NCBI GenBank assembly: GCA_019448385.1
Contig: JAGTXO010000004.1
Location: 310,001-374,000, forward strand
DNA: 64,000 bases
From: Diacronema lutheri
Lineage: Eukaryota > Haptophyta > Pavlovophyceae > Pavlovales > Pavlovaceae
Direction of reading: 5' to 3'
The first letter of the stretch is position 1. The number at the start of each line of letters is the position of its first letter. Under the pieces are notes generated by a model. That model worked only from the letters and a program-made list of their open reading frames with translations. It searched no databases and was not told the DNA's origin. This document shows positions 1 to 64,000 of this stretch, one piece after another. Both the position numbers and the translations under genes were made by a program.

Positions 1-50
1 TCCCAAAGACGCTGCCGCCCCTGTAACGTCAAAAAGGTGGTCGTAACAAC

Positions 51-1520
51 TTACAGCTCGTCGCGCGACCGCGGCGGCGCGCGCGACGCGAGCGCCTCGA
101 GCATCTCGCGCGCGGCCGCGCCGACGGCGGCCGGGCTGAAGTGCGCAACCATGTCCTCTCGCGCCCTGCGCCCGCGCGCGACCGCGTCCGCCCGGTCCTC
201 CACCACCTGCCGCATCCGCTCGCGCAGGTGCGCCACGCTCGGCTCTGCCCACAGGTGGCCCTCCGCGCGGATGGTGGCGTCGTCGGTCGCGACGGGCACG
301 AGCCTCTCAATGCGCACGGGGTACGAATTGGCCTCGTGCATGAAAGCCGTCGGCCCCGACCAGTTGGTCGCGATCGTCGGGAGGCTCATTGACATGGCTT
401 CGGCGTGGGGCCGGCCCCAGCCCTCTCCGCGGCTAGGAAGAACGAAGGCGTCCGCCGCGGCATACAGCCTGGGCAGCTCGTCCGCGCTCAGCTCACGATC
501 CACCACGCGCACCAGCGCGAGCGCCGCCGCCGTCGCCGCCGCCGCCCCACCGCCACCGCCTTCGCCGTCGCCGCCAGAGCTGAGCGACGCGGCGAACTCG
601 CGTACCGTGCGCGCAATGTCGGCGGTTGAGTGGAAGGCGCTCGTTTTCAGCACGAGCAGCACGCGTCGATGCGTGCATGCCGCTCGCGCACTCGCGCTCT
701 GTCCGTCGCCCTCCGGCGCGCACGCGCGCGCGGCGCCAAACTCGTCGAGGAACGCGCGCAGCAGCACGTCCCACCCTTTCCGCGCTTCCCACTTGAAGAC
801 GGAAAGGAAGACGAAGGGGCGCTGGGCGACGAGCTCCGCTCCGCCTTCGCCGAGAAACTTCGCCAGCGGTAGGGGCTCGTGCCTCGCAGCGTCGAACCAA
901 TCGACGTCGACGGGCTCGGCAAGCGCGCGCAGCTTGGCGGGCTCGACGCCTGCGCGCGCAAATGAGTCGACGTTGAAGGCTGTGGGCACCCACACCTCGT
1001 CCAGTCGGTTGACGCGCAGCACCCAATCCGCTGGCAGCCGGTCGCTCTCGTACATCGTGCGGCCGACCGCGAGCGCGGCGCCGCGCGGCGGGCACGGTGC
1101 GACCTCGTCCCAGCCGGGGAAGCGGGAGGGGACCCACGCGTCGGGTGTTGAGTGGCAGATGGCGAGGAGGCGAGCGCCGCGAGGCGCGCGTCGCTGTGCG
1201 ATGCGCTCGAGCTCGCGCAGCCGCGCCTCGCCCAGCCCGGCAATGAACGAATCGCTTGGCGGCTCGGCAAACTGCGCGATGCGGAGCGTCGGCACATGGC
1301 GCGCGAGCTCGAGGGCAAACACGAGCGCCTCGGAGGAGTAGCCGCCGCCCGAGAGGAAGGGCGCCATCCAGATGACGTCCCATCCTGCGAGCGCGGACGC
1401 GCCCGGACGCGCCGCACCTGATTGCGCAGCGCACGAGAGGAGCGTGCACCACATCGTGGCTGGCCACAATGTGGCCGGCCACGATGCTCTCACCGCCGTC
1501 CGCGCCGCCGTCCGCGCCAT
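51..1520 (-). CDS. GT4-type (group 1) glycosyltransferase
   Basis: Single-exon ORF of 489 codons that transfers a sugar from a nucleotide-sugar donor; the acceptor cannot be told. The N-terminal half has the loop APFLSGGGYSSEA near residue 52, typical of the first Rossmann strand. The C-terminal half has SVFKWEARKGWD (donor-domain start) and the E-x7-E motif in GEGWGRPHAEAMS, followed by PTIATNWSG, both hallmarks of GT-B retaining enzymes of family GT4. No clear signal peptide is seen. The ATG at 1520 is the first after an upstream stretch that reads antisense to the neighbouring gene; ATGs at 1454 and 1367 are alternatives, the last directly before the first conserved loop. The gene is head-to-head with the Ser-Pro-rich gene 94 bp away. 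Family call firm, exact start uncertain. Confidence 0.85.
   Translation of the reverse strand: MARTAARTAVRASWPATLWPATMWCTLLSCAAQSGAARPGASALAGWDVIWMAPFLSGGGYSSEALVFALELARHVPTLRIAQFAEPPSDSFIAGLGEARLRELERIAQRRAPRGARLLAICHSTPDAWVPSRFPGWDEVAPCPPRGAALAVGRTMYESDRLPADWVLRVNRLDEVWVPTAFNVDSFARAGVEPAKLRALAEPVDVDWFDAARHEPLPLAKFLGEGGAELVAQRPFVFLSVFKWEARKGWDVLLRAFLDEFGAARACAPEGDGQSASARAACTHRRVLLVLKTSAFHSTADIARTVREFAASLSSGGDGEGGGGGAAAATAAALALVRVVDRELSADELPRLYAAADAFVLPSRGEGWGRPHAEAMSMSLPTIATNWSGPTAFMHEANSYPVRIERLVPVATDDATIRAEGHLWAEPSVAHLRERMRQVVEDRADAVARGRRAREDMVAHFSPAAVGAAAREMLEALASRAPPRSRDEL
1453..1485. repeat. 15-bp inverted repeat near a divergent promoter
   Basis: Arms 1453-1467 and 1471-1485 are reverse complements with one mismatch and a 3-base loop. 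They sit at the 5' end of the glycosyltransferase gene, 130 bp before the start of the opposite gene. If the glycosyltransferase starts further downstream, this palindrome lies in the shared promoter. Confidence 0.6.
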
Positions 1521-1614
1521 GCTGGCCAGAAGTCCGGAATACTCCGGATCTATCTTCGTTACGCTGCCCACCCGTGCACCCTTTCCGTTTCTCTCGCGGT
1601 TGCCCGAGAGAGGC

Positions 1615-4600
1615 ATGCGGCTCGCTCTGGCGCTGAGCGTGCTGCTCGCGCTCGCCGCGGGCGAGCAGGTGCTTGGTCCGGGCGACGTGGCGCTCATCGG
1701 ATTCAACGCACGCGCCACCCCGGACCTCATCTGCATGTGGGTCCTGACGAACGTCGAGGCAGGCACGCAGATCAGCATCGCGGGTGTGGGGCTCGACTCG
1801 TGGGTCGCGACGTACGCGGCCGATGGGGATATCGGCGCGGGAGAGGTGATCTGTCTCAACGATTTGTCGCAGCCGCTGACCACGAACGGCGAGGTGATTG
1901 GCGCGCCAATCGTCGCCACGGCGCCCAAGCGTGCGATGCGCCGCGGCGAGCGTGCGCTTCTGTTTGGCGGCATCCCGTCGGTCGAGCACAGCTCGCAGAC
2001 GGGGCTGACAGCCCTCTTCGTATACCAGGGTGACGAGGAGTTGACGCAATTCATCTACGCGCTCAGCCTGATTGGCACCTTCATCTCCGATGCGGGCCCA
2101 TTCTTGCCCACCGGCCTGACGCCCGGCCTGACGGCGGTCGCGTTGCACAGCAACGTGCGTGGGTACTACAACGGCGTCGTGCGCGGCGCGGCCAAGCAGG
2201 CGCTGCTTCTCGAGATTGGCAAGCCAAGCAATTGGGTGATGCGCGACGCTGAGGTTGCGCTGCTGCCCGACGCGCTCTTCAACTCGCACGCCACGCCGTC
2301 GGCCGGCCGCCGGCTGCGAGAGGGCGGCATCAAGGTCGACCTCGCCACGATTGCGGCCCGCGCCGCCGCCGACCACGACGCGGCTGAGGCAACCAGGCAG
2401 CACCGCCAGCTGCGCGCGCGCGCCAAAAAGGGCGACTTGGCCGCGATCGCCGCGCAGGCCGCCGACGAGTACGACGCGGTCGATGCGGCTGTGCAAAGGC
2501 GCCGGCTTCAGTCGAGCCCGCCGAGCCCGCCGCCGAGCCCGCCGCCGAGCCCGCCGCCACCACCCAGCCCGCCGCCCAGCCCGCCACCGTCTCCACCACC
2601 CAGCCCGCCGCCGAGCCCGCCGCCACCACCCAGCCCGCCGCCGAGCCCGCCGCCGCCCAGCTCACCGCCCAGCCCGCCGCCCAGCCCGCCGCCCAGCCCA
2701 CCGCCCAGCCCGCCGCCCAGCCCGCCGCCGCCCAGCCCACCGCCCAGCCCGCCGCCCAGCCCGCCGCCCAGCCCACCGCCCAGCCCGCCACCGTCTCCAC
2801 CACCCAGCCCGCCGCCGAGCCCGCCGCCACCACCCAGCCCGCCGCCGAGCCCGCCGCCGCCCAGCTCACCGCCCAGCCCGCCGCCCAGCCCGCCGCCCAG
2901 CCCGCCGCCCAGCCCGCCGCCCAGCCCGCCGCCACCCAGCCCGCCGCCCAGCCCGCCGCCCAGCCCGCCGCCCAGCCCGCCGCCCAGCCCGCCGCCGCCC
3001 AGCCCGCCGCCCAGCCCGCCGCCCAGCCCGCCGCCGCCGAGCCCGCCGCCCAGCCCGCCGCCCAGCCCGCCGCCCAGCCCGCCGCCCAGCCCGCCGCCGC
3101 CCAGCCCGCCGCCAAGCCCGCCGCCAAGCCCGCCGCCAAGCCCGCCGCCAAGCCCGCCGCCAAGCCCGCCGCCACCCAGCCCGCCGCCAAGCCCGCCGCC
3201 AAGCCCGCCGCCAAGCCCGCCGCCCAGCCCGCCGCCGCCAAGCCCGCCGCCAAGCCCGCCGCCAAGCCCGCCGCCAAGCCCGCCGCCAAGCCCGCCGCCA
3301 CCCAGCCCGCCGCCCAGCCCGCCGCCCAGCCCGCCGCCAAGCCCGCCGCCAAGCCCGCCGCCCAGCCCGCCGCCGCCGAGCCCGCCGCCAAGCCCGCCGC
3401 CAAGCCCGCCGCCCAGCCCGCCGCCCAGCCCGCCGCCGCCCAGCCCGCCGCCCAGCCCGCCGCCAAGCCCGCCGCCCAGCCCGCCGCCCAGCCCGCCGCC
3501 GCCCAGCCCGCCGCCGTCTCCACCACCCAGCCCGCCGCCAAGCCCGCCGCCGTCTCCACCACCCAGTCCGCCACCGAGCCCGCCGCCGCCCAGCCCGCCG
3601 CCCAGCCCGCCGCCGAGCCCGCCGCCTAGCCCGCCGCCTAGCCCGCCGCCGCCCAGCCCGCCGCCGTCTACGCCGCCGAGCCCGCCGCCGTCTCCGCCGC
3701 CGTCTCCGCCGCCGCCCAGCCCGCCGCCCAGCCCGCCGCCCAGCCCGCCGCCCAGCCCGCCGCCCAGTCCGCCACCGCCATCGCCACCGCCGAGCCCGCC
3801 GCCGTCTCCACCGCCCAGCCCACCGCCGAGTCCGCCGCCGAGCCCGCCGCCAAGCCCGCCGCCGAGCCCGCCGCCGAGCCCGCCGCCGCCAAGCCCGCCG
3901 CCCAGCCCGCCGCCAAGCCCGCCACCAAGCCCGCCGCCCAGCCCGCCGCCGCCGAGCCCGCCTCCGAGCCCCCCGCCCTCGCCACCGCCGCGTCCGCCGC
4001 CTTCGCCGCCGCCGTCGCCTTCGCCGCCGCCGTCGCCGCCGCCGCCGCCCTCGCCCGCGCCGCCCTCGCCGCCCGGCGGCACGACCTGGTCGCAGTCGCT
4101 GACGATCGACCTGCCAGGCCCATCCGCCTTCACGCCGCGATTGCAGGGCGCGATCAAGACGCGCGTCGCCGAGTACCTCGGCATTGACGTGCAATTTGTG
4201 CGGCTCGAGAACATCCGATCGGGCTCGGTCACGTTTGACGTTTTCGTCTTCATCCCGGAGGTGGTGCTCGAGGCCGCACGCGACAAGCTCGAGGACAAAA
4301 CGGAGCTGCGCACGGTGCTCTCCGTCACGCCGATCCGCTACTTTGAACTCCTCGCCGCGCTCTCGCAGTTCAGCGCCGACGAATGGCGGTCGGCCGTGTT
4401 CGGCAACGACGCCGACCTAGCGGGCATTGCGGTGCTCGGCGTCGTGCTCACGTCCTCCATCCCGAGCGTCTCGAACTCGCTCGGCCGGCTGCGCAGGCTT
4501 GTCGAGCTCATTTCGGGCGACGAGGGCTGCATCTGCCCCGACACGCGCTCAGCCAAGCGGTCGGGCGCTGGCAAGGCGCCGCGCGGAGACAGGCGAGCAG

Positions 4601-4662
4601 CGCGACAGCTGCTCTTTGGCGGCGTGCCGGACAAGCCGCTCTGCCACCCGTCGCTCTGCTAG
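1615..4662 (+). CDS. Secreted Ser-Pro-rich (pherophorin-like) protein with a long SPPP stalk
   Basis: 1015 codons. The start at 1615 gives a clear signal peptide (MRLALALSVLLALAAG). Residues about 20-230 form a globular domain beginning GDVALIGFNA and containing VEAGTQISIAGVGLDSW; it recalls bacterial secreted domains of the pattern GDIAFVGFN...IPAGT.IYFTDNGW. About 520 residues of SPPP, SPPPP and SPPSPPP repeats follow (residues 300-820), a rod that in volvocine pherophorins and plant extensins is hydroxylated and glycosylated. A C-terminal domain of about 190 residues follows, ending with a Cys-containing tail (CICPDT, CHPSLC). The likely role is in cell wall, scale or extracellular matrix. 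Homology to true pherophorins at the ends is not established; the composition is the main evidence. Confidence 0.8.
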   Translation: MRLALALSVLLALAAGEQVLGPGDVALIGFNARATPDLICMWVLTNVEAGTQISIAGVGLDSWVATYAADGDIGAGEVICLNDLSQPLTTNGEVIGAPIVATAPKRAMRRGERALLFGGIPSVEHSSQTGLTALFVYQGDEELTQFIYALSLIGTFISDAGPFLPTGLTPGLTAVALHSNVRGYYNGVVRGAAKQALLLEIGKPSNWVMRDAEVALLPDALFNSHATPSAGRRLREGGIKVDLATIAARAAADHDAAEATRQHRQLRARAKKGDLAAIAAQAADEYDAVDAAVQRRRLQSSPPSPPPSPPPSPPPPPSPPPSPPPSPPPSPPPSPPPPPSPPPSPPPPSSPPSPPPSPPPSPPPSPPPSPPPPSPPPSPPPSPPPSPPPSPPPSPPPSPPPSPPPPPSPPPSPPPPSSPPSPPPSPPPSPPPSPPPSPPPPSPPPSPPPSPPPSPPPSPPPPSPPPSPPPSPPPPSPPPSPPPSPPPSPPPSPPPPSPPPSPPPSPPPSPPPSPPPSPPPPSPPPSPPPSPPPSPPPSPPPPSPPPSPPPSPPPSPPPSPPPPSPPPSPPPSPPPSPPPSPPPSPPPPSPPPSPPPSPPPSPPPSPPPPSPPPSPPPSPPPSPPPSPPPPSPPPSPPPSPPPSPPPSPPPSPPPSPPPPSPPPSPPPSPPPSPPPSPPPPSPPPSTPPSPPPSPPPSPPPPSPPPSPPPSPPPSPPPSPPPPSPPPSPPPSPPPSPPPSPPPSPPPSPPPSPPPSPPPPSPPPSPPPSPPPSPPPSPPPPSPPPSPPPSPPPRPPPSPPPSPSPPPSPPPPPSPAPPSPPGGTTWSQSLTIDLPGPSAFTPRLQGAIKTRVAEYLGIDVQFVRLENIRSGSVTFDVFVFIPEVVLEAARDKLEDKTELRTVLSVTPIRYFELLAALSQFSADEWRSAVFGNDADLAGIAVLGVVLTSSIPSVSNSLGRLRRLVELISGDEGCICPDTRSAKRSGAGKAPRGDRRAARQLLFGGVPDKPLCHPSLC
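2515..4074 (+). repeat. 1.56-kb SPPP-coding repeat tract
   Basis: Tandem 12- and 15-bp units of the type AGCCCGCCGCCC encode the proline stalk. A block beginning CCGTCTCCACCACC at 2587 recurs at 2791, 204 bp (68 codons) later, with more than 100 bp closely conserved, so the tract has also grown by larger duplications. The minus strand is G-rich and could form G-quadruplexes. Confidence 0.9.
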
Positions 4663-4771
4663 CGGGCAGCTGCGTAGGGTCGCGTGGTGCTCGCGGCGGC
4701 GTGGGCCGGCTTTTGACATGGCGCCACGTGCGCACGCGAGCAGTCGAAAGTCGAAATTCGAACCGCCTGGG

Positions 4772-4884
4772 GTAATTTCTTTTATATTTAGTAGTATTTC
4801 TTTTATTTTTCAGCCCTCTTCCCTAGAAAGTGAAAAGTCAAAAGTTTCAGAAGAAGTCGTTTTTCCCTTTTTCTTTTCTCATGA
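4772..4884. promoter_or_regulatory. AT-rich island upstream of the ankyrin/F-box gene
   Basis: About 110 bp of strongly AT-rich sequence (TTTTATATTTAGTAGTATTT and similar) in an otherwise GC-rich window. It lies between two tandem genes, 70-180 bp before the ATG at 4955. It could be the promoter of the downstream gene, the 3' end of the upstream gene, or both. A pyrimidine run ending TTTTTCAG could also be a 5'-UTR splice acceptor. Confidence 0.4.
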
Positions 4885-4954
4885 TCACAAATCTCCGCCC
4901 GTCCGCTTCACAGAAGCGGCCCCGGCGTATGGAGAGGGGCGCAGGCCTGCCGGA

Positions 4955-5701
4955 ATGCACCCCGGCGCACAGCTCGCCTTTGACGCGGTGCGCGCCGATG
5001 CATGGACTATCGTCGAGCGGCTGCTCGAAGGACATGCCGTCGCGCAGGGAAATGCGCCACAGCTCGTCGACGAAAACGGGAATGCGCTTCTCCACGTCGC
5101 GGCCTTTTGCGGCGCGAGCGACAGCGTCCACGTGCTCCTGCGCCACGGCGCCGACCCAACCGCGCTCAACGCGCACGAGCAGAGTGCGCTCGACCTCGCC
5201 TTCTTGAGTGGGCATCACGCCATTGTGCAGCTCCTCCGCACGGGCGGCGCGGCGAGCGGCACGAGCCTCGCCGGCCAGACGGAGGCGACGTCCGACGTGT
5301 TCGCGCAGCCCGAGCTCACGCTGCGCGCGCTGCCGCTCGAGATGCACGTGCGCATCCTGCGCTGCCTCGACCTCGCCGATGTGCTGCGCTGCGCGCGCGT
5401 CTGCCGCCGATTCGCCAAAGCGCTCGACGACCATTGGCTGTGGGAGTCGCTCTGCTGGAGCCACTTCCACTGCGACTCGCTGCAGGCGCGGCGCGGGCTG
5501 TGCACGTGGAAGGACGTGTACAAGGAGCAGTACGTATGCCACCGCGCGCAGGCGCGCCATCGCGAGCAGCGCAAGGCGGAGCGCGCGCCGCATGCCGAGC
5601 GGTCCGGCCGGCGCGCCGAACCGGACCAGTTCGGCTCGCCGAGGATTGTGCCCACGATGGCCTCCTCGCTCGAGGAGCTTTTCGAGCCGCTGCCGATGTG
5701 A
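4955..5701 (+). CDS. Ankyrin-repeat F-box protein
   Basis: 248 codons, single exon. Residues about 5-100 form two to three ankyrin repeats (DENGNALLHVAAFCG, LLRHGADPTALNAHEQSAL). Residues about 118-165 form an F-box (LRALPLEMHVRILRCLDLAD, then RCARVCRRFAKALDDHWLWE), followed by LCTWKDVYKEQY, a common post-F-box helix. F-box proteins are substrate adaptors of SCF ubiquitin ligases; the ankyrin part would bind the substrate, which is unknown. The frame stays open upstream to 4427, but that stretch runs through the AT-rich island and gives a low-complexity sequence, so the ATG at 4955 is preferred. The gene converges on the M48 peptidase gene, with a 28-G run between them. Confidence 0.85.
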   Translation: MHPGAQLAFDAVRADAWTIVERLLEGHAVAQGNAPQLVDENGNALLHVAAFCGASDSVHVLLRHGADPTALNAHEQSALDLAFLSGHHAIVQLLRTGGAASGTSLAGQTEATSDVFAQPELTLRALPLEMHVRILRCLDLADVLRCARVCRRFAKALDDHWLWESLCWSHFHCDSLQARRGLCTWKDVYKEQYVCHRAQARHREQRKAERAPHAERSGRRAEPDQFGSPRIVPTMASSLEELFEPLPM

Positions 5702-5748
5702 CGGCGAAGCGCGACAGGTTTCAGCCCATTCCCCGTGAATACAATAGA

Positions 5749-5776
5749 GGGGGGGGGGGGGGGGGGGGGGGGGGGG
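5749..5776. repeat. Homopolymer run of 28 G
   Basis: Uninterrupted G28 in the 76-bp gap between two convergent genes, ending one base before the M48 stop codon region. Its true length may be uncertain because such runs are hard to sequence. Confidence 0.9.
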
Positions 5777-5777
5777 C

Positions 5778-6992
5778 TCACTCCCGACCAGCACCTTGTA
5801 GCGCGGCGACGCGCACGTCGAGCGGCGGGTGCGTCCGCAGCAGCCCGAGCACACGATCAACGAGGCGGTCGAAGTGCGACACACCGTCGAGCCCAGGGTG
5901 CGCGCCGCCGACCGCTTCGGGCTCGGCGGGAGGCGTCGGCCCGTCGCTGATCATCGCGTGCGCGAGCTGTGCGCCGAACGCGCTACTGCGCAGATCATCG
6001 TGCTGCGCGCTCTGCTCGTGAATCTTCTCCAGCGCGGAGATGAGCGCCCCCGCGCCAAACGCGTCGGCCGCCGCCCGATCGGCAGAGAGTTCGGCCACAC
6101 GGCTTGCGGCGAGGCGGAGGAGGTGCGCGACACCCTGCATGCACGCGCCGCCCGCAATGAGCACACGCGCGATGGTCTTGAGCGGGCCCTGGTCGCTCAC
6201 CGCACGCGTCGCGTCCTCCTCGTCCGCCGCGTCCTTGGCATCCGCCTCCGTCTCCGCGCCGGCCGCACGACGACGCGCGCGCGCTTCGGCTTGGCGGCGC
6301 CTCTTCTCGTCCTCGATCTCGTGCGCGCGCGTGAGCAGCGCCTGACCGGCACTGTACACGCCACCCAGGCCAGCGGCGGCGATGGCGACATGCATGTTGC
6401 GCGACACATCGCCGTGCTTGAGGTGGCCCATTTCATGCGCGAGCACCGCTTTGAGCTCAGCTTCGCTCAGCGCGTCGACGAGGCCTGAGGTGACGGCGAC
6501 GGCGGTGTTGTGGCGGAGGCCGCACGCAAACGCATTGGGCTCGCGCGCATGCAGCTGGTACACCGCCTTGGGCGGGGCCACGCCCACGGCCTGTGCGGCC
6601 TCGCGAGCGAGCGCGACGAGTTCCGCGCCCGCCGGCTCGCCGCGCATCGTGCCCAGCACGTGAGTGCCCGGCGGCCCGAGGAGCTGTAGGGCGAGCGATG
6701 CGGCCGGGAAGACCACTGCACAGCCCACCACGCCAATCGCCGCCGGCACCGATGTGAGGGGCGCGAGGAGCGCCAGCGCCAGCGCCGACGTCCCGACGAG
6801 GCCGCAGTACGCTAGCACGGGCAGCGCCTTACCGAGCAGCCGTCCCTGCAGACGCTTGGCGAACGACAAGAGGCGTGTGCCCATGCGCGCGGGCTCACGC
6901 GCCTTTGCCCTCGACGCCCCCGCGGGGACAAGCGGGACGGTGAGCAGCAAAGCGCACACGAGCACGAGCACCATAAACGGGCGCCTCCCCAT
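5778..6992 (-). CDS. M48 family (HtpX/Oma1-like) membrane zinc metallopeptidase
   Basis: 404 codons from the ATG at 6992. It shows the zinc motif HEMGH at residues 186-190 and the third-ligand region ELSAD near residue 301, the standard M48 arrangement. An N-terminal hydrophobic segment (residues 6-24) looks like a signal peptide or anchor, and two more hydrophobic stretches (about 57-105) precede the catalytic core, as in HtpX. A charged insert (about 225-265, rich in Arg, Ala, Glu and Asp) separates the catalytic halves. Such enzymes degrade misfolded membrane proteins in the ER, mitochondrion or plastid; the location here is unclear, though a signal-type leader argues for the secretory route or a complex plastid. 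The start is only 14 bp from the ATG of the divergent FKBP gene. Confidence 0.87.
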   Translation of the reverse strand: MGRRPFMVLVLVCALLLTVPLVPAGASRAKAREPARMGTRLLSFAKRLQGRLLGKALPVLAYCGLVGTSALALALLAPLTSVPAAIGVVGCAVVFPAASLALQLLGPPGTHVLGTMRGEPAGAELVALAREAAQAVGVAPPKAVYQLHAREPNAFACGLRHNTAVAVTSGLVDALSEAELKAVLAHEMGHLKHGDVSRNMHVAIAAAGLGGVYSAGQALLTRAHEIEDEKRRRQAEARARRRAAGAETEADAKDAADEEDATRAVSDQGPLKTIARVLIAGGACMQGVAHLLRLAASRVAELSADRAAADAFGAGALISALEKIHEQSAQHDDLRSSAFGAQLAHAMISDGPTPPAEPEAVGGAHPGLDGVSHFDRLVDRVLGLLRTHPPLDVRVAALQGAGRE

Positions 6993-7006
6993 CGTAGGGA
7001 AGAGCG
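6993..7006. promoter_or_regulatory. 14-bp gap between divergent start codons
   Basis: The M48 peptidase (minus) and FKBP-CS (plus) start codons are 14 bp apart. At least one transcript must begin inside, or use promoter sequence inside, the other gene. Neither start can move upstream without overlap; the next in-frame Met of either gene would widen the gap. Confidence 0.6.
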
Positions 7007-8068
7007 ATGGCCGCGGTCGCGTTCGTGGTCGCGCTTGTGGTCGGCGCGTTGAGCGCGTTCGGCGCGCGGCCACCCGCGCTGGCGCGATTAGCGCGGAGCC
7101 GCGTGCGCATTTCGCTCGCCGCGACAGAGCCGAGCGCGGCATGGCAGTCCGCTTCGCGCCTGATCAGCAGCGCGGGCATGGACATCTCGGGCGACAGCGG
7201 CTGCGTGAAGGCAGTCCTGAGCGTTGGTCGGCCGCAGGAGCCCAACCCGTTCGGCATCTCGGCGGGCACGCCGCCAATGGGCGCGCGCGTGCAAGTGCAC
7301 TACGTGGGCTGGCTTTCCGACGGCCGCCAGTTCGACTCGAGCCGAGACCGCGGCACGCCGTACGAGTTCGTGCTTGGAGCGGGCACGGTGATCAAGGCGT
7401 GGGAGTGCGCCGTCGCGACCATGACGATCGACGAGGTCGCCTTCCTGCGCTGCCGCTCGGACTATGCATTTGGACCGTACGGCGTGCGCGCGCTCGTGCC
7501 GCCCAACGCGACCCTCGACTTTGAGTTTGAGCTCGTCGGCTGGGAGGACTACGACAACGGCGTGCGCGACGTTGAGGAGGAGAACCCGTTCGGCGACGAC
7601 GATGAGGACGGCGAGTTCACAATCGACGTCGACGAGGCGGGGGTGAACGACCTGGTGCGCGCCGCGGCGGAGGCCGAGGCGGCGGGGCCGACGCGCGGCC
7701 GTGCGACGACGGCCGATGGGCGCGCCTACTCGTGGGAGGAGAGCGAGGAAGGAGTGACGCTCTTTGTGCCGCTCCCGCGCTCCCTCGGCTCGCGCGACGT
7801 GTCGTGCACCGTCTCGCCGAGGGCGATACAGCTCGAAGTGCGCGCCGACGGCTTCTCGCTCAGCGGGCCGCTCCGTGGCAGCGTGCACAGCGCAGATGCT
7901 TATTGGCTCATCGACGACGACGTCGACGGCAGCCGGTGCGTGCAGGTATTTATGGACAAGGTGGACGCATTCCCGCTGTGGAACGGCGTCGTCATCGGTG
8001 AGCGGGACGCGCCGGGCACGGCCGAGCTCCTGCGCGGCTTGTCCGAAGGCGACGACGGGGCGGCGTAG
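7007..8068 (+). CDS. FKBP-type peptidyl-prolyl isomerase fused to a CS (NudC/p23-like) domain, probably plastid-targeted
   Basis: 353 codons. The N-terminus is a hydrophobic signal peptide ending ALSAFGARP, then an Arg/Ser/Ala-rich stretch. The Ala-Phe-x-x-Pro junction resembles the ASAFAP-type motif of bipartite leaders for secondary red plastids. Residues about 60-183 form an FKBP domain (VQVHYVGWLSDGRQFDSS, FVLGAGTVIKAWECAV, YAFGPYG, LDFEFELVGWEDY); FKBPs catalyse cis-trans isomerisation of X-Pro bonds. An acidic linker (about 188-215) leads to a CS domain (about 240-340) with YSWEESEEGVTLFVPLP and DAYWLIDDD, the fold of p23, NudC and Sgt1 co-chaperones. The product therefore looks like a two-module chaperone. 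Convergent with tadA, 22 bp apart. Confidence 0.85.
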   Translation: MAAVAFVVALVVGALSAFGARPPALARLARSRVRISLAATEPSAAWQSASRLISSAGMDISGDSGCVKAVLSVGRPQEPNPFGISAGTPPMGARVQVHYVGWLSDGRQFDSSRDRGTPYEFVLGAGTVIKAWECAVATMTIDEVAFLRCRSDYAFGPYGVRALVPPNATLDFEFELVGWEDYDNGVRDVEEENPFGDDDEDGEFTIDVDEAGVNDLVRAAAEAEAAGPTRGRATTADGRAYSWEESEEGVTLFVPLPRSLGSRDVSCTVSPRAIQLEVRADGFSLSGPLRGSVHSADAYWLIDDDVDGSRCVQVFMDKVDAFPLWNGVVIGERDAPGTAELLRGLSEGDDGAA

Positions 8069-8090
8069 CCCGCGAAATCCCCAAAATCCG

Positions 8091-8744
8091 CTACGTCGGT
8101 TGCCTCTCCATTCTCTCACCCGCGGGCTCCTGGCGCCGGCGCTGAAAGAAGCCCTGAAGCATCGCCGCGCACTCGTCCGCGAGCACACCGCCGCGCACGC
8201 TCATCACCGCGTGGTACGGGTGGCGGCTGTCGGAGCGCATCGAGCCGCTGATCGCGCCGAGCCGCTCGCTCGGCGCACCGTAGACGAGCCTGCCAATGCG
8301 GAAGGCTCGCAGGGCAGCCGTGCACATCGGGCACGGCTCGAGCGTGCAATAGAGGGTACAGTCCATGAGCCGCCAGCTCTGTCGCGCCGCGGCCGCTCGA
8401 CGCATGCAGAGAATCTCGGCGTGCGCCGTCGCATCGTGTGACGCCTCCACGCAGTTGCCGGCGGCGGCGAGGACGGTGCTTGTCGCCATGTCGACAAGCA
8501 CAGCGCCCACGGGCACCTCGTCTGCGTCGTACGCGAAGCGTGCGTGCGCGAGCGCCGTGCGCATAAAGTCCTCGTCCGTGACCGCGCCCACGCCAGCCGC
8601 GTCTGCGCCCGACGCGAGCGCACGCGGCGCAAAAAGCCGCGGGCTCCAGGCTACTCTGCTGAGGCGCGCGCTCGGCGCGGCGCGTGCAAGCATTGTCGTC
8701 GCAAGGAGGTAGCGCCCCAGCCTCGCCGCCGCGCGCTGCCGCAT
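8091..8744 (-). CDS. tadA: tRNA-specific adenosine-34 deaminase (TadA/ADAT2-type)
   Basis: 217 codons from the ATG at 8744. The deaminase core carries the zinc and proton-shuttle motif HAEI (in ATAHAEILCMRRA) and the second motif PCPMC (in TLEPCPMCTAALRAF). The context FMRTALAHARFAYDADEVPVGAV is typical of TadA, which converts A34 to inosine in the tRNA anticodon. About 70 N-terminal residues rich in Arg, Ala and Ser with no acidic residues look like an organelle transit peptide, so a plastid or mitochondrial form is likely. An in-frame Met at 8927 exists, but it would overlap the divergent UTP7 start at 8858, so 8744 is preferred. Confidence 0.9.
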   Translation of the reverse strand: MRQRAAARLGRYLLATTMLARAAPSARLSRVAWSPRLFAPRALASGADAAGVGAVTDEDFMRTALAHARFAYDADEVPVGAVLVDMATSTVLAAAGNCVEASHDATAHAEILCMRRAAAARQSWRLMDCTLYCTLEPCPMCTAALRAFRIGRLVYGAPSERLGAISGSMRSDSRHPYHAVMSVRGGVLADECAAMLQGFFQRRRQEPAGERMERQPT

Positions 8745-8857
8745 CCCGCCGCGCGAGCGGCACGACTTGGAGACCTCTCGGGCCCCTGCCCTACGGCCTG
8801 GCAACCCTGGGCCTTCCTCTCGGGCCCCTTCCGGCCTTCCTTTTGCGTTGCGGCACG

Positions 8858-10560
8858 ATGCCGGAGGACGACGTGCACGGACGTGAGGCGCGCGCCCAGT
8901 CGCCAAAGAAGGTGGGCAAGCGGCCAAAGCCGTCGGAGGGCTATGCGCGTGGGCCCGGGATCACGCGGCGCGAGCTCAAGTCGGTCACCGACCTGAAGCT
9001 CAAGGGCAAGCTCCGCGCTTCGGAGCGGAAGGTGCGCGCGGCCGTCGAAGCCGCCGAGCGCACCGAGCTTCTCCTCACGACCGACGCGGGCTACCTCGAG
9101 GCAGAGGGGCCGCTCGAGCGGACCTACCACTTTCGGCAGGACCAGATTGCCGCCGCCGTTGACGAGCAGAGCGCGCGCAAAGCCTTCCACCTCACGCTCG
9201 ACAAGCTCGGCCCGTACAGGCACGCGTACAGCCGCGACGGTCAGCACGTGCTGCTCGGCGGCCGCAAGGGCCACCTTGCGCTCGTCGAGTGGCAGCGCTC
9301 CAAGATTTTGGCGGAGGTGCAGCTGGGCGAGACGGTGCGCGACGTCTGCTTCCTCCACCAGCACGCCATGTTTGCCGTCGCGCAGAAGAAGGACCTGTGC
9401 ATTTACGACTCATCCGGCATCGAGCTCCACTGCCTGCGCACGCACCGGCCGTGCGTGCACCGCCTGGCCTTTTTGCCGTACCACTACCTCCTCGTCACGG
9501 TGGGCGAAACGGGCCACCTGCGCTACGTCGACGTCTCCACCGGCACGCAGGTCGCCGAGCACGCCACGAAGCTCGGCCCCTGCTCCGTCCTCGCTCTCAA
9601 CCCGGCGAACGGGATCGCACACCTCGGGCACGGCTCCGGTGTCGTCACGCTTTGGTCGCCCAACCTGCCCACGCCGCACGTGCGCATGCTCTGCCACACG
9701 GCGCCGCTGAGCGGCTGTGCCGTCGACCTCGCCGGCCGGTACATGACAACCGCCGGCCTCGATGGGCGCGTCAAGGTGTGGGACCTGCGCACCTTCAAGG
9801 AGGTCCACTCCTACCATTCGGTGCGTCCAGCGCACTCTCTTGCGCTCTCCGCGTCGGGCGTGCTCGCCGTCGGGCACGGGCCGCACGTCGAGCTGTGGCG
9901 CGACGCGCTCGCCACCAAGCAGCCCGCGCCGTACATGTCGCACTTGCTGCCCGCGTCCACCGTCGCGACGGTCTCGTTCTGCCCGCACGAGGACATCCTC
10001 GGCGTCGGGCACGCGAGCGGCTTTGCTTCGCTCCTCGTACCCGGCGCGGGTGAGGCGGCCTTCGACGCGTTCGAGGCCAATCCGTACGCTACGAAGAAGC
10101 AGAGGTGCACGCCGCGCCGATGCTGCCGCGTCGCGCCGTGCCGCGCCGCACCGCCCGGCCTTTTCATCCGTGCCACGGCACCCGCACGTCACCGCCCCGC
10201 GTCCGCAGGCGCGAGGCAGAGGTCGCCTCGCTGCTCGACAAGCTCCCGCCCGACACGATCGCGCTCGACGCGTCAGTTGTCGGCACGGTCGAGCGCGCGC
10301 CCGCCGAGCGGCAGGCGGAGGCGAAGGCGGGAAAGGCGGCAGCGGAGGCGGAGCGGCTCGCGCAGCGCAAGGAGCGCAAAAAGTCGCGCGGCCGCTCAAA
10401 GTCGGCGAAAAAGCTCGCGCGCAAGAGCGCAAACGTCAACGACGAGCGGCGCGAGAAGACGCGCGCGGCGATGGCGAAGCGCGCGCAGGAGCGCGAGCGC
10501 GCCAAGCGCGGCGAGCAGCCGATCGACGCGCTCGACCGCTTCGCGCAGCCAGTCGGCTGA
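8858..10560 (+). CDS. UTP7: UTP7/WDR46 (BING4) small-subunit processome WD-repeat protein
   Basis: Two exons, 8858-10104 and 10209-10560, joined by a GTGCAC...GCAG intron of 104 bp (phase 2), giving 532 codons. The join restores the characteristic stretch NPYATKKQRREAEV. An N-terminal basic region with EGPLERTYHFRQDQI is followed by WD repeats (HVLLGGRKGHLALVEW, GLDGRVKVWDLR) and the BING4 C-terminal region (VSFCPHEDILGVGHASGF, LLDKLPPDTIALD), then a Lys/Arg-rich tail. UTP7 acts in the nucleolus in U3 snoRNP-dependent 18S rRNA processing. It is head-to-head with tadA (113 bp) and convergent with CC2D2A (46 bp). Confidence 0.92.
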
Positions 10561-10606
10561 GGACAAGGGGAGCAGCACCTCTTTTTCGCCTACAGTCACC
10601 CGATCA

Positions 10607-11978
10607 TCAGCGCAGGCTGGTGAGCGCCGCCACGTAGACCCATACGGAGTAGATCGAGTTGGGATATGCGACCACGTGCACGGTGAGCGCAAACTTGAGC
10701 TCCTTGCCGCTGCTGTTGTGAATGTCCGTCGCGTCAACCGCCTCGATCACCTGCTTGATGTCAGTCCACGTCACGTTGAGTGGGAAGCCGACGACAGCGT
10801 AGGACTGCAGCGTCTGCGCGAGCTCGGCGCGCAGCTCGTCCGGCTTGCTCGTCACGCCTTCGCGCGCGTCCACCTCGAGGCGCACGAGGATCGTCTTGAG
10901 GATCCGCCGCATGTTGTTGTTCCAGTCCGTCGGGCGAGAACCCCTGCGCGCGCAGAACAACGCGCGGACGGGTGGGCGGCGCGTGGGTGGGCACGGGTTC
11001 GCGGCGGGCGGGGTGGCGGAGGGCGCGGTCGCCGCGAGCTGGACCGCGGCTTGAGCGCACGGCGCACCTTCGCTCCTCAATGTGCAGGCGGATGGCACGC
11101 TCAACCTCCCGCTCAAGGTCGTTCTTGTCCTCCTCGGCCGCGCGCGTGTAGTGCGGTGTCGAGAGCTGTACCGAGCGCGTCCACCGCGAGACCTGATCTG
11201 CGTCCGCGCTGCCGTCAATGAAGAGCCGGCGCCACGCGAGCGAATCGGCCAAGTTCCAACTCATCTTTGAGGGCACGTCGGCGGGCTGCACGTTGGCCCA
11301 CACGTTCGACGCGTTGAAGACCATGCCCACGGCGCTCAGCGGGCAGCGCGAGTCGACGAGCGGGTAGCTCGTGCCGCGCACCGCGTGGAAGAGCGTGCCC
11401 TCAGCCGCGCCCGTCTCACGCATAAGCACGAAGAAGGCGCGCTCCTCGAGCGCGCTCCGCCCGACGACGACGTATGCCTCATCGCCGCGGTGCAGCAGGT
11501 AGTTGCACAACAGCAGTGCGTGCTCCTCGCCGTCCCCTGGCGCGCGGCGCGCAGACCGGCGCGCGCGCGCGCACGCGCTGAGCGACGACGGCGCGCGCGC
11601 GACGGCGCGACGGCGGGCAAGCGCGGCGCGCACGGCGCGCACCGGCGCCCATGCTGAGGAATTCATCAGTCGTTGTCCAAACGTCGGCTTTGGCCTCAAC
11701 GGATGTGACCACGTCCTCGAGGAATGGGATGAGCCTCACGTACCGCATCAGTTCGCTCACGAGGCGCAGCTCGGCTGGCGGCGCTTGCGGGTGAACGTAG
11801 CTGCGCGCAGGGCAGGGAGGAAGGGGGGAGGCAGGGTGGAGGGGGAAGGCAGGGAGGAGGGGGAAAGGGGCTGGATGAGCAAAGGCGGGCAGCGAGGGTT
11901 GAGGCGTGTGCCGCCCGCGCGCCCGCGCGCACGGCCCGCGGCGCTCCGCCCGACGCCGCCTCGTTGCCACCGCCATAT

Positions 11979-12009
<31 letters not shown>

Positions 12010-15000
12010 CCAGCCCCAGGCCCAGCCCCAGGCCGCCATCGTTCTGCTCCGCACCGGCAAACGAGCGTTGACTCGCCGCGCGACGAGAGCGCGAAGAGTT
12101 GCAGCGGACGCGCGCCGCTCGCAAAGGGGGCGAGCGCGCGAATCGCGCCAATGAATGTGCGCGCGATGGCGAGCAGAGGCGCGTCGTCCAGGTCGGGAAC
12201 CTCGGCGACTTCGCGCGTCGGAGGTGGCAGCACCGGGTCTATGGTCACAAAGAGGGTCACCACCGCGCGCGCCGCGGCCGCCGCCGGCGCGGCGGCGGCC
12301 GCGGCGGCGCCGATCGCGAGTGCACGGCGCGCGGCGCGCGCAGGCGTGCGCAGCCCCTGGCCGCGCGCAGGCTGTTCGGCCTCGTCCGCGTCGCCCGGCA
12401 GCCGGTGCCCGAGCAGCATCGGCGGGACATCGATCTCAAAAGTGCCCTCAACGCGCCCTTCGCTCAAGATCGTCGAGAGAGGGATAGCCAGCGTGCCCAG
12501 GTAGTAACGGCGCGCATCGACGCGCATGCCGGGTGGCTCGCGCAGCGCCTGCGAGCGCCTGATCGTCGCGATCGCCGCCTCCCCCGCGTCGGTCGCCTCG
12601 CCCTCACCGTCCGGCCTGCCACCCGGCGCGAGCAGCCGTGCGCTCGCGCCCGCGCGCTCGGCACCCGCGCGCGAGCCCGCGGCGGCGGCGACGGCGCCAC
12701 TGCCGCCGTCCGCGCCGGTGCCGTGCGTGCGGACCGCCTCGTCGAAGAGCGCGCAGTAGAGCGTCAGCGAAGTGCTCGCCAGCTCGCGCGCCTCGAGCTG
12801 CGCGCTCGTGATCGGCAACGCAAGCTCGAGCGCCTCATTCCACTGCGGCGAGGTGCCCGCCTTGCTCGTCGTGCGCACCGTCCGCCCGCCAAGGGAACAG
12901 AGCCAGTATGGGCGCAGCTCGTCCGACACGCCGAGCGCGGCACGCGTGCTGCGCGCGCGCACTGGCAGGCCGCCCGCGCGCTTGATGCCGATGATCAGAG
13001 AGCGGTCGGTCGTTTCATAGTCCGGCACGCGCGGCTTGCGCGACGGCCGAAGCGGCCTTCGCGGCTGGAAGAGCGCCACGAGGCCGCCGACGTTGCACGC
13101 GCACACAGGCGCCGTCGTACGGTCCGCCGGCTCGAGCACGACCTCGCGCACGGCGCGCGGCGGCCGGCCGCGGCCGGCGCGCGCCGCGCGCGCGCGCTCG
13201 ACGCGTTTGAGGAAGGTTGCCACTTTCCGATAGCCCGAAAAGGCCACAAAATCGTCGGAACCGTCCGCACGCGGCGCGGTGCCCTCGTCGTCGTCCGCGC
13301 CCGCGCGCGCGGGCGCGACAAGCGCGGCCATCTCCGCGGGGACGAGACCGTCGCGCGCGGGGACGGGCGCGCCAAAGAGCGCCGGGCGCATTGAGCGCAG
13401 CCGCAGGAGCGCCGCGCGCAGCGCACCCGCCGGCTGCTGCCTGTCGGGCCCGGGCGCGTCGGCGGCGCGCGCCCACGCCGCGTCGTCCTCGAGCCGCGTC
13501 GCTCGGAACGCGCGGCTCGCGCCGAGTTTTGATCCGGTCGTGCGCAGCGTGCGGATGAGGCGCGCGTCGCGCGGATCGTTCGGGTCGAGTGCCGTCGCTG
13601 AGAGCCAGTTGAAGACGTGCGCGGCGTTGAGCAGCCCGCCGGCGGTGATCGACGCGGCGCCGGCTCGTCCGCTCGCGCAGCTCGCGCCGCGCGGCTGCGC
13701 GCCCGCCGCGGACGCGCGCGACGCGCCGTCGGCGCGCGCGCCCGGCCGGAGCGGCAGCGCACCGACCGCCTCCCACGCCACCGACGCCTCCACGTAACCG
13801 CTCACGCACCCAACCGCCGCGCTTGCGACCTCGATCGTGCCGCCATCGCCGCCACTGCCGGGCGCGCGCGCGCTCGGCGCGTCGGCGAGCAGCGGCGCGC
13901 TTGCCGATGAACGCCGGCGCGCGGCGCGCGCGTCCGCTCCGCCGCCGCCGTCGGCGGCACGCGGCGGCGGCGGGGCCGCCGACGGCGGCGGCGGGTCGGT
14001 TGGTATGTCCGCCTGCGCGCGCACAAAGGTGGTGTGTGCACAGAAGGCGTACGGCTCCGTCTCGGACGCGTAGCCCGCCGCGGCGTCGGCGGGCGCGGCG
14101 AGCGGCACCTCGCCCACAACTGCCGGCCGCAGGGCGAACGCCTTCTGCTCCGTGAGCTGCAACACCACCGACTGCGCGGGGTGCGCGAGCTCAACAACGA
14201 GCACGTCGCCAAAGTGCACGCGCAGCTCTGCTGCGTGGAGCGGGCGTGGCGCGAGGGTACCTGCAACGTGACCGTTGACACGCAGCGTGCCGCCGATCGC
14301 AACGGCCGCGAGCAGCCTCTGCCTCTGCCGCTCCTCCTTGCTCAGCTGCTCGACGGGCGTGAGCACCGCGTCCGAGTGACTGAGGCGAAGTGACAGAGCC
14401 GCTTCGCCCACGGGCCGCAAGCAGAAGGCCTGCCGCGCGCTGACCGCGCTCGCGACGGCGCGCTCGTCAAAAGCGGCCACTTCCATCGCGTCGGCGCGCA
14501 CGCTCGCAACGCCGTCGCCATCGGCGCGGCCGTCACGCGCGCGTGCGGCAACGACGAGCGACGCGCGCAGGGCATGCGCGCGCCGGTGCGCGAGCAGCTC
14601 GAGCTCAGCGGCCTCGGCGCGCGCGGCCTCGTCGTCACGCGCGTTGGCCGGCGTCTGGCGCACGCGCAACATGACCGACGTCGTCGTGCAGTCCGCACGT
14701 GCGCGCGTCGCCTTGAGCGCGGCCCACTCGACGAGCGCGCGGCGCGCGAGGACACGCGCCTCGTACTCCGCCTCGTCGCGCGAGGCGAGCGCCTGCAACA
14801 GCTCGGCGTAGAGCGCGCTCAGCTGCTGCACGCGAGCCGCGCGGCGCGACGCGTCGTCGATGTCGGCGAGCGCCGCGCCCTCCGGCACGCCAGCCGCCGG
14901 CTCGGCCGCGCCACGCCGGCGCGCGCTCGGCGGCGCGTCTCGTGCCGCGTCGCCTAACTGCGCCTCGGCTGCTTCGCATTCGTCGCGCAGCACGCCGATG

Positions 15001-16628
15001 CGCGCCCCGAGCTTGGCCGCGTCGCGCTGCGCGACGTGCGTGAACCACGTCTGGTACGCCGCATGCACGCGCGCCGCAGCGAGCATCTCCGCCGAGAAGA
15101 GCCGATGGTCTGAGAGGTGGAGGCCACGAACATGCACGACGAGCTCGATCGCGCCGTGGCGCGCTCGGCCGCCGTCGGGAGCGTCGAGCGCACCGACGCG
15201 CGGCGGCTGCACGCGCGTGAGGCGCGCGGCGGCGTCGGGCGTCGATGCTGCCGCCCAGTCCACAAAGAAGGGCCGGCCGGCGCCCGGCCGCAACGGGTCT
15301 GGCTGGATGGGCGGCAGCGGCAGCGCGGGGCGCGCGAGCACAGGCGCGCTCAGGAGCGACGTGCACGTGGCCGCGCTGCCCGGCGCGGGCTCGCGCGCCT
15401 CGTCGTATGCGCCCTCGTCTGCGCTCTCCTCGCCGCCGCGCTCGCGCGCGTCGGCCGGCGCGCCGCGCGCGCCCCGTGCGCCGCGCTTGCCGGCGGCGAG
15501 CGGCGCCTGGCGGTCAGCTGCGCCAGACCCTGCGCCGGCCGCGCGCGCGCCCGCGGAGAGGCGCGCGAGGAGGAGAGAGATTTGCTGCTCGGAGATGAGC
15601 GGCGGCTGCTCGACGAAGAACCCCTCGTCTGCCATCCCCGTCGAGCCCGCGACGAGCGTCGCGCGCTGCTCGCGCGCCGCCGAGCGCGCGAGCGCGGCTG
15701 CGTCCAGTGGCGTCGCGCCGGGCGCCAGAACTGACGCTCGACGCTCGGAGAGCGCGCCGGCGGTGAGGAGCTGGCGCCAGTTGGTGTAGAGCTCGCGCTC
15801 CGCCTCATCCTGCGCGCGCGCGTCCGTCTGCACCACGCGCCCCGGCTCCGTCGACTCGGCGCTCAGAAGTCGACGTGGTTGCTCGCCGTCGCCGGCGGCT
15901 GCCGGCGCGCCCGCGTCCGATCCGTCCGAGCGGCCACGACGGAGGCGGGCGAAGAGGGACGCGCGCCGGCCGTCCGGCGGCGCGGCACCGCCCTCGCCCT
16001 CGCCCGCCGCCGCCGCCGCCGCCGCCGTCGACCGCGTGCGCGAGAAGATGCTCCGCCGCGCGCCGCGCGCGCCGCGTCGGCCGGCGGCGGGCGATAGCGC
16101 CGCATCCGAGCGTGTCTCCATCCCGTCCGCGCCCTCGGGCAGCGCGTCGGGCGGCGGCGGGCGGGCGCGGCGACGGCGCGACGACGCCGCGCGCGAAGGC
16201 GAGTCCTCGTCTGCGCCGTCGTCGTGCGGCTCCTCCGGCGCGCGCGAGATCGCGACGTCCGTCTCGGCGGTCGGCGCGCGCCGGCGGCGGCTCGCGCGCC
16301 CGCCGCCGCCAGGCGCGTCAGAGAGCTCGCCCGCCGTGTCGCTGGCCTCGTCGGCAGCCACAGCCGACGGAATAGCGCGCTGCTGCCGACGCGACGCGCG
16401 CCCGCCGCCAACCGGCGCTGCCTGCTCGACAGCCTGCGCGGCGCGCGCGCGCGGCGGCACGTCGCGGGCCGAAGCTCATCATTGGCATCGCTCGCGCGCG
16501 GCGCGCGGCGCCACCGCGAGCGCCGCGCAACGCGCGCGCGAATCACGCACCGTCACTCCCGCCGTCTCCGCCACCTCCACCGACTCTGCGCTCTGCTCGC
16601 CTCTGCGCCGGGCCCGCCGCTCGGCCAT
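10607..16628 (-). CDS. CC2D2A: CC2D2A-like ciliary transition-zone protein
   Basis: Five exons on the minus strand: 16551-16628, 12055-16433, 11643-11800, 11068-11536 and 10607-10943, with introns of 117, 254, 106 and 124 bp, all GT-AG with GTGCG donors, giving 1806 codons in frame. Family marks: a C2 domain ([26 protein letters not shown]) near residues 1165-1370; [14 protein letters not shown] and [13 protein letters not shown] spanning exons 2-3; the transglutaminase-like domain with [16 protein letters not shown] across the exon 3-4 join; and the C-terminal [16 protein letters not shown] and [12 protein letters not shown]2D2A belongs to the MKS complex at the base of cilia and flagella. 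The N-terminal half is Ala/Arg-rich and low in complexity. The first exon (26 codons) rests on matching phase and splice sites only. Confidence 0.88.
11979..12006. repeat. Homopolymer run of 28 C in a CC2D2A intron
   Basis: Uninterrupted C28 on the plus strand (G28 in the transcript), inside intron 2 of CC2D2A (11801-12054). This is the same apparent length as the G28 run at 5749. Confidence 0.9.
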
Positions 16629-16739
16629 CGAGCCCCAACGGCAAGCAGCCGAGGCAGACCCGCCGGTTTTGGTTTGCTTGCGGAAGGGAGGCTCGAACTT
16701 TTTGAGGGCGTCCGTCACGCGCGCGGACACGGACGAGCC

Positions 16740-18571
16740 ATGTCGATCTTCGACGAGCAGATGCGCATCCTCCTCAAGGGCTCAGGTGTGGCGCCATCGG
16801 AGGCGCGCGCGCGCGCGCGCGCGAACGCGCCCACCATGCGTGCATGGTCGAACGCTCATCAACTACGACGACACGTCTCTGACGGAGAACACGCGCTGCT
16901 CGTACCCGCTCGCGTTCATCCCAAACGCGAAGGACCCCGCCATCACACGCCACCCGACGAACGTGATCTTGCTCACGTGCGACGCGACCGGCGTGAATCT
17001 CCGGTTGTGCACACCGCATTGACCAAGAGTCGCACGCACGGCAGAACGAGCAAGACGTGTGCTGCACCTCCATCGCATATGTCCACGATGGTGCCCGCGT
17101 GATGCCCGCGTGAAGCACATGTTGGACGCGCCGCCGCCAGCGCGCTCGCGCTTCGACGCAGATTTGCCTATGCCGTCTCCGCCGCGGCGGGACGTGGCGC
17201 GCGAGGTCTCGGCGTGCGCGTCGGCGCTCTCGGTCCAGCTGGCCACCGCGTTGGCTGAGAATGTCAACGTCAAGTCGGTACACCGCAAGCTGTCGTCCTT
17301 CTCGCGGATGCTCATCACGATCACGTTCGCCGAGGACGCATGGCGCATGGTCAGCGACTACGCAGTCCAGGTGCGCACGATGGACGAGCTTGTCGAACAC
17401 GGCACCAATCTCGTGCCCGCGCCTCTCACGCGCGCGATGCCTGCCGTCTCGGCGGCGCTTCAGATCTACGGCGTCGCGGCTGTCGTCACCGAGCGACAGC
17501 CCACGCGCGGCGCGGCGGTACTCCTTTGCTGGTGCGTTCTGCACCCGTTTGTCTACGGGCAGGGAAGCAACATCCTCTTCCTCGCTGAGACCGTCACCGT
17601 CACTGGAGGGCTGCTCATCCTGCTCGCACACTGGCGGCAGGGCCAGCAGCGCGAGGTCGCGCGCGCGAGCAACGGCGCCGACCACCGCACCGCCGAGCTC
17701 GGCGACGACACGCTCACGAGCGTGCTCCACCTTGCGGGCCGCGTGTGCGTGAGCTGCTACTTTGTCGTCTACGGCCTGCTCAAGCTGCAGAGCACGTTGA
17801 GCGGCACTCGAACCGTCCTCTCCTTGCCCGTCGGCCTCGTGCATGGCTGTCTGATGGTTGTCCTGTGCTACATGTCGCTCCTCCTCATCGTCGGCTCCAA
17901 GTCGAGGTGTGGGCCCCGCGCGCGGCGCGCTTCCCGCCCCCCCCCCTCCCCCCCAGCGCCCGCCACCCCCTTTCATCCGCGCCCCTCGTTGCGCGCGCCC
18001 ATTTGTGCCGCCTGCCGCCACGCTCCTTCCACTCGGCGCAGGCGGGTCGCGCTGCTCCTCAGCGCGATCATGTTCGCGTACGCGCACGTCGCGCGCCACC
18101 GCCCTCTCCGCGCATCGCCGTGCCGTGCTCTCACCCCGCGCGCTCCGGGCGCCGCCTGGCAGTACAAATCTCTATTGGCATCCATTTTGGATGCGACTAG
18201 GCGACGGTGCAAGCAGCGAGCTCGCGCACAGCCAGCGCCACCTCAACATCGTGCTCAATGGCGTCGGCGGCGAGCAGGCTGGCCAGGGAGGGGCGGCTGC
18301 GCGAGCGGCGAGCGCCTTTGACCAGCGGGGCAAGCCGCTCCCACTCGCGCTGCGCGGGCTTGCGGCGCTCGGCCAAGCCGCAAAGCCGCGGCTCGCGATG
18401 CAGATCTCTGTTTTCGACCATGAGCGATACTTCTTCTTCCAGAGGCTCTCCACAGTTGGCGCGCTGCTGCTTCTCGCCGTGCACGGGCCCGGCCGCGTGT
18501 CGGTCGACTCGGAGGCGTCCGGCACGGTGTCGCTCTCAAAGCTCATGCACGTCGTCAAAGGCAACGACTGA
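16740..18571 (+). CDS. SURF4: SURF4-like ER cargo receptor
   Basis: Four exons: 16740-16785, 17162-17906, 18042-18077 and 18163-18571 (introns 376, 135 and 85 bp; donors GTGTGG, GTGTGG, GTACGC), 411 codons in frame. Family marks are [37 protein letters not shown], the joined [14 protein letters not shown] across the last intron, and the ending [24 protein letters not shown], matching the SURF4 C-terminus. Several hydrophobic segments are visible. SURF4/Erv29 proteins load soluble cargo into COPII vesicles. The protein is longer than the usual ~270 residues because of a polar insert near the last exon. The first exon (15 codons) is supported by phase and splice sites; without it translation could start at 17119. 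Head-to-head with CC2D2A (111 bp). Confidence 0.82.
16858..16995 (+). pseudogene. PEPCK (ATP-type) fragment inside a SURF4 intron
   Basis: 46 in-frame codons read [18 protein letters not shown], then [21 protein letters not shown]. This matches the conserved core of ATP-dependent phosphoenolpyruvate carboxykinase (TENTR.SYP, FIPNA, HPKNVI.LTCDAFGV). The next expected residues (LPP and the remaining nucleotide site) are absent, and a stop follows after about nine codons. Only this short piece is recognisable, so it is a relic, not an enzyme. Confidence 0.75.
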
Positions 18572-18720
18572 CCCGTGCACACGTTGGGCCGAGCCTTTGC
18601 CACCCTGACCAGTGGTGAGAGACGGCAGACACAACGACAACGTCAGCAGTGGACTGGGCCGGGACGAGGGGTGGCGGACTGGGTGCCGGCGCACGTCCCG
18701 GCCTGCGGCGCGCGCGTCCA

Positions 18721-19173
18721 TCAGCTGCGCTCGCCAGCCCCCCGCGCGACCTTAATGACGGGTTCAAACGCCGCCTCCTCGGCAGCAAGCTCGTCAAACT
18801 CGGCTAGTTCGGCGCGCATCTCTGCCTCGAAGGCCTCCTGGTTGACCTGCGCGTCTGACGTCAAGTCGCCGATCAGGTTGAGGCCATCGCGGCCCTTCCG
18901 CGCGCTGCCCGCGTCGGCGCGTTTGGCGACGACCGGGCCGCGCGTCCGCTCGAGCTGCTGCTGCAGCTCCACGTCGATGTCAAACTCGTCGTCCACCTCT
19001 GGCAGGCGCTTGCTACCGTCGCCCTGAAAGTCGGTCTGGTCGATCGAGAATTTGAAGTCATCGCGCATCGTGCCGAAGGCGGCGGGCTGCGGCTTGAAGA
19101 CGGTACGGCGCAGGCACACGCCGAGCAGGGCCATCGCCAGCAAGCACCCGGCGATCGCCGCCACGGGCACCAT
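18721..19173 (-). CDS. Small single-pass membrane protein, unknown function
   Basis: 150 codons. One N-terminal membrane segment (AAIAGCLLAMALLGVCL, residues about 5-21) is followed by RRTV and then a mostly hydrophilic, acidic tail with FSIDQTDFQ, DDEFDIDVELQQQLERTR and a predicted helix rich in Glu and Ala (QVNQEAFEAEMRAELAEFDEL). I do not recognise a family. The frame is also open to an ATG at 19266 that overlaps the SECISBP2 start codon (a shared CATG); the Met at 19173, directly before the membrane segment, is more plausible. Convergent with SURF4 and head-to-head with SECISBP2 (91 bp). Confidence 0.6.
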   Translation of the reverse strand: MVPVAAIAGCLLAMALLGVCLRRTVFKPQPAAFGTMRDDFKFSIDQTDFQGDGSKRLPEVDDEFDIDVELQQQLERTRGPVVAKRADAGSARKGRDGLNLIGDLTSDAQVNQEAFEAEMRAELAEFDELAAEEAAFEPVIKVARGAGERS

Positions 19174-19264
19174 CCTGCGGCCAGCCGCGCACTCGCCCGA
19201 CGGCCCCCTTTCGCGAGGGGCCTGCCTCCGCTCGTCGGCGCTTTCAAGTGAGCAGCGGATTCTC

Positions 19265-22200
19265 ATGGCCGACGCATCGCCGGTCGACGCACCGCCGTCC
19301 ACGAGACACGAGGCGCAGGTGCCGGACGCGGGCGCAGACGAGGCGCGCCCCGCGCAGGACGCGGCAGGCCAACCCGTCGTGGCGTCACCTGCGTCGCCGA
19401 GCACCGAATCGCCAGCCGCGCGCCTCTCGCCCGGGCCGACTGGCTCGGCCGCGCCCGCGTGCGCGCAGTCGCAACCAGGAAGCGCATCGCCCCGCCGAGC
19501 TGGCGTGCACGTGGTCGACCCGGACACGGGCCAGCCGGTCGACCTGACTGTTGGGATCGATCCACCTGCGCGCAGCGCCTACGCTGCCAGCGCCCACGCC
19601 GTCGCTGCGCAGCTCTCGCAGCCCATCCCGTCGTCGGTGATCCTCGCTCCGGACGGCACGTGGCTCGCCGCACCGTTTGGCTACCCGCTCAACTTTGGGT
19701 ACGCGGCGCTGCTCGGCGCGCAGCTGGCCGCAATGCCAGACGCGTACTGGGCACAGGCAATGGGCGGCACGTTCGGCTTGCCCGCCGGCGGCAGCTCGTC
19801 GTATGGCGGGCGCGGGGGCGGCGGGCGCGGGGCCGCGCGCGCGGCGGCCGACGCGCAGCATGGGGCACGCGCGGCGCGTCACGAGGGTGGTGGCGGCAAG
19901 CGCGGTGGCAAGGAGCGCGGCAAGCAGCGCGGCGCAGTCGCCGAACCGGCTGCCGGTCAGGGCAGCGGCGGCGGCGGCGGCAGGGCGCGGGGTGAGAACG
20001 GAGGAGCCACGCGGCAACCGCCAAGGGCCGCTGAGGCGCCCCAGGGCAACGCGCACGAGCGCGGCGGATCGCGCGGCTCGCCACGCGTCGCGGACGGCAT
20101 GGACGGCGTGCCCGCCGCGCTGCTTCTCAAGCGCTCGCCGTGGGCAGACCGTCAGCGCATGGCGTCGAGTGTGATGGGGACGTGCCGTTCGCCGTCACCC
20201 CTTGCGTCGCCCGCAGCGTCGCCCGCCGCGCCGTCCGCCGCGCGCGCGCCTACGCCCGCGATCGCCGCGACCGCCTGCGCAGCTGGCGCGCAGCACGACG
20301 TGCACGCGCGCAAAGCGCAGCAGCCGACGGCGACGCGCGACGAGCGCGGTGAGACGCTGGCCGTACAACCGGACCCAACAGCTGGCGACCGGACCACAGG
20401 ACGGCTTGGTGCGCCTCAGCATGGCGGCGGTGCCGCGGCGAGCGCGGCGCCTGGCACGGCCGCAGTCGGCAGCTTGGCGCGGATCGGCGCGATGCCGCAG
20501 CCGGCGGTGCGAGCTCGGCGGCCGCCATCGGCGGTCGCAACCGATTCGCGCCCGCATTCAACCGATTCGCGCCCGCATTCAACCTCCGACGCTGCCGCCG
20601 CCGCCGCGGGCGCGGACGCGGGCGCGGGGGCCAGGAGGAGGCTGGATTTGAATGAGGCCTGGCCGGAGCTTGGCGCGCGCGCGCGCACGTGCAACGGCGC
20701 GAACGCGCAGTCGAGCAGCGGGCGCAGCACGGGCGCTGGTGAGCGCGCGCGCGTCGACTGCGGGCCGGCGGCGCAGCCCGCCGCCGCGCCGGTCGTGGGC
20801 GCGTGGGGTCGGCCAGCGCCCGAGCCGCCGGCAGCCGTCGCGCAGACGCAGCGCGCGTTGCCCGCGGGCATGCTGCGCGTCGGCGTCTCGAGCAGCGCCT
20901 TCCGCACCCAGCCGGCCGCGCAGCCGCAGCCGCAGCCGCAGCCGCGGCCCACGACGCCGGCGCGCGGCTCTGCGCCCGGCGCGCAGCGCAAGCCGCGGAG
21001 CACCAAGGAGGTGCTCCTCTCCGCGCTCTTCGCAAAGCTGGGCACGCAGTCGCGCACGGCCGCTGGCCATGGAGGCGGCACAAGTGGGACGCCAACCGCC
21101 GGGCGCAGCGGCTTGCAGGTACTTTCCTTCTCACTCGGTGCGCACATGCATCGCACGCCGACCGGTGCAGAGCGCGCGAGCAGGGCGGGTGCAGGCGGAG
21201 GCGCCGGCGGTGGCAATGGCGGCGTGCGCAGCGGCGGCGGCGGCGGCAGCGGCCGCTCGAAGGACAACGCGCACGCGGCCGCCCCGCCCGTCGCGTACGA
21301 CGGGCGGGTTCGCACGCAGTACAAGGGGAAGGAGAAGGAAGGCGGTCGCAAGAAGCCCCAGTCGGCCCTTAAGAAGCGGATCCTGCTCGAGCTCATCGCA
21401 AAGTACGCGGCGCGGGCCGCGCTCGCCGCGGAGCGCGCCGCGGCGGAGAGCTGCGCGTCGGCCGCCGCCAGCGAGACGGCCGCGCAGCTCGCGGCGCGCA
21501 GCGCGGAGGCGGCGGCCGACGCGGCCGACGTGGCGGCTGCGGAGGCGGAGATCGTGATTGCTGCTGAGGAGCTGCTGCACGCGCAGGGCGTAACGGACAA
21601 GCTGCGCGGCGCGGCGCGGCGCGCACGCCACGGCGCTGGTGCTCCGGACGACGACGACGACGACGACGACGACGGCGACGGCGAAGATGGTGACGGCGGC
21701 GGTGACGCCGCTGGTCTACGCGTCTTCCAGATTCCGGTCGCGCGCGCCGCGTGCGAAGTGGGCGCCGACGCGTGCGTGCGCGTCATACTGACGGTGAGCT
21801 CTGCGATCTCAATTTCGATGGACGGCGTGACGCAGCGCGGCGGTTGCAGCCGGCGCAGCAGCTGCAGCAGCTCGAGTGCGGAGGATGACAACGGCGACGA
21901 CTGCGCCCGACGCGTGGTCGGTGCGGCGGGCGCGGGCGCGAGCGCGGGCGCGAACGCGGCGGAGCTGGCGCCGGAGGCGGAGGCGGAGGCGGAGGCGGAG
22001 GCGAATAAGGAGGCGGGCGCGGGGGTCAAGATGGACACGTTGGCGAAGGAGGAGGCGGGCGCGAGGGTCAAGATGGACACGGTGGCGAAGGAGGAGGCGG
22101 GCGCGAGGGTCAAGATGGACACGGTGGCGAAGGAGGAGGCGGGCGCGGGGGTCAAGATGGACACGTTGGCGAAGGAGGAGGCGGGCGCGAGGGTCAAGAT

Positions 22201-23598
22201 GGACACGGTGGCGAAGGAGGAGGCGGGCGCGGCGTGCGCACCCGCGTCGCGTGCAACGCACGCCGGGCGCACGCCTGCCGACGGCACGGCGTGCAAGAAC
22301 AGCGGGCACGCAGGCGCGGGCGTAGCCAACGCTGCCGGCGGCGGCGGCAGTGCGGCCGGAGCCGACGCGCGCGGCAATGCTGCTGGCGCCAGCGCGCCGC
22401 TCTCAGCTGTAGCTGTCACCGCCGCACAAGCCGCCGCGCCTAGCGCCGCCGACGCTCGCGCGCTGTCCGGTGCGGCTTCGGCCGTCCCGCCCGCTGCGCT
22501 GTCCGGTGCGGCTTCGGCCGCCCCGCCCGCTGCGCTGTCCGGTGCGGCTTCGGCCGCCCCGGACCCCGCTGGCGGCACCCTTGTTCGGCCCAAGGAGGCC
22601 GTGAGCGACCCGCTGCTCGTGCGCGAGTACTGCTGTCAGGCGATCGACGACACGCTGAACGCCGCCGTGTCCGCGCTGCTCGACACTCTCCTCCGCTTCC
22701 AGGACAAGCTGCACGCCGCCGACCCGATCAAGGCGCGAGCCAAGCGCCGCCTCGTGTGCGGGCTGCGCGAGACGGTGCGGTCGTTACGCACGGGCAAGGC
22801 GCGTTGCGTGATTATTGCGCACAACATCGAGCAGATCGATGCGGAGGGGGCGCTCGACGACATGGTGCTCGAGATCCTCAAGCTCTCGAGGCTCAAGTAC
22901 AACCCCATGATTGAGAAGCACCCGGACATCCAGCTTGAGGTGCGCGCCGCGCCGAGCGGGCGCGCCGCGCCACGGCCGCGCGCCGCGCCGCGCAGAACGC
23001 GCCGCGCACCGTTCGGTCGCGGCCGTGTCGCGCGCGCGCCCTTTTCACCTCGGCGTTCACGGCTGCGCCCGCGCGCCTTTCGCAGGAGCGAGACGAGCCA
23101 ATCCCTGTCCTCTTTGCACACACACGCCGCTCCCTCTCAAAGACGTTACACCGGTCGATGAAGAGTTCCGTCGCTGCGATCTTAAATTACGACGGCGCGA
23201 ACGACGAGTTCAAAAAGGCGCTGCGCCTCGCGAAGGAGCGGCGTGAGCTTTGGCGGCAGTGGGCCGCGCACCCCGCTCGCCAGGCGGACGCTCGCGCGTA
23301 CGCTGCCGCGTTGCACGCTCAGCTTGGCGATGATCTCGCCGCGCGGCGCCTGCGCATGCAGCGCGAGTCGTGCGGCGACGGCGCGCTGCACGGGCCGCGC
23401 GCGCTCGTGCTCGAGCCCAAGCGGCCGGCCAGCATCGTGCAGGAGCAGCAGCGGCAGCAGCCCGGTGGGGGCGTGCCGGCGGCTGGCAGTGCGGGCGGCG
23501 TCGGGAACGGGCGGCGACACGTGGACCCGGTGCTCCTCGACCTCGGTCTCGTCGGCCCAGGTCCGGCGGATGCCGGCGACGCAGGCCCAACGTGCTAA
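19265..23598 (+). CDS. SECISBP2: SECIS-binding protein 2 (selenocysteine insertion factor)
   Basis: Two exons, 19265-22939 and 23086-23598, joined by a 146-bp phase-0 GTGCGC...GCAG intron, 1395 codons. The C-terminal L7Ae-type RNA-binding domain (residues about 1120-1275) has VREYCCQAIDDTLN, LLRFQDKLHAADPIKAR, KRRLVCGLRETVRSLRTGK, CVIIAHNIEQID, and, after the join, IPVLFAHTRRSLSKTLHRS and ILNYDGANDEFKK. This order matches SBP2, including the SYDGA.DQF motif absent from plain L7Ae proteins. SBP2 binds SECIS elements in 3' UTRs and recruits the Sec-specific elongation factor, so this organism should make selenoproteins. The first ~1100 residues are low-complexity and Ala/Gly-rich, with two coding minisatellites. 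Confidence 0.88.
22007..22213 (+). repeat. Five-copy 42-bp coding minisatellite in SECISBP2
   Basis: Five units encode KEEAGARVKMDTVA or close variants; the first copy lacks one Glu codon and is 39 bp. Units alternate Arg/Gly and Val/Leu at two positions. A second tandem, a 13-residue LSGAASAAPPA-type unit (39 bp), lies at about 22465-22560. Confidence 0.9.
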
Positions 23599-23649
23599 AC
23601 TCCGTTCGTCACGCCTCGTCACACGACAGGGGGGAAAAACTGCGTGCAC

Positions 23650-24885
23650 TCAATACGGCTGGTAGCGCACACTGCCGCTGACCGCGCCCGCGCCCGCGCA
23701 CTGGTGTGAGCGCATCGCGCCGGCGGGCAAAGCGTAGGCTGCGGGCTGTGGCGCGTAGCACGCGGCCGGGGCCGGCGGCGCGGCCGGCAGGCTGCACGGG
23801 TACGAGCAGCCGCCCGCCGACGCGCCGCCGGCCGCACCGCCCGTCGCGCCGCCGTCGGCGTCGGTGAGCCGCACGCTCAGCACGTACTGGCGCATCTGCT
23901 TGCCATCGAGCGCCCTGGCCGCGCTCGCCGCGCCGATCGCGCCGTCGAAGGCGATCACGCCCGACTTTGGCGCAGCGCCCGCTGAGTAACTGCCACGGTC
24001 GAGATCCATTTGCACAATGGCGCCGTGCGCGCCAAAGAGCTCGCGCACGTCGGCGTCCTGCAGGTCGGGTGGGATGTTGCGCACAAGCAGCGTACACCCC
24101 GGCTTGCGCGGCGGCCCGGGCGCGGCCGGCGCCGGCTGCTGCTGCGCATGGAGCGGCCACCCGGGCTGGGGCGCGTGCGCGACGGGGTGGTGCGGTTCGT
24201 GCGCAGGCTGCGCCCATTCGCTCTTGCCTGTGCGCGTGTTGTACCAGTATTGGTGCAGCCCGTCCGCCGTCGTGTGCGGCCCAGTCCACTCGGGCTGCGC
24301 GGATGCGGCCGCCGCGCCGGCCGCCGCGGCGGCTGCAGGTGCGCCGCTGCTCGGCTCGGCACCCTCGGCAGGCGGCGTCCATTGGCTCTGCTGCGTGCGC
24401 GCGTTGTACCAATAGCGATGGCCATCGGGCGTCATGTGCGGGCCCGTCCACTCGGAGTCGGGCTTCGCGCTGCTCGCGCCAGGCGCGACGGTGGGGGGCG
24501 CGGTGGGCGTGCCGGAGGAGACAAAGCGCATCGTCCCGACCGTCCGCACCGTGCCGGATGGCGGCGCCGCCGGCCCATCCGCGGCGCCAAAGCCGAGCCC
24601 GAAGCGCGTCGGCCGCTCGCCGCCGACGTTGGGGCCGCGCGCCAGGTCGTTGTAGATCTTGACCTGCGCATCGTCCTCCTTCACCTGCAGCAGCGCCGCG
24701 CGGTCCCACGTGCGCGCCTCCTCCTTGTCGCGATCTGTCTCCTCGGTTCGCGGCACGAAGCCGCGCGAGGCGATCACCGAGGGCGCTGGCCCGGCCGCGC
24801 CGTCGACCTCCGCTTGCAACTCCGCCAGCCGCTGCTCGAGCGACGAGGACTGCGTGTGGCCGACGACCAACTTTTTCGACACCAT
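23650..24885 (-). CDS. Protein with two WW domains and one RRM (pre-mRNA processing type)
   Basis: 411 codons, single exon, ATG at 24885. WW1 is near residues 142-170 (EWTGPHMTPDGHRYWYN, then QSQWTPP), WW2 near 198-227 (EWTGPHTTADGLHQYWYN, then KSEWAQP), and an RRM near 263-345 (CTLLVRNIPPDLQDADVREL, SGVIAFDGAIGAASAARAL). The N-terminus is charged and helical; the C-terminus is Ala/Pro/Tyr-rich. WW domains bind proline-rich ligands such as splicing factors and the polymerase II tail, and the RRM binds RNA, so a nuclear pre-mRNA role is likely. The WW-WW-RRM order differs from plant FCA (RRM first). Convergent with SECISBP2, 51 bp apart. Confidence 0.82.
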   Translation of the reverse strand: MVSKKLVVGHTQSSSLEQRLAELQAEVDGAAGPAPSVIASRGFVPRTEETDRDKEEARTWDRAALLQVKEDDAQVKIYNDLARGPNVGGERPTRFGLGFGAADGPAAPPSGTVRTVGTMRFVSSGTPTAPPTVAPGASSAKPDSEWTGPHMTPDGHRYWYNARTQQSQWTPPAEGAEPSSGAPAAAAAAGAAAASAQPEWTGPHTTADGLHQYWYNTRTGKSEWAQPAHEPHHPVAHAPQPGWPLHAQQQPAPAAPGPPRKPGCTLLVRNIPPDLQDADVRELFGAHGAIVQMDLDRGSYSAGAAPKSGVIAFDGAIGAASAARALDGKQMRQYVLSVRLTDADGGATGGAAGGASAGGCSYPCSLPAAPPAPAACYAPQPAAYALPAGAMRSHQCAGAGAVSGSVRYQPY

Positions 24886-24944
24886 CTTGTTCGTGTGTGT
24901 CCGGTCTCTGACTGCCTATGGGCTAAGACTGGCGGCGTCATGCC

Positions 24945-25793
24945 TCACTCGCGACGCGCGGGCACGCGGATGCGCGGCCGGCGGGCAATGTCGGCGCAGC
25001 ACTCGGCCGTGCAGCCCTCGCCGGCCGCGCGCTCGCCCGCGCCGCACGTGGCCTCGAGCGCGCGCTCGAGCGCGCGGAGCCACGGCTCGACCTCGCAGTT
25101 GCCAGTGCGGTCGTCGGCCTCGCCGCGCGCGCAGATGGGCATGCCGCCCAGCTCGGCAAGCCGCTTGTCGAGCCTTTGCGCGACCTGATTGCAGTCCTTT
25201 GCGCTCGTGGTCTGTCGGTCGAGCAGCAGGTTGGAGTCGCCGAGGCCGAGCACTGCGTACGCGAGCTTGCCCGTGAGCATGCCCGCCGGATGCGCGCGGC
25301 GCATGAAGAAGCGCACCATCTGCCCCGCCTCCTCAGTCGGCTGCTCGTTCTCAAGCGTCGAGACGATCAGCACGGCGACGTGCCGCGCCGAGCCGCCCCA
25401 CGCAATCTGCTTGAACGACGCGCAGCTTGTGCGCACGAGAGCGAGGCCATGCGGCAGCGTCGGCGACGTGGCGAGCTGCTCGGCAATCTCCGAAGCCAGC
25501 CCCTCGTCGTGCAGCACGTGCACGACACACGGCCAGTCGATCGGCCGACTCGCGGCGGCAGCGGTGCGCGGCTCGGTCGTGGCGACGCAGAGGAACGGCT
25601 CCTCGGGGACGATCGGCGGCGGGACGAGATCGCCGGCGGGTGGGAGCGGCAGCTCATGCGCGCGGGGCGGCGGCACAAGAGGTTGCGCAGCGATCCCGCG
25701 ACCCGGTGTGTGGCTGCGACGGCGGAGCAACCAGGCCGCCGCCAGCGCGACGAGCGCCACCGCAGCCGCCACTGTCCGTATGGGCGCTGCCAT
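24945..25793 (-). CDS. Membrane-anchored flavodoxin-like domain protein
   Basis: 282 codons from the ATG at 25793. An N-terminal membrane anchor (AAPIRTVAAAVALVALAAAWLL) is followed by a proline-rich linker, then a flavodoxin fold (about residues 85-225) with EGLASEIAEQLA, VAVLIVSTLENEQPTEEAGQ and the FMN-loop motif YAVLGLGDSNLL, as in the diflavin reductase/methionine synthase reductase group. The usual phosphate-binding loop (S/T-x-T-G-x-A/T) is not recognisable; HVLHDEG stands near its place. No NADPH-binding module follows, so it is not a complete diflavin reductase. The FMN site may be altered or the protein may be non-catalytic. Head-to-head with the RAP-domain gene (51 bp). Confidence 0.72.
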   Translation of the reverse strand: MAAPIRTVAAAVALVALAAAWLLRRRSHTPGRGIAAQPLVPPPRAHELPLPPAGDLVPPPIVPEEPFLCVATTEPRTAAAASRPIDWPCVVHVLHDEGLASEIAEQLATSPTLPHGLALVRTSCASFKQIAWGGSARHVAVLIVSTLENEQPTEEAGQMVRFFMRRAHPAGMLTGKLAYAVLGLGDSNLLLDRQTTSAKDCNQVAQRLDKRLAELGGMPICARGEADDRTGNCEVEPWLRALERALEATCGAGERAAGEGCTAECCADIARRPRIRVPARRE

Positions 25794-25844
25794 CCTGCGT
25801 CGATCGACGGCAGAAGGTGCTCGATCGATGGCGGTCGTGGAACG

Positions 25845-27779
25845 ATGCTGACGTTCCGGCGGGCGATCAGCGGGGCAGCGCGCCACGAGCCGCGAAGAGC
25901 GCTCTTGCGCGCGCTGCCGACGAACAAGCAGATCACTGCGCTACTCTCGGCGCGCGGTCGCTCGCGCCCGCTCTCGCCCGAGACCGCGCTCGGCACGTGG
26001 GCAAAGTTTGGCGAGCGCTTTGACGACATCAGCCTCGCCGCCGCGCTCAGCTGCGTCGCGCGCAGCGCGGCGCGAAGTCCGGACGCGCTGCGCGCGGGGC
26101 TCGCGCGCGAGCCGCTGCGCACCGAATGTGCCAGCCTCCTCGCGCGCGTCGCTGAGCGCCTCCAGCACCTCCAGCCGCGCGAGCTCGTGACCGTGATGCA
26201 CGACGCGAGCGCGCTGCCCGACGAGAGCGCGCACAAGCTCGTCCGCTCAGCGGCCGCACTCGCGCGCGAGGCGGCGCCGCGGCTCACACCGCAGGGCATG
26301 TGCCTCGCCCTGCGCGCGTGCGCCAAGCTCGGCATCGTCGACCACGCGCTGCTCGACGCGATCTCGGCCGAGGCGTTCGGGCGGGCCGGCTCGCCAGCCG
26401 CCGAGTCGGCCGCGGCGGACGGACCGCGCGCGGCCGGCATGCTTGAGCGCTTCTCGCCGCAGGACCTGTCGCAGCTCACGTGGGCGTACGCGACGCTCCG
26501 TCGGGGCGACGACGCCCTCTTTGCGCGCGTCGCGGCGGTCGCGCCCGCCAAGCTGGCGGGCGACGGTGCGAGCACCCAGGCACTCGCAAACATCGCCTGG
26601 GCGTACGCGCGCTCGGGCGCGGCGGGCGTGGCGGGCGCGGCGGAGCTGCTGGACGAGGTGAGCGCGCACGCGCTCCGCCGCGTCGACGAGTTCAAGCCCT
26701 TCGAGCTCGCGATGATCCTCTGGGCGCTCGCCAAGGCGCAGCGACCGAACGTTTTGCTCTTTCAGGCGGCCGCGCATTGCCTCGCGCGCGACGTCGCCCG
26801 GCTGCCGGCGCAGTCGCTGTCAAACGCGGCATGGGCCTTTGCAAAGGTTGACGTGCGCGCCGAGCCGCTCTTCCGCGCGATCGCCGCGAGCGCGCCCGCG
26901 CGTCTCGACACCTTCTCCGCGCAAGCGCTCGTGAACCTTGCGTGGGCGTTCTGCGTGGCTAGCCTTTTGCCCGCGCAGCTCCTCAGGCAGCTCGTGTCGC
27001 GCATCGAGCTTGTGCCGGTCGGACCGGAGACGCCCGTCGCGTACTGGCAGCAGATCCAGCAGCTCGACAACGCGCTGCGCCTCGACGCGCCCTCGCTCGG
27101 CATCCGCTTGAGCCCCGCGCTCGTCGGCGCGTGTCGCGTTGAGATTTGCAAACAGCATGGCGCCCGCAAGCCCTCGAATTTGCACCGCGCAGTCTCCGAC
27201 GCGCTTCGACACCTGCGCGTCGAGCACGTCGACGAGTTCTGCGTGCCCGAGCTCTGCTACCACGTCGACATCGCGCTGCCGCAGCACCGGCTCGTGATCG
27301 AGGTGAACGGGACAATGTGGCACCGCCACGCTGCGGACACGGACGCGCGTGGCGCACCGTTTGGCCGGCATTTGATGAAGTACCGGCACCTGCGCGCGTC
27401 GGGCTGGCGCGTGCTGCTGGTGAGCAGCGGCGAGTGGGCGGAGCTTGGCGGGTGCGTGCACGCGCAGGGCCGCTTTCTCGCCGAGAAGATCGACGCGGCG
27501 ACCGCGAGAAGGTCTGACGCTCTCGGTAGGGAGCGGAGGACGCCGCCAATCGTTTGGGACGAGGAGGGCGGGAAAGCAGCCGGCGCGGACGCGGCGGCGG
27601 CGCGGGCGGGCGGCGCGGCGCTGCAGCCGATCGAGAATCGCGCGCCGCCCGGCACTGTGTTCGCCACGCTGCGCGCCGAGAGCGGGCAGACGCTGAGCGT
27701 GCTCGGCCTCGCGACGTCGGTCGCGCGGCGAGCACCACTGTCCGCGTCTGCGTCCGCGTCAGCGCCGAGCCCTGCTTAA
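25845..27779 (+). CDS. RAP-domain protein with helical repeats (organelle RNA metabolism)
   Basis: 644 codons. The N-terminus is Arg/Ala-rich (MLTFRRAISGAARHEPRRAL), like a transit peptide. Residues about 55-400 carry repeated helical units of about 37 residues with signatures LSQLTWAYATL, ALANIAWAYARSG, ELAMILWALAKAQ, SLSNAAWAFAKVD and ALVNLAWAFC, the pattern of FASTK/OPR-like repeats. The RAP domain lies near residues 460-545 (VDIALPQHRLVIEVNGTMW, KYRHLRASGWRVLLVSSGEW). Proteins of this design bind and stabilise or process mitochondrial and plastid transcripts. The C-terminal 90 residues are low complexity. The ATG at 25845 is the first Met before the leader; an upstream open frame overlaps the divergent gene. 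Confidence 0.87.
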   Translation: MLTFRRAISGAARHEPRRALLRALPTNKQITALLSARGRSRPLSPETALGTWAKFGERFDDISLAAALSCVARSAARSPDALRAGLAREPLRTECASLLARVAERLQHLQPRELVTVMHDASALPDESAHKLVRSAAALAREAAPRLTPQGMCLALRACAKLGIVDHALLDAISAEAFGRAGSPAAESAAADGPRAAGMLERFSPQDLSQLTWAYATLRRGDDALFARVAAVAPAKLAGDGASTQALANIAWAYARSGAAGVAGAAELLDEVSAHALRRVDEFKPFELAMILWALAKAQRPNVLLFQAAAHCLARDVARLPAQSLSNAAWAFAKVDVRAEPLFRAIAASAPARLDTFSAQALVNLAWAFCVASLLPAQLLRQLVSRIELVPVGPETPVAYWQQIQQLDNALRLDAPSLGIRLSPALVGACRVEICKQHGARKPSNLHRAVSDALRHLRVEHVDEFCVPELCYHVDIALPQHRLVIEVNGTMWHRHAADTDARGAPFGRHLMKYRHLRASGWRVLLVSSGEWAELGGCVHAQGRFLAEKIDAATARRSDALGRERRTPPIVWDEEGGKAAGADAAAARAGGAALQPIENRAPPGTVFATLRAESGQTLSVLGLATSVARRAPLSASASASAPSPA

Positions 27780-28057
27780 GCGCGCGCGTGCGCGTCGTAC
27801 GCCCGGGCCAAGGGTGAAGGGCTGAAGGCCTCGGAGTGCGCTTACTGACGGTGCGTGATCCACTGAGTGTTCGTGTCTTCTGCGTTCCCTGGCGCCTGCG
27901 GGTCGCCGAGCTCAACGCCGGCTGCGGACACCGCAACGCGCGCTCGCGCACGCCACAGAGGCCTGACGCGCACCGCGCGCGTCGCGCCATCTCGCGCCAT
28001 GATTCGCGGCGCCCAGGCTGCAGCGGCCACGAGCCGGACTTGCGGTCTGGGGTTCCC

Positions 28058-31000
28058 ATGGAGGGCGGGAACAATGGAGACGGGAGCTGGTACCCGACGG
28101 CGGAGGAGGGTGAGGACGAGGATGGCGATGACGGCGGGAGCTGGCATCCGACGGCGGAGGAGGAAGGTGAGGACGATGATGACGATGACGGCGATGACAA
28201 CGAGGAGGACGCAATTGACGACGACGACGCCGACGCAGATGGCAGCGGCAGCGGCAGCAGCAGCGGCAGCGGCAGCGGCAGCGGCAGCGGCAACGGCAGC
28301 GGCAGCGGCAGCGGCAGCGGCAGCGGCAGCGGCAGCGGCAGTAGCAGGGGCAGCGGCAGCAGCAGCGGCAGTGGCAGCGGCAGCGGCAGCGGCAGCGGCA
28401 GCGACAGCGACAGCGGCAGTGCGAGCTGCGACGATGCGAATGACGACGGCTGCGCGGGCAGCGAGGACGAATCCGGCGAGCGGAAGGACGGAGCGTCCGC
28501 TCCGGCCACGGCTGAGCCGCGCGCCAAAGCTTGGGCTGACTCGTCCGGCCTCGCGTCCGGCCTCGCGTCCTCGCGCGAACCCAATCGTGGCGCCGCGGCG
28601 CTGCTCGCGCGGCTCGGCCCGCACACGGAGCTTGCGCCGCACGGGGCAGCGGCCAGACTCGCGCGCGACGGTTTGGCAGCGAGCGCAAAGCGCGAACCGG
28701 CCTGCGCGAGTGTCAACGAGGAGTGCGGCGCCCTCGCCGTCCCGAGCGTCGGCGAGGCAAGCGGCCGCGCGCACCATGGGGCGGAGCATCTCGCTGCAGA
28801 GCTCGGCGCGGCAGGCGCACTCTCAGAGCTTGCGCGCGGCCGCACGCAAGTCAGTGGCCCGGCGGCAGCGGCGCCCGCACCTGCGCCCGCGCCCGTCCAT
28901 GCGCCAGCGCGCACGGACGCGGCGGGGTGCGCGCGCGCGGCGGCGCCGAGAACGGCGGGCGTTTCGGCGCAGCCACACACTGCGGATGGCATGGTGATTG
29001 GCAGGCGCACGCGCGCGCACGTCTCGCTCGCGGACATGGACATCGACGAGCTCGAGGCGCTGCTGCAGCCGTCACCGACCTCAAGCCCGCCGCCCTCGCC
29101 CGCGCGCGCAAATGCCAACGTCGCCTACCTCTCCTTTCTGCAGGGACTTTTCTCGGGCACACGCGGCGCGCGCGAACCGTTTGCCGCGCCGGGCGCGGCG
29201 GCCGACGCGGCCGACGAGGCCGACGAGGAGGATGAGGAGGACGACGACGATTACAACTATTTGATGGACCGGGCGTGCGATCGAGACGACCTGCCCGAGG
29301 AGTTTGCTGAGATGGAGGTCGACGCCGACGAGCTCCGCGCGCTGCGCGATGAGCGGAGGCCGTCGCGTGCGCGGCGAGAGGCGGCGGCCGCGCGCGCGGC
29401 GGCGCGAGGCGCGGCGGTGGCGACGGTGTGCGACGGCGCGGGCGCATGCACGAATTTGGGCGCGCGCGCATCGGCGCACGCGTCCGTGCCGCACGCCAGG
29501 TCTGCGGCCGCGGCGCAGTGCAGATCGGTCGCGCACAATTGCGGCCCGCTGGCCACGGCGCGCGGCGGCGCGCGCGCGCCGCCACCGCGCGGCGCGGCCG
29601 ACGCCGACGCGGATGGCAAGGCGTGCTGGACCGAGAGGCGGCTGGAGAAGCTGCAGCTGCAGATGGGCGCGCACCTGCAGCTGATGCTTCAACTCCTCCT
29701 CCGCGCGCGCGCAGCGCTGCCGCACGCCGAGCAGCCGGCGACGCCGCAGCGCGCGCAGCCGCTTATCGAGGCCGCGTGCGCTGCCCTCCTCGCCACCTTC
29801 TCCCTCCTCGCCGAGCTGCTCGAGCACGCTGAGGTTGCTGCGGCGTTCAGGCGGCTGTGCGCGCGGCCTTGTTACGCCACGCCGCTCGCGCTCGCGCGCG
29901 CGCCCGCCGGCCGGCCCGCCGCCGCGGCCGCCGCGCCTGTCGGCGGCGCAGTCGGCGCCGTCGGCGCAGCCGGTGCGCCCGGCGCGGCCGCACGGCTGTC
30001 CGGCCTCCCACTGGCCGACGCGGGCACGCCGACAGGCGCCGCGCCGGCCTCGGCGCCCGCGCCGCCGAGCTCGACGCCCTCGCCGTGCGCCGCGCAGAGC
30101 GCGAGCGCGGTTCCGTGGTCCTCATTTTCTGCGCCCGGCATGGCATCGGTGCGCCAAACGCTCAGCTCACTTGGTGAGCTGCCGCTGCCGTCGGAGCGCG
30201 TGCCGGCGAGCGAGCTGTGCGCGCTGTTGCGCGGGCGATCCTTCTCGCTGCTCGAGGCCGAGGAGCCGTACACGGTGCGCGCGCGGCCGCGCCGCGCCGC
30301 ATTTGGTGCCGTGCGCGCGCGCATCCGCGCCCGGCGCGCGCTCACGGCCGCCGATCACCATGCGCCGCGCGCCGCACGCGTGTGGGCACGCACCAGGACG
30401 TGTTCGATCCCGCGATGCGCCCGCCGGGGCCGCCGCCCACGCCCGCCGCCGCCGCGGCTCGCAACGCGCCGGTGGAGAGCGCGGCGACACCTACCGCGGA
30501 CGTGCGTGCGTTTAGCGCCGGCGAGGAGGAGCTCTTGGTGATTGGGCTGCGCCGCTTCGGCACGGCTCGGTTTGACGAGATCCAGCGGAGGCTGCTGCCG
30601 ACGAAGAGCATCGCGCAGCTGCGCGAGCGTTTCAAACTTCGCTCGTCGCGACGCGCGGCGCAGGTGCGCGCAGAGCAAAGCAGCATGCGCGGAAGGAGAA
30701 GTGATCAGCTCGTGCAGAGCGAAGCCACACGTCCGCTTCTCGCGCATGGCGCGCGCGCGCGCGCACTGCACGCTTTGCGCAACCCGCCGCGCAGCTCGGC
30801 GGCGCGTGCACGTGCGCGCCAACGTGCGCGCGCGCGCGCACGCGCGCGCCGCGCCGCGCCTCGCGAGCTCAGGACCTGCCCAACCCAATCCTCGAGTGGA
30901 AGGTGCGCCGTCTCGACTCGCAGTTCGGCGAGCTCGAGCGCGTGCTCATCCTGCGCGCGGTGAGGGAGCAGGGCGCGCAGCAGAGCACGTGGGAGCGGAT

Positions 31001-31610
31001 CTCGATGCAGCTGCTTCCCGCGTACACGAGCACGGCAATCCGCGAATACTACGAGGCCGTGCTCGCGCCGGCAGACCAGCCCGACCCGCCACCGCCGCAG
31101 GCGGAGCTTAGGGCCGCACACTGCGCGATGGGTGGCAGGGCAGCTGCCGCCGTCGCCGCGGCCGCGCACACTGCTCGCGGCGCGTCCGTGTCGGGCGCGC
31201 TGGCTGCCGAGGCGTGCGCGCAGGCCGGCGGCGCCGGCTACGAGTTGGCGGGTTCCCATTGCGCCCCAGCCTGCGCACAAGGCGGCGCTCCGTCTGTCGG
31301 CGCGACGGGCGAGTGCGCGGCGGCGACGGCACAGCAGGTGACGACAGGGGCGCAGCAGCAGACCGCGCTCGCTGCGGCGCTCGCCGCGCAGCGGCAGCAG
31401 CAGGCCGCGCTGCAGCAGCAGGCCGCGCTGCAACAGCAGGCCGCGCTGCAACAGCAGGCCGCGCTGCAGCAGGCGGAGGCCTTGCTGCAGGGGACGCTGG
31501 TCGATTTGAAGGCGAACGACGACGGCGTTGCAGTGGGGCCGCGGCCGCACCCGACAGCATCCCTCCCGTTCGTCGTGGAGACGCTCCTCAATTCGGACGC
31601 GGAAGGGTGA
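28058..31610 (+). CDS. GON4L-like SANT-domain nuclear protein
   Basis: Three exons, 28058-30274, 30397-30663 and 30873-31610, with introns of 122 and 209 bp, both phase 0 with GTGCGC donors, 1073 codons. Exon 1 has an acidic N-terminus, a Ser-Gly tract and then RTRAHVSLADMDIDELEALL and DDDYNYLMD with DDLPEEFAEMEVDADEL, which fits GON4-like proteins. Exon 2 encodes a SANT/Myb-like unit (FSAGEEELLVIGLRRFGTAR, LLPTKSIAQLRERF). Exon 3 begins DLPNPILEWKVRRLDSQFG and has a second helical unit (REQGAQQSTWERISMQLLPA). GON4L proteins are nuclear transcriptional regulators of cell cycle and development. The family call rests on the YNYLMD region plus the SANT context; it is moderate. Confidence 0.72.
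28241..28420 (+). repeat. GGCAGC hexanucleotide tract coding Ser-Gly
   Basis: About 30 hexamer units with scattered substitutions encode an SG-rich linker (Ser-Gly with a few Asn, Arg and Asp) next to a strongly acidic stretch in the GON4L-like protein. Ser-Gly dipeptides in an acidic context can also be glycosaminoglycan or phosphorylation sites; here they are probably just a disordered linker. Confidence 0.85.
31395..31466 (+). repeat. Four-copy 18-bp repeat coding QQQAAL
   Basis: Four perfect or near-perfect units of CAGCAGCAGGCCGCGCTG (CAA/CAG variation in the first codon) near the C-terminus of the GON4L-like protein, forming a Gln/Ala helix. Confidence 0.9.
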
Positions 31611-31736
31611 TGAACAGGCAACAGCTGGTGATGAGGACCAAAATTAAATAAGGAAAATGGCCGTGAGGAAAAAACGCTGAACGGGGAACTCTCCCGCCGG
31701 TGCAGTCTCGCCTTGCGCAGCATCCACCGCGGAGGG
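31611..31736. promoter_or_regulatory. AT-richer spacer between GON4L-like and PAE/Notum-like genes
   Basis: 126 bp between two tandem genes, including AAAATTAAATAAGGAAAATG near 31638-31658, unusual in this window. It may combine the 3' end of the upstream transcript and the promoter of the downstream gene. No defined motif is claimed. Confidence 0.35.
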
Positions 31737-33578
31737 ATGGCAGCGGCCTTTTCGGTCGCGCCGATGCCGCCCTTGGGGCCTGCGCCGCTGGCGCCTGTGC
31801 CGGCCGTGCCGGAGCCGGAGCAGGAGCTTGCGCTGTACGAGCCGCGGCACGCGCTCGTCTCGGCTGATGACGGCGCGTACGCGGACCTCCGTCCGGCCGA
31901 GGCCGGGCGAGGGCCGCACGCCGCGCACCGCCGCCGCCGCCGTGGCCGCCGCTGGCGGACCACGGTGCGGCGAGCGGGCGCGGGCCTGGCGCTCGCGCTG
32001 GTCGGGCTCATTGCAGGCCTCACTGTCGACCGCGGTGGCGTACTCCACCGCGCGCTCGCCCCCGGCCGCACGCTCTGGCGCGAGGATCTGGACGCTCCGG
32101 GCGCGGTGTGCAACGACGGCTCGCCCGGCGCGTTCTGGCTCTCGGAGGCGCGGCCGGATGCGCTGCCCGCGGGCGGCGAGCTTAGCGACAACTGGCTGAT
32201 CATGCTGCAAGGCGGCTTCCAATGCTACTCGAACGCCTCGTGCGCGTGCCGCGCCGGCGCGGCGCCTGATCTCATGTCGTCGCTCGGCTGGCCGGCATGG
32301 CTGAACGTTGAAGGCGTCGTGCACCAGCTATCCGGATGGAACGCGGTGGTCGTAGGCTACTGCTCGTCGGACGCGTGGTTGGGCGACGACAGCTACGGTC
32401 CGGACGGCACGCGGTCCGACAACGCCTCCACCGCCGCGCCGCCGGCGCTGCCGTACGCGCCAACCGGCCAGCCGTTACGTTTCGGCGGGCGCGTGATCCT
32501 CGAGGCGACGCTCCGTCGGCTGGCGGACGTGCACGGGATGGGCGAGGCGAGGCGCGTCATCATCGGTGGCTGCTCTGCCGGCGGACGCGGCGCGCTTTAC
32601 AACCTCGATCACGCGTGCGAGCTCGCCCGCGCGCACGTGCGCGAGGCGCGCGAGCGCGACACGCGCCGGCACGGCGCGCCTGCGCCCGGCGTCGCAACGG
32701 CGGACGAGCTGCGGTGCGGCGGGCTGATCGACGCGGGATGGTGGGTCGATGCGGCGCCGCTGCGCACACAGCGCGAGCGCGGCGTGCCCTCGTTTGCCGA
32801 GGTCGCGCGCGCGTCGTACGCGCTGTACGCGCCGCAACTTGCGCGCGCGCCGCCGGCGGCTGCCGGCAGCGCGGCCAACGGGACGGGCGGCGTGTGTGGC
32901 GACTGCGCGTGGCGCGCGCTACAGCCGGGCGGCGGCGGTTACGCCGGCGGCGCGTCCGACTGCCTGCTCGGCTCGGCGTGCGCCGCGCGCGTGCGCACGC
33001 CCTTCTTCCTAGCGCAGTCGCAATTCGATTCCTTTGCGCTTTCCCTTCTCCTCGGCGAGGCGCCGCCCCGGCGCACGAGCGCTGACCCGGCCGACGCGGG
33101 CTGGGCGCCGGGCGGTACGCTCGCACGCGTGGCCGCCGCGCAGCGCCGGGCGTCGCGCGACGCGTGGACCGGCGCGTTCGCGCCCGCCGCCGAGCCACGC
33201 GCTGGGCTCACGGGCCTTTTCGGCAGCGCGTGCTACACACACTGCCTCGCCAGCTCGGCCGACTGGTTCCGCGTGAGCGTCGGCGGCCGGTCGGCGGCGG
33301 AGGTCTTCGAGAGCTGGCTTGAGTCGGGCAACGAGCTCGCGCTCGACGAATGCTCTGACGGCCTGGCCGGCGGCATCGGCTGCTCGTCCGCCTGCCCGCA
33401 CGTGCCGATCGACAACCCGTGCTCGTGCGCGGCGCCCGCGCATGCGCGCGCAGACGTAGCGCGACGAGGCGTACGCGGTGGCGGGCCGCGCGCGCCGGAG
33501 CTCGATGCGGAGCCGGGCGACGAGACGCTGTGCCCGCGATCGCTTCGACCCGCGCCCGTCGACGGCAGTCAAAAGTGA
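31737..33578 (+). CDS. Pectin acetylesterase/Notum-family serine hydrolase, type II membrane protein
   Basis: 613 codons from the ATG at 31737. A cytosolic N-terminus with a basic run (HRRRRRGRRW) precedes one membrane segment (AGLALALVGLIAGL, about residues 82-97). The lumenal domain has CNDGSPGAFWL, NWLIMLQGGFQCYSNASC, the nucleophile motif GGCSAGGRGA, FLAQSQFDSFAL with the likely catalytic Asp, and FGSACYTHC with the likely catalytic His, all in the order of family CE13 (PAE/Notum). These enzymes remove acetyl or acyl esters from pectin or from Wnt proteins; in an alga a polysaccharide or glycoprotein substrate is more likely. Many Cys residues suggest a disulphide-bonded Golgi or secreted domain. 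Confidence 0.87.
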   Translation: MAAAFSVAPMPPLGPAPLAPVPAVPEPEQELALYEPRHALVSADDGAYADLRPAEAGRGPHAAHRRRRRGRRWRTTVRRAGAGLALALVGLIAGLTVDRGGVLHRALAPGRTLWREDLDAPGAVCNDGSPGAFWLSEARPDALPAGGELSDNWLIMLQGGFQCYSNASCACRAGAAPDLMSSLGWPAWLNVEGVVHQLSGWNAVVVGYCSSDAWLGDDSYGPDGTRSDNASTAAPPALPYAPTGQPLRFGGRVILEATLRRLADVHGMGEARRVIIGGCSAGGRGALYNLDHACELARAHVREARERDTRRHGAPAPGVATADELRCGGLIDAGWWVDAAPLRTQRERGVPSFAEVARASYALYAPQLARAPPAAAGSAANGTGGVCGDCAWRALQPGGGGYAGGASDCLLGSACAARVRTPFFLAQSQFDSFALSLLLGEAPPRRTSADPADAGWAPGGTLARVAAAQRRASRDAWTGAFAPAAEPRAGLTGLFGSACYTHCLASSADWFRVSVGGRSAAEVFESWLESGNELALDECSDGLAGGIGCSSACPHVPIDNPCSCAAPAHARADVARRGVRGGGPRAPELDAEPGDETLCPRSLRPAPVDGSQK

Positions 33579-33638
33579 CGACAGCGAAAGTATCAAGTCG
33601 TAACCGAAGGTTTGGGGAGGCCCATGCACCAGATGTTT

Positions 33639-33650
33639 GATTGGCCAATC
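33639..33650. promoter_or_regulatory. Palindromic CCAAT-box pair upstream of the first MYC-N-like gene
   Basis: GATTGGCCAATC is a perfect 12-bp palindrome carrying CCAAT on both strands, 63 bp before the ATG at 33713. CCAAT boxes are bound by NF-Y in eukaryotes; function here is inferred only from sequence and position. Confidence 0.4.
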
Positions 33651-33712
33651 CGTTCAGGGCGGTCCTGGTTGACAATCCCTTTTTGTGTGCGAACGCGCCA
33701 GCCGGTGAGGTA

Positions 33713-34594
33713 ATGATCCGCACGCGTGGCAAAGGCTCGTCGGTGCGGACGACGGCGGAGAGCAAGGCGGCCCCACCGCGGCGCACGCAAGGCGTCACGA
33801 ACGCGAGCAGGATCGCCGATCAGCTCGACAGCCTGGGTGCATGTTATGCCATTCTGTGGAAGCGCGCGAACGACGATGTCTTGCGCGCCGTCCAGTACCA
33901 CGCGCTCGACGGCGCGGTGATGGAGAACAGCCGAAGCAGCCATTACCGTGCGGGAACGGGTGCGGTGGGGCGCGTGTGGGCAACACGCCGCACCGAACTC
34001 GTGCGTGACGCGAGCACCGCTTCCATCGCGCAGTTTGACCGAGTGCACCTCGCGACGTACTACCGCGTGCGCTCGGTCGCGCTCGCCTACGTCGACGACG
34101 GCGTAGTCGAGGTGGGCAGCGTGTCGCGCGCCCCATGGGACAAGCCGCCCGACGTGCGCGTACTCCACCTCCTCCTCAGCGGCGTGCACGTCCCGTTCGA
34201 CCACGTGGCGCCGCTGCCCGCGGCCGCGCCAACAACGCACCGCTCGGCCGACGCGCTCGCCGACGCCGTGCGCAGCGCTGGCGGCACGTACGCCATCTTC
34301 TGGCAGCACGTGGCCGCGCGCAACGATCTCACGCCTACTTCGTGGTATGCGCTCGACAACGCATGTATGAAGCGCTCGACGACCTTTGCTTCCGCACCCG
34401 GCCTCGGGCCCGTCGGCCGCGCGTGGCTCTCGCAGGAACCCGGCCTCATCGCCGATGTGCGCGCAGCCGAGAGCGAGGCATTCGACCGTCGGCTGCTCGC
34501 CGCACACTTTGGCATCCGCTCGATTGCCTTCGTTCCGTCCGGCGGCGGCGTGCTCGAAATTGGCGCCGACCGCATCTGGGAGTGCGTCCCGTAG
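33713..34594 (+). CDS. Double MYC-N/GAF-like domain protein, copy A
   Basis: 293 codons, single exon. Two related domains lie in tandem. Domain 1 (about residues 30-150) has CYAILWKRAND, GAVGRVWATRRTELVRDA, FDRVHLATYYRVRSVAL and VVEVGS. Domain 2 (about 185-290) has GGTYAIFWQHVAAR, GPVGRAWLSQEPGLIADV, FDRRLLAAHFGIRSIAFVP and GVLEIGADRIWE. The order YAIFWQ, G.G.VGRAW, F......GI.SIAF.P, GV.E.G matches the N-terminal regulatory domain of plant MYC-type bHLH factors, a GAF-like fold that binds JAZ repressors. No bHLH or other DNA-binding region is present. It could be a regulator or sensor; function unknown. Its paralogue follows immediately on the same strand. The ATG at 33713 is the first in frame. 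Confidence 0.75.
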   Translation: MIRTRGKGSSVRTTAESKAAPPRRTQGVTNASRIADQLDSLGACYAILWKRANDDVLRAVQYHALDGAVMENSRSSHYRAGTGAVGRVWATRRTELVRDASTASIAQFDRVHLATYYRVRSVALAYVDDGVVEVGSVSRAPWDKPPDVRVLHLLLSGVHVPFDHVAPLPAAAPTTHRSADALADAVRSAGGTYAIFWQHVAARNDLTPTSWYALDNACMKRSTTFASAPGLGPVGRAWLSQEPGLIADVRAAESEAFDRRLLAAHFGIRSIAFVPSGGGVLEIGADRIWECVP

Positions 34595-34704
34595 CGCGGA
34601 AACTTTCGCACGGGCCCCGTCAAGGCGCGAGCCCCGACGCGGCCGTGCGCGCCTGCACCTCGCAGTCGCACCGCCCGTTGAAAACGGGTCGTTTATGCGT
34701 AAGG

Positions 34705-34731
34705 GCGTGCTGCGTGCTGCACGCAGCACGC
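34705..34731. repeat. Perfect hairpin, 13-bp arms, 1-base loop
   Basis: GCGTGCTGCGTGC and GCACGCAGCACGC are exact reverse complements around a single T, about 110 bp after the stop codon of copy A. It may mark the transcript 3' end or be a cruciform-forming element. Confidence 0.85.
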
Positions 34732-34953
34732 AGCGCGCATCGAATGTGTTGTGGGACTCGAGTCCCTCTCCCCCCCCCCCTCCCCCCCCTCGCAAGAGCC
34801 TGGAACTTCAGGCTCATCCTCCTCTCCTGATCCACAACGTTTTTCGCCCCTCGGCTCGCCTCGACTGAAACGCCAAGCCGCCCGCGAGATGGCGCTCGAG
34901 GCGTGGGCGTAGCGAGTGTCGACGCCAAAGCCGCACGTGGCTTTTCGACCTCA

Positions 34954-34986
34954 TCTGCCCTTTGGTTGTCCAACCAAAAGGGCAGA
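34954..34986. repeat. Hairpin with 15/16-base arms
   Basis: TCTGCCCTTTGGTTG and CAACCAAAAGGGCAGA pair around TC, with one bulged A. It lies about 80 bp before the start codon of copy B and is AT-richer than its surroundings. The free energy should be high for its length; its role is unknown. Confidence 0.8.
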
Positions 34987-35066
34987 AGAGACTCCTTTCA
35001 AATGATATACCTGATATACCTTGTTTAGGCTCGGATCCATGGTTTAGCGGGAACCGGCGAAACCTG

Positions 35067-36035
35067 ATGCGTGCTCGACCGACGCGCCGCGTGTCGGTTC
35101 ATCGCCGAGGCGACAACTCGGCGGAGGCGAACGCGCAGCGCATCTGCGCGGTGCTGGAGGATCTAAGCGCATCATACTGCATCCTATGGACGCCCTCGGC
35201 CAGCAATGGCGGGCGCCTGCGCGCGGGCTCGCACTGCGCGCTCGACGGCGGGATGATGGAGCACAGCCTGCGGGAGCAGTACCGGCCGGGAGTGGGCGCG
35301 GTGGGGCGCGTGTGGGCGGCGCGCAACACCGAGCTTGTACGCAACGCAAACGCTGCAACGGTCGCCCAATTTGATCGCGTGCACCTCGCCTCCTACCACG
35401 GCGTACGTTCGATCGCGCTGAGCTTTGAGGCCGGGAGCGTCGTCGAGGTGGGGACCACGTTGCGCACGCCGTGGGACAAAGCGCCCGACGTGCGCGCGCT
35501 CCGCCTCCTGCTCGCGGGCAAGGATGTTGCGATGAAGAGCATGCCCAAGCCATTCGCGCCGCCCAAGTACTCGCAGGAGAGCTTGGCCAACGTCGTGCGC
35601 GCCAGCGGCGGCGAGTACGGCATCTTCTGGCAGCACCTGCCGACGTTGAACGAGCTCAAGGCAATCGTTTGGTACGCGCATGACAACGAATGCATGCGGC
35701 GCTCATCCACGTTTGCGTTCGCGCCAGGCGCGGGCCATGTCGGTCGTGCGTGGCTCTCACAGGAGCCTGGCCTCCTCGCCGATGTGCACGCACCCGAGGG
35801 CGGCGCGTTCGAGCGGCGGCTTCTCGCTGTGCACTATGGCATCCGCTCGATCGCCTTCGTCCCGACGTGCGGCAGCGTGTTTGAGATTGGCACGCAGCAC
35901 GTCTGGGAGCGCATCCCGGAGCTGCACACCGACCAGTTGTTCGATTCGCTCGACGCGGCCATGCCGGCGTTCGTTGTCTCGCCAGAGTCGGAGCATGAGT
36001 ACGAGCCCAGCACCGATGGCACGGCAAGCCCCTGA
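35067..36035 (+). CDS. Double MYC-N/GAF-like domain protein, copy B
   Basis: 322 codons, single exon. Same two-domain plan as the preceding gene: domain 1 with SYCILWTPSAS, GAVGRVWAARNTELVRNA, FDRVHLASYHGVRSIAL and VVEVGT; domain 2 with GGEYGIFWQHLPT, GHVGRAWLSQEPGLLADV, RRLLAVHYGIRSIAFVP and SVFEIGTQHVWERIPE. A 35-residue acidic C-terminal tail (SPESEHEYEPSTDG) is absent from copy A. The close match across the whole length, the same order and the same strand show a tandem gene duplication after the internal domain duplication. The ATG at 35067 is the first in frame; the frame is open upstream without an ATG through the hairpin region, so the N-terminus is reasonably secure. Confidence 0.75.
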   Translation: MRARPTRRVSVHRRGDNSAEANAQRICAVLEDLSASYCILWTPSASNGGRLRAGSHCALDGGMMEHSLREQYRPGVGAVGRVWAARNTELVRNANAATVAQFDRVHLASYHGVRSIALSFEAGSVVEVGTTLRTPWDKAPDVRALRLLLAGKDVAMKSMPKPFAPPKYSQESLANVVRASGGEYGIFWQHLPTLNELKAIVWYAHDNECMRRSSTFAFAPGAGHVGRAWLSQEPGLLADVHAPEGGAFERRLLAVHYGIRSIAFVPTCGSVFEIGTQHVWERIPELHTDQLFDSLDAAMPAFVVSPESEHEYEPSTDGTASP

Positions 36036-36170
36036 TACGCCCCCGTAGGAGTAAGCCATAGGGCCCCCGTACCGCGTATGTTAATTCGGGCTCGCCAGCG
36101 AGCGCGCGTCGGCGTCCTCGAGGTCAGCCTTTGTAAGAAGCGCGTGCGCCTCGCGACATTTCAGTGCAAG

Positions 36171-37787
36171 TCACGTGCGCGTGTCGCTCGAGCCGCGCGC
36201 TTTGGGCTTCTTGTGCGCGCGTTGAGCGTCCGACGACCGCTCGCCCACCGGCGCCGCTGCGGCCGGTGCCGCCCATGCGAGCTTCTCGCCGACCTTGCGC
36301 GTAGCTCTGCGCTCGGCCTTGCGCGCCGCCTTGCGCGCCGCCTTGCGCTCCGCCTTGCGCGCCGCCCTCGCCACGGCCTCACCCGCCGCGCACGCACTGA
36401 CGACGGGCGCGTGCGCCGGCGGCAAGACGCGCTCGAATCGCGCGACAAAGAAGCCGTTTGTCGAGTCGGCGTCGGCGGCTGCGCGGCAAACGAGCGGCGC
36501 GACGCGACGCAGCTCGGCGTCACCGTCCGCGCCGTCCAATCCGCGGTGCGGCCAGCTCGGTAGGCAGGGCGCGAGCTCGAACCTGCCGCCGCACGCGCGC
36601 AGCACGCGTAGCACAACATCTTCGTTCTCGCGCCGATAGACGGAGCACGTCGAGTAGACGACCACGCGCACAGCCGGCAGCGCCATCGCGTGCAGCACGA
36701 GCCTCTCCTGTGCGCGCGCGAGCGCCTCGACCTCGGCTGAGTCCGGCGCGAGCGCACCGGACTGCCCATCGTGCTCGTCGATCGACGCAAACTCTGACGC
36801 GGACGAGGGCTCGCGCGCGGCGGCGAGCCCCGAGCCCGAGCACGACGGGTCAACGAGCACGTGCGAGACGTGCGCAAACTCGCCGTCGGCCGACGTGTCC
36901 GCCGCGAGGAAGTCGCCCGCGCGCGGCTCGACGATCATCTCGCCCGCCTGCTCGGCGACGCGCCGCCGCAGCGTGGCGAGCCGCGCCGGGTCGCGTTCAA
37001 ATGCCGTCACCCGCCCTCGGCCCATCAGCGCGGCGCAGTGCAGCGTCTTGTTGCCCGGCGACGCGCACGTGTCCACGACGGCGGCGCCGGCCGGCGGCGC
37101 GAGCGCGAGCGCACTCAAACAAGACGACCGGTCCTGCAACACGAGCTCGCCGCGCGCGACCGCGCCGTCGCCGTGCAACGACGTGCCTGGCGGGAGCGCG
37201 AAAAGGCCAGGCACGAGCGGGTCCGCGCAGTACGTGCCCTTGTCGACGCGCAGCGAGTTTGGCCCGCCTGGCCCGGCGGCGGCGGGCGCGCAGCGCAGGC
37301 CGAGCGAGTCGAGATGCGAGCGCGCCTGCGCGTCGCTCATCCGCAGAAAATTGACACGCAGGTAGCGCGGCAGCTTGGGCGTGGGCGCGTACGCATTGGC
37401 CGCGCCGCGTTTGCGCCGCGCCGCAAGCGTCTGCTGCAGCGACGCCTTGCGCCGCCTGACGAGCTCGACGATCGGCGACGTGCCGCGCACGCGCCGCGAG
37501 CCGAGCAGCGCCTCGTAGAGCACGACGACGAGCTCGGCCGGCGGCGGCTCGAGAGGCGGGCAACCGGGCGGAAGCTCGGATGGCGCGAGCGCAAAGAGGC
37601 CGTCCTCTTGCGCGCACGCGAGCAGCTGGTCGCGCGACCATGCGACGCCCTGCACGAGCGCGGTCAGCATGGGCAGCAACGCGGGCGGGCAGCCGGACGC
37701 GTAGAGCTGGTTCTTGATGCCGAGCGCGTGCGAGCTGCCCGTGATCTGCGCCGCGAGGTCAATGAGCAGCTGCGCGTTTCGCGCCAT
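36171..37787 (-). CDS. NSUN5: NSUN5/Rcm1-type 25S/28S rRNA cytosine-C5 methyltransferase
   Basis: 538 codons, single exon. The SAM-binding region has VDTCASPGNKTLHCAAL; the catalytic cysteines lie in HVLVDPSCSGSG (motif IV) and VVYSTCSVYRRENEDVV (motif VI). The N-terminal part, with ALVQGVAWSRDQLLA, ELVVVLYEALLGSRRVRGTS and LPRYLRVNFLRMS, is the NSUN5-specific PUA/RNA-recognition region. NSUN5 methylates one cytosine in the large-subunit rRNA in the nucleolus. The C-terminal ~90 residues are an extra basic tail of repeated AARKAERKA units, a probable nucleolar localisation signal and longer than in the human protein. The last ~120 bp are convergent with the copy B gene. Confidence 0.92.
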   Translation of the reverse strand: MARNAQLLIDLAAQITGSSHALGIKNQLYASGCPPALLPMLTALVQGVAWSRDQLLACAQEDGLFALAPSELPPGCPPLEPPPAELVVVLYEALLGSRRVRGTSPIVELVRRRKASLQQTLAARRKRGAANAYAPTPKLPRYLRVNFLRMSDAQARSHLDSLGLRCAPAAAGPGGPNSLRVDKGTYCADPLVPGLFALPPGTSLHGDGAVARGELVLQDRSSCLSALALAPPAGAAVVDTCASPGNKTLHCAALMGRGRVTAFERDPARLATLRRRVAEQAGEMIVEPRAGDFLAADTSADGEFAHVSHVLVDPSCSGSGLAAAREPSSASEFASIDEHDGQSGALAPDSAEVEALARAQERLVLHAMALPAVRVVVYSTCSVYRRENEDVVLRVLRACGGRFELAPCLPSWPHRGLDGADGDAELRRVAPLVCRAAADADSTNGFFVARFERVLPPAHAPVVSACAAGEAVARAARKAERKAARKAARKAERRATRKVGEKLAWAAPAAAAPVGERSSDAQRAHKKPKARGSSDTRT

Positions 37788-37917
37788 CGCACGACGCGGG
37801 CCCTAGAGCGTGCGGCTGTGCCCTCGCCCTCGCGCGCACCGTCACCGTAGACGTCACCGTCGCCAGTCGTCGTGAGGCGATCGACGATGGGGGGTTCCCC
37901 CGAGCGCGGGGGGCTTT

Positions 37918-37968
<51 letters not shown>

Positions 37969-38162
37969 CACGTCAGCAGTCGCGTCAGCAGTCGCGTCAG
38001 CAAGTGCGGCGAGGCGAGAGAGACCGTGCTTCCCGGGCCACTCAACGCCGCCTTGGGCGCCAGCAAGACATCGACATTCGCCCGACGTGAAGACTGAAGA
38101 CCGTGCACCGTCTTGCTCACGCAGTCAACGCTCGCTGACGTCACCAGGACACAGGACCGCGC
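37788..38162. other. 375-bp spacer with a 47-G run
   Basis: No gene is visible. The spacer contains G47 at 37920-37966, then two and a half copies of the 12-mer GTCAGCAGTCGC at about 37973-38002. It separates the 5' end of NSUN5 from the 3' end of the GT34 gene, so it should hold the NSUN5 promoter. Confidence 0.6.
37920..37966. repeat. Homopolymer run of 47 G
   Basis: Longest homopolymer in the window, about 130 bp upstream of the NSUN5 start. The assembled length should be treated with caution. On the NSUN5 coding strand it is C47. Confidence 0.9.
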
Positions 38163-39092
38163 TCAACCGACCATGGCGTCATCGACGGCCGCCCAACGCG
38201 CGAGCTCCGCGGCGCACTGCGCGCGCGTGCGCCTCGCGCCCGCCAAGCAGCCCGCGATGTGCACGACGAGGTCGCCCGGCGCGTACGTGGCCGGGTACGA
38301 GTTGATCTCGCGCTGCGGCACGTACGCCACCGGTGCGTCCGTGCGCTTGAGCCGCGTGAGCGCGCGGCGCGTCGGCGGCTCAGATGGCGAGCCCATCGCG
38401 TCGAGCGCGTGCTCGAAGGCGCGCTGGTCGCCATGCCGGCTGTTGCGTACGCCAGGCGTGTCGGAGAGGAAGAGAGTCGCGTTCCACACGGCGGCGAGGA
38501 AGGCGTCGGCGTTCGCGCCGCGCCGGAGCAGGAAGACGCCATTGTTGATGCGCGACCCCGACGCCGCGTCGCGGCTGAGCACGAGCCACGTGCGCGGCGA
38601 GCGCATCGCGCGCGAGACGTGCGCGTGCGCGGCGTCGTCGAGCGTCGCGGAGAGGTTGGCGAAGACGGCGTCGGCGTCCATCCACATGGCCCACTCGTGG
38701 CCTGCGTCGAGCGCCGCCTTCACCGCGAGCACCTTGGACCAGCTTGCCGGACGATCGCACGCGAGCGACGCCGGCCCGAGAACGAAGAGCGACAGGCCGT
38801 GCCTCATCGCGTACGCGCGCTTGTTCTGCACCGACACGCGTGCGAGCGCCTTGTACGCCAGGTCATACGACGTGGCAAGCGCGAGGCGCTTATCGCGCCC
38901 GGGGAAGACGGTGGCGGGCCGCGGCGGCGCGCCCGCCGCGAGCTGCTCGCACACGGCGCGGGGCTTGGCGCGGCCCGCGCGACCCCAGTCCGCGCGCGCC
39001 GCACAGATGAGCGCGCACTCCAGCAGCCCGCACGCGCAAATCGCACAGAGCGTCCACGAGTAACGCCGATCACCCGGCGGGCGGCCGACCAT
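38163..39092 (-). CDS. GT34 (GMA12/MNN10-type) galactosyl/mannosyl/xylosyltransferase
   Basis: 309 codons, single exon. It is a type II membrane protein with an N-terminal segment (SWTLCAICACGLLECALICAA). The catalytic domain shows YAMRHGLSLFVLG, SWSKVLAVKAAL, the DxD metal site in EWAMWMDADAVFANL, GSRINNGVFLLRRG, RHGDQRAFEHAL and EINSYPATYAPGDLVVHIAGC. This is the family order of GT34: the W.D.D.D strand, the NNG.FL.R strand, DQ.A and the HFAGC end. GT34 enzymes add hexoses or xylose to glycans in the Golgi. Head-to-head with ASCC2 (95 bp). Confidence 0.88.
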   Translation of the reverse strand: MVGRPPGDRRYSWTLCAICACGLLECALICAARADWGRAGRAKPRAVCEQLAAGAPPRPATVFPGRDKRLALATSYDLAYKALARVSVQNKRAYAMRHGLSLFVLGPASLACDRPASWSKVLAVKAALDAGHEWAMWMDADAVFANLSATLDDAAHAHVSRAMRSPRTWLVLSRDAASGSRINNGVFLLRRGANADAFLAAVWNATLFLSDTPGVRNSRHGDQRAFEHALDAMGSPSEPPTRRALTRLKRTDAPVAYVPQREINSYPATYAPGDLVVHIAGCLAGARRTRAQCAAELARWAAVDDAMVG

Positions 39093-39187
39093 CGCGCTCG
39101 CTCACCGCGCCGGCGCTCGGCCGAGCATCCCGTCCACTCGCACAGGCGCACAGCGCGCCGCGCACACGGGCGATTTGTTGTGGCGCG

Positions 39188-41614
39188 ATGGCAGGCCTCG
39201 TCGAGTTTTTGCCAAGCGACAACGGCAACAACGGAGAGGTGGAGGCGGAGCTGCGCGCCGAGCGCGTGGTGGCGGCACTTACCACCGAGCTGCGCGCGCT
39301 GCTCGCGCTCGAGGCTCGCGCCTTCGCCGCGCGTGCACATGCGCAAAGTGGCCCGATCGCGCTCGCCGTCGAGTCGTTCCTCGCGCACCGCGCGCGCGAG
39401 ACGGGCGTTGCCCCGCACGCGCCTGCAGAGCCACGGGGGCGTGACCCGTACTGCGAGCTCGACCGCTTGATGCTCTTACTGATCGCGCGCCTCGCGGAGC
39501 TGCCGCGCGCCGATTCGACCGCCGGCGCGGCGCGCACGCCCTTTCCACCGCCGTCGACGGCGCCGCAGCTGCTCGACGTCGCCGCGCTGTACGGGCTGTC
39601 CGAGCCGACGCGGGCGGGCGAGATCATCTCGCGCGCGTTCGCGCGCCTGCCTGGTCTCGTCGCCGACCTGGCCGAGGCGCTCGAGCTGTGCTCCGACCTG
39701 GTCGAGCATGCCGTGCAACAGCTCCGAGCGGCCGCGGCCGCGCCTGGTCTCGCGCCACCCCAGGCCGAGGCGGCGGCGGCGCTTGCGAGCGTGCGCGACG
39801 CGGCATTCACGCTGCACGCGCTGGCCGTGTGCCACCCGCCCTCATTGGCGCGCGCCCTCCTGCCCGCGCACGGCGAGCCGACGCGCCTTGCCCGCTCTCT
39901 GTGCCAAGCATACGCAGCCGTGCCCGCTGCAGGCGCAGCGGCGCGCGCGCCGGCGGCGCGCGAGGCGCGCGCGCACGCGCTGCTGCTCTTCGCGCATACG
40001 GCGGGCGCGGTGCACATTGCTGTCGACGTCTCTGGGGACGCTGCCGTGCCCGATGCGGCGCGCGGGCGCGGGGGCGCTGCGCGCGGAGGGCGCAGCGCCC
40101 GCAACGGCCGAGCCGGTCGCGCGGCGGGCGCGTCCGGCGCGGGACCCTCGTCCTCGCCGGACAGCGGAGGCGGCGACAGCAGCGAGCGCGCGCCCGACGA
40201 AGTGCGCGCGCCCAACACCGCGCTCGCCGCGCTCGCTGCGGAGGGCGCGCGGCTCGTGGCAGATTTGGCGCGCGCGTTCCCGCGCGCGGCTGCGCTCTGC
40301 GCGTCGGCGCGCGCCGGCGCAACAGCCGCGAGCGGCGCGGCGGTCGACTCGGCGGCGGTGGCGCAGGTGCTCGAGCTCATCCCTGACCTGGGCGGCGGTT
40401 TCGTCAGCGCGTGCCTCTGGCACTGCAAGGGCGACGTGCCGCGAACCCTCGATCTGCTGCTTGCGGGGGGTAAACTGCCACCGCAGCTTGCGCGCCTCGA
40501 CCGCGCGTGCGCAAGCTGGCAGCCGCCCGACGCGCGCATGCCGCAGCCCGTCGGACAGCCGCTCGCATCGGCGCGCCGGCCGGCCGGCGCCGCGCCACGC
40601 TGGCAAAAATCGGCAGGTGCCCAGACGCGCGAGCTCCTTGACGATGCCCGTGCCGACGGTCGGACGCTGCCGCGCGCGGCGCTCCGCCGGCTCGAGCGCG
40701 GCGACGGCGCGGACGACGAGCGCGACGAGTTTGCGCTGCTTTACGACGACGACTACGACGACGACGAGGACGCGCTGCCCTCGAGCGCGCTCGCGCGTAC
40801 GGACGATGGCGCTGCTGCTGCCGACGCGGGCGTGCTCGGCGCACCTGACGAGCACGCAGCCACGCGGCGCGCGGCCGCCGACCCGCGCGCCGACGCGCCG
40901 CCCGCCGGCCGTTCGCCGGTTGATGGCGCGCGCGCGCACGGCGAGCCGTCGGACGCGCGCGTCGACGGCCCGCGCTCGGTCGCCGAGTGGCTGGGCGCGC
41001 TCGGCCTACCCGCGAACGGTCTCGCGCCGCTCCTCGCGCGTGCGGGCTTTGGCCGCCTCGAGCTCGTGCCGCGCGCGTCCGACGGCGCACTCGCGGCCGC
41101 GGGCGTCACCAACCCGCGTGACCGTGCGCGCATCCTGGCGGGCGCGCGCCGGCTCGCCGAGCGCGCCGGCGCCGGCTTGGGGCAGGGCGCCGCGGCGGCC
41201 GTCGCGGCCGCGGCGGCCGCGAGCGCGGGCGACGACTATTTTGCCGCCACGCGCCTACATTTTGACCGAGAGGCAGGTGGCTTTTGGGCGGAGGATGGGT
41301 CGACGGACGCCGCGCGGCGTGCGGCGGCTGCGAGCGGCGCCTTCTCGTCCACCGACGATGACGGCGACGGCGAGGACGCGCCGGACGTGGGCGGCGTGAC
41401 CGCGGACTACGCGAGCGGCGGGGGGGGGCGCGCGGCCGGGCGCGCGGCCGGGCGCGCCCGCGGCGATGCTCGAGGCAGGGGCGTGGGTGGCCATCCGACG
41501 TCGCAGCTGAGCGGGCAGCAGTCGCAGGCTGTGCGCAACACGGCTGCGGACCACCGGCGCAAGGGTCACGGCCAGCAACAACGCGCCTACGCCAAGCAGG
41601 GTCGGCCGTTCTGA
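39188..41614 (+). CDS. ASCC2: ASCC2-like CUE-domain protein with an added SAM-like domain
   Basis: 808 codons, single exon. The N-terminal helical half (EIISRAFARLPGLVADLAEA, SLCQAYAAVP) fits the ASCC3-binding region of ASCC2. A CUE domain near residues 385-425 (VAQVLELIPDLGGGFVSACL, DVPRTLDLLLAG) is followed by LPPQLARLDRAC, as in ASCC2 (LAP.L..LDR). An acidic LLYDDDYDDDEDA stretch is also an ASCC2 mark. Residues about 597-655 look like a SAM domain (SVAEWLGALGLPANGLAPLL, LAAAGVTNPRDRARILAGARRL), which I do not know from animal ASCC2. The C-terminus ends NTAADHRRKGHGQQQRAYAK. ASCC2 binds K63-ubiquitin and recruits the ASCC helicase to alkylation damage and stalled ribosomes. Confidence 0.8.
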   Translation: MAGLVEFLPSDNGNNGEVEAELRAERVVAALTTELRALLALEARAFAARAHAQSGPIALAVESFLAHRARETGVAPHAPAEPRGRDPYCELDRLMLLLIARLAELPRADSTAGAARTPFPPPSTAPQLLDVAALYGLSEPTRAGEIISRAFARLPGLVADLAEALELCSDLVEHAVQQLRAAAAAPGLAPPQAEAAAALASVRDAAFTLHALAVCHPPSLARALLPAHGEPTRLARSLCQAYAAVPAAGAAARAPAAREARAHALLLFAHTAGAVHIAVDVSGDAAVPDAARGRGGAARGGRSARNGRAGRAAGASGAGPSSSPDSGGGDSSERAPDEVRAPNTALAALAAEGARLVADLARAFPRAAALCASARAGATAASGAAVDSAAVAQVLELIPDLGGGFVSACLWHCKGDVPRTLDLLLAGGKLPPQLARLDRACASWQPPDARMPQPVGQPLASARRPAGAAPRWQKSAGAQTRELLDDARADGRTLPRAALRRLERGDGADDERDEFALLYDDDYDDDEDALPSSALARTDDGAAAADAGVLGAPDEHAATRRAAADPRADAPPAGRSPVDGARAHGEPSDARVDGPRSVAEWLGALGLPANGLAPLLARAGFGRLELVPRASDGALAAAGVTNPRDRARILAGARRLAERAGAGLGQGAAAAVAAAAAASAGDDYFAATRLHFDREAGGFWAEDGSTDAARRAAAASGAFSSTDDDGDGEDAPDVGGVTADYASGGGGRAAGRAAGRARGDARGRGVGGHPTSQLSGQQSQAVRNTAADHRRKGHGQQQRAYAKQGRPF

Positions 41615-41711
41615 TCCCAGTCGGAGTTCTCACAACACTCGCTGTGCAGACGCGGCACGGTTCGCTTCCTGGCCTCCCTCCTGGGCCCGCCCAGTGCGGT
41701 GCGCCGCGTGC

Positions 41712-42461
41712 TCATGACCCCTTCACCTTGGCGCCGTCGGGCTGCGCTGGCGATGGAGCACCATCGCGTTTGCTCCGACCAGGCGCGCGGCCCCTGGCCT
41801 GCAGCCGCCTGAGCTCGGCCTGGCATCTCGACGCAAACGCGGTCAGCGCGGCGAAGAGCGCAAGGAGCGCGCCCACCTTGAGCGCCACGGTGCCGCCGCC
41901 CGATCGTGCCTTGCCCGAGATTGCGTCCTGCAGCGAGCTCGCGGATGAGCCGGCGAGCGACCACGCGACCGAGTAGGGCACGTTGACGACAACGGTGACT
42001 AAGCAGAAGGTGCGCGACGGAACGACATGCTCGGGCAGGGCGGCAAGGCCGTAGTTCTTAAGCGCGATCGGCATGGGCGACGCGCGGATCATCCCGATCG
42101 TCTGCACGGGGTGCGAGACGAGCGCCGTCTGCAGGTGCGCGAGCACGGCACGCGCGCGCCCGAGCGCACCGCGCGGCGTCGCGGGCGCGTTGGCGGATGC
42201 AACCACGCGTCGGCCGCCAGAGAAGCGGTTAGCAAGGGCCCTGCCGAGCGCGAACGCGACGAGGCTGCCGGTCGTCTTGCCGACAATCGACGCGCCGATC
42301 GACAGCGCGGGCGTGAACGTGTAGCCCGCGGCCACCTCGAGCGGCGTCGTGGGCAGGCAGCAGAGCGTCCACGCTGTGAGAAAGGCCGAGTAGTAAACCG
42401 CCCCCAACCGTCCCTGCGTCTGCAGAAAGACAAAGACGCGCAGGGCCGCATCCAGCAGCAT
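41712..42461 (-). CDS. VTT-domain (TMEM64/TVP38/DedA-type) membrane protein
   Basis: 249 codons from the ATG at 42461. VTT marks: LPTTPLEVAAGYTFTPALSI, GASIVGKTTGSLVAFALGR and, in the second half, RASPMPIALKNYGLA, followed by two hydrophobic segments and a basic, proline-rich tail. VTT proteins (TMEM41B, VMP1, TMEM64) act in ER or Golgi membranes, some as lipid scramblases. The frame stays open upstream to 42620 without an ATG, and a pyrimidine-rich acceptor-like site (TTTCTCAG) stands at about 42505, so a missing N-terminal exon is possible. The true start is uncertain. Confidence 0.78.
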   Translation of the reverse strand: MLLDAALRVFVFLQTQGRLGAVYYSAFLTAWTLCCLPTTPLEVAAGYTFTPALSIGASIVGKTTGSLVAFALGRALANRFSGGRRVVASANAPATPRGALGRARAVLAHLQTALVSHPVQTIGMIRASPMPIALKNYGLAALPEHVVPSRTFCLVTVVVNVPYSVAWSLAGSSASSLQDAISGKARSGGGTVALKVGALLALFAALTAFASRCQAELRRLQARGRAPGRSKRDGAPSPAQPDGAKVKGS

Positions 42462-42551
42462 CACGGCGCGCGCCGCGCCGACGGCTGCTAGAGACGTCGC
42501 GCCGACACTGAGAAATCCTTTGAAGTGTGAATTCAAGACGTGATCAAGACG

Positions 42552-42605
42552 TGCAAGCCCTCTCAGGGCGATCGGCCCCCGAAGAGGGCAGCGTGAGGGC
42601 TTGCA
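42552..42605. repeat. 11-bp inverted repeat between VTT and TMEM208 genes
   Basis: TGCAAGCCCTC (42552-42562) and GAGGGCTTGCA (42595-42605) are exact reverse complements separated by 32 bases. They lie just beyond the TMEM208 stop codon and upstream of the VTT start, so the element may act in 3'-end formation or as a promoter element for VTT. Confidence 0.7.
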
Positions 42606-42626
42606 GAGGAGCGCATACACGCCGGC

Positions 42627-43225
42627 TCACTTGCCCTTCTGCCGGCGCATCTGCCGCTCCGCCTTGGCCTTGCGCTTGGCCATCGCGTCGTCGTCCTCGG
42701 GCAGCGAGTCAACTTTGCTGATCCACGGATACACGACCCTCATCCAAAGCGTATACCCGCCGTAGCACGAGCCGATTGCCGGTGGCTGCACGCACGCGCG
42801 CACGCGCACGCCAACATACCGCGTGTAAGCGCACTCGCGCGTGGGCGGCGGCGCGTGGCCGCAGGACGCATGTGCGATCGGCACGCGCGTGGCACGCGCA
42901 CGATGGAGTAGAGAACCCACGCCCATTCGGTGTAGCACGCGAGGAGCTGAACGAACATTGTGACCCACACCATGTCCCAGCAGTACTCAACCAGACCTTT
43001 TTGAAAGAGCTCGGAGCCATCCTCCGCCTGCGCTTTCAAGAGCCGGTAGCCAAACGCGTAGACGGCGCTCGTCGGCAGGAGGGAAGCGTAGTGCGCCCAC
43101 GAGGCCGTCAACCTGTTCCGGTAGAGCCGCCAGCCGATGAAGATCACGTTGATCAACAGGATCGCGAGCCCGTGCTGCTGCACGATCCGGATATTTTTCA
43201 CAGCCCGCTTCGCCGCGTTCCCCAT
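42627..43225 (-). CDS. TMEM208: TMEM208/SND2-type ER membrane protein
   Basis: Two exons, 42902-43225 and 42627-42785, with a 116-bp phase-0 GTGCGC...GCAG intron, 160 codons. It matches TMEM208 in length and plan: a basic N-terminus (GNAAKRAVKNIRIVQQHG), paired hydrophobic segments (AILLINVIFIGWRLYRNRL, HYASLLPTSAVYAFGYRLL), VWVTMFVQLLACYTEWAWVL, then across the join IPPAIGSCYGGYTLWMRVVY and PWISK, and a basic tail (KRKAKAERQMRRQKGK). In yeast and mammals it belongs to the SRP-independent (SND) route that inserts proteins into the ER. It is followed on the same strand by the VTT gene and preceded by TRAP-alpha. Confidence 0.85.
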
Positions 43226-43588
43226 CACGCGTCTCGCTGATGACGGGGAACGTCCCGTTTCGCCGTCCGATTTGCGTCTCGCTGTCCGATTTGCGGCGTC
43301 GGGACTCGGGACTCACTGCTCACTCGCGGGAGCGGGCGCTCGTCGAGCGCCTCCGGGCACGGAAGGGCTCATCGTTTCGACGAGATGTCCATGCTCGTGC
43401 AGCTGTCCAACCGACATCGATCAGACCCAGCGCTCGGTCGAGGACGCGCTCATCGCCGCGGCCTGCCAACCGGTTGAAACTTGAAACCACCCTCTCCCTC
43501 CCGGCGCAAGAAGGCAAGGGCCTGGAGTGTGGATCGCGGCCGGCTGACGCCTACGTTCGCACAGGGAAAAGGCGGGGCCATCTTGAAC
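43226..43588. other. 363-bp spacer with short direct repeats, no gene seen
   Basis: This lies between the TMEM208 start and the TRAP-alpha stop codon, on the same strand. It has duplicated short words (TCCGATTTGCG twice near 43260-43290, GGGACTC twice near 43303-43314). No ORF in it shows a family. It should contain the TMEM208 promoter. Confidence 0.5.
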
Positions 43589-44521
43589 TCAAGTGGCCTT
43601 CTTCGACTTTGAGCGAGGCTTGTCGCTGCCGCCGCTCTTTGGCGCCTTCTCCTTCTTCGACTTGACGCCAGGCAAGCCGACAAGCCACTCCTCGCTCATG
43701 ACTGGCTGCTTGGCGAGGGCCTCCGCCTCCGCGCGATTGGCCTTCTTCTTCATCTTCTTGTCGTACTTGTCATACGCGGCGTAGATCTTGATGCCGGCAA
43801 GCCCGGCCGCGACCGCAAGGAGCTTGATCATAAAGAAAATCTTCGAGCTGGTCTCGCTCGCGCTCTCGACAAGCGTGGCGGTCTCGTTGAACAGCACTTG
43901 CGTAAACTTCTCGCCTTCTGCGTCCTCGTACTTTGCAAAGAGGTGCAGCTGGAAGTCGAGCGCCTCCAGGCGGCCGTCGGGCGTGAACGTGAAGATGGCG
44001 GAGCGCTGCTCGCCCGGCTTGAGCGCCATGACGCCCGCGTTATGCGTGAACTGCGCGGCAGCAGCGCGTCGCGGCGGTGACGGCATTAGCGGAAGACCAT
44101 TTCAGCGCACGGGTGACGCGGCCGAGCCATGCATGGCGCGTGGCGCGTGGCGCGTGGCGCACGGCGCGGCTCGTCGGCATCGGCGCTCGCGCACGTTCTG
44201 CACAATGAAGCGGAAGTTGTAGGGCGAATTGAGGGTGCCGCCAAGCTCGGTGACGTTGAACAGCTTGTTCCCGCTGTTCGAGAAGGCGACGAGCATGTCC
44301 ACGGGCTCGCCCATGGGGAACCGCGGCTTGGCGAAGTCTGGGAAGACAAATGACGCCTTCACGTCCGGGTGCGTCGTGGGCTTCTTGGGCGCGTCATCGC
44401 CCTCGAACTGGCTGTTCGCGTCACCCAAGTTCTCGTCGCTGTACCCCTCTGACGCCCCCGCCTCCTCGGCGCGGCTCGCCACGAGGAGCAGCGCGGTGAA
44501 CACGCACGCCCTCCGGATCAT
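43589..44521 (-). CDS. SSR1: Translocon-associated protein alpha subunit (TRAP-alpha)
   Basis: Two exons, 44195-44521 and 43589-44050, with a 144-bp phase-0 GTGCGC...GCAG intron, 262 codons. A signal peptide (RRACVFTALLLVASRAEEAG) is followed by an acidic stretch, then the lumenal domain (DMLVAFSNSGNKLFNV, LNSPYNFRFIVQNFTHNAG across the join, FTFTPDGRLEALDFQLHL, VLFNETATLVES), one membrane segment (FFMIKLLAVAAGLAGIKIYAA) and a basic cytosolic tail ending KSKKAT. TRAP binds the Sec61 channel and helps insert weak signal sequences. Start codons of this gene and Gemin6 are 35 bp apart. Confidence 0.93.
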
Positions 44522-44556
44522 TGGCCGCGTGGTGCGGCGAAGCCGCGCGTTTCACG

Positions 44557-45096
44557 ATGGCGGAATCAGCGATCGCGTCGCTCGTGGGGGCACACGTGGA
44601 GCTCGAGCTGCTGGACGGGACGCGGGTGAGCGGGCTGGTGTACGCCGTCGACCCCGACACGGGTCACGCCATCGTATGCACTCCGCTCGAGCCGCAGCGC
44701 ACGTCTGCCGACGGCGTCAGCGTCCGGCCGCGCGTCGTGTTTGCGCACGCGATCCGTCGGTGCACCGCGGCCCGCGAGCCGTCGTGGCCGGCGTGCGCGG
44801 ACTTGGAGCTCGTGAGCCACGCGGCTGAGCCCGAAAATGCCGAATCGGGTGGGCCGGCCGACGCAAACGACGCTGGCGAGCGCTTGCGCAGGCTTTGCGC
44901 GCTACTCGAGCGCCACCGGGTCCCGTTCGATGTGTACGACCACGCGAGCGCGCCAGCAGCGGCTGAGACGACAATGCCTATCGTGGAGCTGTTTCATGCG
45001 CTGAGGATAGAGCCTCCATACACAGCTCGCACCTGCGCTTGCGAGAATGAGCTCGTGCTCTTCCGCGTGCGCACGCTCCTAGAGCAGCTTGACTGA
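44557..45096 (+). CDS. GEMIN6: Gemin6-like Sm-fold protein of the SMN complex
   Basis: 179 codons, single exon. The N-terminus is an Sm fold (VGAHVELELLDGTRVSGLVY, AVDPDTGHAIVC). The C-terminal part matches Gemin6 (LERHRVPFDVYD, ELFHALRIEPPYTARTC, CENELVLFRVRTLLEQL; compare the human pattern HIPVTE..., LTIDPPYGPENC, NEIILSRVQDLI). Gemin6 pairs with Gemin7 as a surrogate Sm dimer during snRNP assembly. Length close to the human 167 residues. The middle 40 residues are low complexity. It is on the other strand from TRAP-alpha, sharing a very short promoter gap. Confidence 0.82.
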   Translation: MAESAIASLVGAHVELELLDGTRVSGLVYAVDPDTGHAIVCTPLEPQRTSADGVSVRPRVVFAHAIRRCTAAREPSWPACADLELVSHAAEPENAESGGPADANDAGERLRRLCALLERHRVPFDVYDHASAPAAAETTMPIVELFHALRIEPPYTARTCACENELVLFRVRTLLEQLD

Positions 45097-45201
45097 GTAC
45101 ATAAGTCCGCTCACTGACGGACTCCATCATTCCAGACGAGCTTCGCAGGTCTTGGCCGCCGCGCCCGCCCGCCCCGGGGGGCGCGCGCAGCCGGCCGAGG
45201 G

Positions 45202-47043
45202 ATGGTGCGCACCATCGAGGAGCTGAGCAGGCAGGCGGCCGTGGGGCGCGTGCAGCCCGACGCGCCCCTCGAGCGCTACTTGTCCGCGGCGAGCAAGGTG
45301 TGCGGCGAGGGCTACGACCGGTACGAGCAGGGCGACATGGAGGCGGCGTTCATCTACCTCCTTCGGTTCGTGACGCTCATCTTCGAGCAGCTGCAGCGCC
45401 ACCCGGACTGGAGGGTCCCCAAGACAGCAGAGCAGCACAACAAGAAGCGGCTGTACACCGACCAAGCGACCACCGCGATTCAGCTGCTCGAGGAGGTCAA
45501 GCGCGAGCTGATCTCGGTTCTGCACACGGACGATGCGATCCGCCGACGCGAGGCGCTCGTCACGCAGCGCGCGCGCGAGGAGGAGCTACGCAGGCGCGAG
45601 GAGGAGCGCAGGCGCGAGGAGACGCGCGCGGCGCAGGCCGCTGCGGAGGCTCGGCTGCAGGCCGCACTCAAGCCGCCGCCACTTGACCCGTCGCGCCTGC
45701 TCGCCATCCTTGGCGAGACAGGCCAAGCGCAGCGCGGCGCGGCCGGCGAGCCGAGCGCCGGCGGGTGGGGAGGCGAGCAGGACGGGCGTGCGCGCAGCTT
45801 CTATCCGGCACTGGCATCCGAGCCGCGCAACCCCGCGCCCTCCTACCTCTCCTTCCTGCCGCCGCAGCAGCAGTATGCGCCGACGGACGGGCGGCGGCCG
45901 CCGAGCGCGGCAGTTACCGCGCCCGATCTGCACCTGTCCGGCAATGGCGAGCTGATCAGCATGGACCCAGAGCCGCCGCCCAGCGCAGCAGATGGCGGAC
46001 CAACCGCGACTGACGTGCTTGTCGCCGCCCTCGCCGACGCTCCACCTTTGCCCGCGTCCGAGCCCGCGCGCGCAGGCGCCGCGCCGGTGACCGACGCACC
46101 GCGTGCAGAGCGCGACGCGGACGCCGCGCGCGCGCACGGCGGGCACGACCTGCAGGCGGGCTCGGCCGAGGAGGATAGATCACCGAGCGAGACCGAGACC
46201 GAGGCGGACGACGAGACGCGCGACGAGCGCGACGAGCAGCAAAGACAGCCGGCACCCATCGTGCAGCGCGCGCAGCCGACGGACGGCCCGCCACGCGGTG
46301 CTACGGCGGGCACGGACGGTGGCAACGCGGTGGCGCGGGAGGACGGGCGCGGCGCGCTCGAGCGCGAGCGTGGGAGCGTGAACGCCGAGACGGCGCGCTC
46401 GTCCGCCTACCCCAACGCCGAGCGGCCCCACACGTCGTTCGCGGTGGGCAACGTGCCAAAGGGGCCCGTCACCGCCACGTCGGCCGCGCAGCGCGATTAC
46501 CACGCGGTGGGCGCGCCGCCGCCGCCAAAGCTGAGCGCGCGGCCGGCGCCGACGACGCAGGACCAGCGCGTGCGCCTGCGCCACCACCTCGAGCTGCGCG
46601 GCTTTGTGGAAGAGCCGGTGCCGGGTGACGGCAACTGCCAGTTCCACGCGCTCGTCGATCAGCTGCAACAGAACGGCGTCACCGGCGTTGACGCGCGCTC
46701 GCTGCGCACTAAGGCGGTCACTTGGCTCGAGAAGAACGCGGCGCGGCCGATGGATGATGGCAGCTCCGCCGGCGGCACGTGCACACTGAAGGAATCGATT
46801 GGCGTGAGTGACTGGGCGCGCTACTTGGCGGACATGCACAGGCACGGCGTGACGTGGGGCGACGAGGGCACGCTGCTCGCCGTCTCGGTGCTCTACCGCG
46901 CGGAGATCGTGATCATCTCGTCGCTCTCCGAGGAGTACTGCCACATCGTCCATCCGCCGCCCGCGTGGAAGGTGCCCCTGCGCATGCGGCTCTACCTCGG
47001 ACATTACCACGAGTTCCACTACGTGTCCGTTCGCTTTGCTTGA
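45202..47043 (+). CDS. Deubiquitinase with a USP8-dimerisation/MIT-like N-terminus and an OTU domain
   Basis: 613 codons, single exon. Residues about 5-115 match the USP8_dimer helical domain of USP8 and AMSH (LERYLSAASKVCGEGYDRYE, GDMEAAFIYLLRFVTLIFEQ, NKKRLYTDQATTAIQLLEEV). A charged coiled coil (REEELRRREEERRREE, about 120-155) and about 290 disordered residues follow. Residues about 450-613 form an OTU cysteine protease: LRGFVEEPVPGDGNCQFHAL with the catalytic Asp and Cys, YLADMHRHGVTWGDEGTLLA, and YHEFHYVSV with the catalytic His. The combination would place an OTU enzyme where AMSH or USP8 act, on endosomal ESCRT cargo. Catalytic residues are intact. Confidence 0.87.
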   Translation: MVRTIEELSRQAAVGRVQPDAPLERYLSAASKVCGEGYDRYEQGDMEAAFIYLLRFVTLIFEQLQRHPDWRVPKTAEQHNKKRLYTDQATTAIQLLEEVKRELISVLHTDDAIRRREALVTQRAREEELRRREEERRREETRAAQAAAEARLQAALKPPPLDPSRLLAILGETGQAQRGAAGEPSAGGWGGEQDGRARSFYPALASEPRNPAPSYLSFLPPQQQYAPTDGRRPPSAAVTAPDLHLSGNGELISMDPEPPPSAADGGPTATDVLVAALADAPPLPASEPARAGAAPVTDAPRAERDADAARAHGGHDLQAGSAEEDRSPSETETEADDETRDERDEQQRQPAPIVQRAQPTDGPPRGATAGTDGGNAVAREDGRGALERERGSVNAETARSSAYPNAERPHTSFAVGNVPKGPVTATSAAQRDYHAVGAPPPPKLSARPAPTTQDQRVRLRHHLELRGFVEEPVPGDGNCQFHALVDQLQQNGVTGVDARSLRTKAVTWLEKNAARPMDDGSSAGGTCTLKESIGVSDWARYLADMHRHGVTWGDEGTLLAVSVLYRAEIVIISSLSEEYCHIVHPPPAWKVPLRMRLYLGHYHEFHYVSVRFA

Positions 47044-47083
47044 TCGCGCACGTCTCCGTGCCTGTAGTCCGCTGTGTTGATGC

Positions 47084-49179
47084 TCAGTCGGCCTTCAAGC
47101 GCACCAGTTCGATGCCCTTGTCCCTCGCCTGTGCCCACAGCTGGTCGGCAACGTTGTCGATCGCGCTCACAACGTTGTTGAGCACGTCCCACCGGCACTC
47201 CTGCGCGACGTTGATGACCCACATGAGGAAGCACGTGAAGGCTACCAGCGCGAGGTTGTAAAAGAGGCTCGAGATGCTCTCGAGCCAAAACTTGCCCGCA
47301 AACCAGCCGGCAAGCATTCCGGCGAGCATTGCGATCACGAGCACGATCGGTGTCTTGAACGCTCCGAGCATGTTCTTCAACCGGTTGTTCTGCGCCGCGC
47401 AGGCGGACGGCGGGCGGTGTGAGCCGCGCGCGCGCGTCGGCGCGCTTCGAGCGCGCGCGGCAGGCTGCGCCATGTGGCCGGCGCCCAGCACGACGTGCTC
47501 GCGCGCATGCCCGGCGCGCACGCGCGCGCGCTCGCGCGCACGTTGAGGAAGAATTTGTGCGAATCGGTGATCTCGGCGGAAAGGCTCTCCTTAAATTTGC
47601 TCATCAGGTCCTTCCCGCCCATCTTCTTGGTCGAGTCAAAGGCCGAGAGCGCCGCCTCGACCGCCGCCTTGTGCGCGACCTGGAACTGCTCATCGGAGAG
47701 CATGCGCTTGCTCGAGCATTGCCGCTCCATCGCGCGCGTGTACGTCTTGAACGCGTTAGCCTTGGCCGCGGCGTTGTTCGCCTCCGCCGTCGCGTTCACG
47801 ACCGTCTTGGGCTGCGGCAGGTCACCCGCAGCGTACAGCGCAGTGTAGGCTTTGAAATAGCAGAGCAGCGCCGTGGCAGTCAGCTCCTCCTCGTTCACCT
47901 GCGCACGCGCGCACGGGGCGGGCACATTGGCGTCGCGCGCGGTGGGGCGGGGTGGGTGGCAAGGCGAGGCGGGTCGGGAAAACAGGCCACGAGCGGCCGC
48001 GCGCGCATCCGCGCCGCGCTCGCGGTCGGCACGCGCACGCGCGCGCGCGCGCGCGCGCCTTCTTGACGACGAGCTTGTCTGGCGAGAGGATGGACTCGAC
48101 GGCGGCTTTGAGGACGGGAAGAAAGGCAGGGCGGAGCATGCTCGTCCGTCCGTCGAAGGCCGGGTCTTCGGTCGCCTCAAAGCCCGGGTGCGGCATGAGA
48201 TGGCAGTCAAGCTTCTCGAAGCATGAGTGGACATGCTCGCGCACCTGCTTGAGCTCGGGATGCTGGTCGGGCTTCTGCGCGAGAACACCGTTGAGGTAAG
48301 CGGCGCCGCCCTCGTTGCCCCACGGGTGCGAGTCCACGTGCGACCAGTCGCGCACGAGGAAGGTGAGGTTCTGGAAGGGCGGCACGCCCTTCTGGTGGCC
48401 GCCCTCGTACACTTGCAGCGAATATTCAGTGAAGAGGTGGAGGTGCTGCAGGTCGTCCTCCTGCACGGCGGTCATCACGTTGTACACTTGCACTGACGAG
48501 AGCAGCGTCGACAGCGCAAAGACCGTGCAGTTCCCCTTCATCGACGTCTCGTTGTCGAACGTGCCCTGCGTGTCCATGAGCAGCACGGCGACTTCCTCGC
48601 CTGACGGCAGCGCGCGGATGAAAGGGCGCGACCACATCCAGATGCCCGTCGTCTCGCGCTCCTTGCCGCCGCGCCACGAGAAGCCCGTGAGCGCCTCCTC
48701 GCCCGGCCCGAGCCACTTGTCCGCGCCCGCGCCGCCGTCGGCCGTCTTGTGCAGGTAGCGGAGCATGAAGTCGAGGAAAAAGGACTTGCCTGCGCGTGCA
48801 CGGGCGCAGGCGCGGCGGCGCGCGGCAGGCGGGCGGGCTAGACGATGAACGAAGGTCGGGGCGCGCGACGTGCCCCCCGGCGGATGGTGAGAGCCATGCC
48901 GCGCGGCGAACCCTTGCGGAAGGCGCCCGCGACCGAGATGAGGACCACCTTCTTGTCCTGCACGTCGGGCGCCATCAGGATGTCCTGCAGCTTGTCCTCG
49001 ACAAGCATGCCGTCGTTGTCGATCACCTGCACGGGCGCGCCGCGCGGCACGTCCACCATGCTCGAGTCACTGTCGTCCTTCGCGGCGTCCTCCGACGAGG
49101 CGTCCTGCTTCTTCGGCTTCGAGGCGTCCGCCATGATGGGCCCCTTTTTAGGCCGGCCCTTTGAAGAGCGGGAAAACAT
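47084..49179 (-). CDS. ATL: Atlastin-family dynamin-like GTPase (ER membrane fusion)
   Basis: Four exons: 48912-49179, 48059-48789, 47542-47898 and 47084-47389 (introns 122, 160 and 152 bp), 553 codons. GTPase motifs: P-loop GAFRKGKSFFLDFMLRYL across the first join, FSWRGGKERETTGIWMW, VAVLLMDTQGTFD, LVRDWS (atlastin-type RD motif). Helical middle: LLCYFKAYTALYAAGDLPQP and ATAEANNAAAKA. The last exon has two membrane segments (TPIVLVIAMLAGMLAGWFAG, ISSLFYNLALVAFTCFLMWV) and a C-terminal amphipathic tail. The second intron needs a GC donor. Length matches human atlastins (~558). The start at 49179 has an in-frame alternative at 49134. Head-to-head with NEDD1 (30 bp). Confidence 0.92.
47899..48058 (-). 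other. Candidate GC-AG intron in the atlastin gene
   Basis: Exon 2 must end in KLVVKK and exon 3 must begin VNEEEL to match the family. The base pair after AAG is GC, and the first GT in the transcript (at 48038) lies 20 nt further and would break the frame. The acceptor is GCGCAG. Length 160 bp. Confidence 0.65.
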
Positions 49180-49209
49180 TCTCGCTGTCGTTGGAGCTGG
49201 GCCAGCACG

Positions 49210-51575
49210 ATGCTGCTGGCGTCGGCAAGCGAGAGCGTGCTCGTATGGGATGCGAGCACGATGGAACGGCCGCAGCGGCGCGTCACGACGCACGGCGATG
49301 CGTTCGTCCGCAGCGTCCGGTGGAACCACAATGTGCGCGCGCAAGCGCGAATCGCGCCTCGCCGGCCGCGCGCTCGCGCGCCCCCGCGCGCGCTCACGCG
49401 CGCCGCCGCGCGCGCCGCGCACCGGCCGGGCAGAACATGGTGCTCGCGACGTCGGGCGACGACGGCTCGGTGTGCCTTAGTGCCGACGCTGGCACGCGTG
49501 ACCTGATGATGGCCGAGCGCGAGCACGGCTCGAGCGCGGTATCTCTCGCGCTCGCGTTCAGCTCGCGCTCGCGCTTCCTCGGCGCGGGCGGCGACGACGG
49601 CGTCGTGCGGGTGTGGGACCTGTCGCAATCGGGCCGTCCGCGCCGTGTGCACGCGCACACCTCGCCCGTGAGCTGCCTCTGCTGGGCGCCGCCCGACAGC
49701 GATGATGAGAGTGCACGGGGCTTCGAGATGCTCGTCGCCGGCTCGTCGAGCGGCGAGATCACGACGCACGCGCTCGCGGACGGCCGGCCGCCGGCGTGCG
49801 CGTCGCGGCTGGTGCTCTCGGCGCGTGGCCAGCCGCTCGCATGCACCGCCGTGCAGTTCTCGCCGCTCCGCCGCGCCGCGCTCGCGAGCGCAGACTCGTC
49901 AGGAGCGGTGCGCCTGTGGGATGTGGCGCACGCGCGCGGCGGCGGTGGCGACGCGCCGGTCGCAGCGCACCAGTTCGGCGAGCACGAGCTCGCGTGCACG
50001 GGGCTCGCGTGGTCGTCGGTTAACCACTTGCTCCTCGCGAGCGTCGGCGCGGACGGCAAGCTCGCGTTCTACGACACGGCGCAACGCGTGCCCGTCAAAC
50101 GCGTCGCGCTCGGCTGCGCGCTCGGCTGCGTTTCGTTCTTGCAGGATGGCGTCACGATCGCCGTCGGTGGCGAGGCGGGCACGATCCACGTCTTCGACCT
50201 GCGGATGAGCCTCGCGCCCATGCGCACCGCCTACGCCTCCACCGCGCACCCCGTCACCGACCTCGCGTTCCAATACGTCACATCGCGCATTCCGCCGCCC
50301 AGCTCGCGCGATGCGCCGCCGCAGCGCGCGGTCGATGCACGGCCCGAGCGCGCGCCCGACGTGGAGAGGGGCGCGGCGCGGCGCGCGGCGGTGGAGGCGA
50401 CGCCGATCGAGCACGGCGAGCGCGCGCGCGCCAGGCCCTTGGCCGCCGCGCCACCCATCGGCGACGTGGACGAGCGCGCACTCGATAGCGTGCCACGCGC
50501 CACGATGGCGGAGCGCGAGCCGTTACGCCCGCTCGCTCGCAACAGCGGCATCGGCGCGGTGGCCAGCGACGGCAGCGGCCAGTCGGACGCGCGCGGTGCC
50601 AAGCACAGCGTAGCTGCATCCACTGGCGGGCCGATCGCGCCAAGAGCTGACGGGCGGCACCTGCCAAGGCCGTCGCCCGAGCACGCGCGCGCCGGCGTCG
50701 CTCGACCGGCGCGCGCGGCGGACGGCGCGCCGCCCGAGACGCCCCTCGCGCCATCGGCTGTTGCCTCACTCGGCGCCGAGGCGCGCGCGCAGCAGGGCAG
50801 CGATGAGAGCACACACGGCGATCAGCATGATCAGCATGGACGCCGGCCCGCGCTCGTGCGCGCGCTCGAGAGAACTCCGTGGCTGGGCACGACGACGGCG
50901 CACAAGGGCGAGCGCGGCGGCCTGCTCCTCTCTCCGCGCGCGCCGTCCGCGCCGGCGGAGCCGCTCGCCGACACGAGCGGCGCCGCGCCGCTCCGCCACA
51001 TGCCCGTCTTTGACGAAACCGGCTCGACGCAGGGAGAGCCGCACTCGACGGGGGCACGCGGCGGCTTGGGCGCGGCGTGCGCGCGCGCCGCGGCGGAGCC
51101 GCTGGTGCGCGCTGAGCGCGGGCGGCGGCCGCCACGCGCGACTCGCGCGCGCGCGCCTCGCGCCTCGCGCTCACGCGCGCCGTGCGCCCGCGCGTGGCGC
51201 GCGCGCGCAAGCAGGCGAGCGGCGATGCGCACGTGCAGCTCGCCGCGTCGTCCGGCGCGCTGCACGGCGCGCTCGCCGCCTCGGTCGAGGAGGCGCGCGA
51301 CGCGCTGCACGCGGACGTGCGCGACGTGCACGTCGAGCTGCTTCGCCAATTCCAGCTGATGCAGGTATGGCCGCCGGCGCGCGTCCCGCGTCCGGTGCAT
51401 GCAGCTCGGCTGATGCGCGCGCTTCGCGTCGCGCTGCGCACAGGTGCGCATGGACGACATGGCGGCGAGCAGCGCGCGGCAGCTCCACGCGCTGCGCGGC
51501 GAGGTGGCCCAGCTGCGCGCGCAAGTCGCTTCGTTCGCTCCGGCGCCCGAGGCGCCGGTCACGGAGGCCGGATGA
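49210..51575 (+). CDS. NEDD1: NEDD1-like WD-repeat protein (gamma-tubulin recruitment)
   Basis: Four exons: 49210-49332, 49434-51104, 51215-51364 and 51444-51575 (introns 101, 110 and 79 bp, all phase 0, donors GTGCGC, GTGCGC, GTATGG), 691 codons. The WD repeats start at the N-terminus (MLLASASESVLVWDAST, VLATSGDDGSVCL, LGAGGDDGVVRVWDLSQSG, LASADSSGAVRLWDV, AVGGEAGTIHVFDLR). A disordered middle follows, then a C-terminal helical region (RDALHADVRDVHVELLRQFQ, then LRGEVAQLRAQVASF), which matches the gamma-tubulin-binding tail of NEDD1 (HKDIHNLHVEMLKQF). NEDD1 brings the gamma-tubulin ring complex to centrosomes, spindles and basal bodies. Confidence 0.87.
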
Positions 51576-51722
51576 TGTCAACAATTGCACAGTACTGCCA
51601 AAGCCCTGGCCTGTTGGCTTGGCGTCCGACTGCCGTCTGTGCGCGGCGTCCACAACGTCAACTTTTCGCTTTCGCATCGTCGAGGCCGGGGTGCTGCTGG
51701 AAACAATGCCCTCAAGCGGGGG

Positions 51723-53045
51723 TCAGGCCTCCGCGCGTACTGTCGCGACGCTGACCGCCGCCGCGAGCGCGACGACGAGCAAGGCGCGGCGCGCTAGCGC
51801 CAGTGCGCCGCGCAGCGGCGCGCGCGTCGGCGTCGGTGCTGCCGGCGTGCACGCGCCGTCGTAGCTACCGCGCGCCGCGCGCACTTCCGCGGCGATTTCG
51901 CTCGCGCGCGCGCCGCACAGCGCGCCGGCTGCCGCGCCGGCCGCGTGCGCAGCGGCAAGGCGCGCGCCGAGCGCCCACAACACCGCGGCGCTACCGTGCG
52001 CATTACCGCTCGCGTGGTACGGGCGGAGGAACGGCGGCACGAGCGCGACGCTCTCGGCGACCGAGATGAACGGCACAGGCCCGCACGCCTGCGGGCCGCA
52101 CGCACCGGCCCCCGCCTTCCGTTCGGCGTCGCCGACGCACGCGCGCGCGTCCGCCGGCAGCTCGCGCCACGCGCCCGGACGAGCCCACTGCGCGAGGCCC
52201 TCGTCGTTGCCGAGCGGCCGATCGCCAAGGCAAAGCGCGCGGCCAGGCACGACCACGCCGCGCTCGAGCAAGAAGCGCACGACCGCGGCCTTGCCGACAC
52301 CGACTGGCACACAGTCGAAGCACAGCCGGCCGGTTGGGCGCGCGTCGACGAGCGCGGCGAGGCGCGCGGGCGCGAGCCCAAAATAACGGCTGCCGAGGCT
52401 CGATGGCACGCCAACGAAGACCACCGCCGCGCCGTGCTCGCGCACCTCGACGCGCGGCACGACGTCCTGCGAGAGCGAGACGGGCGCATCGGAGCTCGCG
52501 CCGGCCGCCGCCGCGTCGAGCACGACGGCGCGCACGTGCGCGTCGTCGACAAGGCCGTCGAGGAGCGCGGGGCCGCGCGTGAGGAGATCCGCGTAGAAGC
52601 GGCGCAGGCCGCGTCGGCCAAGCGCGACGAGCTCGTCCACGAGGGCGGGCTCGAGCGTCGGCCGCCGGCCGCCGAACGCGGCGCGCTGGAACTCGTCGTC
52701 CTCGATAGGCTCGCCAGAGCGCTCGCAGCCGCGGAAAAGGCGCGCGCCCGACTCGACGGCGAGAAGCACCCGCCCTGAGGCGCGCAGCTCGCGCGGGATC
52801 ACGTCAAAGAATCGCGCACGGTGCGTGCCGAACTGCGAGCCCGTGACCGCGACAACCGTCGCGCCCGCGCGCAGCAGCTCGACGAGCGGCGCGAACGCCG
52901 GCCCAGCGGAGAGCGGCGGGTGCACGACATGGCCAAGGCCGTTGCTGAACGGCGCGGGCAGCAGCGTGCCGTCGAGGTCGGAGATGAGCGTGAAGCCGCG
53001 TGCAAAGTGCACGTCGGGCGCATCCCGCGCGATTCCCGCGCGCAT
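51723..53045 (-). CDS. HAD-superfamily hydrolase with a C-terminal membrane anchor
   Basis: 440 codons, single exon, ATG at 53045. HAD motifs are clear: motif I LISDLDGTLLP at residues about 20-30, motif II VVAVTGSQFG, the motif III Lys region VGVGKAAVVRFLLERG and motif IV CLGDRPLGNDEGLA. The arrangement (large type-IIB cap between motifs II and III) is like sucrose- or trehalose-phosphatase and mannosyl-phosphate phosphatases. The C-terminus ends with a hydrophobic stretch (RRALLVVALAAAVSVATVRA), a candidate tail anchor, unusual for this superfamily. The substrate cannot be inferred. It converges on NEDD1 with 147 bp between. Confidence 0.83.
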   Translation of the reverse strand: MRAGIARDAPDVHFARGFTLISDLDGTLLPAPFSNGLGHVVHPPLSAGPAFAPLVELLRAGATVVAVTGSQFGTHRARFFDVIPRELRASGRVLLAVESGARLFRGCERSGEPIEDDEFQRAAFGGRRPTLEPALVDELVALGRRGLRRFYADLLTRGPALLDGLVDDAHVRAVVLDAAAAGASSDAPVSLSQDVVPRVEVREHGAAVVFVGVPSSLGSRYFGLAPARLAALVDARPTGRLCFDCVPVGVGKAAVVRFLLERGVVVPGRALCLGDRPLGNDEGLAQWARPGAWRELPADARACVGDAERKAGAGACGPQACGPVPFISVAESVALVPPFLRPYHASGNAHGSAAVLWALGARLAAAHAAGAAAGALCGARASEIAAEVRAARGSYDGACTPAAPTPTRAPLRGALALARRALLVVALAAAVSVATVRAEA

Positions 53046-53125
53046 CGTGCCACCTTTGACGTACTTTTGAGTTCTGAGTTTCGACTATGGGGGTATGTAC
53101 GTACCCTGAAGAGCTCGCGGGCCGC

Positions 53126-54670
53126 TCACGCGCCCTGCCCGTCGACGCGGCTCGCGCACTCGAAGAGCATCGCGAGCGCGCTCGCCGCCGCGCAGTCGTC
53201 CGCCGAGCGCGCCGGGCCGGGGGTCCACTCCCCAGCTCCGTACGCGTGCTGCGAGACGCTGCGGTTGTGGAGCGCGTAACCGTCCGAGCGGAGCCCCGCC
53301 GACCTCGAGGCGTGCGCCTCGGCGCAGCGCATCTCGCCGTCCGCATCGCTGCGCTCCGTGCGCGCGCGCGGCACAGTGTACCGCTTTGCCCTGCGCTGGC
53401 CGTGCGTGCACGAGTTCGCGCGCACCGCCAAGCTCAACGTCGCCTCGCCGAAAAGCAGAGCGCGCTCGGGCTGGTCGAGCTCCTCCACCTCCGACTTGCG
53501 CATGCGCGAGCGCGGCGTCGCGAGCAGCGTGAAGCCGCTCCCGCCCGCCGCTGGCTGGAGGCGCGAGCGGTTGTATGGCGTGCCGGGCGCACCGCCTGCT
53601 CGCACACATGCGCGGCGCGGCGCGGCGGGCACACAGGCGCGATGGTCGGCCAGCGGACGCACACGTTGCGCTGTGCCGCTCGCGCGCAGCGCCCGTGCTC
53701 CCATCATCCCAACCTCACGCGCCTCTCAGCTTTGGCGCGGGCACGGCCCACTGCTGGCGTATGTGCGCGACCGGCAAGCGGGCGCTGCCCAGCTCGGAGG
53801 CAACGCAGCCATTGCCCGTGGGCATGGCGCGTGCGGCGCAGACCGGCCGCGTTGCGCGCAGCTCTGTCTACGCCTGGCAACTGTCGCGCAGCACACATGC
53901 CTCCGTGTGACCGACCCTCGTGCGCAGGCGCGAATGTGCGATGCGCCAGCCGGCTGGCCGGCCGGCCGGCCGCCGCTCCACGGACGCCGTGGCGCGGCGC
54001 CGTGCTCGACGCGCGCGCGCGGCGCGCGCGTGCGCGCGCGCGCACGCGCACGCGCGCGGCAGCGCACACCTCTGCGCAGCCCGCCCTCGCCCCGTTGCTC
54101 CGCCTCCGTCGCGCCGTGCGCTGCGCCACGGTCGTCCGCGGGTGGGTACGCGCACGCGGCAGGAGAACTGGCGCCGCGCGGCGCGCCGGTGTGGCGCTGG
54201 ACGCTGGCGTGCTCGTCCGGCGGTAGAAGACGCTTGAACACGACCAATGGGTACCGCTCGATCATCGGCAGCTCGGCGACCCGCGGCCGGTTCTGCAGCG
54301 CGCGGACGAGCGCGGCCCTGCGCGCGGCGCGGCCATCGGCGCCCGCGGGCGCGCCACCCAGCTCCGGTGTGCGGAGCAGAATCGATGGCCTGATCGTGGG
54401 CGAGCCAGACTGATTTGAGCCTGCGGCCGACGAGCATCGAGAGGCTCGTCCCGTGTCCGCCGAGACACTCGCCCAGCCGGGCGTAGGCCTGCACGCACGC
54501 GGATCGGCGCACGCCGCCGACGAGAATGGCGGCGCGGCCGCGCGGGCCGAGTCGAGCAAGGCGCCGAGCGCGAGGTGACGCACGGCGTCTGCGGCGCTGT
54601 GCGCTGACGGCGTCGACGGCGGCGGCATCACCGAGCGCCCCTCATCGGCCGCAGCCGCCGTGGCGCGCAT
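53126..54670 (-). CDS. Unidentified two-exon gene
   Basis: Best model: exon 1 54070-54670 and exon 2 53126-53595, joined by a 474-bp phase-1 intron (GTGTGC...AGCAG), 356 codons. I recognise no family. Exon 1 has ELPMIERYPLVVFKRLLPPD near its end; exon 2 has LATPRSRMRKSEVEELDQPE, LLFGEATLSLAVRAN, and a Cys/His-poor tail. Two frames of exon 1 stay open over 54350-54510: the chosen frame and one reading RLGECLGGHGTSLSML with VGRRLKSVWLAHDQAIDS, which looks more protein-like. A missed intron or frameshift is therefore possible. The neighbouring PDZ-ferredoxin gene diverges 259 bp away. Confidence 0.4.
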
Positions 54671-54895
54671 GCAGCGCCGCGGCCGCAATCTGCGCGGCGG
54701 TAATCGGCGCGCGGCCACACGCGCGCACGGACGATTAAGCGCGGCAAACGCGCGCGCGGCGGATGGAGAGGGGCCACGCCACCGCTGGCTCGGGCGCGCC
54801 GCACTGACCGCGCGCTCGAGCAGGATTCCGTCCCTCGGCGATTGGCGCGGGGTGAGGTGAAAGCGCAACTCGGCGTCCTCGGAATTTGAATGCGT

Positions 54896-54946
54896 GCCCG
54901 AGTCCATAATAATATTATAAGGAATAAAAATGAGCATTTTTACGAT
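54896..54946. promoter_or_regulatory. AT-rich island at the PDZ-ferredoxin start
   Basis: Reads CCGAGTCCATAATAATATTATAAGGAATAAAAATGAGC and on into the coding region. AATAATATTATAAGGA gives a TATA-like element (ATTATAAG) 12 bp before the ATG at 54930. With GC-rich flanks this is the clearest TATA-like sequence in the window. Some of it is coding. Confidence 0.45.
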
Positions 54947-55859
54947 GGTGGTGGCGCACGTCCTGCTGGCGGTCGGCGTGTTCATCTCCCCTCGTCGACA
55001 ATTTCTGCCTTCCCCTCGGTGTGAGGTGCGGATGGGTGAGGCGGCCGTACCGTCATGGCGACTCTCACGCAAGCTCGTGCGCGACCGGCAATCGGGCCGC
55101 GTACAGGAGCTGACAGAGCTCGAGCCGTCGAGTGCCGAGTGGGAGGTGAGCGAGGTGGCCTTTGCGCTCCCGACCGCGCCGTCGCTCGGCATCGAGCTCT
55201 CCGAGGTGACCGGCGAGGTGATCATCAGTGGTGAGGGTACCAAGCTCACGCAGTCCATCGTCTTCGTGACGGCGCTCGTGCCTGGCGGGAACGCGGCGCG
55301 GCTCGGCGCGTGCGCGCCGGGCGACACCATCATCGCGGTCGGCAGTGGGCTCGGCGACGTCGTGAACACGGAGGGCGCGAATTACGAAGCGACGGTTCGT
55401 GCCATCGGCGCGATCGCTGCCGAGCACGACGAGATCACGCTCGTCGCAAAGCGGCTCGTCCGGCGCTCGGTCGCGCGCGTCACGGCCGTGCTACCGGGCG
55501 GCGGCGAGGCGACTGTGCTCGCGTTCGAGGGCGAGAACCTGCGCATGGCGCTGATCCGGCAAGGCATCGTCAGCATCAACGACGATCGCGCCCAGCGCTA
55601 CGACGGCAAGGGCTCGGGCAACTGCGGCGGCAACGGCGTCTGCTGCACGTGCGTCGTGTCCGTCCTTGACGGCGCGCAGTTCCTCAACGAGCGCACGCGC
55701 TCAGAGAGGCAGCTGCTGCGCAAGGTGGCGCGCTGGCGGCAAAGCTGCCGTGCGCGCGTGCAGATCGGGCGATCGGAGGCCGCCGGCCCGGTCGACATCC
55801 GCGTGCAGCTCGGCCCGCGTAGCCCACCGCCCGCGGCCGGCAGCGCGCCAGGCTCATGA
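54930..55859 (+). CDS. PDZ domain fused to a plant-type [2Fe-2S] ferredoxin-like domain
   Basis: 309 codons. The N-terminus (MSIFTMVVAHVLLAVGVFIS, then PRRQFLP) is a signal-type leader and probably leads to the plastid. Residues about 85-180 form a PDZ domain (LGIELSEVTGEVIIS, ALVPGGNAARLGACAPGDTI). Residues about 190-290 resemble a [2Fe-2S] ferredoxin, with LRMALIRQGIVS, then GNCGGNGVCCTCVVSVLDG, ERTRSERQLLRK and WRQSCRARVQIG. The pattern GNCGG...C.TC.V, then C is the one in ferredoxin-like proteins such as PnsB3 of plastid NDH. Cluster cysteines present are Cys in GNC, GVCCTC and QSC. The first spacing differs from the classic C-x4-C-x2-C by one residue (C-x5-C-C-x-C), so cluster binding needs proof. 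Confidence 0.78.
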   Translation: MSIFTMVVAHVLLAVGVFISPRRQFLPSPRCEVRMGEAAVPSWRLSRKLVRDRQSGRVQELTELEPSSAEWEVSEVAFALPTAPSLGIELSEVTGEVIISGEGTKLTQSIVFVTALVPGGNAARLGACAPGDTIIAVGSGLGDVVNTEGANYEATVRAIGAIAAEHDEITLVAKRLVRRSVARVTAVLPGGGEATVLAFEGENLRMALIRQGIVSINDDRAQRYDGKGSGNCGGNGVCCTCVVSVLDGAQFLNERTRSERQLLRKVARWRQSCRARVQIGRSEAAGPVDIRVQLGPRSPPPAAGSAPGS

Positions 55860-55911
55860 AAATTGTGTACAGTGTACGACCCGTTGGTCGTCTCACTCGT
55901 CCAAAGCGGCC

Positions 55912-56865
55912 TCACGCAAAGCCCTTGCCCCTTTTCCCTTTGGTCTTGACCGTGCCGCGCGAGCCGCCGTCCCACTCGGGCCGAGTGTCCTCGACGACAA
56001 ACTTTTGCCCCTTGGCCACGCTGGCGACCGCGCCGTCGCGGTAGCGCACCTCCGCGGCCGGCCTCTCAGACTTGCCGCGCGCGCTACCGTGCGGCTCGCG
56101 CGGTGGCGCCGCGCCGCCGACGGCGACGTGCTCGTACCGGCCGACGAGTGACCGTTTGCTCTCGCGCTCGCGCCGGCGCGCCGCGTCGTCCGCTTGCGCC
56201 GCACGCGCGCGTTCGCGCTCGAGCTGCGTGGCGAGCGCGTCGAGCTCGTCGACGCCCATCTGCAGCAGGTACTCCGCTGCCTCGTGCTTGTCGCCGCGGC
56301 AGCGCGCACGCAGCACGTGCTCGGTGACGTCGAGTGGAACGTGCGGGCACATCTCGCGGAGCAACGCGAGCACGGTCGCGTCCACGGGCGCAATGCGCGG
56401 CCCGCGGGGTGGCTCTACAGTCGCGCCGTGCGCGCTTGGCGCGGCCGCCGCGTCGGCCGCGCCGCGCGGCGCGCACTGCGCGAGCACGGCTCGAGCGGAG
56501 CAGCCGCCAGCGCCCACGCTCGGCTTGAACTCGGCCTGCCCAAGCGCGCGCGCGTGGTCGGGCGGCGCGCTTCGCGCCGCGACCACAATCAGAGGTGCAG
56601 CAATGCGCGAGGGCGCGGCGCCGGCATCCCCCCCCTCCGCGACAGGGGCGCGGAGCTCGTCGGCGGCGAGCCGAACTGCGCACGCCTCCGCCGGCGCGAG
56701 CGCGCAGCCGACCGTCGCCTCGACGAGGGCCACTGGGTCCTCGTCATCGTCAGACGTGAGCGAGGCGAGCGCGCCGACAATGTAGTCGAGCACGACGTCG
56801 TCCGCCGACGTGAGAGCCTCTGCCGATCGCCGGAGCGCCTCGCGCATTTCGCGCTCCGCCGCCAT
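55912..56865 (-). CDS. CUE-domain protein (CUEDC2-like)
   Basis: 317 codons from the ATG at 56865. The N-terminal helical region (about residues 1-65: ALTSADDVVLDYIVGALASL, ALVEATVGCAL) is followed by a spacer, a CUE domain near 168-205 (TVLALLREMCPHVPLDVTEH, CRGDKHEAAEYLLQMG) and a basic C-terminus with EWDGGSRGTVKTKGKRGKGF. This C-terminal pattern is shared with small CUE proteins of plants. CUE domains bind mono- and polyubiquitin. A partner is not evident. Head-to-head with the large coiled-coil gene (36 bp); convergent with the PDZ-ferredoxin gene. Confidence 0.8.
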   Translation of the reverse strand: MAAEREMREALRRSAEALTSADDVVLDYIVGALASLTSDDDEDPVALVEATVGCALAPAEACAVRLAADELRAPVAEGGDAGAAPSRIAAPLIVVAARSAPPDHARALGQAEFKPSVGAGGCSARAVLAQCAPRGAADAAAAPSAHGATVEPPRGPRIAPVDATVLALLREMCPHVPLDVTEHVLRARCRGDKHEAAEYLLQMGVDELDALATQLERERARAAQADDAARRRERESKRSLVGRYEHVAVGGAAPPREPHGSARGKSERPAAEVRYRDGAVASVAKGQKFVVEDTRPEWDGGSRGTVKTKGKRGKGFA

Positions 56866-56901
56866 TTTGGCGGTCCTCGATTTCAAACGGCGCTGGGAAC
56901 G

Positions 56902-59900
56902 ATGGACGGCCTGGAGGGCTTGTCCGAAGCGGAGGTGGAGGCGGCACGGGTGCTCCTTGAGGAGATCACGCTGATGGAGTTTGACTCCGTTGGCGCTGAA
57001 CCCGCCGCCTGCAATCCATCCACCCTCTCGGCCTGTTCGGCCAGCTCGGGCGGCGCATCAGCGCGCCGCGCGGCCAGGCCTCTCGGCAGGCCAAGCCGCC
57101 AGGTGCGCGCACCAGCGCGCGAGAGGAGCGGCTTTCGCGCGGCTCACCATTGTCTGCGCTGCGCGCGCGCGACCCAATGCGCGCAGTCACTCGTCGCCTC
57201 GCGCGAGAACGTGCCGCCCAACCAGAGCTCCGGCGTGCGCGCGTCGCACGACGACGGCTTCATCGGTGTGCCGAGGATCAACGCGCGCTCGCACGAGTTT
57301 GGCGCCGAGCTGCGCGGCGAAGTGAGCGCTCGCCTCTACGACGATGCGAAGCTGCAGGCGCGCAAGCGCGCTGAGCTTGCCGAGCGCCGCATGCGCGAGC
57401 TCGCCGAGGCGGAGGAGCGAGAGGCGGCGCACGCGCTCGCCGCGCGGCCTGTCGGCGAGGGTGGCGTGCGAGGCGAGGAGGTGGCCGCGCGGCTGTACGC
57501 GCACGCGTCCGAGCTCGAGGCGCGACGAGAGGAGCGGCGCGCGCGCGACGAGGCCGAGGCCGCCGCAGCCGCGCGGCTGAGCGCGCCCAAGCTGTCCAAG
57601 GTTTCGGAGAAGCTCATCCTCCCGAGCGCGCCGCTTCGCGCGGCGCTGCCCGTCGGCGAGCGGCTGAGCGCGGCGGCGAGCGCGGCGCGCGAGCGCGGCG
57701 CAGCGCGCGCGGTGCAGCTCGCCGCCGCCGAGGCCGAGGCGCACCACCCGGCAATCGACGCGCGCAGCGCCGCCATCGTACGCGCCCTCGCCGCCGCAGG
57801 CAGGTTCGAGCCGAGCGTGAGCGCACGGCTGCTCTCGCGCGCTCGGGGGCACGATGGCGGCCTGGACGGCTCGCAGCTGGACAAGGAGCGGCGGACGCAG
57901 CGGCCGGTGCCCGAGTACCGCGCCGACGAGACATACGCGCCCGAGCTCTCCGAGGGCTCACGCCGCATAGTCGAGAGCAAGCTCAAGCACATGCGCGATG
58001 GGCGGATCGAGGCGCGACTGCTACACGCCGGCGAGGCGCGTGCAATGCGGGACGCCGCGCGGCGCGAGGCGGCCGAGCGCGCGGTGGCGGAGGCGGCGCA
58101 GCCGCGTGTCAACGAGCGCTCCGAGCTCATCGCCGCACGCCGCCGCGCCACCGGCGAGCCGCCCGCGCCGCGCCGGTGGCGAGCACCGCCAACGTCCACT
58201 GACCTTTCTGAACTGACGCTTCGTCCGTCAATCTCGTCGCTCTCGCGCCGGCTCGTGCTCTCGATGGAGCGCTCGGGGCCGATCGAGGTGCGCCTCGCGT
58301 GCGCAGCGTCCGCTGCAACGCGCGCCAGCGCCACGCCCGCCTACGACCCGCTCGTCTTCGCGCCGCCGCGTGAGCGTGCCCCATCTGGCGGCGAGCCGTC
58401 GCCGTCGCCCGTCGCCGCCGCGCGCGCGGCGCGCTCGCCAGCGCGCGCGGCGCGCGTGCCGCCGCCGCCGCCGCCGCTTCCCACCGACGCTTCCGGATCG
58501 ACGTTACTCGAGCAGCGGCCTCGCGCGCTCATTCTGCCGCCGCCGCACGCCGCACACGCCGCGCGCGGCGGGGCGGACGTCGACGTCGACGCCGACACCG
58601 GCGCAGCTGACGGCGAGCGCAGCCCTGCGGCGTCGCGCGGCAACAGTGGCGCGAATGTCGCCTCCCCTCCGATCGCGCCATCGAACCGCCCCAGCCCTGT
58701 GCGTCGCCACGCCAGACCGCTGTCCGCCGAGCGCAGCGCGTCTCCGTTGGCAGTGCTTTCGGTCAAGGACTCGGTCCAGGACTCGGTCCAGGACTCGGTC
58801 CAAGACTCGCCTCTGCTCCGCCCGTACCGGCACCTGCGCGCGCGCGCGCCGACGACGCCAGCCGCGGCGCTGAGCGCAGACGGCAGGGCACGCGGCGGCG
58901 ATGCGCGCGATGCGCGGCCGCTTGCGGCGGAGGCTGCGCTCCTCTCGTCTACCCCGCCGTCCCGCATCCCGACGCGCTCTGCGGGCTACTTGACGCTCAG
59001 CCGGCCGCGCGGCGGCGGTCCAACGGCAGCGGCCGCACCGGCGCCGCGCGTCAATGCCAGCTCGCACGGCGGCGCGATCGAAGGCGAAACGGCACGAACG
59101 ATGGCGGACGAAGACAGTGAGGCGATCGGCCAGTGGTCACAAATCCACCGCGCCGACGCCGCCGACGACGAGAAGGGCGTGGGCGAGGACGAGGGCGATC
59201 GCGGCGTCGGCTGCCGATCGGCTGGGCAGCAGCCGACGGGCGGAGTCGCGGGCGCGCCGCTCGTTTGCGACAGCGCACGGTTGAACGACGACGACGCCGA
59301 CGAGCTGCGCGGGCTTGCGCGGGAGGAGTTCAACGATGCGCGCCTGTATGGGGCTGACGGCGCGAAATCGACAGGCCCTGCGCGCGCGGAGTCGCGCGCA
59401 GCTGTCAGCGAGCGCGAGCCGAGCGTGCGCGCCGAGGCGAACGCGGCCGGCGTGGCCTTGGCACCACAGCATGGCGCGCGCGAGGCGGAGGCGGAGGGAG
59501 CTGTCGAACTAATTGAAGCGCAGGCAAAGGCGGAGGGTGTAACGCTCAGCAACGAGGCGCTCGGCGGCGATGCGCTCGCGCACGCTGCGCGGCACGGCAT
59601 GGATGGCCGCGACGCGCAAGACGACAGTCACGGCGCGCGCCTCTCGCCCGATCGCTCGCCAGGCTGGGCGGGCGACGCGAATGAGCAGCCGCGGGTGGCA
59701 AGCGGTGCGGCGAGCGGCGGCGCGCATCGCGCGTCGTATCTTCTCGACTCGCGCTCGCTCGGCGAAGCTGCGGGCGCTGCGAAGCCGCCGCAGCAGCCAA
59801 AGCAGCCGCAGCAGGCAGTGCACGCTGTGCCAAAGCAGCCGCAGCAGGCGCAGCCAAGGCCGCGCGCCGCTGCAGAGCGCGATGAGCTCGTGCGCGAGCT

Positions 59901-62507
59901 CAGCGGGGCCGTCGCGCTGCTCGAGGCGCAGGAGGAGGAGCTCGCTAAGTCGCGCGCCGCCGCCGCAGTCGCGGCCGCGCGCGCGAGCTCCGCAGAGGGC
60001 GCTGCGGACGCAGAACGACAGGCCGCGCAGTTGCTTGCCGAGCAGCTCGCCGCGCTCGGCGCAAAATGCGACGCGGCGGAGGCGGCGTGCGCGCAGGCAG
60101 CCGCGCGCGCGCAGGCGGCCGCGGACGAGGCGGCGCACGCCGAGCGCGCCAACCGCCTGCTACGGCAGCGGTGCGCGCATCTCGCGCGCGCCGCGCCCGC
60201 CGAAGAGGCGACTTCGCGCGCGGCTGCGCAGCAGGCGCGCGCGCGCGCCGACGGGCTTGGCGAGCAGCTCGCAGAGGCGGTGCGAGCGCAGGAGAAGCTG
60301 CGCAGCAGGCTCGCCGACGTGCGAGGCGAGGCCGCGCGCGCAGCGCGCGCGCGCGCGGCGCGCGGCGCGACGAGCGTTGGCGCGCTCGCGCGTACCATCC
60401 CGATGCCACCCCCGCTCGCCGGGCGGCGGTCGACCTCGCCCCCGCCGAGGCGCGGGTCGCGCGCGCCAGAGAGCGATGCGGGTGAAGCAGCTGGCGGGGT
60501 GGCTGCCTCGGCGCCGCCGTCGCCCGCCGCCTCGTCACCCGGCGCCGAGCGGCGGCCCGGTGGAGCGAGCGCGCCTGCCCCGCCGCTGCCTTCTGCCACC
60601 GGCGACGGCCGCGCGCCGACGACGGCGGACGGCATGGTCCGTGGCGCGTGGGGTTCGCACGCGCGCAAGAATGGCGACGATGGGCGCGAGGCGCTGGTCG
60701 AGGGGTCGCACGACGCGCGCGCGCCGCGCGGGGCGCCGCCGTGGGCGGCGGATGCGGGGCGAAACATGCGGGCGGCGCTTGTGCGGGCGGGAGGCTCCGA
60801 CGGGCGAACCCCATCGCCTCACCACCCCGCGTCGCGCCAGGCCGAGGCCGCTTCCGGCTGGGTGGCGGAGGAGCGCGCGCTCGCCGGCGACGGGCGCCAC
60901 CCTCCGGACTGGAGGGAGGCCACGTGGCGGGACGGCGGGGCGGAGGAGGCGGCTGCGGCGCTCGCGCTGCGCGCAGCGGAGGCGGAAGTCGCGGAGGCCG
61001 AGCGCGCGCGCGCAGCGGCATACGCGCGAGCGGCTGCAGCACGCACGCATGCCGAGGCAACCGGCGCAGCTGCGCGCGGGCCGGATCCGTGGGTTCGCAC
61101 GTGGGTGGATGAGGTGCGCAGCGTTCGCCGCACGCGCAGCAGCTGTGCCGCGCGCGCGCGGCTTGAAGTGCGCCGCGCATGCCATGCATTCGTGTGTTCT
61201 CATCCGCTGCCCCCTTGCGAAGCCACGGGCAGCTCGGCGGCCGCGCGCGCACCCGCGTCCGTCCCCGGTGTGCCTCAACTCACGACGCGCCATCCCGCAC
61301 GCCACTGGGCCAATCGCAGGTTGAGCAGCCGCGCAACGGGCGCAGCCATTCTCACGCGCGCGCCCCGCCATACGAGGACGGGCGCAGCCATTCTCACGCG
61401 CGCGCTCCGCCCGACGAGGACGGCCGCAGCCATTCTCACGTGCGCGCCCCGCCATACGAGGACGGGCGCAGCCATTCTCACGCGCGCGCCCCGCCATACG
61501 AGGACGGGCACAGCCATTCTCACGCGCGCGCCCCGCCATACGAGGACGGCCCGTCGCGGTGGCACGCGCATGAAGCGCTGCACGGTGCTCGCGGCTTTGC
61601 CTCGCCACCGCCGCAACAGACGCCGCGTTCGGCGGGGCGGCGCGACCGCGATGAGAGACGGTATGCGCCGCCGCAGCACGAGAGATCGTATGCGTGCACC
61701 AGCGGAGATGGCACCGAGGCCGGCTGGGCGGACGAGCTCGACGACCGCGGCTGGCCGCGTGACGCCACCGGCTCTGCTGGTGCGAAGCGCCGAGCGCCGG
61801 CGTGGGGACAGCGCGCCGCGTGCGAGCGCGCCGAGGACCCCCGGGCGCGCGCGTGGCGCGACGAGGACGAGCGCGCAGATTGGGCAGACCTGCGCCCACA
61901 TGCGCACCACGAGTCGCCAGAGCGTCCTCTGCACGCCTATGCGATGCGCTCGCCGGCCAGGGTCCGCACGCCGCGCGGGGCGCGAGCGCGAGACGCCGCT
62001 CTGCGCGGCATGCCGCCGCAGCACGGATTTGGGACGCCGCCGGTCCCTGACTCGCCAAGCGATGGCTGCGATGAGCACGACGGGCCGTCCACACGCACGT
62101 GGCGGCGCGCGGACGCTGCGGACGGCCACGGACACAGCCGATGGGTGCGGCCACGCGCACACCTGCGAGTGGCTGCCGACTCGGACGAGGAGAAGGATGG
62201 GCGCAGCGCAGCTCGTGATGGCGGCGGCTTCTCGTACGGCACGCCTCGTGCGCGAGAGGCCGAGCGCAGCGCACGAAGCTCCAGCCGTCGCCATGCTGGC
62301 TTGCCCGGCACGAGCGAGACACGGGGAGGGCGGGATGCACCACGCCAAGCGCATGGCGGCGACGGGCTAGCCGAGCGAAATGGCGCGCTTGAGGCGCGCG
62401 TGCGCGAGTTGGAGGAGGCCGCGCTTGGCGGCAAGATCCTCGCGCGGCGCAGCGCGCGCGTGTGGCGCGCGGAGGGGCAGCACGAGGCGTACATTTCGTA
62501 CGCCTGA
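56902..62507 (+). CDS. Large coiled-coil, low-complexity protein (possibly cytoskeletal or flagellar)
   Basis: Two exons, 56902-61113 and 61320-62507, joined by a 206-bp phase-0 GTGCGC...GCAG intron, 1799 codons. The N-terminal third has repeated helical units ending in a pattern common in flagellar and centrosomal proteins of protists (VSARLYDDAKLQARKR, VAARLYAHASELEARREERR, APKLSKVSEKL). Residues about 990-1150 are a long coiled coil ([25 protein letters not shown]). The C-terminal exon is disordered, with a five-copy His/Ser/Arg repeat and a final short coil. I do not recognise the family. Head-to-head with the CUE gene. Confidence 0.7.
61338..61547 (+). repeat. Five-copy 42-bp coding repeat
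   Basis: Five units encode GRSHSHARAPPYED with small changes (Tyr to Asp in copy 2, Ala to Val in copy 3, Arg to His in copy 5). Unit length is 42 bp, as in the SECISBP2 repeat, but the sequence is unrelated. It is in the second exon of the coiled-coil gene. Confidence 0.92.
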
Positions 62508-62567
62508 CGTCCGTCCTCGCGTTTTGACTCTCCACCTCTGGCGGTGACGCTACAGCAAAGTGCGTGC

Positions 62568-64000
62568 CTACAATCCCGTTGCACCCGGCCCAGCCTCTGG
62601 GCTGCTCCCACCGGCCGGGCCGCCGTCGGCGTGAGACACAGTCAGCTGCGGCTGTGATCGCCGCCCGTCGTCTGACTTGCGCAACCGGTGTGCGGCCGCG
62701 CCGCGCGCTGCGCCCACGGTCGCGCTCGCCTGCTCTCGTCGCGCCCTGCGCTCGAGCTCGACCCGCGCGACGGAAGCGCGCGGCGCTGGCTGCGTGCCAT
62801 TGACGTGGCGCCCGGCGTTGATCGCAATGGCTTCGCCAACTTTGCGCTGCATGAGCGAAGAGCCGCGCGCCTGGCGGATGAGGTGCTCGGTGCCCTTCCC
62901 ACCCTGCTGCATGATGCCGTCAAGCCACTCCTCCTCCGAGCGCTGCAGCTCGTTGAGCTTCGCGAGCGCCTTGCGCGCGGTGTGAAGCCTGCTGCCAAGG
63001 TCGGGCACTGTCTGCAGCAGCGCGCCAAAGCCGGACGACGGGATGGACAGCGTGATGACGAGCTCCTTGGCGACGATCGAAGCGGAGCGCGGCTTGCTGT
63101 CGAAGACCGCCATCTCCCCAAACGTCGACAGCTCCATCCCAGCCATGATTTGACCCACCTCTATCGCCCTCGGGCGTTCGGGTTCGCCGTCGGCGTGTGC
63201 GCCGCCAGCGAGTTGCGCGAAATTCTCAAAGACAACGCCCACCCTGCCTTTGAGCAGCAGGAAAAGCCGATCGCCGTGCTCGCCCTGCCTGAAGATGACA
63301 GAGTGCGTCCGGTGCACCTCCAAGCACGCGAGCGCCGCGATCGACAAGAGGGCCACGCGGTCGACGAGGTGCGCGAAGAGGCGTATCGACGACAGGAGGT
63401 GGGCGTACAACTCGAGACGGCACGCCTCCGCCGTGCTCCGCGGCAGGCTGTCCACGTGCAGCGCCATCACGAGCGACGGCCTCTCCGCGCGCACGGACGC
63501 TACCCGCATTGGGTAATGCGAGTAGCAATCCTACGCACGCGCGCGTGACGACGCGGGCGTCAGTACGCGCTTGTGCTGCAGCGCGCGCGCGCGCGCGCGC
63601 GGATGGCGCGCGCCAGCGCGGCGCTCGCCTCGCCGAAGAGCGTTGGGCCGTATACAGTCTGCTGCTCTGCCGAATTGATGGCGTAGTTGGGTAGCTGCAG
63701 CTTGCTCGTCGAGCCGTCGAGCTCGTGGCGCGAGAGCTCGCCATCGATGAGCAGGAAGAGGTGCTGCGCAAGGCTGCCCTGCCTGTACACCATGCAGTAC
63801 CGCGCGAAGAGCATCACGCTCGCGGACGAGAGCACGTGCTCCATTTGTAATTGCGTGAGCGTTTTGAACTCCGCGCGCGTCCGGCGCAGCTGCTCGCCCA
63901 GGGCAACGCAGCACTTGGCGTGCACGGCGGGCGCGCCACCAAAGTGCAGCACGTGCTGACCGTGCTCGTACCGTGCCGCACCGCCGTGTCGCGCGTCGTG
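62568..64000 (-). CDS. Cyclic-nucleotide-binding domain protein (5' end cut by the window)
   Basis: Two exons seen, 63629-64000 (5'-incomplete) and 62568-63530, with an intron of 98 bp. Exon A has the start of a cNMP-binding fold (VYRQGSLAQHLFLLIDGELS, YGPTLFGE); the join gives FGE, eight residues, then RVASVRAERPSLVMAL, the exact spacing of the cNMP phosphate cassette region. A second cNMP domain follows (VIFRQGEHGDRLFLLLKGRV, STFGEMAVFDSKPRSASIVA). The classic PBC Arg is not well preserved in the first. The C-terminus is basic and disordered. Possible roles are a regulatory subunit or a channel tail; membrane segments may lie outside the window. The intron needs a GC donor. Confidence 0.78.
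63531..63628 (-). other. Candidate GC-AG intron in the cyclic-nucleotide-binding gene
   Basis: Donor GC at 63628-63627 after FGE, acceptor GCGTAG at 63536-63531, 98 bp, phase 0. No in-frame GT donor exists in the region. The join restores the eight-residue spacing between FGE and RVASV that is constant in this domain. Confidence 0.65.

Follow-up and report, generated by a model that had tools for sequence, protein, structure and literature searches.

A tandem gene pair with four domain copies

Two genes, P1 and P2, lie in tandem on the plus strand of the 64,000-nucleotide stretch of Diacronema lutheri DNA analysed here (the window; 72.5% GC). P1 (33713..34594) runs from an ATG at 33713 to a stop codon ending at 34594 and encodes 293 amino acids; the protein contains two MYC-N-like domains with a GAF core, and both a bHLH domain and a C-terminal tail are absent. 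P2 (35067..36035) encodes 322 amino acids counted from its first in-frame ATG at 35067, a start codon picked by inspection, the frame being already open at a TTG at 34962; it ends at 36035 and likewise holds two domains, followed by a short acidic tail.

Each domain is ~113 amino acids long. The first copy (d1) and the second copy (d2) are encoded at 33809..34150 and 34253..34591 in P1, and at 35139..35486 and 35580..35918 in P2, all on the plus strand. The d2 copies carry the motif [DE]-x-x-C-M-x-R-S, whose cysteine is encoded at 34364..34366 (+) in P1 (Cys218) and at 35691..35693 (+) in P2 (residue 244 when numbered from the TTG at 34962). The acidic C-terminal tail of P2, which P1 lacks, comprises 38 amino acids (35919..36032, +), with nine Asp or Glu and no Lys or Arg.

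The pair is flanked by a pectinacetylesterase-like gene (31713-33578) and by an NSUN5-like RNA methyltransferase gene on the minus strand (36171-37787). Apart from family genes and overlapping frames, no neighbour was shared at 1e-8 among frames of at least 100 amino acids near the paralogues and in window positions 28000-42000, and synteny thus points to no partner gene. A perfect palindrome, GATTGGCCAATC, which consists of two facing CCAAT boxes, lies at 33639-33650 and ends 62 bases upstream of the P1 ATG. The interval between P1 and P2 harbors two inverted repeats, one at 34705-34738 (16-nt arms, 94% complementary, 2 nt apart) and the other at 34950-34990 (14-nt arms, 93% complementary, 13 nt apart). 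An Rfam scan of the window gave no match.

Elsewhere in the window, the ORF at 1372-4662 encodes a very long proline-serine repeat of the SPPP type, in which a 12-base unit is repeated 118.5 times (2518-3978); it resembles hydroxyproline-rich cell-surface proteins such as pherophorins. Inspection by eye further suggested an octotricopeptide/RAP-like protein at 25176-27779 and an OTU-protease-like protein at 45202-47043.

The domains match the bHLH-MYC_N family

In Pfam scans of the whole proteins, P1 matched bHLH-MYC_N (PF14215) at an E value of 2.8e-17 (64 bits) and P2 at 4.4e-14 (53.6 bits), both above the curated cut-off of 30.2 bits. When the four window copies were scanned singly, bHLH-MYC_N was the top family for each: P1 d2 (4.3e-10, 40.6 bits) and P2 d2 (1.4e-8, 35.6 bits) passed the cut-off, P1 d1 fell just short (1e-6, 29.6 bits), and P2 d1 scored 23.5 bits (7.6e-5). 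Other GAF families were weaker in every window copy, with best E values of 0.0027 for GAF_2, 0.053 for GAF and 0.048 for GAF_NLP. Whole P1 also passed GAF_2 (PF13185; 31.3 bits against a cut-off of 28.6), to which P2 gave no match and the single window copies gave none or one below cut-off. These scans bear out the proposal of two MYC-N-like domains per protein made in an earlier reading of the sequence alone (the sequence-only reading), and also its view that the DNA-binding part is absent, with no HLH match in P1 or P2. The motifs it had cited, YAIFWQ, VGRAW, GIRSIAFVP and GVLEIG, are literal in P1 d2 and occur as variants in P2 d2 and both d1 copies.

A profile built from the 20 copies found in the genome (see below) was then compared with the PDB. 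EGL1/EGL3 came first (E 6.1e-9), MYC3 followed (1.4e-4 to 2.8e-4), and the next chain stood at 0.53; only MYC-N chains scored below 0.5, and no ordinary GAF chain was among the nine listed at E ≤ 10. A profile alignment to MYC3 and EGL3 ran end to end with a probability of 98.1 (one pairwise comparison). Of 14 prokaryote genomes used as controls, not one matched the MYC_N profile, whereas GAF_2 matched in 12 of them, indicating that a MYC_N match is not a generic GAF match. A GAF_2 search of the D. lutheri genome hit four other places (two over cut-off) and not a single family member.

Further controls concerned chance similarity. Reversed P1 had no Pfam match. A second profile, made solely with the 16 copies that lie elsewhere in the genome, recovered P1 at 1.9e-62 and P2 at 1.4e-58, and these were the only two found among the 602 stop-to-stop window frames of at least 60 amino acids; residue shuffles of P1 and P2 reached at best 4.7 bits with this profile (243 of 400 reported). 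The bHLH-MYC_N match is therefore beyond chance. Together, the profile comparisons argue strongly for homology to plant MYC-N, and the domains of P1 and P2 are very probably of the MYC-N type. MYC-N-like double-domain proteins without bHLH, as the sequence-only reading had supposed, are thus found in an alga distant from plants by both Pfam and PDB profile matches. In the profile searches, neither of the outcomes that would have spoken against that reading, a missing MYC-N match or a stronger one to some other GAF family, was observed.

Structure prediction was less informative. The domain model was too poor over residues 41-87 to show whether there is a pocket, and with this weak fold Foldseek returned nothing at E ≤ 0.001; the structural matches were not specific for MYC-N, with 23-27% identity to EGL1/EGL3 in the alignments shown. 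PHROGs and NCBIfam scans yielded nothing useful, and the NCBIfam ankyrin-effector names assigned to one paralogue, an ankyrin fusion, stem from its ankyrin repeats.

The segment between the conserved stretches is shortened

From the Trp of strand 1 to the second matched stretch there are 80 residues in MYC3 and 88 in EGL3; the 20 copies have 23-29, mostly 24. We take the shortened stretch to be where most of the JAZ-interacting domain (JID) and of the acidic activation helix of MYC3 lie. MAFFT and hhalign disagree on the placement of the short stretch, which leaves its plant counterpart residues ambiguous. The 23-29 residues may hold a remnant of either the JID or the activation helix but are too few for the two together. 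In one study, the N-terminal region of MYC3 is described as containing the JID and a structured acidic activation domain, whose helix α4 forms a groove with the JID; JAZ and MED25 probably bind to a common surface at this site (PMC7767404). Another study names JID-TAD and Jas as the main interacting regions (PMC7468482).

Partner proteins with JAZ-like motifs, which the sequence-only reading had suggested looking for, did not emerge. Using short profiles and without modelling of introns, TIFY matched nowhere in the genome, and Jas matched at one place with 17.4 bits, below its cut-off of 22.1. With the shortened segment and no TIFY or Jas match over cut-off, a JAZ-like mechanism, and with it the jasmonate-type role hinted at in that reading, lacks support; the short segment in itself speaks against a JAZ-type switch. 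There was likewise no HLH candidate in the genome, an absence left unproven by a search in which the prokaryote controls were silent too and introns were not modelled. Since introns were not modelled and the controls included no eukaryote, the HLH, TIFY and Jas negatives are suggestive only. The same kind of search with the similarly short Myb profile gave 86 genome matches at E ≤ 0.001. A genome with many MYBs in which bHLH proteins are scarce or missing would, if true, be of interest in itself.

A family of at least eight genes

We searched the 103-contig D. lutheri assembly (43,492,796 bases); exons were not joined, and all counts are lower bounds. At least 14 matches were obtained with P2 as query, at least 18 with the domain copy of the ankyrin fusion and at least 18 with the Pfam MYC_N profile. 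Outside a locus on C34, which was set aside, these matches all sit in eight reading frames, giving a family of at least eight genes with 20 domain copies. The pair is thus not alone, as the search for further copies proposed in the sequence-only reading has revealed. Besides P1 and P2, the family comprises genes at C47:123605-124888 and C6:592436-593575, a second tandem pair at C88:359791-361224 and C88:358171-359541, a seven-copy protein at C5:1171979-1175137, whose 1052-aa frame consists largely of seven MYC-N-like domains, and the ankyrin fusion at C5:492762-495623, a 953-aa frame in which ankyrin repeats and a middle region are accompanied by a single MYC-N-like domain near the end. We know of no earlier description of an ankyrin and MYC-N-like fusion.

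Seven of the eight family proteins passed the PF14215 cut-off, with the ankyrin fusion short of it at 27.2 bits. In the eight proteins, Pfam gave no match to a catalytic, kinase or DNA-binding domain, and HLH had zero matches in the eight reading frames, exons outside the frames not being modelled. The copy on C34 (C34:526457-527143), which would have been the 21st, was pulled in by the iterated profile and scored only 19.8 bits with MYC_N; it was excluded from the family and the tree. DUF7050 weakly matched two paralogues, and a genome search with it was empty, with the controls likewise silent.

The d1-d2 layout probably predates the gene duplications

P1 and P2 share 58% amino acid identity over 274 aligned codons, with pS 0.48, dS 0.76 and dN/dS 0.43 by a simple counting method uncorrected for base composition. 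The identity and dS contradict the description of the pair as recent, and the dN/dS between the two genes points to selection on the protein. In the three gene pairs for which it was measured, dN/dS across the domains was 0.37-0.46, in keeping with purifying selection. Between P1 and P2, dN was 0.24 in d2 and 0.33 in d1, showing that d2 is the more tightly constrained. The tandem pair on C88, with dS 0.23 across the domains, is younger than P1/P2; its domains are 84% identical and its tails 37%, so the tails evolve fast.

In an unrooted tree, one branch (83/84) sets apart the six d1 copies of the double genes, including those of P1 and P2, and another (79/84) the six d2 copies, again including those of P1 and P2. 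This separate clustering of d1 and d2 indicates that the twin layout is probably older than the duplications that gave rise to the six double genes. Two more branches (100/99 and 93/99) separate odd from even copies within the seven-copy protein, which by this grouping consists of three odd-even pairs and an additional copy of the even type. The copy of the ankyrin fusion sits on a long branch, which makes its placement unsure. Five residues (Y13, W17, S90, E102 and G104 in P2 d2 numbering) are invariant in all 20 copies. The [DE]-x-x-C-M-x-R-S motif is present in all six d2 copies and in three of the four even-type copies of the seven-copy protein, and is missing from the other 11 of the 20.

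Relatives beyond the genome and earlier literature

No match was obtained in viral contigs, phages, plasmids or a first scan of prokaryote genomes; two of the four viral-contig scans, run with single proteins, were sensitive to close relatives only. In a second prokaryote scan, a 20-residue match appeared in a 147-aa arginine-rich frame of Haloterrigena; this was rejected as chance because the frame lacks the rest of the domain.

Our literature search, scant on subscription journals, turned up nothing on haptophyte MYC-N proteins and no paper linking a GAF-like domain, bHLH and MYC. The papers naming PF14215, like those naming bHLH-MYC_N together with algae, were land-plant studies, to judge from titles and abstracts, and within the literature on IPR025610, one paper reports both domains in mosses and gymnosperms (PMC6393967). 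The domain family itself is known, and its members here would be picked up by profile databases; the twin, seven-copy and ankyrin-fused architectures, the shortened segment and the lack of bHLH are, as far as this search shows, new.

Possible roles of the family

We estimate a probability of about 0.5 that P1 and P2 are haptophyte proteins with tandem GAF cores, of common descent with plant MYC-N, and act as adaptors or sensors. A tentative working model builds on a paired d1-d2 unit with its binding site in d2. The GAF-like core of MYC-N is kept end to end, and most of the JAZ-interacting and acidic-helix segment is missing together with bHLH. Within a single chain, d1 and d2 would pack as a pair. 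A ligand or a partner peptide would bind to d2, which is the better conserved copy and carries the [DE]-x-x-C-M-x-R-S site, and the diverged d1 may dimerise or regulate. Paralogues could acquire specific partners through copy number, ankyrin repeats or the fast-evolving tails.

Several other readings were weighed against this one. Tandem GAF pairs are known from phosphodiesterases, and the family might, like these, be a small-molecule or redox sensor in which d2 binds a ligand at Cys-Met-x-Arg-Ser and signals through d1 or the tails. The GAF-core homology of the copies, the confinement of the Cys-Met motif to d2-type copies (9 of 20 overall, 6 of 6 d2) and the stronger constraint on d2 than on d1 are consistent with such a sensor. 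It nevertheless seems rather unlikely, given that the eight family proteins have no catalytic, kinase or DNA-binding match, that 11 of 20 copies lack the cysteine, and that the model is too poor at residues 41-87 to show a pocket. That these are ordinary GAF domains of another family merely scoring on the MYC_N profile is improbable: the GAF_2 match of whole P1 (31.3 versus 28.6 bits) and the nonspecific structural matches of the weak model would fit, but MYC_N is best in all four window copies and over cut-off in seven of eight family proteins, the PDB matches below 0.5 are all MYC-N, and the four other places hit by GAF_2 in the genome include none from the family.

Two further readings place the proteins closer to transcription. 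They could be co-regulators whose domains dock on MYB factors and whose acidic tails recruit activators. A docking motif in R3 of MYB factors occurred in 0 of 13 Myb loci (the best 13 of the 86 matches, some in the same gene). A Myb-rich genome (86 matches at E ≤ 0.001) and the acidic end of P2 would suit this role, but P1 is tailless. In plants, EGL3 is a binding partner of the MYB factor WER, yet a bean model consistent with the EGL3-WER crystal places the contacts to MYB on helices α2, α3 and α5 (PMC11457125), some of which may lie in the segment shortened here. MYB docking thus finds little support, and we regard co-regulation as unlikely. Least probable is that these were once MYC-like bHLH proteins that degenerated by losing both the JAZ segment and the half that binds DNA. 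Homology of the domain to plant MYC-N would be expected in that case, but no HLH candidate was seen in the genome (the controls were silent too), though a Myb profile of comparable length works here, with 86 matches. Moreover, the d1-d2 arrangement is probably older than the six double genes, and the proteins remain under selection (dN/dS 0.37-0.46 in the domains of three pairs).

The family also bears on the origin of MYC-N, the domain that connects jasmonate repressors, MED25 and MYB partners to transcription in land plants. An algal core devoid of most of the repressor-binding segment and of the DNA-binding part is a natural minimal form, and the core may therefore predate, or extend beyond, the plant system that gave it its name. 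One possible, though doubtful, history is that the GAF core predates plant jasmonate and MYB signalling: it would have been a free-standing, multi-copy sensor or adaptor in an ancestor shared by haptophytes and plants, or have been transferred between the two. The plant segment would have been inserted afterwards and bHLH fused at a still later stage, and haptophytes such as Diacronema would keep the pre-insertion state, expanded to two-copy, seven-copy and ankyrin-fused forms. With this algal family and its unusual repeat architectures, an order running from the core through insertion of the JID and activation helix to fusion with bHLH becomes testable by phylogeny and structure.

Comparison with known systems

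Phosphodiesterases and phytochromes are tandem GAF proteins. The family resembles them in having paired, unequally conserved GAF-type domains in each chain, and differs in the lack of a catalytic or kinase match and in that GAF_2 is the sole general GAF family passed, by P1 only. The GAF_NLP domain of plant NIN-like proteins (PF22922) is matched weakly by P1, the gene product on C6 and the excluded C34 fragment (E 0.01-0.26). These matches are below cut-off, however, and RWP-RK and PB1 are unmatched in these family proteins.

The JAZ-binding plant factor MYC3 has MYC-N once per protein, followed by bHLH. It differs from the family in having 80 residues where the latter has 23-29, but the two align end to end and share the YAIFW strand, the GxGxxG stretch, the G-[IL]-[RK]-[ST] strand and the GVVELG strand (PDB 4RQW, 4YWC). 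EGL3 is described in PMC11457125 as a bHLH factor acting together with MYB and WD40 proteins. Although EGL3 has 88 residues in place of the 23-29, the MYB-binding EGL1/EGL3 (PDB 7FDL) is the top PDB match of the family profile, at 6.1e-9.
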